From assembly GCA_017534945.1 (NCBI GenBank), contig JAFXVB010000020.1:1-33617 (forward strand): a DNA stretch of 33,617 nucleotides, in the 5' to 3' direction. The notes beneath the pieces were generated by a model. The model had not been told where the DNA came from. It made no database searches and saw only the letters and a program-made list of their open reading frames with translations. Of this stretch, positions 1-33,617 are shown piece by piece. The translations under genes and the position numbers were made by a program. Every line of letters starts with the position of its first letter. Positions within the stretch are counted from its first letter, which is position 1. Origin of the DNA: Alphaproteobacteria bacterium. GTDB lineage: Bacteria; Pseudomonadota; Alphaproteobacteria; Rs-D84.

Positions 1-2
1 GA

Positions 3-1628
3 TTCTGCATCTGCAACGCACCAGGGCCGATGTTGATTGTGAATCCAACAACAGAAACGGCCAAAAGAACATCCCGAATGCGCATTGATCCGACAATAGA
101 AAATTGTCCGCAATTGCGCGATAAGGTAAAAAGCCCACGTTCACGTGACAGTGGCAACACCACATTGATCAAGGAGTTCCCGGGTGGGATCCTGATCCTA
201 ACGGGTGCGAATTCGCCCATAGGGTTACGATCAATGCCAGTGCGCTATTTGTTCTTGGATGAGGTAGACGGTTTTCCCGATGAAGCCGGAGCCGAGGGCG
301 ATCCGGTTGACCTTGCCGTACAACGTACCGCAACATTCAACAACCGAAAAATCTTTATGGTATCCACGCCGACCATCAAAGATGCCAGCCGTATCGAGCA
401 GGCATTTTTAGAGGGCGATCAAAGATACTTTCATGTGCCATGTCCGCACTGTGGTCATTACCAAGTGCTGCGCTGGTGCAATGTGATATTTGATCCAAAG
501 AATCTCACAGAGGCAGTTTATAAATGCGAAAAGTGTGGGGCGATTTGGCACGATTATCAAAAAGACCAAATTCTTAAAAACGGCAAATGGATTGCAACCA
601 ATCCGGACGGGAATCCGGGTGTGGCTTCGTTTCATTTGTCATCGCTGTATTCGCCACATGGCTGGACAAGCTGGACGAGCATAGCGAGAGAGTTCCTTAA
701 CTCTAAAGATGATCCGTCACGTCTGCAAGTATGGACCAATACCAAATTGGCAGAAACTTGGGAAGACATGGCAGGTCAAGCAATAGACCCAACGAGCCTG
801 ATGGTTCGCCGAGAAAAGTGGGGGCCGGAACTGCCGAAACAGGTTGTTATATTGACCTGTGGTGTGGACGTTCAGGACAACCGTTTGGAATTGGAAATTG
901 TCGGTTGGGGTCGTGGCGAGGAATCTTGGTCTATCGATTACCACGTTCTGTATGGCGATCCAAGCACACCGGAATTGTGGTCGCAGTTAGACGAGATTTT
1001 AAGTCGCAAATATCCGCACAGTAAAGACGTACCAGATCTGCCGATTGCTGCAACCTGCATCGACAGCGGTGGTCACTATACGGATTACGTCATCAATTAC
1101 TGCCATGCAAGACGATTGCATGGTGTGTTCGCCATCAAAGGTATCGGTGGCATTGGCAAACCAATTTGGCCTGCAACAGCCAGTAAAAGTTACACAACCA
1201 AAAAGCCTGTGTATCTGATTGGTGTAAATGATGCGAAAGACATTTTGATGCGTCGTTTGCATTTAGAGGATAGCAGTGGTGCCGGTGTTTGGCACTTCCC
1301 AATGGATCGTGAATCTGACTGGTTCGAACAGGTTACGAATGAAGTTGCTGTAAAGAAACTGAGCAAAGGTCGTCTGATCCGGGAATGGGTGCCACGTAAA
1401 AACGGCGTGCGAACCGAGGGGCTGGACTGTCGTGTGTATGCGTATGCAGCATTGCGAGGACTGGTCCGGAACTTCCGTTTAAACCTGGACCTTGGGGCAG
1501 ATAAATTGGCCGAGGCAAAGATGAAACAACCACGCAAAGTGGCGGTTACTCAACCACAAAACAGGCCTGAGCCATCAGTGCCGATCCAACCACGTGGCAG
1601 AACCGTACGCAGTCGGGGGATAGAATGA
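3..1628 (+). CDS. Phage terminase large subunit, GpA family (5' truncated by window edge)
   Basis: This is the ATP-driven DNA packaging motor and nuclease that fills the procapsid. The frame is open to the left edge with no start (the first full codon is at 3), so the N-terminal part with Walker A lies outside. The visible part contains a conserved SRDSGNTTLIKEFPGG-type stretch, a Walker B segment (FLDEVD), a STPT coupling motif, and a CPHC / CEKC pair that looks like a zinc ribbon. A C-terminal nuclease region follows with acidic positions in CGVDVQDNRLE and CIDSGGHYTD. This order is typical of lambda gpA-type terminases (family knowledge). The stop overlaps the next start as ATGA, implying translational coupling. 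Confidence 0.95.
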   Translation, partial: FCICNAPGPMLIVNPTTETAKRTSRMRIDPTIENCPQLRDKVKSPRSRDSGNTTLIKEFPGGILILTGANSPIGLRSMPVRYLFLDEVDGFPDEAGAEGDPVDLAVQRTATFNNRKIFMVSTPTIKDASRIEQAFLEGDQRYFHVPCPHCGHYQVLRWCNVIFDPKNLTEAVYKCEKCGAIWHDYQKDQILKNGKWIATNPDGNPGVASFHLSSLYSPHGWTSWTSIAREFLNSKDDPSRLQVWTNTKLAETWEDMAGQAIDPTSLMVRREKWGPELPKQVVILTCGVDVQDNRLELEIVGWGRGEESWSIDYHVLYGDPSTPELWSQLDEILSRKYPHSKDVPDLPIAATCIDSGGHYTDYVINYCHARRLHGVFAIKGIGGIGKPIWPATASKSYTTKKPVYLIGVNDAKDILMRRLHLEDSSGAGVWHFPMDRESDWFEQVTNEVAVKKLSKGRLIREWVPRKNGVRTEGLDCRVYAYAALRGLVRNFRLNLDLGADKLAEAKMKQPRKVAVTQPQNRPEPSVPIQPRGRTVRSRGIE

Positions 1629-1846
1629 CAACAACCATAAAAATCAAAACCTATGAAGAACAATTGGTCGAGGTCCAAGACGCAATAACTGCAATTCTGA
1701 CCGGTGCTCAGGAAGCATCGTATAACAATCAACGGGTTAGGAAAGCAGACCTATCTGCATTACAGGCCAGAGAGCAATATCTCACGAAACAAATTGCGTT
1801 GAAAAAACGTGGTGGCATTCCCGTACGTGGTGCCACACCAGTCTAA
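1625..1846 (+). CDS. gpW-like head-tail connector protein
   Basis: A 73-residue protein overlaps the terminase stop by four bases. It is mostly helical and charged, with a basic Gly/Arg-rich C-terminus (KKRGGIPVRG). Size, a SxxDLxxLxxREQYLxKQI-type helix and its position between terminase and portal match lambda gpW, which binds below the portal to stabilise packaged DNA and allow tail attachment (family knowledge). Function is assigned from synteny as much as from sequence, because the family is small and divergent. Confidence 0.75.
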   Translation: MTTTIKIKTYEEQLVEVQDAITAILTGAQEASYNNQRVRKADLSALQAREQYLTKQIALKKRGGIPVRGATPV

Positions 1847-1857
1847 ACGGATAAACA

Positions 1858-3426
1858 ATGAACAAGATTAAAATACCACCGCAAAACTTTGTGGATAAAG
1901 CGATTTCGTGGATATCGCCACAGGCAGGTCTAAGACGATGGCAGGCACGAACCCAGATGGCAATTCTGGGCGGTTATACCGGTGCCAGCAAAAGTCGCAG
2001 ACAGACACAGGCATGGAATCCGGTTGGCGGATCAGGCGATAATGTAACACTGGACGATTTGCCAGTGTTGCGTGATCGTTCTCGTGATTTGCTCCGCAAT
2101 GCTCCGTTGGCGGTCGGTGCCGTCAGCACTGTTGTGACCAATGTTGTTGGAACCGGACTGAAACCGCAGGCACACATTGACCGCAATGTTCTGCGGCCTT
2201 ATCTGAAAACCGATGAGGCAATGGAAGAATGGGAAAACAAAGCGGAACGGATATTCCAGATGTGGGCATCAAATCGTGATTGCGACATAACACGTGGTCA
2301 GAACTTTGCAGAAATGCAAGCTCTGATCTTGCGTTCTTGTTTGGAATCAGGCGATGTGTTCGCATTACGCAAATACAAAGAACGTGCCGGCACACCGTTT
2401 GGAACCGCAATTCAAATCATAGAGGCGGACCGTATCGCAGATCCGGACGACAGTAACGAAAACATCGTGGCTGGCGTTGAAATGGACGATGATGGTGCGC
2501 CAATTGCATATCACGTTGCGAACCATAACCCAGACGATTATCAACATGGTGCGCTGGAATTCGTAAAGATACCGGCATTTGATGAAGATGGATATCGTCA
2601 AATGTTGCACATATTCACAAGGGTCAGACCCGGAATGACACGTGGCGTGCCTTATCTGGCACCGGTCATTGAAAGTCTGAAACAATTGGACCGATACACC
2701 GAGGCCGAAATCATGGCAGCAGTGATATCGTCCATGTTTACAATCTTTGTGAAAACAGAATCTGAAGAGGGATTGCAACCGATGGTGCCGATGGGCGGTA
2801 ATGAACCGACCGTCACACCAAGGAACAGCGACTATAAATTGTCGCCTGGGGCAATCCTTGACCTGCAACCAAATGAGGCAATTGAAATCGCAGACCCGAA
2901 ACGCCCGAACCAATCGTTTGATGGTTTCGTTCAATCAATCCTGCGACAGATCGGTGTGGCTTTGGAACTGCCTTTTGAAATACTGATAAAGCATTTCACA
3001 GCAAGTTATTCGGCAGCACAGGCGGCACTGGTTGAGGCATGGAAGACATTCAGTGCAAGACGTGAATGGATGGCAAACCAGTTTTGCCAACCGGTCTATG
3101 AAATGGTAATAGCCGAGGCAATCGCCAAAGGCTACCTTGATGCACCGGGGTTCTTTTCGGATCCATTCATTCGGGCCGCATATTTGGGTGCCGAATGGAT
3201 TGGACCACCAAGGGGTCAGATTGATCAGTTGAAAGAAATCAGAGCCGCCGCATATCGTGTGGATTTAGGTGTATCAACACTGGAAGAAGAAACCGCACAG
3301 ATAACCGGTGGTTCATGGGAAACAAAACACATTCAACGTGCCAAGGAACAGAAACTAAGAACCGAGGCAGGATTAACCGCAACCATAGAGAATAACAACA
3401 ATGAAAAAGATACAGATGAAGAATGA
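1858..3426 (+). CDS. Phage portal protein, lambda gpB family
   Basis: This 522-residue protein would form the dodecameric portal ring at the capsid vertex through which DNA enters and leaves. Recognisable features are an N-terminal basic segment (RRWQARTQM), a SRDLLRNAPLAVGAVSTVVTNVVGTGL block, and a SCLESGDVFAL core. A LELPFEILIKHFTASYSAAQAAL segment is typical of lambda-family portals, and the C-terminal tail is acidic and rich in Asn and Glu. Length is normal for the family. It sits 11 bases after the gpW-like gene, and its last 26 bases overlap the protease gene in another frame. Confidence 0.95.
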   Translation: MNKIKIPPQNFVDKAISWISPQAGLRRWQARTQMAILGGYTGASKSRRQTQAWNPVGGSGDNVTLDDLPVLRDRSRDLLRNAPLAVGAVSTVVTNVVGTGLKPQAHIDRNVLRPYLKTDEAMEEWENKAERIFQMWASNRDCDITRGQNFAEMQALILRSCLESGDVFALRKYKERAGTPFGTAIQIIEADRIADPDDSNENIVAGVEMDDDGAPIAYHVANHNPDDYQHGALEFVKIPAFDEDGYRQMLHIFTRVRPGMTRGVPYLAPVIESLKQLDRYTEAEIMAAVISSMFTIFVKTESEEGLQPMVPMGGNEPTVTPRNSDYKLSPGAILDLQPNEAIEIADPKRPNQSFDGFVQSILRQIGVALELPFEILIKHFTASYSAAQAALVEAWKTFSARREWMANQFCQPVYEMVIAEAIAKGYLDAPGFFSDPFIRAAYLGAEWIGPPRGQIDQLKEIRAAAYRVDLGVSTLEEETAQITGGSWETKHIQRAKEQKLRTEAGLTATIENNNNEKDTDEE

Positions 3427-4690
3427 GCTTCAGGCTCTTGCCAAACACTGGGCAATAGAACCAACAGCAATGCAAGGTGTGAATGCAACATTTAGAGAGG
3501 TCCAAGCAGGCCTCTCTTTATTTGCACAAAAACCGCTAGCAAACACGTTCACAACGACTATTCGTGATGGGGTGGCAGTTATCCCAGTCCATGGTGTAAT
3601 AACGCCACGTTCTGACTTATTCACTTTTCTGATGGGTGGAACGGCACTGGATATTCTGGCACGTGACATACAGGCGGCACTGGATAATGACGAAGTCCAC
3701 GCAATCTTGTTGGACGTGGACAGCCCCGGCGGTGTAGCAGTCGGCCCGTCTGAAATGGCGGACATTATTCACAGGGCAAATGATTGGAAACCTGTTTGGG
3801 CATATGTCGGACGCAACTGTTGTTCGGCAGCATACTGGATCGCATCGGCCGCCGGCAAGATTGTGGCACACAAGACGGCATTGCTTGGCAGTATCGGTGT
3901 CGTATCCAGCATATCGGTTCAGGAAAAACCTGATGCGGACGGATATAAACAGATAGAAATTGTTTCAACAAACGCAAAGAACAAAAGACCAGATCCACGC
4001 ACCCCAGAGGGCGAGGCAACAATCCGCAGTGAATTAGATGCGCTGGAATCTGAGTTTATCCAATCGGTCGCAAAATACCGCAACAAAGACATCGAATATG
4101 TGAAAACAGAATTCGGACAAGGCGGCGTTTTGATGGGCGATAAAGCAGTTCAAGTCGGCATGGCGGATTCAATCAGCGACTATGAAACAACATTGAAAAC
4201 TCTTTCAAACCAAACCAACCAAAAAGGAGAAAACAGCATGGATGCAAAAGCAAAACAGGCCGAACAACCGGTCATCTCGAAAGAGAAAATTGCTGCTTTG
4301 CGTGCCGAGGGTGCCAAAGCAGAACGCAAACGTCTGTTGGATTTAGATGCGGTGGCGGTTGCTGGTCATGAAGACTTGCTGGCCAAAGCCAAAGCTGACC
4401 CAACTATGACGGCGGAAAAGTTGGCATTAGAAATCGTAAAAGCAGAAAAAGCCAAAGGTGGCGAATTTCTGAACGGTCTGAAAAAGGCCGCTAATTCTAT
4501 ACCGCAGGTTAAACCAAGTACGAAACCTGTGGCAAAAAGATCGGGCGCAACCCCAAGGGAACGTGCCGAAAACGAATGGGCAACAAACCCAGCAGTAAGG
4601 GAAGAATTTGATGGCGATAAAGCCGCCTTCATCGCTTACTCGGTTGCCAAAGAAAAAGGTCAAATCAAAATCCAAACTAAAGGGGAATAA
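3401..4690 (+). CDS. Prohead protease, S49 (SppA/ClpP-like) family, lambda gpC type
   Basis: A 429-residue protein that would cleave scaffold and itself during capsid maturation. Residues about 55-170 form the S49 fold: VAVIPVHGVI, LLDVDSPGGVAVGPSEMA, then CCSAAYWIASAA with the likely nucleophile Ser142, and LLGSIGVVSS. The partner Lys probably lies near residues 193-196 (NAKNK). From about residue 280 the protein becomes Ala/Lys/Glu-rich and helical, the scaffold part. The first ATG has only a weak ribosome site and lies inside the portal gene; an ATG at 3416 is a possible alternative. The C-terminal third is also encoded as a separate internal start (see next entry). Confidence 0.93.
   Translation: MKKIQMKNELQALAKHWAIEPTAMQGVNATFREVQAGLSLFAQKPLANTFTTTIRDGVAVIPVHGVITPRSDLFTFLMGGTALDILARDIQAALDNDEVHAILLDVDSPGGVAVGPSEMADIIHRANDWKPVWAYVGRNCCSAAYWIASAAGKIVAHKTALLGSIGVVSSISVQEKPDADGYKQIEIVSTNAKNKRPDPRTPEGEATIRSELDALESEFIQSVAKYRNKDIEYVKTEFGQGGVLMGDKAVQVGMADSISDYETTLKTLSNQTNQKGENSMDAKAKQAEQPVISKEKIAALRAEGAKAERKRLLDLDAVAVAGHEDLLAKAKADPTMTAEKLALEIVKAEKAKGGEFLNGLKKAANSIPQVKPSTKPVAKRSGATPRERAENEWATNPAVREEFDGDKAAFIAYSVAKEKGQIKIQTKGE
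4238..4690 (+). CDS. Internal in-frame scaffolding protein (lambda Nu3-like)
   Basis: Inside the protease gene, and in its frame, an AAAAAGGAG ribosome site ends eight bases before an ATG at 4238. It would give a separate 150-residue product identical to the protease C-terminus. The product is rich in Ala, Lys and Glu, lacks any catalytic motif and looks helical, as expected of a scaffold. Lambda makes its scaffold Nu3 in the same nested way from gene C (established knowledge). The ribosome site here is clearly better than the one at the protease start, which fits the large excess of scaffold needed for assembly. Inferred; no homology search was done. Confidence 0.75.
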   Translation: MDAKAKQAEQPVISKEKIAALRAEGAKAERKRLLDLDAVAVAGHEDLLAKAKADPTMTAEKLALEIVKAEKAKGGEFLNGLKKAANSIPQVKPSTKPVAKRSGATPRERAENEWATNPAVREEFDGDKAAFIAYSVAKEKGQIKIQTKGE

Positions 4691-4693
4691 GAC

Positions 4694-5203
4694 ATGGCAA
4701 AAATCACAAAGAACGTAGTGCGAAACTATGAAACACAGGCGGATACAAACACTGTGGCGGTTGCCGCAGGTGTGCATATCTTCCAAGGAATGTTGTTGGG
4801 GTTGTCCGGTGGCTTTGCACGTCCGTACCAAGCAGGCGATAAGATCGCAGGTTTTGCGAAAGACGAAGTCGATAACACCAGCGGTGCAAATGGCGACAAG
4901 AAAGTCGATGTCAAAGCACGTGGCAAAGTCTGTTTAGAAATATCGGGCTTGTCACAAGAAAGCATCGGTTCAGATGTTGTCGCAACGGATGACGATACAA
5001 TTGCGTTGGGATCTGACGGCGATTACTTTGGCAAGGTTTTGAGATTGGAAGATGCGACACAGGCGGTCGTTGCTTTTGATTTCATATTCAACAAAGAAAC
5101 CGCATCTGCCGAAACAACGACAACGGATACAACAACCCAGGAACCAACAACAACGGATCCTGAAACACCAGCAGGTAACACAGATAACACAGAGGGTGAA
5201 TAA
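4694..5203 (+). CDS. Head decoration protein, lambda gpD-like
   Basis: A 169-residue protein just after the protease and just before the major capsid gene, the place of lambda gpD. It starts after AAAGGGGAATAAGAC with a good ribosome site. The core of about 135 residues has the pattern of decoration proteins: an N-terminal arm, VAAGVHIFQGMLLGLSGG, and GKVCLEISGLS. The last 30 or so residues are low-complexity Thr/Glu/Pro/Asp (TTTTDTTTQEPTTTDPE), longer than lambda gpD and strongly acidic; it may be exposed on the capsid surface. The stop overlaps the capsid start (TAATG). Confidence 0.8.
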   Translation: MAKITKNVVRNYETQADTNTVAVAAGVHIFQGMLLGLSGGFARPYQAGDKIAGFAKDEVDNTSGANGDKKVDVKARGKVCLEISGLSQESIGSDVVATDDDTIALGSDGDYFGKVLRLEDATQAVVAFDFIFNKETASAETTTTDTTTQEPTTTDPETPAGNTDNTEGE

Positions 5204-6153
5204 TGAATAAACTTTCATCACGTGCCATCATTGGGCAATTTTATAAACGCTTGGAACAGAACACAGGTATGGAATGGATTGATGCCATTTCCAATTACTT
5301 TACATCTGACCAAGATACAGAGGAATACGCATGGATCGGGCAATCGCCTGTAATGCGTGAATGGGTTGGCGGTCGTCATGCCAAAGGTTTCACATCAAAT
5401 GGTATAACCATTGAAAACAAACACTTCGAGGCGACAATCGACATCCCAGTAAAACACTTGCGTCGTGATAAAACGGGGCAAATCAATGTTCGCATTGGCG
5501 AATTGGCGACACGTACGAACAGCCACTGGGCGTTCTTGTTGTCGCAATTGATAACCAAGGGCGAAACATTGCCTTGTTATGACGGCAAGTGTTTCTTTGC
5601 AACGGACCACAAAGAGGGTCGTTCCGGAAACCAATCAAACATCGTCACGTTTGATTTGAAGAATGCAGCCATCAATGGCGAAGTCGGTACAGCAGATGCT
5701 CCAACCGAGGCAGCATTGCGTGAAGCGATCTTGGCAGGTATCCAACAGATCATTGGATTCAAAGATGACCAAGGCGAACCGATCAACGAAAACGCATCAC
5801 GTTTCTTGGTAATGGTCCCAGTGAAATTGTGGTTCGTAGCCAAGGCAGCATTGGCGGTGCCATTGTCTGTCGGTGGCGCAAGCAACCCTGTCAAAGTTCT
5901 GGCAGATTTGGATATTGCAGTGGCGGCTAACCCAAGAATCAGCGGAAACAAATTATATGTATTCCGCGCCGATGGGGACGTAAAAGCCTTTATCCGCCAA
6001 GAAGAAACAGCGGTCCAAATCAAAGCCAAAGCTGAGGGGTCCGAATATGAATTTGACCATGATGCACACCAGTATGGCGTTGATAGCTGGCGCAATGTCG
6101 GCTATGGCTACTGGCAACATGCATGCTTGGTCAATATAACCAAAACAGCCTAA
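5203..6153 (+). CDS. Major capsid protein, Mu gpT-like
   Basis: A 316-residue HK97-fold shell protein. It resembles the Mu gpT family rather than lambda gpE: YAWIGQSPVMREWVGGR near residue 45, GITIENKHFEATIDI near residue 67, LPCYDGKCFFATDHKEG near 130, then a C-terminal YEFDHDAHQYGVDSWRNVGYGYWQHA block of the kind that ends gpT proteins. It overlaps the decoration gene by one base (TAATG). Mu-type capsid within a lambda-type terminase/portal/protease set is a mosaic join. Confidence 0.9.
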   Translation: MNKLSSRAIIGQFYKRLEQNTGMEWIDAISNYFTSDQDTEEYAWIGQSPVMREWVGGRHAKGFTSNGITIENKHFEATIDIPVKHLRRDKTGQINVRIGELATRTNSHWAFLLSQLITKGETLPCYDGKCFFATDHKEGRSGNQSNIVTFDLKNAAINGEVGTADAPTEAALREAILAGIQQIIGFKDDQGEPINENASRFLVMVPVKLWFVAKAALAVPLSVGGASNPVKVLADLDIAVAANPRISGNKLYVFRADGDVKAFIRQEETAVQIKAKAEGSEYEFDHDAHQYGVDSWRNVGYGYWQHACLVNITKTA

Positions 6154-6158
6154 GTAAA

Positions 6159-6485
6159 ATGTTTGACTTTGATAATTTTGTAAACAAACCAAACATGGAA
6201 ATCTTTGGACGGCCGGTGACGTACCGTCCAAAGAATACGGCACATCCGGCATTCGCAATCACAGGCGACTTCCATGAAAGCTACATGGAGGTTGAACTAA
6301 GGAATGCCGGTGCTGATATCTCAGCCGCACAGATAGTATTATTTGTGCGGTTGATTGATTTTCCTGAAAGCTATCCTGAACCAAAGCAAGGCGACTATGT
6401 TGAAATCTGGGGTGTGACGTATCAGGTTATGAACATTGAACATCACATACCTGGGTCAAGAAAACTGGTCTTACACGAAGAATGA
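6159..6485 (+). CDS. Head-tail joining protein, lambda FII-like
   Basis: A 108-residue protein starting five bases after the capsid stop. The frame is open further upstream inside the capsid gene, but ATG 6159 is the plausible start. The sequence is beta-rich: MEIFGRPVTYRP, an acidic middle, GDYVEIWGVTYQVMNIEHH, and SRKLVLHE at the end. This matches small attachment proteins such as lambda gpFII that seal the head and receive the tail (family knowledge). Its stop overlaps the next start. Function rests on pattern plus gene order. Confidence 0.7.
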   Translation: MFDFDNFVNKPNMEIFGRPVTYRPKNTAHPAFAITGDFHESYMEVELRNAGADISAAQIVLFVRLIDFPESYPEPKQGDYVEIWGVTYQVMNIEHHIPGSRKLVLHEE

Positions 6486-6913
6486 CACACGCAAGACAAG
6501 ATATTAGAGAACAAATCGCAACGCAACTGCGAACCGAATTTGCGAATGTATTCACATCACGTGCCAAGGTTTTATTCGAACAAGATATGCCAGCGGTGTT
6601 GGTTTATACCACGAATGAAACGGTGCAAAAAGAACGATGGGATACGGACGGATTTGGAAATCTGTTTCGTGATTTAGAGATTGCGATCGAGGCAGTTGAT
6701 ATCGGCAAAGATGATCTGGACGATAAATTAGACACGCACGCAGAAACGATAGAACGACTTCTGGACGGGTGGGAAATGCCGAACAGAATGAATGCAGTTT
6801 TGCGATTCAAAAGTACTGAAACAGATATGAACATTGACGGCAATAAAATCTATGGTGCGATACGATTGACATTCACACTGACATACCAGACGGAAATAAA
6901 AAATGAGCATTGA
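6482..6913 (+). CDS. Tail terminator / minor tail protein, lambda gpU-like
   Basis: A 143-residue protein overlapping its left neighbour by four bases and its right neighbour by eleven. It has an N-terminal helix, then VLFEQDMPAVLVYTTNE, which parallels the FDEADFPAVAVYLTG segment of lambda gpU. A strand (LFRDLEIAIEAV) follows, and the end is GAIRLTFTLTYQ. gpU-type proteins cap the tail tube and meet the head completion proteins (family knowledge). Here a lambda-style terminator leads into a P2-style contractile tail. Confidence 0.65.
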   Translation: MTHARQDIREQIATQLRTEFANVFTSRAKVLFEQDMPAVLVYTTNETVQKERWDTDGFGNLFRDLEIAIEAVDIGKDDLDDKLDTHAETIERLLDGWEMPNRMNAVLRFKSTETDMNIDGNKIYGAIRLTFTLTYQTEIKNEH

Positions 6914-7367
6914 ACAAGGAAAAGACATTTCGGAATTATTCAGGCGAGTCAATAACATAATCCGTATTGGTAAAGTAGTTTCCGTAAGTTACACCAATGC
7001 CAAAGCCAAGGTTAAGATCGGCAAAATAACGACCGATTATTTGCCCTGGTTGACACCAAGTACGTCTGCGTGGATACCGTTAAAAAATGGCGAACAGGTT
7101 GTCGTGCTTTCGCCAAATGGTGACCTGCGAATGGGTATGATTTTGCCAGCACTTTATCAAAATACAAAATCTGCACCGTCAAAAGATTCATCAAAAATAA
7201 CTATCTCTGCCGACATAGAACACAAAGGTAATTTATCGGCCACCGGTAACATAAAAGCCACCGGCGAGGTTGAGGGCAAAGGCAAAAAGTTATCAACACA
7301 TACACATGAATTTTCATATAACGCAGGCGACACACCTGCAACGGCAACAACTGAACAACCGAGTTAG
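6903..7367 (+). CDS. Baseplate assembly protein V (tail spike)
   Basis: A 154-residue trimeric spike that pierces the outer membrane, P2 gpV type. An N-terminal OB-like domain contains IRIGKVVSVSYTNAKAKVKIG, TDYLPWLTPS and WIPLKNGEQVVVLSPNGDLRMGMILPALY. A repetitive beta-helix stalk follows (alternating GNLSATGNIKATGEVEGKG), then a tip with HTHEF whose paired histidines could hold a metal ion, as in the P2 spike (family knowledge). It begins the P2-type baseplate block. Confidence 0.92.
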   Translation: MSIEQGKDISELFRRVNNIIRIGKVVSVSYTNAKAKVKIGKITTDYLPWLTPSTSAWIPLKNGEQVVVLSPNGDLRMGMILPALYQNTKSAPSKDSSKITISADIEHKGNLSATGNIKATGEVEGKGKKLSTHTHEFSYNAGDTPATATTEQPS

Positions 7368-7388
7368 AGGTATTGATTTTTGTAGTTC

Positions 7389-7394
7389 TATAAT
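7389..7394 (+). promoter_or_regulatory. Possible promoter -10 box for the AT-rich cargo gene
   Basis: A perfect TATAAT lies 31 bases upstream of the cargo gene start in the only sizeable gap of the tail block (7368-7424). No good -35 box sits at the right distance. A second reading is TTGTAG (7380-7385), 17 bases, AATATA (7403-7408). AAAGGGG serves as the ribosome site. The gene may have its own transcription, but this is weak evidence because the gap is AT-rich. Confidence 0.3.
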
Positions 7395-7424
7395 TTAAGC
7401 TAAATATAAAACAAAGGGGCTATT

Positions 7425-7964
7425 ATGCGTCAATATAGATTACAAATTTCAAATGATAATAAGCAAGGTGCAATTTATTGGGATAAAAACAAAGAACCAT
7501 TAAGCAGTAATACCACGGAACAATTAAATAAGGTGGTTACTCCAGATGAAATTGAAATAAACAACAAATTATCAATAAGCTTGATTATAAGCGAATTAAA
7601 GAAGCATATGGATTCGGACCAGAATTTGAAACCGTATTATACAAAAAAATACAATATCATAAGCAATGAAAACGAGTTTATGGTTTTAGTGCTTGATGTG
7701 AGAACACACAATAATAATGAGATATTTTTATATGTAGATGGTGTTCCTGTTATGGAGATTGCACATGTTGATGAAGAAAGCGTTGATGAGAGTAATAAAA
7801 TCTCTTTAGCAAAGATGAATCGTCTTTTTATAGTAAGAAAAAATGTGGATGAAGTTTGTGAAGGCTTTAATAAATCCAGTAGTATAAAATTTAAAAATAA
7901 GGCAACACCATCAAAAAATAAAGATTATAAAGATATTATTTGTAATCAAATGATTCTAGAGTGA
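7425..7964 (+). CDS. Unrecognised AT-rich cargo protein inserted between V and W
   Basis: I do not recognise this 179-residue protein. It is soluble-looking and rich in Asn, Lys, Ile and Glu, with no signal peptide or membrane segment. A mixed beta/alpha middle contains FMVLVLDVRTHNNNEIFLYVDGVPVMEI, and the C-terminus is basic and Lys/Asn-rich. Base composition is clearly more AT-rich than the genes on both sides, and the 57-base gap before it breaks the overlapping gene pattern of the operon. In P2-like phages V, W, J and I are normally adjacent, so this looks like a later insertion (a moron). Possible roles are superinfection exclusion or host effect; nothing in the sequence decides. Confidence 0.75.
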   Translation: MRQYRLQISNDNKQGAIYWDKNKEPLSSNTTEQLNKVVTPDEIEINNKLSISLIISELKKHMDSDQNLKPYYTKKYNIISNENEFMVLVLDVRTHNNNEIFLYVDGVPVMEIAHVDEESVDESNKISLAKMNRLFIVRKNVDEVCEGFNKSSSIKFKNKATPSKNKDYKDIICNQMILE

Positions 7965-7984
7965 TATAAATTAGGGTAAAAATA

Positions 7985-8323
7985 ATGACAGGAATGGACA
8001 AAGCCAGTGGGAAACCACTGGCTGATCTTTTACATCTAAAACAAAGCATCGCGGACATTTTATCAACACCGATTGGTTCGCGCATTATGCGGCGCGACTA
8101 TGGCAGCCGATTATTCAAACGGATTGATGCACCGATGACAGGCGAACTGATGGCAGAAATCTATTCGGACGTTGTCGAGGCATTATTCAGTTATGAACCA
8201 CGATTTGAAGTAACCAACGTGTCGGTTGTATCAATTGAAAACGGCCACCTGATCTTGGATCTGGTCGGCAAATATTTAGTAACCGGCGAAACAGTAACCA
8301 TAAACGGAATAGACATACAATGA
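7985..8323 (+). CDS. Baseplate wedge protein W (gp25-like)
   Basis: A 112-residue protein of the GPW/gp25 family, the wedge component of contractile-tail baseplates that contacts the sheath. Diagnostic features are LKQSIADILSTPIGSRIMRRDYGSRLF near residues 20-45 and a C-terminal beta segment (GHLILDLVGKYLVTGETVTI). Start ATG 7985 has AGGG nine bases upstream; a second ATG lies three codons later. The stop overlaps the J-like gene start. Confidence 0.93.
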   Translation: MTGMDKASGKPLADLLHLKQSIADILSTPIGSRIMRRDYGSRLFKRIDAPMTGELMAEIYSDVVEALFSYEPRFEVTNVSVVSIENGHLILDLVGKYLVTGETVTINGIDIQ

Positions 8324-9210
8324 GTACAGCAAGCAACACAGATATTGAAAGTTTATTGACACCAAACCACGTGGATATGTCGCAATTGCCGGCACCAAAG
8401 ATAATCGAAGAACTGTCGTTTGAAGACATCTTCGAAGAATTGTTGTTGGATTTCAAGGCAAAGGACCCAACATACGATGCGCTGGTTGAAAGTGATCCGG
8501 TAATCATCGCACTGGAATGTGCTGCATATCGTGAAGTCCTGTTGCGAAACAGAATAAACGAGGCAGCAAAGGCGAGCCTGTTGGCATACGCAACCGGATC
8601 GGATCTGGACAACCACGCAGCATTCTATGGATTGGTTCGTCAGGACGGCGAAAGCGATGAAAGATTGCGTTACAGAACGCAACTGGCGGCCGAGGCATTA
8701 ACCACAGCCGGATCAGAAAAGGCATATTTGTTTCACACTTTATCTGCGGACCCCCGGGTCAAATCAGCCAGTGTGAAATCACCGGATCCAGGCGAAGTTC
8801 TGGTAACCATAATGTCCACCGAAGATGACGGTGTCGCAAGCGAGGAATTGATTGAAACTGTTGAAAACTATCTAAGCAGTGAAGACGTGCGACCGCTGAC
8901 AGATCAGGTAACCGTCCAAGGTGCCGAAATGGTTGAATACGAAATCCAAGCACAGGTCTATTTATACCTGAGTCCGAGTATGAGCATTACCGAACAGGAA
9001 TGTCGTGATGCGTTGGATCGGTATCTGGCCAAGAACACCACAATCGGAAACGTGATTGCGAAATCTGGCATTTTTGATGCACTGCATACCGAGGGCGTTC
9101 AGAAAGTAACACTGACCAAACCGGAAAACGATGTGGAAACCACAAAAGAACAAGCACCGAAATGCACAAACATAACATTACAATTTATAACAATCGATGA
9201 GTCAGAATAA
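8320..9210 (+). CDS. Baseplate protein J
   Basis: A 296-residue homologue of P2 gpJ, the second wedge protein linking baseplate and fibres. Typical features: PAPKIIEELSFEDIFEELL near the N-terminus, ECAAYREVLLRNRINEAAKASLLAYATGSDLDNHAAFYGL in the middle, and DERLRYRTQLAAEALTTAGSEKAY after it. SMSITEQECRDALDRYLAKN is in the C-terminal part. Overlaps W by four bases and I by fourteen, typical of this tightly packed block. Confidence 0.94.
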   Translation: MSTASNTDIESLLTPNHVDMSQLPAPKIIEELSFEDIFEELLLDFKAKDPTYDALVESDPVIIALECAAYREVLLRNRINEAAKASLLAYATGSDLDNHAAFYGLVRQDGESDERLRYRTQLAAEALTTAGSEKAYLFHTLSADPRVKSASVKSPDPGEVLVTIMSTEDDGVASEELIETVENYLSSEDVRPLTDQVTVQGAEMVEYEIQAQVYLYLSPSMSITEQECRDALDRYLAKNTTIGNVIAKSGIFDALHTEGVQKVTLTKPENDVETTKEQAPKCTNITLQFITIDESE

Positions 9211-9754
9211 AAGCATTTTGCCACCAAACGCAACACAACTGCAGAAAGATTTAGAGGCCGCCAGTACAGGGCGGCTTTCTTTGTTGAATGTAGATGCACT
9301 GCGATACCTGAACAATCCTGAACATTGCCAGATTGAATTCTTGCCATGGTTGGCGTGGGCAATGTCGGTGGACGTTTGGGACTCAAATTGGCCCGAGGAC
9401 ACGCAAAGATCTGTTGTTCGGGAAAGTATACAGATTCATCAAAGAAAAGGCACTGTGGGCGGATTAAAACGCACATTGGGGTCATTTATAACCGGACGGA
9501 TACGAGTAACCGAATGGTTTGAATACGGTGGCGAACCATATACGTTTCGTGTCTATGCGACATACAAGAATACCGGTATGTCGGTTGAGGACGTGGAACT
9601 GATATACAGTGCGATTATGCAGACCAAGAATCTGCGTTCGCATCTTGAATTTTTTCTGCCTGAAATTGAAACGGAAGATACGGTCCCAAGGTATGGGGTC
9701 GCATTAGGTCATCTTGAAACAACAACGATATACCCAAGGGAAGATAATGTCTGA
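9197..9754 (+). CDS. Tail protein I
   Basis: A 185-residue homologue of P2 gpI, which joins baseplate to tail fibres. It starts LPPNATQLQKDLEAA and has FLPWLAWAMSVDVWDSNWPEDTQRSVVRESIQIHQRKGT, the signature of the family, followed by VGGLKRTLGSF. Its last eight bases overlap the fibre gene start. Confidence 0.93.
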   Translation: MSQNKSILPPNATQLQKDLEAASTGRLSLLNVDALRYLNNPEHCQIEFLPWLAWAMSVDVWDSNWPEDTQRSVVRESIQIHQRKGTVGGLKRTLGSFITGRIRVTEWFEYGGEPYTFRVYATYKNTGMSVEDVELIYSAIMQTKNLRSHLEFFLPEIETEDTVPRYGVALGHLETTTIYPREDNV

Positions 9755-10610
9755 ATACTTTACATTGATAACAGAAACCGGACTGGCAAAGCTGGCAACA
9801 TTGCCGGCTGGCGAAACGATAACACTGACACATCTGGCGGTCGGGAACAGTACGATTGAACCAACTGCAGATATGACCCAGTTGCACAGCGAACAGTACA
9901 GATGCGCCTTGTCCAGTGTGGCGGTAGATCAAACAAACCCGAACAGTGTTGCAGCCGAGGCAACATTGGACGGAACCGTTGGTGGGTTCTGGATCAGAGA
10001 GGTCGGAATCATAGACGAAGACGGCGATCTGTTTGCAGTCGGTAAATATCCGGCGACATACAAACCGGAAACGACCGAGGGTACGGTCAAAGAACTCGGT
10101 ATTCGCATGGTTCTTACCGTCACAAATGCAGATGATGTAATCGTCACATACCACAGCGGAATTATGCAGGGGGCGGCAAACACAGACCTTAGCAATTTGA
10201 CACCGACTGGTCAGCAAAAGTTTGATGTAAAGGCGGACATTGCATCGCCTGAATTCACAGGCACACCAAAGGCACCAACGGCAACTGCCGGTACAAATAC
10301 GACACAGGTTGCCACCACAGAATTCGTAACAGCAGCGGTGGCGGCCGCAATTTCATCTTTGGTTGATTCATCACCGGCGGCACTGGACACATTGAAAGAA
10401 CTCGCAACGGCACTCGGCAATGATGCGAACTTTTCAACAACGGTGACAAATGCGCTGGCGGCCAAGGCAGCAAAAACAAACGACACAATAACGGTGGCGT
10501 CTGCAGATCCGACATCGGCATTCAACGTGCGAAATATCAAGGCAACGACAGTTGATCCTGGTGAATTGTCATCGTTGGCAAATGGTCAGATTTTACTGGT
10601 TTATGAATAA
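9747..10610 (+). CDS. Tail fibre protein, P2 gpH-like N-terminus
   Basis: A 287-residue fibre. Start ATG 9747 is chosen because MSEYFTLITETGLAKLATLP is the usual N-terminus of P2-type fibres and AAGGGA lies seven bases upstream; the frame is open further back but only within gene I. The N-terminal 150 residues form the baseplate attachment domain (VGGFWIREVGIIDEDGDLFAVG). A stalk follows with SPEFTGTPKAPTATAG and two Ala-rich coils (VTAAVAAAISSL, LATALGNDANFSTTV). It is short, with no obvious receptor-binding tip, so binding may be carried by the next protein. Confidence 0.9.
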   Translation: MSEYFTLITETGLAKLATLPAGETITLTHLAVGNSTIEPTADMTQLHSEQYRCALSSVAVDQTNPNSVAAEATLDGTVGGFWIREVGIIDEDGDLFAVGKYPATYKPETTEGTVKELGIRMVLTVTNADDVIVTYHSGIMQGAANTDLSNLTPTGQQKFDVKADIASPEFTGTPKAPTATAGTNTTQVATTEFVTAAVAAAISSLVDSSPAALDTLKELATALGNDANFSTTVTNALAAKAAKTNDTITVASADPTSAFNVRNIKATTVDPGELSSLANGQILLVYE

Positions 10611-10619
10611 GGAAAAGCA

Positions 10620-11402
10620 ATGAGCAAAAACGCACTTATAGGAATCAGTTCATTGGCACGCAAGATTGGCAAACTCTATGTCGGCTATGGCGGATTGGCA
10701 CGCAAGGTAAAGAAAGGATACATAGGGGTCAATGGATTGGCCCGAGTTTTTTACTCTGGTGATCCGGTACTGATATATGAAAACTCCTCATCCGGAACAT
10801 TCACATTGGCATTATCTGCCGGAACCTATGAAATCACATTGATTGGTGGTGGCGGTGGTGCATCTGGACGTAAATGTACAACAAATACCACGTATCACTA
10901 TGCACAGGGTGGTGTTGGCGGAACGATACAGGTAACCGCAAAACTAACAGCTGCCGCAACGATAACGATTGTAGTTGGTACCGGTGGAACCACCAAGACA
11001 GGATCGTTTTCAAGTGCATCGGGTGGACCGGTAACCGGAACGGCTGGTGGTGCATCGTCAATTACAAACTTTGCAAATCTCACATTGTCCGCAGGTGGTG
11101 GAACCCCAGGCAGTACACGTGCAACATCAACAACCGGATGTACCCGAACCGTTGGTACGATCGGAACGAATACTGCAAGCGGAACCGCACTGTTATCAAC
11201 ACTGATAAACAACCCAAATCCATGTACACCAGTTCAGGCATCATCAACGGCTGCAGCCAGAACTGGAACCGGCACACTAAATGACAACTGGCCCGATAAC
11301 ACTAACGAGGGTAAAACAGGAGACTTTGGTTGGCGTACCGGCACCGGTGCAATGACCGCAGTAAACGGTCAGACAGGATACGTAAGAATTCGCAAACTTT
11401 AA
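10620..11402 (+). CDS. Glycine-rich tail tip protein with N-terminal 14-residue repeats
   Basis: A 260-residue structural protein, likely the receptor-facing tip working with the fibre just upstream. Residues 5-46 are three exact-length 14-residue repeats (ALIGISSLARKIGK, LYVGYGGLARKVKK, GYIGVNGLARVFYS). The rest is a Gly/Thr/Ser-rich domain with glycine runs (IGGGGGASG, GTGGTT, AGGGTPG), like polyglycine-helix tips of phage adhesins (family knowledge). Three Cys pairs might cross-link loops. It sits where a fibre assembly chaperone gene is often found; none is seen. The C-terminus QTGYVRIRKL is a common end for such domains. Confidence 0.75.
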   Translation: MSKNALIGISSLARKIGKLYVGYGGLARKVKKGYIGVNGLARVFYSGDPVLIYENSSSGTFTLALSAGTYEITLIGGGGGASGRKCTTNTTYHYAQGGVGGTIQVTAKLTAAATITIVVGTGGTTKTGSFSSASGGPVTGTAGGASSITNFANLTLSAGGGTPGSTRATSTTGCTRTVGTIGTNTASGTALLSTLINNPNPCTPVQASSTAAARTGTGTLNDNWPDNTNEGKTGDFGWRTGTGAMTAVNGQTGYVRIRKL

Positions 11403-11429
11403 CAACAACCCCAAACAAAAGGAAAACAC

Positions 11430-12638
11430 ATGACAGATAGATTTTTACATGGCATCGAAGTCATTGAACTGGACGGAACAACGCATCCGGTCAGTACTGT
11501 TGCATCGTCCGTAATCGGTTTGGTCGGTACCGCACCAAAGGGTCCGGTAAACACACCGACATTGATAACCGGAAACTTGGTTGATGCAATCGCAACATTC
11601 GGCGAAGACACTGAGGGCTATACCATTCCGGCCGCATTAAAGGCAATCTTTGATCAGACCGGTGCAGTGGTCGTGGTCGTCAATGTTGCAGATCAAACCA
11701 ATTCAGCATTCCAAAACGAAGATGAAGAATTTGATGTAACCAAAATAACCGCAACTGACATCGTTGGTGGTGTGAATTCAGATGGCACATATCGTGGTAT
11801 CCAATGCTTGTTGGCGGCACAATCAGAATGTGGCGTTCAACCACGTATCTTGGTTGCACCGGGCTTCACGCATCAGGCTGGCACAGGCGACACCAAGAAT
11901 GCAGTAATTACTGCGTTGGTATCGGTTGCCGACAGATTGCGTGCAACAGTTATTGCCGATTGCCCGAACAGTACCAAGGAAGATGCATCTGCACATCAGG
12001 CACAATATGAATCAGCCCGTTTGTATACGGTTTATCCATGGGCCAAAGTCCAAAAAGACAGCGGTATCGTAGAAGAACCATTGTCGGCACGTGTCGCAGG
12101 TTTGATTGCGAAATCTGATAACGATCGTGGCTTCTGGTGGTCCCCATCAAACCAAATCATCAACGGCATTGTTGGATTGTCTAAACCAGTGGATTTCACA
12201 TTGGGTGACAGCCAGTGCGTTGCGAATTACTTGAATGAACACAAAGTCGCAACGGTTATTCAACAAGACGGATACAGATTGTGGGGTAACCGCACCGCAA
12301 CCGCAGATTCCAAATGGTGGTTCCTATCGGTACGCAGAACAGCCGATATGATAAACGACAGTTTGTTGGCGGCACACCTGTGGGCGGTGGATCGCAATAT
12401 CACGACCACATACACCGAAGATGTTTGTGCCAGTGTGAATAACTATTTGCGCTATCTGAAAAACATCGGGGCAATCATCAATGGAACCTGTTGGGCAGAT
12501 AAGAATCTGAACACACCGGAAAATATCCAACTGGGGAACATAATGTTCGACTTTGATTTTACACCATCATATCCGGCCGAACACATCACATTCCGCAGCA
12601 GATTGACCAGTGATTACTTAGAAGAAATCTTTGAATAA
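11430..12638 (+). CDS. Contractile tail sheath protein (P2 FI-like)
   Basis: A 402-residue sheath subunit that shortens to drive the tube through the envelope. N-terminal HGIEVIELDGTTHPVSTVASSVIGLVGTAPKGP is the standard sheath opening. The middle has RILVAPGFTHQ, and the C-terminal domain has RRTADMINDSLLAAHLWAVDRN and FDFTPSYPAEHITFRS. Ribosome site AAAGGAAAACAC. Paired with the tube gene 14 bases downstream. Confidence 0.96.
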   Translation: MTDRFLHGIEVIELDGTTHPVSTVASSVIGLVGTAPKGPVNTPTLITGNLVDAIATFGEDTEGYTIPAALKAIFDQTGAVVVVVNVADQTNSAFQNEDEEFDVTKITATDIVGGVNSDGTYRGIQCLLAAQSECGVQPRILVAPGFTHQAGTGDTKNAVITALVSVADRLRATVIADCPNSTKEDASAHQAQYESARLYTVYPWAKVQKDSGIVEEPLSARVAGLIAKSDNDRGFWWSPSNQIINGIVGLSKPVDFTLGDSQCVANYLNEHKVATVIQQDGYRLWGNRTATADSKWWFLSVRRTADMINDSLLAAHLWAVDRNITTTYTEDVCASVNNYLRYLKNIGAIINGTCWADKNLNTPENIQLGNIMFDFDFTPSYPAEHITFRSRLTSDYLEEIFE

Positions 12639-12652
12639 CCAAGGGGGAAACA

Positions 12653-13150
12653 ATGACTAAAATCCTGAAAAACTTTAATTTGTTCGTTGATGGTCGTGGC
12701 TATGCCGGCAAAACCGATCAGGTCACACCACCAAAATTGACCATCAAAACCGAAGACTTTCGTGGCGGTGGAATGGACGTGCCTGCATCAATTGATATGG
12801 GCATGGAAAAGATTGAAATGAACTTTGCCTTGGTTGAATACGATCCGGACGTGCTTCGTCAGTTTGGGTTGGTATCCGGCAACAACGTACAGATTTCATT
12901 GCGTGGTGCGCTGGTTGATGACCGCAACACCACACCGATGGTAATCAGTATGCGTGGCATGTTCACCGAAGTCGATATGGGCGATTTCAAGGCAGGCGAT
13001 TTATCAACATTAAAATGCACCGTTGCGTGCAGATATTATTCGCTGGAAATCGGCGGCCAAAGAATAATCGAAATCGATGTGGACAACATGGTTCGTAACA
13101 TAAACGGTACAGATGTCTTGTCAGATATCCGTTCAGCACTGGGGGTCTAA
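12653..13150 (+). CDS. Tail tube protein (P2 FII-like)
   Basis: A 165-residue inner tube subunit. N-terminal LKNFNLFVDGRGYAGKTDQVTPPKLTIKTEDFRGGGMDVP is characteristic, followed by MGMEKIEMNFALVEYD and a C-terminal CRYYSLEIGGQRIIEIDVDN block. Ribosome site AAGGGGGAAACA. Directly follows the sheath as in P2. Confidence 0.96.
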   Translation: MTKILKNFNLFVDGRGYAGKTDQVTPPKLTIKTEDFRGGGMDVPASIDMGMEKIEMNFALVEYDPDVLRQFGLVSGNNVQISLRGALVDDRNTTPMVISMRGMFTEVDMGDFKAGDLSTLKCTVACRYYSLEIGGQRIIEIDVDNMVRNINGTDVLSDIRSALGV

Positions 13151-13151
13151 G

Positions 13152-13415
13152 ATGGAAAAAATAAAATTACAATATCCAATCAAAATCGATGAAACGACAT
13201 ACGAAGAATTGACCATGCGGCGCAGCAAGGTCAAGGATCGTCTGGCGGTTTCTGTGATGAAAGCAACAGACGAAGAAAAAGAAATAAATCTGTTTGCGAA
13301 CCTTTGTGATGTTTCGCCAGCCGTCATCAAAGAACTGGACGAAGTAGATTATACCAAGGTGCAAAAGGTGTATATGTCTTTTTTCGGATCAAATGCGACC
13401 TCAGACGTGAAATAA
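13152..13415 (+). CDS. Tail assembly chaperone E
   Basis: An 87-residue protein between tube and tape measure. ATG 13152 lies one base after the tube stop; the frame is open upstream, but only inside the tube gene. It has KLQYPIKIDETTYEELTMRRSKVKDRL, as in P2 gpE/Mu gp41-type chaperones that coat the tape measure during assembly (family knowledge). Near its end it carries a slippery heptamer, so part of the translation should continue into E' (next two entries). Confidence 0.85.
   Translation: MEKIKLQYPIKIDETTYEELTMRRSKVKDRLAVSVMKATDEEKEINLFANLCDVSPAVIKELDEVDYTKVQKVYMSFFGSNATSDVK
13379..13385 (+). promoter_or_regulatory. Programmed -1 ribosomal frameshift site (T TTT TTC)
   Basis: The heptamer T TTT TTC fits X XXY YYZ and is exactly in phase with the E reading frame (codons TTT at 13380 and TTC at 13383). 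The -1 frame is open from well upstream through the E' stop at 13532-13534. Slippage gives a 127-residue E+E' fusion: 78 residues of E, then RIKCDLRRE and on. P2 uses T TTT TTG at the same place (established knowledge). Confidence 0.85.
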
Positions 13416-13417
13416 TC

Positions 13418-13534
13418 GTGCTTTCCAAAATCACACACTGGTCGTTGTCAGAGATTCTGGAAATGACCGAAGAAGACTTTTATCAATGGCACGCATCAGC
13501 GGTCGCCATTCAAAAAGAAATAAATGGGGAATGA
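13418..13534 (+). CDS. E' (GpE-like extension domain, expressed by -1 frameshift)
   Basis: This stretch between E and the tape measure codes in the -1 frame for 38 residues from a GTG, including ITHWSLSEILEMTEEDFYQWHASA. That is the pattern of the small P2 GpE/E' family (a HWxxSE..xM...E...W core). It probably has no start of its own and is made only as the C-terminal part of the E+E' fusion, where it helps load the tube protein on the tape measure (family knowledge). The GTG at 13418 marks only the first codon after the E stop, not a proven start. Confidence 0.8.
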   Translation: MLSKITHWSLSEILEMTEEDFYQWHASAVAIQKEINGE

Positions 13535-13535
13535 T

Positions 13536-15773
13536 ATGGCTGTTCAAACGGCAGTTTCTGTTATTATTGGTGCAGAGTTAGGTGGCACATTCAGCGGTGC
13601 ATTTGCCTCTGGGCAAAAGCAGTTGGACACACTGGGGCGCAGCATAAAACAACTGAATACAACGTCAGAAAATGTTAATGCGTTCAAGGAACTTCGCCAA
13701 AGCACATTGCAGGCACGCCAGCAATGGACATCTGCCGAGGCCGAAGTAAAACGTCTGGCAAAAGAAATCCAGAACACTGACAGGCCAAGCAGGGAACTGA
13801 ATAACAGTTTTCGTAATGCCAAGAAAGATGCCGCAATTGCCAAATCTGCATATCAACAGAACAAGGCGGCACTACGGAAAATGTCCACGTCCTTGAAAGC
13901 GGCAGGCGTGGACACCAAGAACTTGACTCAGGAACAAAACAGATTGGGTCATGCTCTTGATATCCTGCGCCAAAGACAAACAGCATTGGCGGCGGTTGAA
14001 TCCAAACGTCAGGCGAACTTATCTAAGCGGTCAATGTATCGTTCCCAGATGATGGATGTTGTGGCACTGGGTACATCGTTATATGGATTGGTAAGACCTG
14101 CAGTCGCATTTGAAAGTGCGATGGCGGATGTTAAAAAAGTCGTGAACTTTGAAACACCGCAGCAGGTTCGTGAAATGGAAAACGACATCAAAAACCTGTC
14201 TAAACGCATACCGCTTGCGTTGGATGGGTTGGCACAGATTGTTGCAGCTGGGGGCCAGTTGGGTGTTCCACGTGAAAAGCTGACTGAATTTGCCGAGACA
14301 GCCGCAAAGATGTCGGTTGCATTCAGTATCACCGCTGACGAGGCCGGTCAATCAATGGCCAAGATGTCAAACGTCTTGCAAATGCCGATTGACCAGATGA
14401 GCAAGGTTGGCGATGTTATCAACCACATATCAAATAACATTGCAGCAACCGCACCGGAAATCGTAGAGGTTAATCTGCGTGCCGGTGCGATGGCAAAATC
14501 ATTTGGACTGGCATATAACGAAATATCCGCATTGGCTGGTACCTTTGTATCACTTGGTAAAACACCAGAAATCGCATCAACTGCTATCAACATGATGGCA
14601 TCACGATTGAAACTGATACCGGTGTCGTCCGGTGCAGCACGTGAGGCATTTGACCAACTGAATATTTCTATGGCGGAATATACAGAAATGGTTGAATCCG
14701 GCCGAGGCAAAGATGCATTGATGACGGTGCTTGAGGCACTGAAAAACGTTTCTGGGATCAAACGTTCCCAGATCATGAAAGAAATGTTCGGCGAACAAGC
14801 AACCAGACATTTGAATTCGTTGGTCGAGGGGTTGGATTCATTAAAATCAAACCTTAATCTGGTCGCAAACGAGGCAGACTATGCAAACAGTATGCACAAG
14901 GAATTTACAACCAGATCCGCCACCACAGAAAACAATCTGCAGTTGCTGAAAAACCAGATGGCGGTTCTTGCCACGAACATCGGTTCAACAATGTTGCCAA
15001 CCTTAAATACGTTGGTTGGTATATTTGGTCGTGCGGCTTCTAGTTTGGCGGACTTTGCGGAACGGCACCCGACACTGATCAAATACATCGGATTGGCGGT
15101 TGCCGGAATGATGTCGTTCCGGCTTTCTACATTTGCGTTGGGGTATGGATTCACGTTCATCAAGGGCGGAATCTTGTCGGTCATCAGCATATTCACAAGA
15201 ATGCGGACGGCATTCTCACTTATCCGGTTGGGCTTCACAAGTCTGATACCGATAATAAGATCCGTTGGTGCTGCGTTTGTCAGCAATCCTATCGGCCTGA
15301 TTATAACCGGTATCGCAGTCGGGGCAGCATTGATAATCAGGTATTGGAAACCGATATCTGCATTCTTCAGGCGGATATTTGAACCGGTCGTTCAGGTATT
15401 CAAGAACGTATGGGATTGGATAACGAGCATCTGGGAAAAAGCCAAGGACATATTCAGCGGAATCAAGGACTGGGTCAAGGATAGCTGGATCGGGAAAGCA
15501 TGGAACTGGGCATTCGGGGAAACACCGAAAAGCGAACCACCTGAAATCGGACGGACCGTTGTTGAAAATGTTGAAACAACACCGCCGGCCGAAATACCAC
15601 GTTCAACGGTTACCAGCACATCAACCCAGACTAATGTTTCTGTGAATGCACCGATAACGATAAATGCGTCTGAGGGGGCAACCGCAGAACAAATCGCACA
15701 AGAGGTATCCCGAGAATTGAACGCAAGGGAACAGGCAGCACAGCGAAGACAACGGAGTGTAAACTATGACTAA
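13536..15773 (+). CDS. Tail tape measure protein (P2 gpT / TP901 type)
   Basis: A 745-residue protein that sets tail length. ATG 13536 is preferred over the in-frame ATG four codons earlier because GGGGA sits just before it. Order of parts: coiled coils (about 20-180); the conserved TP901-type core FESAMADVKKVVNFETPQQV with LSKRIPLALDGLAQIVAAGGQLG and NLRAGAMAKSFGLAYNEISALAGTFVSLGKTPEIASTAINMM (about 200-360); hydrophobic likely membrane helices (about 520-620); and a soluble C-terminus with coil. Length is slightly under P2 gpT, predicting a short tail. Confidence 0.94.
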   Translation: MAVQTAVSVIIGAELGGTFSGAFASGQKQLDTLGRSIKQLNTTSENVNAFKELRQSTLQARQQWTSAEAEVKRLAKEIQNTDRPSRELNNSFRNAKKDAAIAKSAYQQNKAALRKMSTSLKAAGVDTKNLTQEQNRLGHALDILRQRQTALAAVESKRQANLSKRSMYRSQMMDVVALGTSLYGLVRPAVAFESAMADVKKVVNFETPQQVREMENDIKNLSKRIPLALDGLAQIVAAGGQLGVPREKLTEFAETAAKMSVAFSITADEAGQSMAKMSNVLQMPIDQMSKVGDVINHISNNIAATAPEIVEVNLRAGAMAKSFGLAYNEISALAGTFVSLGKTPEIASTAINMMASRLKLIPVSSGAAREAFDQLNISMAEYTEMVESGRGKDALMTVLEALKNVSGIKRSQIMKEMFGEQATRHLNSLVEGLDSLKSNLNLVANEADYANSMHKEFTTRSATTENNLQLLKNQMAVLATNIGSTMLPTLNTLVGIFGRAASSLADFAERHPTLIKYIGLAVAGMMSFRLSTFALGYGFTFIKGGILSVISIFTRMRTAFSLIRLGFTSLIPIIRSVGAAFVSNPIGLIITGIAVGAALIIRYWKPISAFFRRIFEPVVQVFKNVWDWITSIWEKAKDIFSGIKDWVKDSWIGKAWNWAFGETPKSEPPEIGRTVVENVETTPPAEIPRSTVTSTSTQTNVSVNAPITINASEGATAEQIAQEVSRELNAREQAAQRRQRSVNYD

Positions 15774-16209
15774 CCTGAATGCAGTTCTGGGCGTGAATAT
15801 GATGATGATACTGGGCAACTACCGGTTCAGCATTGATAGCGCAGCATATCAAACATTTGCACGATCCAGTGAATATCGCTGGGAAGAACTGAAACGGATT
15901 GGCAAAGAGTCCGCAATGCAATTCCTTGGTAATGGAACCGACACCATCACGTTAGAGGGTACAATTTATCCACAATATCGTGGTGGTATCGGTCAGATAG
16001 AACATATGCGATCCGAGGCCGGTCAAGGTATCCCGTTAATGCTGATAAGTGGAAATGGAACCGCATTTGGTCGCTGGTGCATTGTGTCGGTAACCGAACA
16101 TCAGGAAACATTTCTAAAAGATGGATCGCCACGCAAACTGACATTTTCAATCACACTGAAAAAGTATGGCGAAGAAAACCAAAACGGCAGTAAAGGAATT
16201 GTATCATGA
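15766..16209 (+). CDS. Tail protein U (P2 gpU-like)
   Basis: A 147-residue tail-tip protein. N-terminal MMMILGNYRFSID and SEYRWEELKRIGKESAMQFLGNGTDTITLEGTIYPQYRGG align by eye with P2 gpU (YRWPSNSRIGKRDAFQFLG, ITLAGVLYPELTGG). GSPRKLTFSITLKKY closes the domain. Overlaps the tape measure stop and the X start by a few bases. Confidence 0.92.
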   Translation: MTNLNAVLGVNMMMILGNYRFSIDSAAYQTFARSSEYRWEELKRIGKESAMQFLGNGTDTITLEGTIYPQYRGGIGQIEHMRSEAGQGIPLMLISGNGTAFGRWCIVSVTEHQETFLKDGSPRKLTFSITLKKYGEENQNGSKGIVS

Positions 16210-16406
16210 TCTATGTAACCAAGGACGGCGAAACACTGGACTATATCTGTTGGAAATACTATGGCAATTCACGAAATATGGAAAAAGTCCTGAATGCTAA
16301 CCGGCACATCGCCAGTATGGATGCGGTGCTGACTGCCGGAATCAAGATAACATTGCCGACATTCGAAGAACCCAAGGCAACCCAGAAAATCAAACTGTGG
16401 CAATAA
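16206..16406 (+). CDS. Tail protein X (LysM-like)
   Basis: A 66-residue protein of the P2 gpX family. It is a single LysM-like fold: DGETLDYICWKYYGNSRNMEKVLNANRHI, then LTAGIKITLPTF. In P2-like tails it lies at the tube tip near D and V. Overlaps U by four bases (ATGA), and D begins one base after its stop. Confidence 0.94.
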   Translation: MIYVTKDGETLDYICWKYYGNSRNMEKVLNANRHIASMDAVLTAGIKITLPTFEEPKATQKIKLWQ

Positions 16407-16407
16407 T

Positions 16408-17385
16408 ATGCGACCAAAGTATCAAATTTTTGCGAATAATTCGGACATAACACAAAAGATAAACGGCCGTCTGATATCGTTGGAAATATCGGACGAAATA
16501 GGACTTGTTTCCGACACGATGACCATTGAACTGGACAATCGTGATTTTGCGCTGGAAGTGCCATCACGTGGGGCAGAGATAGAAGTTTATCTTGGCTACG
16601 AGATGATGTATTCCATGGGGCGTTTTGTTGTCGATGAAATAGAGCTAAAATCGCCCCCAGAAACGATGATTATAACCGCCCGGGCCAGTGATTCATCACT
16701 GAACAATATCGCCGAAATAAAGGCCCCACAGACGTATTCTTGGGATAAAACAACAATCGGTGAAATCATAGACACGATTGCCGGCCGATATGGACTGACG
16801 GCAGCTGTTTCACAGACGTACCAAGACGTACTGGTCCAGCACATAGACCAGACCGAAGAAAGCGATTGTGCATTTATTCAGCGACTGGCCGAAGATTACA
16901 GTGCAACCATCAAGGTTGCTGGCGGTAAATTGCTGTTCTTGTTGCCACTGTCTGGCGAATTCCCAGACGGACGACCGATGCCATCTGTAACGATAAGCAA
17001 GGATTTACTGCGGTACAATTTCAAGATAACGGAACGTGGCAAATACGGATCAGTTGTGGCGAAATACTATGATTTTAACAACGCAGAAGAAAAACAAATA
17101 ACAGTCGGGGCAGGATCCCCGACTTTTACATTAAGGGATACATACACAAACGAAAAACTGGCCCAGTATCGTGCAAGACAAAAACTGATCGAAATACTGG
17201 CCGGAACAGAAAGTATGACATTGGAAATCGTAGGCAATCCGGTAATGACTGCCGAATGCGTTGTGAATCTATTCGGTGTGCCAAGTGATGCTGCCGGCAC
17301 GTGGATCGTCAGATCTGCCCGACACAGTCTTGGATCGTCCGGATATAAAACAACATTAGAACTGGCAAGGAGGCAGTCACTATGA
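16408..17385 (+). CDS. Tail/baseplate hub protein D
   Basis: A 325-residue homologue of P2 gpD, the gp27-like hub at the tube-spike junction. It has GRLISLEISDEIGLVSDTMTIELDN near the N-terminus, then EIEVYLGY, TIGEIIDTIAGRYGLTAAVS, and HIDQTEESDCAFIQRLAEDYSATIKV, all usual for the family. It ends the structural tail operon; the last four bases overlap the lysis block. Confidence 0.94.
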   Translation: MRPKYQIFANNSDITQKINGRLISLEISDEIGLVSDTMTIELDNRDFALEVPSRGAEIEVYLGYEMMYSMGRFVVDEIELKSPPETMIITARASDSSLNNIAEIKAPQTYSWDKTTIGEIIDTIAGRYGLTAAVSQTYQDVLVQHIDQTEESDCAFIQRLAEDYSATIKVAGGKLLFLLPLSGEFPDGRPMPSVTISKDLLRYNFKITERGKYGSVVAKYYDFNNAEEKQITVGAGSPTFTLRDTYTNEKLAQYRARQKLIEILAGTESMTLEIVGNPVMTAECVVNLFGVPSDAAGTWIVRSARHSLGSSGYKTTLELARRQSL

Positions 17386-17630
17386 GCAAACAAGAGCAAA
17401 AGGACGGATTCAGAGTAAAACTGGATAGTTCGCTTTTGTACTGTCTAGCCGCCGCACTGATTGGTTTCATAGTCAGGGTGGAATCGCACAGTGCGGCAAT
17501 AGACACCCGTTTATTACAACTGGAAAGGCGAACTGACACACTGGAGGTCGATTTGAAATCCATCAAGGATAGTTTGTATGAAATTAAAGGCGACATGAAG
17601 ATATTACTAAAGGGAATCAAAGATGATTAA
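17382..17630 (+). CDS. Small membrane protein with coiled coil, lysis block
   Basis: An 82-residue protein I cannot assign to a named family. Residues about 17-32 form one transmembrane helix (SSLLYCLAAALIGFIV). Residues 35-80 are an amphipathic helix with a coiled-coil heptad (TRLLQLERRTDTLEVDLKSIKDSLYEIKGDMKILLKGI). Haemolysin XhlA-type partners of holins have a similar coil-plus-helix plan in the reverse order, and i-spanins have this order. Since a clearer spanin pair lies downstream, this may be a holin partner or antiholin. It overlaps D and the holin-like gene. Confidence 0.6.
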   Translation: MSKQEQKDGFRVKLDSSLLYCLAAALIGFIVRVESHSAAIDTRLLQLERRTDTLEVDLKSIKDSLYEIKGDMKILLKGIKDD

Positions 17631-17826
17631 GAAAATACTGAAATACCTTTATGACCTGTTTAGCGACAGGGCAGGATATCCATCTGCAAAGAGATTTGCG
17701 TGTGCGATATTCGGGATAACTGCTGTGATATTGGCGTTTTGCCGTTACAGCGTGGACGTGGTTGCGGTCTTTGTGGCTGCGGCACTTGGCGAAAACATAG
17801 CAAGCGTATTCGAAAAGGATAAATGA
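17623..17826 (+). CDS. Putative holin
   Basis: A 67-residue protein with a charged start (MIKKILKYLYDLFSDRAGYPSAKR) and two hydrophobic stretches (FACAIFGITAVILAFC and VVAVFVAAALGENIASV), ending in EKDK. Small size, two membrane helices and position just before the lysozyme-like gene fit a phage holin that opens the inner membrane at lysis. Holins share little sequence, so this is inferred from form and context. Confidence 0.65.
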   Translation: MIKKILKYLYDLFSDRAGYPSAKRFACAIFGITAVILAFCRYSVDVVAVFVAAALGENIASVFEKDK

Positions 17827-18233
17827 TGAAAAAACAAGAACCTCGTGGAATCAGAAATAACAACCCAGGAAACATAAAATACACAGGAACAGCGTGGCTT
17901 GGATTGGCAAATCCACCACACGATGGAACCTTTTGTGTCTTTACTGATGCAAGGTTTGGTTTGCGTGCGTTGGCGAAAGTCCTTAGAAATTATAACAGAT
18001 ACTATGGTATCAGGACAATATACAGAATTATCAAACGGTTCGCACCGGCAAGTGAAAACCAAACAGATGCATACATCAAATCTGTGGCGGCCAGTACCGG
18101 ATACGATCCGCACAAACAACTGAACATCGAAGATGATAAGGTCCTGGTCAATTTAATGATGGCGATAATCAAACACGAAAACGGTAAACAACCATATTCG
18201 CCGGAAGAAATAAAGGCGGCAATCCAATGTTAA
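17826..18233 (+). CDS. Lysozyme-like muralytic enzyme (endolysin)
   Basis: A 135-residue protein. ATG 17826 is chosen over the adjacent ATG 17823 because AAGGA then has a six-base spacer. It begins EPRGIRNNNPGNIKYTG and continues DGTFCVFTDARFGLRALAKVLRNY, then IIKRFAPASENQTDAYIKSVAAS. This RGIRNNNPGNI...FxxxxxGLRAL...APxxENxTxxYI pattern is found in phage-encoded peptidoglycan hydrolases of lysozyme fold (family knowledge). No signal peptide, so export would depend on the holin. Sits between holin and spanins. Confidence 0.75.
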   Translation: MKKQEPRGIRNNNPGNIKYTGTAWLGLANPPHDGTFCVFTDARFGLRALAKVLRNYNRYYGIRTIYRIIKRFAPASENQTDAYIKSVAASTGYDPHKQLNIEDDKVLVNLMMAIIKHENGKQPYSPEEIKAAIQC

Positions 18234-18442
18234 GCAAACTGAAACAATATGCGTTGGCAATAGTGGCCGGTGCAGTTGCGCTGGCTTATTTTCTAGGAAT
18301 AAAAAAGGGCAAACAAAATGAAAAAGCACATCAAACTAATACACTTTTGGCGAACATACAAAGGGCTGATAAAGCTAGGCATACTCTTGCTGATAATCCT
18401 GATGCTGTTCGCCGGTTGCACAATAAATACCGCCGCAAATGA
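18227..18442 (+). CDS. Rz-like inner-membrane spanin
   Basis: A 71-residue protein with an N-terminal transmembrane helix (LAIVAGAVALAYFLGI), a basic stop-transfer (KKGKQNEK) and a charged helical tail. That is the plan of an i-spanin that spans the periplasm to meet Rz1. It overlaps the lysozyme-like gene by seven bases, and its 3' half contains the start of the Rz1-like gene in another frame. It is short for an Rz protein. Confidence 0.72.
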   Translation: MLSKLKQYALAIVAGAVALAYFLGIKKGKQNEKAHQTNTLLANIQRADKARHTLADNPDAVRRLHNKYRRK

Positions 18443-18554
18443 TTTCTGTTATCTGTACCGACCGGTCTATGCAGATTATGAAAACGACACACCGGAAACA
18501 ATCCAACAGATAGACCAAAACAACATCGCATATGAAGCATTATGCACTAACTAA
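18318..18554 (+). CDS. Rz1-like outer-membrane lipoprotein spanin
   Basis: A 78-residue protein starting inside the Rz-like gene in a different frame and running past it. A basic N-terminus precedes a hydrophobic stretch (LGILLLIILMLFAGC) ending in a lipobox (LFAGC) with the lipidation Cys at residue 34; the mature part is about 45 residues. Nested or overlapping Rz/Rz1 genes are a hallmark of phages of Gram-negative hosts (established knowledge). The long pre-lipobox segment is unusual; a later internal start could shorten it. Confidence 0.75.
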   Translation: MKKHIKLIHFWRTYKGLIKLGILLLIILMLFAGCTINTAANDFCYLYRPVYADYENDTPETIQQIDQNNIAYEALCTN

Positions 18555-18584
18555 GCCCGAGGTCAATTCCTCGGGCCTTTTTTT
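18553..18584 (+). terminator. Rho-independent terminator of the late operon
   Basis: A perfect 8-base-pair stem GCCCGAGG / CCTCGGGC with loop TCAATT is followed by a T run. It lies right after the Rz1 stop, so it ends the late transcript and separates it from the AT-rich recombinase/sugar region. Confidence 0.92.
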
Positions 18585-18638
18585 ATTTCAATTATAAATA
18601 GTGCAGAAGATAACCAAATAAAAATAAGGAGTTAAAAC

Positions 18639-19256
18639 ATGGTATATGGTTATATCAGGGTCAGTACAGACCACCAAGATTGCGAAAATCAAAAACTTGG
18701 AATAGAGGCAAAGGCAAAATCATTAAATATGCACATAGATCGGTATATCAAGGATTCGGGGATCTCAGGTACAATAGACCCTCGTAACAGGGCATTGGGG
18801 CCAATTCTTCGTAAATTAAAAACAGGTGATGTTTTGATTTGTTCTGAACTGTCCCGTCTTGGACGCAAGTTATTTATGATCATGCGAATATTGGAACACT
18901 GCATGAATGTGGGGGCAAAGGTTTATACCGTAAAGGACGGATATGAATTGGGTGATAATATACAATCAAAAGTAATGGCTTTCGCCTTTGGTTTATCAGC
19001 AGAAATTGAAAGAGATTTGATAAGTCAACGAACCAAGGAAGCGTTGGCTGTTCGTCGTGCAAATGGTAAGAAACTGGGACGACCGATTGGTTGTGGTAAT
19101 AAATCGCATAAACTGGATGGAAAAATGCCTATAATTAAACATATGCTTAATTGTGGAATATCAAAACGACAGATTGCTAAAAAGCTTGGAGTGAGTTCCC
19201 CAACACTTTATGAATACATCTGTAATAACAAGGAAATAACCTTGGTTGCTTGTTAA
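18639..19256 (+). CDS. Small serine recombinase (resolvase/invertase family)
   Basis: A 205-residue DNA recombinase likely to invert or resolve short DNA segments. The catalytic domain has YIRVSTDHQD with nucleophile Ser9 and Arg7. It also has the ELSRLGR motif (residues 70-76) whose arginines support catalysis, and a long E-helix with FGLSAEIERDLISQRTKEAL. After GKKLGRP comes a C-terminal helix-turn-helix (GISKRQIAKKLGVSSPTLYEYI). Length fits Hin/Gin/Mpi-type invertases (family knowledge). AAGGAG sits eight bases before the start. The gene follows the late terminator, and I could not find a matched pair of recombination sites in the window. Confidence 0.93.
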   Translation: MVYGYIRVSTDHQDCENQKLGIEAKAKSLNMHIDRYIKDSGISGTIDPRNRALGPILRKLKTGDVLICSELSRLGRKLFMIMRILEHCMNVGAKVYTVKDGYELGDNIQSKVMAFAFGLSAEIERDLISQRTKEALAVRRANGKKLGRPIGCGNKSHKLDGKMPIIKHMLNCGISKRQIAKKLGVSSPTLYEYICNNKEITLVAC

Positions 19257-19289
19257 TAAATTCTAGAAATAAAAAATCTATGAAAATAC

Positions 19290-19318
19290 TTGATAAATGG
19301 GAATAAATATATTAGCAT
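19290..19318 (+). promoter_or_regulatory. Candidate sigma70 promoter for the structured RNA and sugar operon
   Basis: TTGATA (19290-19295), a 17-base spacer, then TAGCAT (19313-19318). Transcription would begin near 19325, about 70 bases before the first strong hairpin, and read into the dead recombinase and sugar genes. The area is AT-rich, so chance matches are likely; spacing is the main support. Confidence 0.4.
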
Positions 19319-19394
19319 TACGACGTACAAAAATTATCAAAATTAAACCAACCTTTTTTCTTAACGGCTTTATATTTTGAGGTTTTTGAATTCT

Positions 19395-19530
19395 GTGCTG
19401 TCAAGGAACAAAGAGGTTGTAGAGTTTCTAAGTCCTATCACCAAATTTCTTGGCAGCATCAAACTTGGGAGGAGTGGTGCAACGGTAACGCCACCAGGAT
19501 TACGGTTTTCGTGATTGTTTGAGCTCCTCC
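19395..19530 (+). ncRNA. Structured RNA element (long hairpin plus three-way junction), family unknown
   Basis: The 307-base gap 19257-19563 has no convincing gene but folds strongly. Stem A: 14 continuous pairs between 19395-19408 and 19446-19459, with a small inner hairpin TAGA-GTT-TCTA (19420-19430). Then a three-way junction: closing stem B of 7 Watson-Crick pairs GGAGGAG (19468-19474) / CTCCTCC (19524-19530); arm C TGGTG / CACCA (19475-19479 / 19492-19496) with a nested CG-GTAA-CG; arm D ATTACG / CGTGAT (19499-19504 / 19510-19515). All non-Watson-Crick pairs (three in stem A, one in arm D) are G-T when read on the plus strand, that is G-U in RNA, which points to a plus-strand transcript. 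It may be a free RNA or the leader of the gene at 19564. I recognise no known family. Confidence 0.6.
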
Positions 19531-19563
19531 ACTTGAACAAAAGCCTAATGGCAAAGGAATTAT

Positions 19564-20136
19564 ATGGTATATGGAATGATTCTTCTTGAACACATAAAAT
19601 GGAAACCAACGGAACAACGTGTTGGAATACAAGCCTTTGCTAGAAAAAACGGATTAAAAATTGATCAGTTCCTTTCGTATTTCCCAAATCCTAATATTTT
19701 GAATATAAAATCAGGGGATACAGTCGTCTTTTATGATTGGAGTTGTATCTGCAATTCACGAAAATATTTGAATGTTTTTCTAGGACATCTTATCAATAAA
19801 CATGTATGCATTTATTCCGTCCAAAGCAAATATAACATTGATGAAAATACAAATTTTGACCAGTTAGTCAATGCATTTAATTTCTTTGAAGATATTCGTT
19901 TTCGTTTCCTATCAAATCAAAATACCAAAGTGGTTCAAAGTCGTATAGCTCAAGGACAACCCGCTGGCCGTCACAAAGGTAGTAAAAACAAGACACATGT
20001 TTGGGATGAGCATGAAGCCGAAATTCTTTTGATGCACGCAGATGGATTTAGCATGTATGCGATAGCCAAGAAAATGAACATAAATGCACCTGCGGTACGA
20101 CGCTGTTTGATTGCTAATAACATAAAGGATATATAA
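19564..20136 (+). CDS. Catalytically dead serine recombinase paralogue
   Basis: A 190-residue protein matching the recombinase at 18639 along its whole length. Both start MVYG; then GIQAFARKNGLKIDQFL parallels GIEAKAKSLNMHIDRYI, and SGDTVVF parallels TGDVLIC. RIAQGQPAGRHKGSKNKTH parallels RRANGKKLGRPIGCGNKSH, and the C-terminal helix-turn-helix (GFSMYAIAKKMNINAPAVRRCL) is kept. The active site is gone: Arg7 and Ser9 are Leu7 and Glu9, and ELSRLGR has become DWSCICN. The frame is intact, so it is probably a functional DNA-binding protein or regulator, not decay. AAAGGA lies six bases before the start. Its stop overlaps the first glycosyltransferase (TAATG). Confidence 0.82.
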   Translation: MVYGMILLEHIKWKPTEQRVGIQAFARKNGLKIDQFLSYFPNPNILNIKSGDTVVFYDWSCICNSRKYLNVFLGHLINKHVCIYSVQSKYNIDENTNFDQLVNAFNFFEDIRFRFLSNQNTKVVQSRIAQGQPAGRHKGSKNKTHVWDEHEAEILLMHADGFSMYAIAKKMNINAPAVRRCLIANNIKDI

Positions 20137-20999
20137 TGGTAAAGACCCCTCCAAAAGTCTCTATTTTAACACCAATTTATAATACAAATCCACAATACCT
20201 AAAAGAGTGTATGGAATCTATATTAAATCAAACATTTACAGACTTTGAGTTTCTTATTTTGAACGATAGTCCAGACAATAAAGAAATTGAAAAAATTGTT
20301 AAAGAATATGCGCGAAAAGATAATCGTGTTAAGTATTACAAGAATGAAAAGAATATGGGTATATCTCCGTCTCGTAACAAATTGCTAGATTTAGCTCAAG
20401 GAGAATATATAGCAATCTTTGACCATGATGATATATCTCTCCCAACACGACTTGAAAAAGAAGTTGTTTATTTGGATGCAAATCCAGAAATTGGTGTAGT
20501 TAGTGCCTTTATGCAATATTTTCAATGCAAAGATGAAGGATTTGTCAGAACCTGTCCGGAATACGACCATGAGATTAAATGTTCTTTTACGGATAATTGC
20601 TATTTTCCCCATACTGTTTCAATGATACGAAAGTCAGTTTTGGATGAAAATAACATAAGATATGAACAATATTTCAGTCCATGTGAAGATTACCAGTTGT
20701 GGAATCGTTTGATGGATAAAACGTTTTTTTACTGTATACAAGAAGTATTAGTAAAATACCGCGCTTTTGATGGAAATACAACTCATGCGCAAAAGGACCG
20801 TATGGACATAAACCATAATGCCATTAGTTTAGATATCCAGAATAGGTACCCAGCATATCATGAATACTGGTTAAGAAACAGTGGCAGATCTGGGACAAGG
20901 TTTAGGCTTAGACTAGGTTTTATTCCTTTATTAAAGGTGAAGAATAACAAAGTTTACCTGTTTGAATTCATTCCGGTATTTAAGGTTAAATGGAGATAA
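20136..20999 (+). CDS. Glycosyltransferase family 2 (GT-A fold)
   Basis: A 287-residue cytoplasmic or membrane-associated sugar transferase. The GT2 N-terminus is VSILTPIYNTNPQYLKECMESILNQT, followed by EFLILNDSPDN, NMGISPSRNKLLDLAQGEYIAIFDHDD (the last residues are the DxD-type metal site) and a C-terminal acceptor region. The end FIPVFKVKWR resembles membrane-associated tails in LPS transferases. It is coupled to the dead recombinase gene by a one-base overlap. Sugar and acceptor cannot be told from sequence. Confidence 0.93.
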   Translation: MVKTPPKVSILTPIYNTNPQYLKECMESILNQTFTDFEFLILNDSPDNKEIEKIVKEYARKDNRVKYYKNEKNMGISPSRNKLLDLAQGEYIAIFDHDDISLPTRLEKEVVYLDANPEIGVVSAFMQYFQCKDEGFVRTCPEYDHEIKCSFTDNCYFPHTVSMIRKSVLDENNIRYEQYFSPCEDYQLWNRLMDKTFFYCIQEVLVKYRAFDGNTTHAQKDRMDINHNAISLDIQNRYPAYHEYWLRNSGRSGTRFRLRLGFIPLLKVKNNKVYLFEFIPVFKVKWR

Positions 21000-21002
21000 T
21001 AT

Positions 21003-22418
21003 ATGTCACAAATCAGCATTATTATTCCTGTATATAACGATGAAAAATACATCACTGAAACACTGGACAGTGTTATTGGACAAACATTTTCTGACTGGCA
21101 AGCCATTTGTATAAATGATGGCAGTACGGATAATTCATTAAAAATATTAAAACAATATGCAAAACGCGATAAACGCATACAAATAATAGACCAGAAAAAC
21201 GCCGGTGTCATTGTTGCACGCACGAATGGAATAAATAAGGCAAAATCTCCGTACATTTTCATGTTAGACGGGGATGACAAAATTGCGCCAACTACACTGG
21301 AAAAAATGTATCAAGCAATCACACACAGTCGTGGCGATATTATAACGTGTCGCGTGATGCAATTTGGTGAAGAAAATGGTGAAATGTTACTTCCTGCACC
21401 GAATAAATTAAATATGTCTAAAACGAATTGCTTGGTTAACGCGGCGTTGATGAGGAAGTCTGATTTTATTGCATGCGGTGGCTTCGATGAGCGTTTTTCT
21501 GCTATGATCGAAGATTATGATCTGTGGCTAAATTTGATATATAATTTCAATAAAAAAATCTACAGAATTCCAGAGATACTATTTTTCTATCGTATTAAAC
21601 CAAAAAATCTGTCACGAAATCAGCAAAAACGAAAAACGCATTATGATCTTTTAATGAATATACTATATCAAAAATACCCAATGCGTAAATGGCGCAGAAT
21701 TAAGAATGTTTTGCTGTATCCACAACGGATATTAAGGTTCTTTTTCAGAATACAAAATTATAAAGTTAAAATTCTTAAAATACCTGTTTATACAATCCGT
21801 AAATACGATACAGTTATATCTGTTGGTGCGGCGTGTTTTGTTCCAGATGTGTTAAAAGAATTGAAGTTACGCGATTTTTCGGGACCATTTGATTGGATGT
21901 ATGGGTCTAATGTTGTAATGCGGTTAAGTTTTATTAGAAACAGATTCAAGAATTACTTTGATTTTAATGATTTTGAATATGTTGGACCAAATCCAGATAA
22001 TGGGAAATCCGTGTATAAAAATAATCGTTCTGGTATTGTTTATAATCATGATTTTCCAACAGGAAATTTCAAGGATGTGTTCCCAGATGTAAAAGAAAAG
22101 TATAACCGCCGGATAAGACGCGTATTAAAGCATTTGAATTCCGATGAAAAGATTTTACTGGTGTATTCTGAATTAGGAAAAACTGGTGATAAAGATAAGC
22201 TTATACAGGTGATTAACGAAATAAATTCATCGTATAAGGCAAAGATAGATTTGCTTTATATAAACCATAACAAGTCTATTGAATTAAAGAAATATATCAA
22301 ACCAAAACGAATCTCAGAACATTTGATTTATGCAGAATATCACTATTCAAAATACCCCGATGAACTAGGTCAAGCAAGACGTATATGCAAGAAAATAGTA
22401 AAAAGGGTCGCCAAATGA
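21003..22418 (+). CDS. Glycosyltransferase family 2 fused to a DUF1796 domain
   Basis: A 471-residue two-domain protein. Residues 1 to about 210 are GT2: ISIIIPVYNDEKYITETLDSVIGQT, ICINDGSTDNS, and a FMLDGDDK metal site. A linker (about 215-265) leads to a second domain from about residue 270. That domain has DTVISVGAACFVPDVLKELKLRDFSGPFDWMYGS, IVYNHDFPTG, and EKILLVYSELGKTGDKDKL, the pattern of DUF1796, annotated in databases as papain-like cysteine peptidase-like. A Cys (ACF) and His (NHD) are kept in plausible catalytic places. The second domain may transfer or remove a group on the glycan rather than cut protein (inference). Confidence 0.85.
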   Translation: MSQISIIIPVYNDEKYITETLDSVIGQTFSDWQAICINDGSTDNSLKILKQYAKRDKRIQIIDQKNAGVIVARTNGINKAKSPYIFMLDGDDKIAPTTLEKMYQAITHSRGDIITCRVMQFGEENGEMLLPAPNKLNMSKTNCLVNAALMRKSDFIACGGFDERFSAMIEDYDLWLNLIYNFNKKIYRIPEILFFYRIKPKNLSRNQQKRKTHYDLLMNILYQKYPMRKWRRIKNVLLYPQRILRFFFRIQNYKVKILKIPVYTIRKYDTVISVGAACFVPDVLKELKLRDFSGPFDWMYGSNVVMRLSFIRNRFKNYFDFNDFEYVGPNPDNGKSVYKNNRSGIVYNHDFPTGNFKDVFPDVKEKYNRRIRRVLKHLNSDEKILLVYSELGKTGDKDKLIQVINEINSSYKAKIDLLYINHNKSIELKKYIKPKRISEHLIYAEYHYSKYPDELGQARRICKKIVKRVAK

Positions 22419-23491
22419 AAATATTATTTTTAATGAACCACATTATTATGGGCGGCTTGGAAAAGGTTTTGTTGCAATATTTGGACTCTATGCAAAAAGC
22501 CGGTGTAAATGTTACAGTTTTATCTTGTGAAAAAGTGACAGATCAATATTTTATTGATTTTTTCAGAACGCGAAAAATTGATTTAGAAATTCTTAATAAG
22601 CATAACGCGCATTTTTTCTTAAATAAAATAGTTTCTAAATATATGCGTAAAAGAAAATTGCGTCATATTATAGGGATGCATGACATAGTTATTGATTTTG
22701 CGAATTTTACGTTTTTTGAAGAATTAAAAAATATAAACAAGAAAAAAATCGGTTTTTGTCACGGCAGTATTTTATTCTTTAATTCACGTATTGATAAACG
22801 CGTGTTGGATATATATGACGATATTGTATGTTTATCCGATAATTTTACAACAGAATTTGTAAAATTATATCCTGGCTATAGAAATAAAATTCATCGTATT
22901 TACAATCCAATAAATGTCGATGAAGTTCGTAAATTGTCTAATGTTAAGGTATCTGTGAAAAAACCGTATTTTGTCGCGGTTCAACGTCTGGATTCTGTTG
23001 ATAAAGATGTGGCAACAATTATAAATGCCTTTAATATATTCTCAAAAAAACATCCAAAATATAATTTATACATAATTGGTGATGGACCTCAAATAGCGGA
23101 ATTGCGCCAAATGACGACGGGCAACAAACATGTTATTTTTACCGGCAAAATTGATAACCCATACCCGTTTATAAAAAATGCTGCGGCACTGATATTATCA
23201 TCAACATCAACCATCGGCGAAGGTCTACCAAACACATTGCTGGAAGCGCACGCACTTGGGACACTTGCGATATCCAGTGATGCGCCGTCTGGTCCACGTG
23301 AGATATTACTAAATGGTCGCGCAGGAATATTATTCGAACCAGGAAATGCACAAGATTTGGCGGTTAAGTTGGGCAAAATCGCAAACAAACAATATGCCAC
23401 GCATAAGATGATTGAATGTGCAGACAAAAATATAAATCGATTTGATGCAGATAAAAACCTGCATCAATTATTAAGTCTTATCAAAAAGTGA
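22415..23491 (+). CDS. Glycosyltransferase family 4 (GT-B fold)
   Basis: A 358-residue retaining transferase. ATG 22415 overlaps the previous stop (ATGA) and starts the typical MKILFLMNHIIMGGLEKVLLQYL; the ten residues open upstream do not fit the family. The C-terminal Rossmann domain has FVAVQRLDSVDKDVATIINAF, YNLYIIGDGPQIAEL and EGLPNTLLEAHALGTLAISSDAPSGPREIL, the usual nucleotide-sugar binding motifs with the Glu-x7-Glu pattern. Probably builds the same glycan as its neighbours. Confidence 0.93.
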   Translation: MKILFLMNHIIMGGLEKVLLQYLDSMQKAGVNVTVLSCEKVTDQYFIDFFRTRKIDLEILNKHNAHFFLNKIVSKYMRKRKLRHIIGMHDIVIDFANFTFFEELKNINKKKIGFCHGSILFFNSRIDKRVLDIYDDIVCLSDNFTTEFVKLYPGYRNKIHRIYNPINVDEVRKLSNVKVSVKKPYFVAVQRLDSVDKDVATIINAFNIFSKKHPKYNLYIIGDGPQIAELRQMTTGNKHVIFTGKIDNPYPFIKNAAALILSSTSTIGEGLPNTLLEAHALGTLAISSDAPSGPREILLNGRAGILFEPGNAQDLAVKLGKIANKQYATHKMIECADKNINRFDADKNLHQLLSLIKK

Positions 23492-23502
23492 GGGTAACGA
23501 TT

Positions 23503-23904
23503 ATGGTAAAGTATGATTTGCTGAATTTTCCTGTTCACGGCGACCATACCGGTTCGTTAGTTGCGCTTGAAAAGGGGGCGGATTTTCCCTTTGATATTAA
23601 AAGAGTCTACTATATATGGGGTACGGACAAAAATGCAGTTCGTGGTAAACATGCACATCGAAAATTAGAACAGGTTATTGTTTGTACATCTGGCTCATGC
23701 GATTTTATATTGGATGACGGTCAAGAACGTGTAGTTGTGCATTTGGATAATCCGACTGTAGGATTACATATCAAATCAAATATATGGCGTGAATTTACAA
23801 ATTTTTCGCATGATTGTGTTGTAATGGTTTTGGCATCTGAACATTATGATGAAGCTGATTACATTCGCGATTATCAAACATTTTTACAAGAGATTGCAAA
23901 ATGA
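23503..23904 (+). CDS. fdtA: FdtA/WxcM-like dTDP-4-keto-6-deoxyhexose 3,4-ketoisomerase
   Basis: A 133-residue cupin. ATG 23503 is preferred over a GTG fifteen bases earlier because GAGGG lies upstream at a normal distance. The double-stranded beta helix is clear: DFPFDIKRVYYIWGTD, RGKHAHRKLEQVIVCTSGSCDFILDDG with paired His50 and His52, and NPTVGLHIKSNIWREFTNFS. In known pathways FdtA or QdtA isomerises dTDP-4-keto-6-deoxyglucose to the 3-keto sugar (family knowledge). The aminotransferase at 28328 would use that product. Fuc3N versus Qui3N stereochemistry cannot be settled by eye. Confidence 0.85.
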   Translation: MVKYDLLNFPVHGDHTGSLVALEKGADFPFDIKRVYYIWGTDKNAVRGKHAHRKLEQVIVCTSGSCDFILDDGQERVVVHLDNPTVGLHIKSNIWREFTNFSHDCVVMVLASEHYDEADYIRDYQTFLQEIAK

Positions 23905-24851
23905 TAAAGATTGAAAAATACTCAAAAGATAAAAAGGCACAATGGGATAATTTTGTGAATACTTCTAAAACCCCGATGTTTATGTTTAATCGTGGTTTTA
24001 TGGAATATCATTCGGACAGGTTTATCGATAATTCACTATTGTTTTATAATGAAAAAAATGAATTGTTGGCCGTCTTGCCGGCGTCAATTCATGGGCAACA
24101 AATACGTTCACATGGTGGATTGACATATGGTGGATTTTTTGTAAATGATACGATGAAGCAGCACACAATGAACGATTGTGTTTCTGCATTGATTGAATAT
24201 TTGGATGCTAATAAAATAAATCACTTTATTTATAAATCTGTACCTAATATTTATAATATTTTACCGTCTGAAGAATACATGTGGCCATTGTGGCAGGCTG
24301 GATTCAGATTGGAACGCACAGATGTTTCATCAGTTATAGATTTACAAAACCAATTAAAAATGCCAAAGGGGCGCAAAGCGCAAATATCACGGGCCAAACG
24401 CGAAGATGTCGAAATTATTGAATCCGATGATTTTAATACATTTATTGATTTGGAAGATTCTGTTTTGTCCTTGCGGCATGGAGTTCGGGCGGTACATACT
24501 GGTGCGGAATTAAAGTTATTAAAATCAAGATTCCCTGAAAATATCAAATTGTTTATTGCAAAATATAAAGAACAAATGATAGCCGGAACTTTGTTGTTTA
24601 TTTATCCAAATGTTGTTCATACACAATATATGGCTGCAAATGAAATTGCACGCGAAATCGGTGGCCTTGATTTGTTAATCAAAACATTGATAGATAAATA
24701 TGCCGAATCAAAGAAATGGTTTGATTTTGGGATATCAACTGAACAAGGCGGTGAAGTATTTAATCCGGGGCTTTGTGCGCAAAAAGAAGGCTTTGGTGCA
24801 CGCACAATCGCATATAATTTCTATGAATGGAAACAAGGCAAAGGGAGATAA
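23901..24851 (+). CDS. FemAB/GNAT-type acyltransferase
   Basis: A 316-residue protein with two GNAT-like halves as in the FemAB and related families. There is an N-terminal FNRGFMEYHSDRF and LLAVLPASIHGQQIRSHGGLTYGGF, then GRKAQISRAKREDVEIIES. The C-terminal half has LFIAKYKEQMIAGTLLFIYPNVVHTQYMAAN and WFDFGISTEQGG. It sits next to the FdtA-like gene where many clusters carry a sugar N-acyltransferase, so N-acylation of the 3-amino sugar is a reasonable inference; transfer of an amino acid to the sugar is an alternative. It overlaps its left neighbour by four bases. Confidence 0.78.
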   Translation: MIKIEKYSKDKKAQWDNFVNTSKTPMFMFNRGFMEYHSDRFIDNSLLFYNEKNELLAVLPASIHGQQIRSHGGLTYGGFFVNDTMKQHTMNDCVSALIEYLDANKINHFIYKSVPNIYNILPSEEYMWPLWQAGFRLERTDVSSVIDLQNQLKMPKGRKAQISRAKREDVEIIESDDFNTFIDLEDSVLSLRHGVRAVHTGAELKLLKSRFPENIKLFIAKYKEQMIAGTLLFIYPNVVHTQYMAANEIAREIGGLDLLIKTLIDKYAESKKWFDFGISTEQGGEVFNPGLCAQKEGFGARTIAYNFYEWKQGKGR

Positions 24852-24854
24852 GGT

Positions 24855-26249
24855 ATGAAAGTAAATGCTTTCGATTTATTCCTTAGACAGAAAAGGTTTG
24901 ATTTAATCTTTAAGTATATTTATTTGAAAAACAAAGATAAAAACACACAGTTCTTTGAAAATTTATATGCGGAACATATTCGCGCATTTAACGGTTTTTA
25001 CGAAATCAACCCAAGTGATGGTATTCCAAAAAACACATGTGAAGATTTCATAAAATCTTTTGATGAATTATATGACAATATGTCAAAAAGAGGCTTTGAT
25101 AAAAAACATGGAATAATTCCAATTGGTGATAATGGTGAAATAAGCGATGGTGCACACCGTTTAACCTGTGCAGCTGTTTTGGGTTTAGATGTTGAATTGG
25201 AAGAAGACCACAGAAATGATTTATATGATTATAAATTCTTTCAAAATCAGGGTATAGACCCAGATATGGCAGATTATGCCGCATTAGAATATGTAAAATT
25301 AAACCCAAATGCATACATTGTAAATCTGCAAAGTATTATTGACACAAAATTTGATTCACAGGTAGAACAGATACTGGAAAAATATGGTTTTATATATTAC
25401 AAGAAAAATGTCAATATTACGTTTAATGGATTGGTAAATCTTAAAAAGTTATCTTATGGTTCGTTTTGGGATCGCGAATCATGGATAGGAACCGCAGAAA
25501 ATAGCTTTGCTGGTGCTGTATATCATGCAAATAATTCTTTTGGCAAAAACCCGATGCGAATATATGTTTTTGTTTGTGATAAATTGGCGGATGTTTTGGC
25601 GGCAAAATCTGAAATACGTGCTTTGTTTAATATTGGTAATTTTTGTGTGCATATAAATGATACTCGTGAAGAAGCAATTGCGTTGGCACAAACATATTTT
25701 AATAAAAATTCGTTGTATATGATAAATAAACGTCCATACCAATACGAAGACAATCATTTTGATAATATGGTTACGGAATTAAGGGATGCTACACATAATT
25801 ACGGCATTGATTTAAATGATGTTTGTGGTGGAGGAAGTACACCACTTGATGTTTTCGGTTTGCGGAAAAGTGATGACTTAGATTTCTTATATTGTGGAAA
25901 CAAAGACTTTAATATTCAAACTGAAACCTTGTCTAACCATGATACGGAATTGGTGTACTACCCGTATTCTAAACAAGAAATTATATTTAATCCAATGAAT
26001 CACTTATATTATCAAGGTGTTAAAATCATAACACTTGATATTTTGTTTGCCATGAAACAAAAACGTCACGAAATCCCGAAAGATGTTAATGATTGTAAAA
26101 TGATAAAGGCGTTTAAACGTGGTAAAAAATACCGTAAATCAAACTTCAAAATATTCCGTAAAATTCGGGACGGGCAAAAACGCACATTGGTATTCTTTAA
26201 TATTATCAAGATTCACTATACAAAAAGGGGGTGCAGGCATGGATTATAA
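24855..26249 (+). CDS. Polysaccharide-cluster protein with ParB-like and nucleotidyltransferase-like motifs
   Basis: A 464-residue protein without a clear family name. Near residues 88-110, IPIGDNGEISDGAHRLTCAAVLG resembles the DGxHRLxA motif of ParB/Srx-fold proteins that bind nucleotide. Near residues 322-345, CGGGSTPLDVFGLRKSDDLDFLYCG looks like the GS...D.D core of a nucleotidyltransferase-fold protein. The last 60 residues are very basic (KRGKKYRKSNFK). No signal peptide or membrane helix. Being inside an envelope-sugar operon suggests transfer of a phospho or nucleotidyl group to the glycan, but that is inference. It overlaps the next gene by eleven bases. Confidence 0.65.
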   Translation: MKVNAFDLFLRQKRFDLIFKYIYLKNKDKNTQFFENLYAEHIRAFNGFYEINPSDGIPKNTCEDFIKSFDELYDNMSKRGFDKKHGIIPIGDNGEISDGAHRLTCAAVLGLDVELEEDHRNDLYDYKFFQNQGIDPDMADYAALEYVKLNPNAYIVNLQSIIDTKFDSQVEQILEKYGFIYYKKNVNITFNGLVNLKKLSYGSFWDRESWIGTAENSFAGAVYHANNSFGKNPMRIYVFVCDKLADVLAAKSEIRALFNIGNFCVHINDTREEAIALAQTYFNKNSLYMINKRPYQYEDNHFDNMVTELRDATHNYGIDLNDVCGGGSTPLDVFGLRKSDDLDFLYCGNKDFNIQTETLSNHDTELVYYPYSKQEIIFNPMNHLYYQGVKIITLDILFAMKQKRHEIPKDVNDCKMIKAFKRGKKYRKSNFKIFRKIRDGQKRTLVFFNIIKIHYTKRGCRHGL

Positions 26250-27261
26250 ATTAACAATTATTATGTCTAATTATAACCAAGAGCAGTATATTGAAAAAGC
26301 AATAGAATCGGTCTTGGCACAAAAGACAAATTTTTATTGGCAACTGATAATCACTGATGATAATTCGGTCAAAGATAACAGTGTAGAAATAATAAAAAAA
26401 TATGCAGAAAAATATCCTGAAAAAATAGTCGCTCTTTTGAATAAAGAAAATGGGCGGTATTTGAAAAATGTACTTCGCGCCAAGGCGATAACCAAAACGC
26501 CTTATTTTACTTTGTTAGATGCTGATGATTATTGGACCGATGAAAACTATTTACAAAATGCGGTTGATTATTTGGATGCAAATCCAGATAAAGTAATTTA
26601 TGCACGTAATGTAGAATGTTTGGACGAATCTGGAAAAAAATGGTTGTTTATTCCCGAAAATACACCTGATGGTGATTTTACAATGGAAGATTATTTAAAT
26701 AACCGCATTGTTATTCCGCAAACTACGGGTGGGGTGTTTAGAAATGTTATTTTTGCACATGGTATTCCAAAAATTATGAGTGATGCAATTGGAACTGTTC
26801 ATGAACGTTCGTTTGAAGGTGATTTCGACAGATTTATTATGCATCTTAAATACGGTGGCGCACATTTTGAGAACAAGGCATCTGGGGTTTATCGTGTATT
26901 ATCTGCGGGAATTTGGTCCCGTATGAATACGTTTGAAAGACACGCTATTCAGGCACAAACATTGGTTGATTATGATGAATATTTTGAACATAAATATGCG
27001 AGATTCTTTATAAAATCTGCATGGAATGCACTGAATACCGCGATTGATTTTATTAAAGAAAAACATGAAAACATAACATTTTCCGTAGAATCACAAAATG
27101 CATTTTTTAATGCATTGACGGTATGTATGAAACATACAGATTTATTGCAGATGCCTGTGCAAGCGGAAAATGGACCAAAAAAACTTAAATATCGTGTTAT
27201 GCTGTGCATCCTTAGATATTGTCAAAAAAAATTGAAAAAGTATGGGGTAATTGAAAAATGA
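26239..27261 (+). CDS. Glycosyltransferase family 2
   Basis: A 340-residue GT-A transferase. ATG 26239 is used because LTIIMSNYNQEQYIEKAIESVLAQ begins right there after a G-rich ribosome site; a longer frame upstream lies inside the preceding gene. Motifs: LIITDDNSVKDNSVEII, AKAITKTPYFTLLDADDYW with a D-A-D-D metal site, and a family-like AGIWSRMN segment later. C-terminal region is helical and basic. Substrate unknown. Confidence 0.92.
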   Translation: MDYKLTIIMSNYNQEQYIEKAIESVLAQKTNFYWQLIITDDNSVKDNSVEIIKKYAEKYPEKIVALLNKENGRYLKNVLRAKAITKTPYFTLLDADDYWTDENYLQNAVDYLDANPDKVIYARNVECLDESGKKWLFIPENTPDGDFTMEDYLNNRIVIPQTTGGVFRNVIFAHGIPKIMSDAIGTVHERSFEGDFDRFIMHLKYGGAHFENKASGVYRVLSAGIWSRMNTFERHAIQAQTLVDYDEYFEHKYARFFIKSAWNALNTAIDFIKEKHENITFSVESQNAFFNALTVCMKHTDLLQMPVQAENGPKKLKYRVMLCILRYCQKKLKKYGVIEK

Positions 27262-28331
27262 AAAATCCAAGATTTTCGATAATTTGTCCGGCCTTTAATC
27301 ACGAACGCTATGTTGCATGGTTTATTGACAGTGTTTTGGCACAAACTGTTTCTGATTGGGAATTGGTCATTGTTGATGATTGCTCATCTGATAATACCGC
27401 GAAAATTATAAAATCTTATACCGATAAACGCATAAAGTTTATTCAACATAAAATAAATGGCGGGATAAATGCTGCGATAAATACTGGGGTTGAAAATTCA
27501 ACTGGCGAGATATGGATTATGGTTGCATCTGACGATGTTATGTGTTCGGATGCACTGGAAAAAATAGGGGCGGCATTTGATAAGAACCCAAACGCAGTTG
27601 CAGTGTATTGTAATCTGGATGTAATTGACGAGAATAATGAAGCGCGCACAGACATTGTCATGCCAGAATTAAAAAATCGTTCGCGCGCTTCATTTTTGCA
27701 CGATGCGTTTATGCACAATAACGTTCTTTATGGGCCAGGTATGTCAATGCGGGCAAAATATGCAAAGAAAATGTTTCCTGCAACACCAGCAAATTGCATA
27801 TTCCAAGATTATATTCAAAATGTTCAATTGTTGATAATGGGGGATGTTTTTGTTTTACCGGAAAAGGTTATAAAATATCGTATAACACATGACCAAAAAA
27901 ATATAAGTGCGGCGGGATTTTCTACAGAAATGCGCTGTAAATTAGAAACAGACAGTTTAATGGATGTTTTTCTTTCAATCGAAGATATAAATTTATTACA
28001 TGAAATATTCAGTGATGAAATTAAAAAAACAGGTATAAACATTAAAAATATACGTGATTTAAAATATTTTCTGGGGCGTATGGCATTGTTATCGTATGAT
28101 GATTCGCGAAAAATTTGGGGATTCCACCAGATAATGAATTGCTATAATACAGACAGGGCAAGATTATATAAAGAATATGGTTTTCAATTTCGTGATTTGG
28201 TTAAGTTGGTAAATTCCTTCCAGCCGTCTGAATATTCAAAAAAGTACAGAAAATATAAACGGCTTTTCAATTTAATGCTGATCTTATCTGCGCTGTTGTT
28301 GTTAACCAGTATAGTTGGGGTAATATTATGA
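27258..28331 (+). CDS. Glycosyltransferase family 2 with C-terminal membrane helix
   Basis: A 357-residue GT-A transferase: [42 protein letters not shown], and [11 protein letters not shown] with an acidic metal site. The last 22 residues form one hydrophobic helix ([19 protein letters not shown]) that would anchor it to the inner membrane where lipid-linked glycans are built. Overlaps both neighbours by four bases. Confidence 0.92.
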
Positions 28332-29413
28332 TTAAGTTTTTAGATCTTGAAAAAATAAATAACCGCTTTCGTAGTGAATTTGATGCCAGAATCAAAGATG
28401 TTCTAGATTCCGGATGGTATTTGTCAGGTAAATGGAATGATGAATTTGCGGCACATTTTGCTGAATTTTGTGGAACCAAACATGCGATTGGGGTTGCGAA
28501 TGGTTTGGATGCGATAAACCTGATTATTCGTGGCTATGGTTTTGGTCCGGGGGACGAAATTATTGTCCCAGCAAATACATATATTGCAACTATATTGGCA
28601 ATTTCTGAAAATGGTTGCACACCAGTATTGGTTGAACCTGATATAAATACTTACAACATAGCCCCCGAAAAAATAGAAGAAAAAATTACTCCGAGAACCA
28701 AAGCAATAATCGTAGTTCATTTGTATGGTCAGGCCGTTCAAATGAAAAAAATTTGGGAATTGGCAAAGAAATATAACCTGAAAATTATCGAAGATGCCGC
28801 CCAGGCACACGGTGCAATTTATGACGGGAACCGCGTTGGGAACCTGGGTGATGCGGCGGCATTTTCGTTTTATCCTGGTAAAAATCTGGGGGCGTTGGGC
28901 GATGCCGGTGGCATAACAACAAATGATACGGAATTATTTGAACGGGTTAAAGCAATAGCAAATTATGGTTCTGATTATAAATATCATCATATCTACAAGG
29001 GTGTAAATTCGCGTATGGATGAAATTCAGGCCGCTCTATTGGATATAAAGTTGCCATATTTGGATGCTGATAACGCCCGTCGTCGTAAAATTGCAAAGTT
29101 TTATTGTGAAAATATTACAAACCAAAAAATTCTTTTGCCAAAGACATATGATGAAAATGCACATGTGTGGCATGTATTTGCTATCAGATGTGAAATTCGT
29201 GATGAATTATGTAAATATCTGAATGATAATGGTGTACAGACAAACATTCACTATCCAACCCCACCACACAAACAGGGTGCATACAAAGAATGGAATAACC
29301 AATCTTTTCCAATTACAGAAGAAATTCATCACACAATAATGTCTTTGCCAATGTCACCAGTGATGACAGATGATGAAGTAAAACAAATTGTTGATTTGGT
29401 AAATAAATTTTAA
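28328..29413 (+). CDS. fdtB: FdtB/QdtB-like dTDP-3-keto-6-deoxyhexose aminotransferase (DegT/DnrJ/EryC1)
   Basis: A 361-residue PLP enzyme of the sugar aminotransferase family. Key signs: [59 protein letters not shown], and [18 protein letters not shown] with the PLP-binding Lys185. [16 protein letters not shown] and [11 protein letters not shown] follow. Together with the FdtA-like enzyme 5 kb upstream in the same operon it would make a dTDP-3-amino-3,6-dideoxyhexose (pathway knowledge). No rmlA or rmlB gene is in the window, so the dTDP-4-keto-6-deoxyglucose precursor must come from the host. Confidence 0.9.
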
Positions 29414-29442
29414 AAAAAGGTGGTTTCATACCACCTTTTTTT
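29412..29442. terminator. Bidirectional terminator between sugar operon and tail fibre
   Basis: A near-perfect inverted repeat AAAAAAAGGTGGT / ACCACCTTTTTTT with a five-base loop lies between the converging aminotransferase and fibre genes. It has a T run on either strand, so it can end both transcripts. It overlaps the last bases of both genes. Confidence 0.88.
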
Positions 29443-30355
29443 ATGCACAAAGTCCGCTTACCTGCCAACGCGCTCGTAATGATACCTCTTGTCCTGAACC
29501 GTATCTGCTGCTTAGCATAAATCCTGTTGTTGTTTTGCTGTTTCTCTTTGTAAAAACCCAACCCCATGCGTTGATAGAATCTGTTGGTTCGTTCATAGCA
29601 ATTATGTGATAATTTGTATCTGCCATTGTTATAGGCAATGTTATTATATTACTGTCTGATGAATTTGTAGAAACCAATCCACCCATTTCAACCCAGCCAG
29701 ATTTGTATTTACGATACCATGTGTAATTGTTTTCCACAGTTGGAAATTGTGATTCAACAACATAATCTAGCAAATTTTCGGTTTTACTGATTTGCAGATT
29801 TAAAGACGAAATTATTTCAGATATTGTAGCAGTTATAGATTCAATTGTTGATTGGATAATAGAAATTACCTCTTGCATGCCGGGAACCTGTTCAAGGATC
29901 TCTAGCTGCTCAGCGAAAGTTGTAATATCTTTATTAAACAGATCAATTTTTTCTAATAATGTATCTATACCTTCCTTATTTGTAATGTCTTTGTACTTGT
30001 TGCGAAGATCGTCTACATCGTCTTTTAAATCTTTCAACAATTCCATTGTGTTATTCATGTCCAAATTTAAGTCCATAGGGGATATTTTTGCAGTTGGCTG
30101 AAAATCAACAGGCCGCTCATAAGGCAAATGACGTTCTATGGTTATTGATTGGAACATTTTTAATGGTTTTACAAATACGATACGGCCTGATGAAAATGGA
30201 AAATCAGGATTTAGACCGCCTTTTACCCCGATAACATTGTATGCCGGAGCCGTTTTCCCATCAACAGTAACAACTATGTTGCTCTTTTCTATGTATGGAA
30301 AATTAAAATAAAAAGTCTGTGTTTCACCACTGTATATGTATGTAACTCTTTGCAT
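29441..30355 (-). CDS. T7-type tail fibre protein, minus strand
   Basis: A 304-residue fibre facing the late operon. The start is set at 30355 because MQRVTYIYSGETQTFYFNFPYIEKSN is the typical T7 gp17-like attachment domain and AGGA lies seven bases upstream; forty further open codons upstream run through the leader and do not fit. After SSGRIVFVKPLKMFQSITIERHLPYERPVDF comes a coiled-coil stalk (about 85-190), then a compact C-terminal tip ending LRARWQVSGLCA. It sits far from the other tail genes and next to the sugar cluster. Confidence 0.85.
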   Translation of the reverse strand: MQRVTYIYSGETQTFYFNFPYIEKSNIVVTVDGKTAPAYNVIGVKGGLNPDFPFSSGRIVFVKPLKMFQSITIERHLPYERPVDFQPTAKISPMDLNLDMNNTMELLKDLKDDVDDLRNKYKDITNKEGIDTLLEKIDLFNKDITTFAEQLEILEQVPGMQEVISIIQSTIESITATISEIISSLNLQISKTENLLDYVVESQFPTVENNYTWYRKYKSGWVEMGGLVSTNSSDSNIITLPITMADTNYHIIAMNEPTDSINAWGWVFTKRNSKTTTGFMLSSRYGSGQEVSLRARWQVSGLCA

Positions 30356-30373
30356 ATTTAAGTCCTTTTTTAG

Positions 30374-30403
30374 ATAAAAAAATCCCCGGTGTGAAGCCGG
30401 GGC
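30374..30403 (-). terminator. Rho-independent terminator in the leader of the fibre gene
   Basis: On the minus strand CCCCGG-CTTCACA-CCGGGG is followed by ATTTTTTT. It lies after the FRG gene and before the fibre gene, and also just after a strong minus-strand promoter. It can both end the FRG transcript and stop the fibre leader early. Confidence 0.85.
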
Positions 30404-30414
30404 AGAATAAATTA

Positions 30415-30437
30415 AAATTGGCACCACTTGCCAATTT
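30415..30437 (-). repeat. Perfect 8-bp inverted repeat at the 5' end of the fibre leader RNA
   Basis: AAATTGGC and GCCAATTT flank a seven-base loop, about four bases after the expected transcription start of the minus-strand promoter. It would form a 5' hairpin in the RNA or act as a repressor site in DNA. Confidence 0.7.
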
Positions 30438-30446
30438 GATAAAAAG

Positions 30447-30475
30447 ATTATAACATAAAATGACGAAAAATTCAA
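30447..30475 (-). promoter_or_regulatory. Strong sigma70-type promoter, minus strand
   Basis: Read on the minus strand: TTGAAT (30475-30470), a 17-base spacer, and a perfect TATAAT (30452-30447). Transcription should begin near 30440, go through the 8-bp hairpin and then the terminator before reaching the fibre gene. Confidence 0.75.
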
Positions 30476-30506
30476 TAGTACGGTTTAATGAGTGTTTAGA
30501 TTGTTG

Positions 30507-31580
30507 CTAGCTCTTGTTCATAAATTCATGGATTGCTGGTGTTGTCCCACGAACTCCTATATTGTTCTGAATCCATGGTAATATAAAATTGGTAATTTCT
30601 GAATGTATGTCGTGTAGAATTCTATCAGAAAATACATATTCGTTACCATCAACAAGTTTAAATTCTTTGCTTCTAAGCAAATCTAAAATATCGTTTTTAG
30701 AGTGGTTATATTGTGTGCAAAATTCATCGATAGTACCAGAGTGAATTATTTTTAATCTATTTATCTTTTCTGCAATTTCGGACATATAATCATTCGGAAA
30801 AAGATCAAAACCTTTTTTGAAACTATTATATACACCTATAGCAAGGTCTTTATCTTTTGGTAATTCAATTGACCTGAATAGACTTTTTACATTGTTTTTT
30901 GCTGGTAGCTTTATTGCCATCGCACACTGAAATAAAGGTCTTGGTACGGCCTGGAAACCAACAATTATAGGTTCTGTCTCGTGTAGTAAAGTTTTATAAT
31001 CTGCAATGTATAACATTGGTTTGTATGCATCAAAATCAGTAATGGGTAAATATTGGCCAGAGTCATAATAGGTATATGCAAAAAACAATGCTACATTCAT
31101 ATTGGTAGTTGTATCTATATATTCAGTAGGAAAGCCGTAATGCTGAGTAACTGCCTCTAAATCAAAGTCAAAAGTATTACCCTTGATGCTGATGTTAGAA
31201 AGACGTTTGTAATAAGGTAATGCCATGAAATAGTTTTTAAACTCTTCTCTCTGCACCAGAGAAATTAAAAGTTTATTTTGGTCAGCAGGTCTATGTATGG
31301 TTGGAATGAATTTATAATCCTTGTTTTGACCACGATAAATATACGGTTCAAACTCTCCGCCTAACCAGATTCTGAATTTATTTTCCTCTGTTCTTAAAGC
31401 AACCCCAGATTTATCGTTGTTTACAACTACTCCTAAATCATGAATTGATATGGCATGGCTTACAGCACTTATTGGATGGTTTTTCATCATACTGGCAAAA
31501 AAATCTACAGACATCAAATTCTTGCCATCAGATTCAACAATAAGGTTTGCATTAAATATATCGTTTTTGTTAATAATCAT
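30507..31580 (-). CDS. FRG domain protein, candidate defence protein
   Basis: A 357-residue soluble protein. ATG at 31580 has GGAG seven bases upstream; the frame reaches a TTG five codons earlier. The FRG domain is seen as GEFEPYIYRGQNKDYKFIPTIHR (near residues 70-95) and LEAVTQHYGFPTEYIDTTTNMNVALFFAYTY (near 140-170). FRG proteins are found in phage-defence loci and their biochemistry is little known (family knowledge). The gene follows a DUF2971 gene with a 29-base gap on the same strand. Base composition is AT-rich compared with late genes. Confidence 0.85.
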   Translation of the reverse strand: MIINKNDIFNANLIVESDGKNLMSVDFFASMMKNHPISAVSHAISIHDLGVVVNNDKSGVALRTEENKFRIWLGGEFEPYIYRGQNKDYKFIPTIHRPADQNKLLISLVQREEFKNYFMALPYYKRLSNISIKGNTFDFDLEAVTQHYGFPTEYIDTTTNMNVALFFAYTYYDSGQYLPITDFDAYKPMLYIADYKTLLHETEPIIVGFQAVPRPLFQCAMAIKLPAKNNVKSLFRSIELPKDKDLAIGVYNSFKKGFDLFPNDYMSEIAEKINRLKIIHSGTIDEFCTQYNHSKNDILDLLRSKEFKLVDGNEYVFSDRILHDIHSEITNFILPWIQNNIGVRGTTPAIHEFMNKS

Positions 31581-31609
31581 AATGTCTCCAAGCAAGCTTT
31601 ACCTAAAAA

Positions 31610-32425
31610 TTATCGATATGGTGTTTCAGATCTTGTAATTTGTATGTTTTCCGTTGAAAAACCATTGCCCTGCAATAAGCTGACAATAGTTTCGTGTGGC
31701 ATTACATTTTTTGGTCCAAAAACAATCTTGGTTATAGGATATGGTTCTGGAAATGGCCACTTAAAGAATGGAATCTTATTTTTACCATTATCTCTGTGGC
31801 AGAGTTCTAAAGACAGATGGTCTAATGTGGCAGTAAAAAGCGGTGGAGTATAGATAATTCTACATTCTTGTTCATCCTTAAATCCAGGGTGTTTAAAAAT
31901 TGATGCAAGTCCAGATAAAACAGCACTTTCAATTGGGTCAGAGTTGTTTAATAAGAATTTTCTTATTTCCGCTTCCATTATATCAAATTGTTCGTTCCTA
32001 TCGTATATGACTTTATTCAATTTTATTGAGTATCGATCATTAGCATTTACTAAACACAAACCTGTATCAATTTGCATCTTTGATGTTTCAAATCCAATGG
32101 CAAATCCTGTGCCATCACCAGCGTATGCTCGCCACTGACTTAATGAGTCGCCATCTGCTGAAAAAGAAGATATAAATTTAGTTGCAAAATCTCCATTTAA
32201 GAATATGTTTTCACAGATTTTATTTAGTCTATTTTGATCTAGAGTATTATCCATGGATAGTTTTGTAACAACATTCATAACGATAAATTTATACCATTGA
32301 CATTCTGTTGAATCGTTCATGTGCCATGCAGGGTTTAACCACATACACTTTGAGTGAAGAATCTTTTCAAGTTTGTCTACAGTACAGTAGTGATAGATAA
32401 CATCTGGTATTTCAAAGGCTGACAT
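31610..32425 (-). CDS. DUF2971 domain protein, partner of the FRG gene
   Basis: A 271-residue soluble protein opening EIPDVIYHYCTVDKLEKILHSKCMWLNPAWHMNDSTE, the hallmark of DUF2971. ISSFSADGDSLSQWRAYAGDGTGFAIGF follows, then EQECRIIYTPP. AAGGA lies before ATG 32425. DUF2971 proteins occur in accessory and defence regions; function is unproven (family knowledge). It is the first gene of a short operon with the FRG gene, with its own promoter upstream. Confidence 0.85.
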   Translation of the reverse strand: MSAFEIPDVIYHYCTVDKLEKILHSKCMWLNPAWHMNDSTECQWYKFIVMNVVTKLSMDNTLDQNRLNKICENIFLNGDFATKFISSFSADGDSLSQWRAYAGDGTGFAIGFETSKMQIDTGLCLVNANDRYSIKLNKVIYDRNEQFDIMEAEIRKFLLNNSDPIESAVLSGLASIFKHPGFKDEQECRIIYTPPLFTATLDHLSLELCHRDNGKNKIPFFKWPFPEPYPITKIVFGPKNVMPHETIVSLLQGNGFSTENIQITRSETPYR

Positions 32426-32440
32426 TGTTTATCCTTAAGT

Positions 32441-32475
32441 TTCATGTATAATAGCATGAATTATCTTAAAGACAA
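32441..32475 (-). promoter_or_regulatory. Promoter with operator-like palindrome for the DUF2971-FRG operon
   Basis: On the minus strand TTGTCT (32475-32470), 16 bases, TATTAT (32453-32448). A perfect dyad TTCATG-8 bases-CATGAA (32441-32460) sits directly over the -10 box. A dimeric repressor bound there would block transcription. No matching repressor gene is next to it. Confidence 0.6.
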
Positions 32476-32488
32476 TAATCAAAGTTGT

Positions 32489-32516
32489 TAAAAAGGTGCC
32501 GTTTGGCACCTTTTTT
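32489..32516 (-). terminator. Terminator of the metK-like gene
   Basis: GGTGCC and GGCACC with a four-base loop are flanked by A and T runs. It lies directly after the metK-like stop on the minus strand and separates that gene from the defence-like operon. Confidence 0.85.
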
Positions 32517-33524
32517 AATTCTGTATTCCCGATATACTTTTGTCGCATAATTTTGCATATATCGGTTTGTCTAAACCATGTGCCTTTATCAAGTTACTTG
32601 GTTTTTGATTGCACCAGAGATCCTGATAAGAAACAACCCCGTTTTTAATCGTTTTAATCAGGCCACTAGGCAGTTCGGCTCGCCCGATGCACGAAGACAG
32701 GTAAACAAAGCATTCGTCGTTGTCGGCCAGATTTTCGCAGGCTAAGATACGTGCGTATACATTTAGGGTCAAATCTGCCTTGCTAGCATCCTTGGTCCAT
32801 GGGCTACCACCACCAATCGGTGCAGCCGTAGAATAAAAGTCACAGGCCAATTTTCGCCCTGTAATGCCACAGTCTGCGATGGAACTGTGGAATGTGTAAC
32901 GTCCGGTGCCATTTACGATGATGTGCGCTGGCTTTTCGCCAGGACGTACACGATAAAATCGGTCAGATCTTCATCGTGCAGCATTGGTATCGCCACAATG
33001 GCGGTTTCTATCCTTCCATCGTTCAATGTTATCTGGGTTTTGATATCCAGCCCAAGATTGCGAGAACTACGAGCTTTATCATAAAGTGCCTTATTCAGCT
33101 TCCGGGCCAAAAACAATTCCCGATTTATCTTACCTTCGCCCCGGCAGGCATAACCAACAAACACACCCTGGTCGCCCCAGCCATCCTGATCAACCCCTTG
33201 GGCGATATCGGACGATTGCACCCCGATCATGTTGATAACTTTGATCTTGTCCGGATCAATAGCATATTCTCCCCATATCTTTGCATAACGTTCATCATAC
33301 CCGATTTCGGCAAGGGCGGCCTTAACATAGGCAGTCAAATCACCAAGTGGGGCAGAGGTGGTAACTTCACCGCCCAGGACGATAGTATTGTCTTTGATCA
33401 TAACCTCAACGGCATATCTGGTATGTGGGTCTTGTTCGATTAACCGATCCAAAATGTAGCTGGAAATGTAATCGGCGACTTTATCTGGGTGTCCCAATGA
33501 CACTGCTTCTGCTGTTCTTTGCAT
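32515..33524 (-). pseudogene. metK: S-adenosylmethionine synthetase (MetK-like), frameshifted
   Basis: Two reading frames together make a compact MetK of about 330 residues (usual length about 385). The upstream frame starts at 33524 after AAAGGAG and has GHPDKVADYISSYILD, GGEVTTSA, GVQSSDIAQGVD and GWGDQGVFVGYAC. The downstream frame has VRPGEKPAHIIVNGTG, then DCGITGRKLACDFY and PIGGGSPWTKDASKADLT. They join near 32940-32955, where one base is lost modulo three; loss of a repeated ACGT unit would explain it. As read, the enzyme is cut after about 195 native residues and should be inactive. The change could also be an assembly or read error. MetK makes the cell's methyl donor; whether this copy belongs to phage or host is not clear. 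Confidence 0.85.
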
Positions 33525-33528
33525 AATT

Positions 33529-33563
33529 CACTCCTTTGGTTTTTGCAGTAAGAACCAGAGGTG
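33529..33563 (-). promoter_or_regulatory. Hairpin masking the ribosome site of the metK-like gene
   Basis: On the minus strand CACCTCT-GGTT can pair with AACC-AA-AGGAGTG across an 11-base loop (ten pairs, one mismatch, a two-base bulge), covering the AGGAG ribosome site. A 13-base palindrome TTGCAC-T-GTGCAA (33593-33605) lies further up. A SAM-sensing leader is possible for metK genes, but I could not match a known riboswitch core. Confidence 0.35.
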
Positions 33564-33617
33564 GATTCATGTAGCTACCAACACAGGCAGAATTGCACTG
33601 TGCAAAATGTGGCATAA

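Follow-up and report, generated by a model that had tools for sequence, protein, structure and literature searches.

A structured RNA between two serine recombinase genes is probably the leader of a prophage-borne surface-glycan operon

A gap of 307 bases separates an active-type from a degenerate serine recombinase gene in the 33,617-nucleotide stretch of DNA analysed here in full (the window). An earlier note on this DNA had placed a structured RNA in the gap and raised the possibility that it serves recombination. The locus thus poses three questions: whether the RNA is real, which strand encodes it, and whether its partner is the recombinase or something else.

Genomic Setting

The window is contig C37 of genome G000 (0.91 Mb in 46 contigs, 89.6% complete), and the comparison set consisted of 183 related genomes of the same family. 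Genes for phage structural proteins, an endolysin and spanins are followed by the serine recombinase gene, the gap, the degenerate recombinase gene and a roughly 9-kb glycosyltransferase operon; the far end carries what we take, judging from its translation, to be the host metK gene. Because of the phage genes and this metK-like end, the window looks like a prophage. FRG-domain and DUF2971 genes (30507-32425, minus strand) lie beside a tail-fibre-like gene at the prophage end; both are found in candidate defence genes.

The upstream recombinase (18639-19256, plus strand) belongs to the DNA invertase family (PF00239, E 9e-32; phrog_125, E 3e-45) and retains the RVSTD serine and SRLGR motifs, while the downstream gene (19564-20136, plus strand), the first of the operon, encodes a serine-recombinase-like protein without the catalytic serine and the SRLGR arginines. 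The RNA indeed lies, as first described, between an active-type and a catalytically dead recombinase. The remainder of the operon, the proposed target of the RNA, comprises glycosyltransferase and sugar-modification genes (20136-29413, plus strand), assigned by PF00535 in its first gene and elsewhere from open reading frame translations and mutual similarity.

The dead recombinase represents a conserved family (window 19564-20136; L026-L034) that stands first in glycosyltransferase operons of several other genomes, where the leader RNA is mostly absent upstream, and is possibly a regulator binding inverted repeats. At two such loci (L087 of genome G140, and L023) the dead-recombinase gene is preceded by an RNA of another type, X, described below, in place of the three-way-junction leader. 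The genome of the window has a further dead-recombinase gene at a contig end (G000:C46, L090); it is partial, with 44% identity over residues 49-186, and the next gene encodes a glycosyltransferase 59% identical to the first glycosyltransferase of the window.

Structure of the RNA

Refolding recovered the elements read from the letters in the earlier note. The 14-pair hairpin (hairpin 1, 19395-19459, plus strand) has its 14 outer base pairs and a folding energy, taken alone, of -21.8 kcal/mol (z -3.98), equalled by none of 200 shuffles. The three-way junction (19467-19531, plus strand), delimited by folding and by a covariance model, reaches -24.9 kcal/mol (z -2.41), with 4 of 200 shuffles as good. 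It is closed by seven Watson-Crick pairs (P1, 19468-19474/19524-19530), and the suspected GUAA tetraloop (19485-19488) is present in P2 on a two-pair nested stem. P3 is formed by 19498-19504 and 19510-19516, and the junction strand GUUUGAG occupies 19517-19523. Folding energy by itself would be moderate evidence; the homologues decide.

Homologues, Covariation and Strand

The first homologue was found on IMG/VR contig L022, with the same gene order; its recombinase is 88% and its dead recombinase 43% identical to those of the window, and P1, P2, P3 and the hairpin stem all still pair through altered bases. A cis partner for the junction strand, noticed by eye (UCAAAC at 19459-19464 with GUUUGA), is not kept in this contig and was discarded. 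Related genomes yielded four further homologues, at recombinase loci. An alignment of six sequences, the window among them, was the seed of a covariance model of the junction (R1), and a search of the 183 family genomes with this model returned about 30 good matches; the window, itself a seed sequence, scored 67.9 bits (E 1e-17).

The covariation for which the earlier note had looked to homologues is extensive. Among the 22 junction pairs, 20 are altered on both sides in a 31-row alignment, and 96.6% of cells pair; the alignment was fitted to R1, which favours pairing, but every control with a slid register falls to 31-46%, a very large gap. Wobble cells on the junction pairs comprise 65 G-U against 2 A-C, so the argument for a plus-strand RNA, first made from the G-U pairs of the window, proved sound. 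Taken together, the sequence comparisons identify the junction as a genuine folded RNA of the plus strand. The closing stem and the three-way topology are kept in the homologues, and the P2 loop of relatives stays GNRA on altered pairs (CG/CG replaced by UC/GA, GC/GC or ACA/UGU). For hairpin 1 the comparison covers three sequences (window, IMG/VR contig and genome G114), where the stem pairs are altered yet still pair and the apex GUUUCUAAGU is invariant. The window thus shows the features of the R1 family, i.e., P1, P2 with a nested GNRA loop or an equivalent, P3, the UUUGA strand and covariation.

Weak R1 matches of about 19.5 bits, with a fixed length of 54 nt, recur across the genomes and were left out of the counts. 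No match was found in phage GenBank records, and scanning IMG/VR for the loop motif as a DNA pattern gave three chance matches inside protein-coding genes (L095-L097). In genome G022 (L034, upstream of position 1501) the structured RNA is absent, although promoter region and dead-recombinase gene start both correspond to those of the window. This speaks against a leader role: the RNA is dispensable at this locus, or the locus is decaying. The match to the dead-recombinase gene ends there after about 84 residues.

Genes Downstream of the RNA

The gene following the junction encodes a glycosyltransferase or another surface-glycan protein in essentially all strong R1 matches, and usually begins 19-32 nt away on the same strand; the matches come from many related alphaproteobacteria of the gut. 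Pfam analysis of ten first genes identified family-2 glycosyltransferases, Stealth proteins, UDP-galactopyranose mutase and capsule synthesis proteins; two of the ten had no match within their first 250 residues. Only two matched loci precede a dead recombinase. The window falls in with this pattern: the RNA directly precedes a surface-glycan operon, in which the dead recombinase comes first and is followed by glycosyltransferases. Upstream of the junction two arrangements predominate, with either a serine recombinase gene or an X RNA in front of it.

Because of its position, spacing and orientation before glycan operons, we consider it likely that the RNA acts in cis as the 5' leader of a surface-glycan operon, here prophage-borne, and would control its expression; of the roles considered, that of a cis-acting leader appears by far the likeliest.

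X RNAs and Loop Complementarity

In the X RNA, a three-way-junction core is preceded by a 5' hairpin whose loop varies and followed by an end resembling an intrinsic terminator; the RNA is found upstream of glycan genes and of genes for secreted-protein-like products (L160:1231-1484, L232-L235, L236-L295 and others). A model of its core (R2) matches 164 of the 183 family genomes, with copy numbers reaching at least 24 per genome; matches extend to a second family of the order. At many loci the leader junction directly follows the terminator-like end of an X RNA. The longest complement between the X junction strand and the 5' hairpin loop of the same RNA averages 6.9 bases, as against 5.25 (sd 0.13) for swapped partners, which demonstrates that X addresses engage in pairing in cis.

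R1 and R2 match the same places at eight loci, and R1 finds one X copy of G000 (E 2.7e-5); the X core therefore seems to have a reduced relative in the window junction. The window junction itself was not reported by R2, so common descent with X is something that we infer.

The leader and the X RNAs also meet in the loop of hairpin 1. Some X RNAs have an address, GGACUUAGAAACUC, to which the conserved apical sequence of the hairpin, GAGUUUCUAAGUCC (19422-19435, plus strand), is perfectly complementary, over 14 nt in the window and in L022. Pairing in trans is possible, and an X RNA of the GGGACUUAGAAACUC type may be the kissing partner of the leader loop. The UUUCUAAG loop of the leader could then kiss the CUUAGAAAC-type address loop of the attenuator-like X RNAs made elsewhere in the genome, whereby an active prophage or phase-variable locus would alter other surface loci or be regulated by them. 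Such cross-locus pairing is compatible with a leader role, and the pairing of X addresses in cis speaks for it, as do three genomes (G001, G124 and G107) that hold both the loop and an X RNA with at least 11 complementary bases. Against it, no matching address was found in the four X copies of G000 or in the X copies of G114 (both genomes about 89% complete); co-occurrence in three of five genomes, set against a background of about 35 in 183, is weak and suggestive only; and inheritance could account for the complementarity, should the loop derive from the 3' strand of X. We regard cross-locus pairing as a worthwhile hypothesis of rather low probability. More tentative still is the specific proposal that the prophage leader loop is the address complement of host X RNAs, and that prophage and host sugar loci switch each other by kissing, on top of promoter inversion.

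Proposed Mode of Action

As a cis-acting leader, the RNA would be transcribed from a putative promoter (TTGATA-17-TAGCAT, 19290-19318, plus strand), a consensus-scan match not above chance alone at a site conserved in L022 and G022, with transcription probably starting near 19325. The transcript would include hairpin 1 and then the three-way junction before reaching the dead-recombinase and glycosyltransferase genes, and the junction, just upstream of the ribosome-binding site, would gate the long operon after initiation. A post-initiation switch, on transcription or on translation, is favoured. The exposed elements, namely the UUUGA[A/G] strand and, at some loci, the UUUCUAAG loop, are likely contacts for a partner acting in trans, which could be an X-type RNA or a protein; UUUGA[A/G] is conserved while the helices vary freely, which suggests a fixed partner.

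On the side of transcription, the RNA could be a processive antitermination element comparable to EAR, put or ops/JUMPstart, which head long polysaccharide or phage operons. Long polysaccharide operons often require antitermination, and the RNA heads long glycan operons, at many loci right after the intrinsic-terminator-like end of X. On the other hand, the Rfam antitermination families gave no covariance-model match at gathering threshold in the window or related loci, and no sequence feature sets the RNA apart from other leader mechanisms; antitermination is, in our view, a conceivable function of low probability.

On the side of translation, the 3' strand of P1 could mask the Shine-Dalgarno sequence of the first gene, being pyrimidine-rich and near the start codon; when the 3' part is folded alone, this strand pairs with the Shine-Dalgarno region at several loci. 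Native pairs were compared with swapped ones over 22 items, the IMG/VR item being taken from a gapped alignment row, and were not significantly stronger (mean -5.07 vs -4.72 kcal/mol, p 0.18; p 0.29 with near-duplicates removed). The P1 strand was accordingly dropped as a candidate mask of the ribosome site, and a translational switch of this kind is unlikely.

Recombinases and Invertible Promoters

The first proposal, that the RNA is a cofactor or regulator of the neighbouring serine recombinase, drew on a vicinity that recurs: the RNA adjoins an active recombinase in L022 and at four other loci as well as in the window. Homologues beside recombinase genes were indeed found, in L022 and in related genomes; the expected association with recombinase pairs did not hold beyond them, as a recombinase lies within about 1.5 kb of the RNA at only 5 of the 30 matched loci, besides the IMG/VR contig, and the other 25 have none at that distance. 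Many homologous recombinase genes are, moreover, followed by inverted repeats without such an RNA, and the constant neighbour of the RNA is the glycan operon. A role in recombination proper is thus very improbable. A DNA element, such as a cruciform or recombination site, is less credible yet: the RNA is close to inverted repeats used in inversion at related loci, but these lie upstream of it and not inside, and a DNA structure would give no bias of 65 G-U to 2 A-C on the plus strand.

The leader RNA is tied to recombination indirectly, in that the promoters of some of the operons sit between inverted repeats. Three of the loci with a serine recombinase gene before the junction, in genomes G001, G114 and G107, have a segment of about 90-130 bp enclosed by perfect inverted repeats of 12-17 bp; comparable repeats lie downstream of the recombinase at other loci, where the RNA is lacking. 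The clearest case is a locus of G135 and G145, at which 19-bp repeats enclose a 69-base promoter segment, followed directly by the leader RNA and a glycosyltransferase gene (L149:1376-1482 and L150:1376-1482; G135:C3 near 33509, G145:C1 near 563215). The segment has opposite orientations in the two genomes, which represent two species, with 66 of 69 positions identical when it is inverted and 41 of 71 when it is compared directly, while the sequence through the RNA is 98% identical. Comparison of the two genomes shows that the promoter flips beside the leader RNA at this locus. Neither genome has a recombinase within the flanks examined, and a recombinase of the type found next to the RNA elsewhere presumably does the flipping.

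Pairs of inverted repeats AAACCAACG...CGTTGGTTT were also found just upstream of the dead recombinase in G066, G011 and G088. By sequence comparison, the window has a single AAACCAAC-type arm (19343-19366, plus strand), part of an inverted repeat at other dead-recombinase loci, and a search for a second arm within the window gave none; its own promoter may therefore be fixed.

Comparison with Known Systems

The initial impression that the RNA belongs to no known family was borne out by Rfam, which gave no match at gathering threshold in the window or related loci. No description of the leader was found in the literature searched, most subscription journals lying outside it. By model score and topology, the nearest curated families are sRNA-Xcc1, through X, and c4-2, in topology only. 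sRNA-Xcc1 (RF02221) is an integron- or plasmid-borne small RNA of Xanthomonas (PMC2996969, PMC12444791). It combines a three-way junction with a terminator and lies upstream of symE, whereas the leader has no terminator and heads a glycan operon; the consensus of its junction strand, uuUUugAgC, resembles UUUGAGC of the window. Membership was rejected: an X RNA scored 33.3 bits (E 3.5e-4) against the whole RF02221 model, where gathering lies at 53; at that threshold the X copies of G000 and others went unreported, and the window junction was not reported even at E 10.

The c4-2 and C4 antisense phage RNAs (RF02944, RF01695) have the topology of the window junction: a closing stem, next a P2 interrupted by a bulge of two bases and bearing a nested GNRA loop, and lastly P3. 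The c4-2 match spans the whole junction at 14.1 bits (E 2.3), well short of the gathering score of 41, and membership was likewise rejected. P1 of the window is shorter, no antirepressor gene is adjacent, and there is no C4-type target; the complementarity is instead to X addresses.

The EAR element of the epsC region, ops/JUMPstart and the phage put RNA are leader elements that start long polysaccharide or phage operons. They have a like place at the head of an operon, but no covariance-model match to the window RNA. By analogy, the RNA would work most like a leader of polysaccharide operons, though no known leader family matches it.

In Bacteroides, invertible capsule promoters occur together with UpxY/UpxZ (e.g., PMC7315117). 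The loci described here resemble them in the inverted-repeat switching of surface-polysaccharide promoters and in a regulator-like first gene, and differ in phylum, in having a dead recombinase or glycosyltransferase as the first gene, and in the structured leader RNA. If true, mutual switching by RNA kissing would be an RNA-based counterpart of the UpxY/UpxZ capsule hierarchy of Bacteroides.

The RNA is real, new as a family and ordinary in kind, most likely a leader RNA; its company is unusual, with promoters that invert, a glycan operon carried by a prophage and a class of addressed RNAs present in very many copies. An uncatalogued structured RNA would thereby join the control of surface polysaccharides, partly phase-variable, both in a gut lineage that is uncultured and in a prophage with its own sugar operon. 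The X RNAs, which carry individual pseudoknot addresses and reach at least 24 copies in some genomes of about 1 Mb, would be among the most multiplied regulatory RNAs for genomes of such size, and they make coordination of surface loci by RNA addresses directly testable.

Follow-up and report, generated by a model that had tools for sequence, protein, structure and literature searches.

Among the closest known systems to the protein studied here is the Mpi master DNA invertase (NF009949 / PRK13413), with which it shares the sequence family, the linker and the helix-turn-helix. In PMC12632263, an Mpi-type invertase is tied to invertible promoters of Bacteroides surface polysaccharides. PMC7315117 and PMC12632263 describe Bacteroides capsule loci with invertible promoters that are flipped by a global invertase, the first genes often being upxY and upxZ. 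It is in this genus that phase-variable surface polysaccharides are best known; their expression is coordinated there by NusG-like and UpxZ proteins, the products of genes at the head of the operon. A reduced-genome alphaproteobacterial lineage from animal guts seems to have arrived at a comparable arrangement by using another component, an invertase retired from catalysis. Like upxY and upxZ, the gene for this protein (here called the dead gene, and its product the dead protein) seems to be a regulator gene that heads a phase-variable polysaccharide operon. The Upx proteins act on transcription antitermination; the dead protein, by contrast, is related to recombinases and has a helix-turn-helix, and neither its Pfam matches up to E=10 nor its NCBIfam matches up to E=1 include a NusG-like or UpxZ family.

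Two further systems are comparable. The Tn3 and gamma-delta resolvases, which act at res, have the resolvase fold in common with the dead protein; they are catalytically active and the dead clade is not. It is established that a recombinase can repress transcription by occupying its crossover site within a promoter, as in the autorepression by Tn3 and gamma-delta resolvase. The TldR proteins are nuclease-dead relatives of TnpB, from which they originated, that have turned into transcription factors; unlike the dead protein they are RNA-guided, and their fold is unrelated. They provide a parallel in that, as PMC13418256 describes, an enzyme from a mobile element gave up catalysis but still targets DNA. 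A review on recruited mobile-element genes, searched by terms, discusses live invertases, and a literature search covering few subscription journals listed no paper on inactivated serine recombinases regulating phase variation. In an Enterousia paper (PMC12306168), a word search found neither recombinase nor polysaccharide.

The locus described below lies in a stretch of 33,617 nt that was analysed as a whole and is called the window (Table 1). The reading that we favour, and that we judge to be evenly poised between right and wrong, is that an inactivated invertase has been kept as a DNA-binding regulator that heads surface-polysaccharide operons, mostly behind an invertible-looking promoter.

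Table 1. Features around the dead gene in the window
Feature	Position	Strand	Evidence and remarks
Mpi-like serine recombinase (DNA invertase family) with its full set of catalytic residues	18639..19256	+	NF009949 258.9 bits, E=3e-77; PHROG 'DNA invertase' E=3e-45; R7, S9, R51, E70, R73, R76
Promoter-like TTGATA-N17-TAGCAT aimed at the dead gene	19290..19318	+	TTGATA at 19290, TAGCAT at 19313; read directly
Half-site AAACCAACC	19345..19353	+	Resembles crossover-like AAACCAACG of related invertible-looking promoters
Catalytically dead serine-recombinase-like protein	19564..20136	+	Resolvase fold, GR linker, helix-turn-helix; first gene of the operon
Family 2 glycosyltransferase	20136..20999	+	Pfam PF00535 8.7e-31; start codon overlaps the stop of the dead gene
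Remaining polysaccharide operon: GT2, GT1, FdtA, GNAT-like, unknown, GT2, GT2, DegT aminotransferase	21003..29413	+	Pfam matches, ORFs
Weakly tail-fibre-like gene, convergent with the operon at its far end	29441..30475	-	PHROG 6518 E=8e-4; ORF lists

Catalytic positions and predicted fold

The dead gene is an open frame with a product of 190 amino acids. By BLASTP the protein aligns with that of its upstream neighbour, which looks live by its residues, over 190 columns with 25% identity (E=1e-18), from MVYG through the helix-turn-helix. A sequence-only reading of this DNA had pointed to the intact frame, to the MVYG start and C-terminal helix-turn-helix that both proteins have in common, to the replacement of R7 by L and of S9 by E, and to the loss of the arginines of ELSRLGR. 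The alignment agrees on each point; the last stretch reads DWSCICN in the dead protein. That the protein is full length holds for its extent from MVYG to the helix-turn-helix, but about 12 residues including R51 are missing. Its description as a paralogue of the neighbour is likewise right as to homology and too simple as to descent, the dead proteins being a separate clade (see below).

For the comparison of residues, 39 active and 10 dead sequences were aligned after dropping a duplicate active protein (L095). R7, S9, R51, E70, S72, R73 and R76 each occur in 39/39 active relatives. The positions R7, S9, R51, E70, R73 and R76, which we take to be the catalytic ones of the resolvase family, consistent with how gamma-delta resolvase and Gin align, are retained in none of the dead sequences that cover them. 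The loss thus spans the whole set of catalytic positions, beyond the two noted first. At R51, all 39 active sequences have arginine and all 10 dead ones a gap. The alignment restores no catalytic serine elsewhere, and none of the nine dead sequences covering position 9 has a serine there. The dead sequences have constant residues of their own: W71, C73, F127 and S129 in 10/10, R124 in nine of ten and H10 in eight of the nine that cover it. The linker had been described as kept, and its GR is indeed found in 49/49 aligned sequences, active and dead. One homologue (G155) carries a second helix-turn-helix in tandem.

The window protein stays under the cut-off of the Pfam Resolvase family (E=0.033). 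With the Mpi model NF009949 it gives 57.8 bits (E=1.2e-15) against a curated cut-off of 272 bits, a value above the 258.9 bits of the live neighbour as well; it further differs from the Mpi family in lacking the catalytic residues and in being encoded by the first gene of the controlled operon. The fold predicted by AlphaFold2 from seven alignment rows, one of which is the live neighbour, has a pLDDT of 86.2 and a pTM of 0.59, and the model consists of the resolvase strands and helices, a long helix (32 residues) and a C-terminal domain with three helices. Its best Foldseek match is 5cy1 (E=9.4e-7), the top matches being Tn3 / gamma-delta resolvase on DNA at E of about 1e-6, and VIA-align superimposes it on 3bvp_A with Z 12.0 and an rmsd of 3.1 over 116 aligned residues. 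When the dead profile was run against the sequences of solved structures, only weak matches emerged (2r0q, E=0.027). The dead protein of the window is thus devoid of the catalytic residues of serine recombinases and is predicted to have the resolvase fold and a C-terminal helix-turn-helix.

Position at the head of polysaccharide operons

Eleven dead loci were chosen for examination because they carry the dead gene. In 11/11 the first same-strand gene that follows is related to surface polysaccharides (8 GT2, 1 GT1, 1 RgpF and 1 FdtA). The spacing between the two genes ranges from an overlap of 8 nt to a gap of 20 nt in 10 loci, and is 10 nt in C46. The convergent gene that closes off the window operon encodes a phage tail-fibre-like N terminus, and genes with similar N termini lie near operon ends in G015, G153 and C46 (L031, L034 and L071 among the loci). 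Live paralogues also precede glycosyltransferase-like genes, named by eye from sequence, in L009-L011, L013, L014 and L018; in L009 the glycosyltransferase behind the live enzyme closely resembles one found behind a dead gene.

Invertible-looking promoters

The promoters of seven of the 11 loci were compared (G013, G015, G139, C30, G153, G101 and G155); the window, G111, G019 and G104 were left out because the motif is absent from them. In the seven, CGTTGGTTTG(T/C)(T/G)TTATA lies upstream of the dead gene, with an inverted partner about 130 bp further upstream. This left site is AAACCAACG in G013, G015 and G139, and in C30, G153, G101 and G155 a degenerate AGAACGAT or AGAACATT with a short common core only. 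In the 156 genomes of the genus, the exact pattern AACCAACG-N100..130-CGTTGGTTTG has four matches, in three genomes, three of them directly before a dead gene; the reversed pattern, searched as a control, has two.

In all seven loci a -35-like box lies inside the segment bounded by the sites and a -10-like box outside it, 17 bp apart, with the crossover-like site in between. The -35 end (ATGTTGATT or similar) is directed toward the operon in G013, G153, G155 and C30 and away from it in G015, G139 and G101, so that both orientations occur, across species and not within one strain. This mix is the best of the 64 possible assignments (0.635), with 'all same way' ranking 56th (0.444), and the gain was matched in 0/500 letter shuffles, a null that ignores relatedness. 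The difference in -35 scores is modest, at 4-5 of 6 positions in the facing loci versus 3-4 in those facing away. A segment with its -35 end toward the operon in four loci and in the opposite direction in three bears the mark of an invertible promoter, and this between-species comparison suggests that promoter inversion may take place at dead loci. G104 has a different inverted-repeat pair around a promoter-like stretch.

The window itself has TTGATA-N17-TAGCAT, which we take to be promoter-like from the consensus; a similar sequence lies upstream of the G111 dead gene. For the half-site at 19345-19353 no convincing inverted partner was found in the window. An imperfect TTGGTT/AACCAA pairing was seen by eye, with one half where the live gene ends and the other at 19345, and was discounted as too weak, leaving no clean inverted pair around the promoter. 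The window promoter seems to be fixed, and the switch is proposed for the family and not for the window copy. The leader at 19257-19563 contains no tRNA according to ARAGORN and gave no Rfam match up to E=1. Against the DNA of its own genome it matched itself and two chance-level stretches of 17-22 bp, around which ARAGORN was negative as well. Within it, GGGAGGAG...CTCCTCC at 19467-19530 encloses an inner hairpin and has a tRNA-like look, with no ARAGORN or Rfam call; the stretch that holds this feature is seemingly missing from the otherwise similar G111 leader.

Paired sites are found elsewhere in the genus. G006 (L106-L113) has eight copies of a 30-bp quasi-palindromic pair, CTATAAAACAAAC-CAAC-GTTTGTTTTATAG and its inverse, 97 bp apart. 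The promoters with these paired sites stand before paralogous surface-protein-like operons and, judged by eye, are in one orientation in 8/8 cases, so inversion is unsupported there. In G145 and G186 the right-hand site precedes an autotransporter-like gene, named by eye. Inverted repeats of 14-16 bp around CGGTGGTTA lie immediately 3' of live type-A recombinases in L014, L018 and L062 and are candidates for a second kind of invertible promoter. Beside many other live recombinases, inverted repeats occur at chance level.

Proposed role of the dead protein

By these comparisons, the operon position and the site anatomy, the dead protein is probably a regulator built into an on/off switch of the bacterial surface. 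The segment inverted by live recombinases would be about 126-141 bp long and would include the -35 box, with the -10 box staying outside, and the dead protein would be made when the promoter faces the operon. Because it has retained dimer helix, GR linker and helix-turn-helix, the protein most likely recognises the sites of its live relatives or similar ones. The candidate targets are GTTTGTTTTATA-type sites and the promoter of its own operon, and the site predicted in this model is CGTTGGTTTGTTTTATA. Having no chemistry, the protein would occupy such a site and do nothing more. Occupation between the -35 and -10 boxes would cover the promoter and give autorepression. The live recombinase may be kept out or poisoned by the bound protein, so that expression would be damped and the segment would flip back more slowly. 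As the dead gene comes first in its operon, its product would be made in the ON phase, and would thereby feed back negatively on expression and hold flipping in check. The protein may act likewise on sister operons; the presence of two such operons in its own genome makes cross-control possible. We infer regulation in one of these forms, that is autorepression, a block of inversion or control across loci. If the dead protein binds the crossover site, the orientation of the switch and its expression would be linked by feedback in one protein. As a more specific and tentative proposal, which we regard as rather doubtful, the switch could be self-locking: with an inactive version of the promoter-flipping invertase encoded first, the ON state would itself supply an inhibitor both of flipping and of over-expression, and several such operons in one cell would exclude one another through common sites.

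The strongest alternative is a plain transcription factor, for which the resolvase fold is a dimerisation scaffold only and which would activate or repress its operon through an operator of its own, with no role in inversion. The fixed appearance of the window and G111 promoters, without an inverted pair, would agree with this, as would G019, in which neither site type was found, and the strongly conserved helix-turn-helix with its duplication in G155. The recombinase-like site inside the promoter in 7/11 loci and the derivation of the dead family from invertases speak against it, and on balance we find this alternative unlikely.

Association with live recombinases

A live-type recombinase is encoded immediately upstream of the dead gene in 6/11 loci, in the same direction in the window and G104 and divergently in C30, G101, G155 and G153; in the other five, none is present within the fetched stretch. 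The pairing with an adjacent active enzyme that was noted for the window is therefore a property of about half of the loci. Where the live enzyme is adjacent, and given the long E helix that is kept in the model, the dead protein could be a dominant-negative or regulatory partner that forms a heterodimer with the live recombinase and not a homodimer bound to DNA. The five loci that have no such neighbour speak against this. The dimer-helix residues R124, F125 and F127 have diverged, yet are fairly uniform within the dead clade, which suggests homodimers. We regard such a role as partner as improbable.

Clade, selection and distribution

In a tree of 50 rows, a single branch with support of 100/100 separates the dead proteins, which we read as one old clade, from all others, and a dead/active split as low as that observed was reached in 0/500 label shuffles. 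For this tree the dead proteins were cut to 195 residues and the active ones to 215, G111 and C30 were omitted, one active protein was entered twice (actA_L095 and actB_L095), and the root serves for drawing only. The tree rules out a recent duplication of the upstream neighbour. In the favoured explanation, an Mpi-type invertase would have lost its catalytic residues once, either in the genus or in an ancestor of it.

The selection count used 10 rows, with G111 cut to 81 codons and C30/C46 left out, and gave pN<pS in 45/45 pairs of dead genes. The comparison of dN/dS across homologues that the sequence-only reading had proposed gives 0.10, 0.24, 0.21 and 0.10 in the four closest pairs, at dS values of 1.0-3.3, which are near saturation. 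By these codon comparisons the dead protein is under purifying selection. A decaying relic, carried as a translational leader for the glycosyltransferase gene, could explain the one truncated copy (G111) and one in-frame fusion: in L118 (G139:C24, 192-1481, minus strand) about 30 initial codons of a dead gene run on into the frame of a glycosyltransferase-like gene, which gives the impression that the promoter-proximal part was transferred to another operon. The homologues are not mostly broken, with nine full-length uninterrupted copies, and the dead clade has acquired new invariant residues. Decay is rejected because of purifying selection together with the single clade, and we consider the relic very improbable. 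That the protein is selected in a non-catalytic form, as had been suggested at the outset, is supported by these findings, along with the fixed replacement residues, the kept GR linker and the tandem helix-turn-helix of G155.

Of 201 genomes of the order searched with a profile, 10 have dead-type genes, nine of them at 250 bits or more and the tenth in the form of the truncated G111 copy; the next score below the dead-type matches, 128.6 bits, belongs to a live-type recombinase. All carriers are in one genus, Candidatus Enterousia, and the records of the six loci that were looked up name, among others, Candidatus Enterousia onthequi and metagenome bins from the gut of horse and goat. Of the genomes of the genus that have live recombinases, most are without the dead protein in this search. 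The genome of the window itself seemingly has two dead copies, that of the window and one split across the contig ends C30 and C46, which were taken as halves of one gene by inference. A class-wide search of 385 genomes at a threshold of 1e-30, in a sample with few members of the genus, found dead members in this same genome only.

Relation to the prophage

A contractile-tail prophage with terminase, portal, sheath, tape measure and endolysin genes occupies 30-18233 of the window and adjoins the recombinase pair. The initial reading had set the pair in a prophage frame, which did not hold up: phage genes adjoin the window copy, whereas the recurring partner is a surface-polysaccharide operon. 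That the protein is a prophage-encoded regulator of the adjoining phage, as the phage genes just upstream might suggest, is scarcely credible and as a general role is refuted by the polysaccharide operon in 11/11 loci, the other loci lying in polysaccharide islands, several beside housekeeping-like genes, while a viral contig scan found no relative of the dead protein and the phage-record match examined is a live recombinase.

Other live recombinases of the genus

In L002, L022 and L023 a live Mpi-like recombinase is encoded directly upstream of DNA methyltransferase-like genes, named by eye, which suggests phase-variable modification systems in the same genus. Several contigs, in G010, G039, G057 and other genomes, break off tens of bases or less from a live recombinase gene, which would fit variable or repeated DNA next to it.
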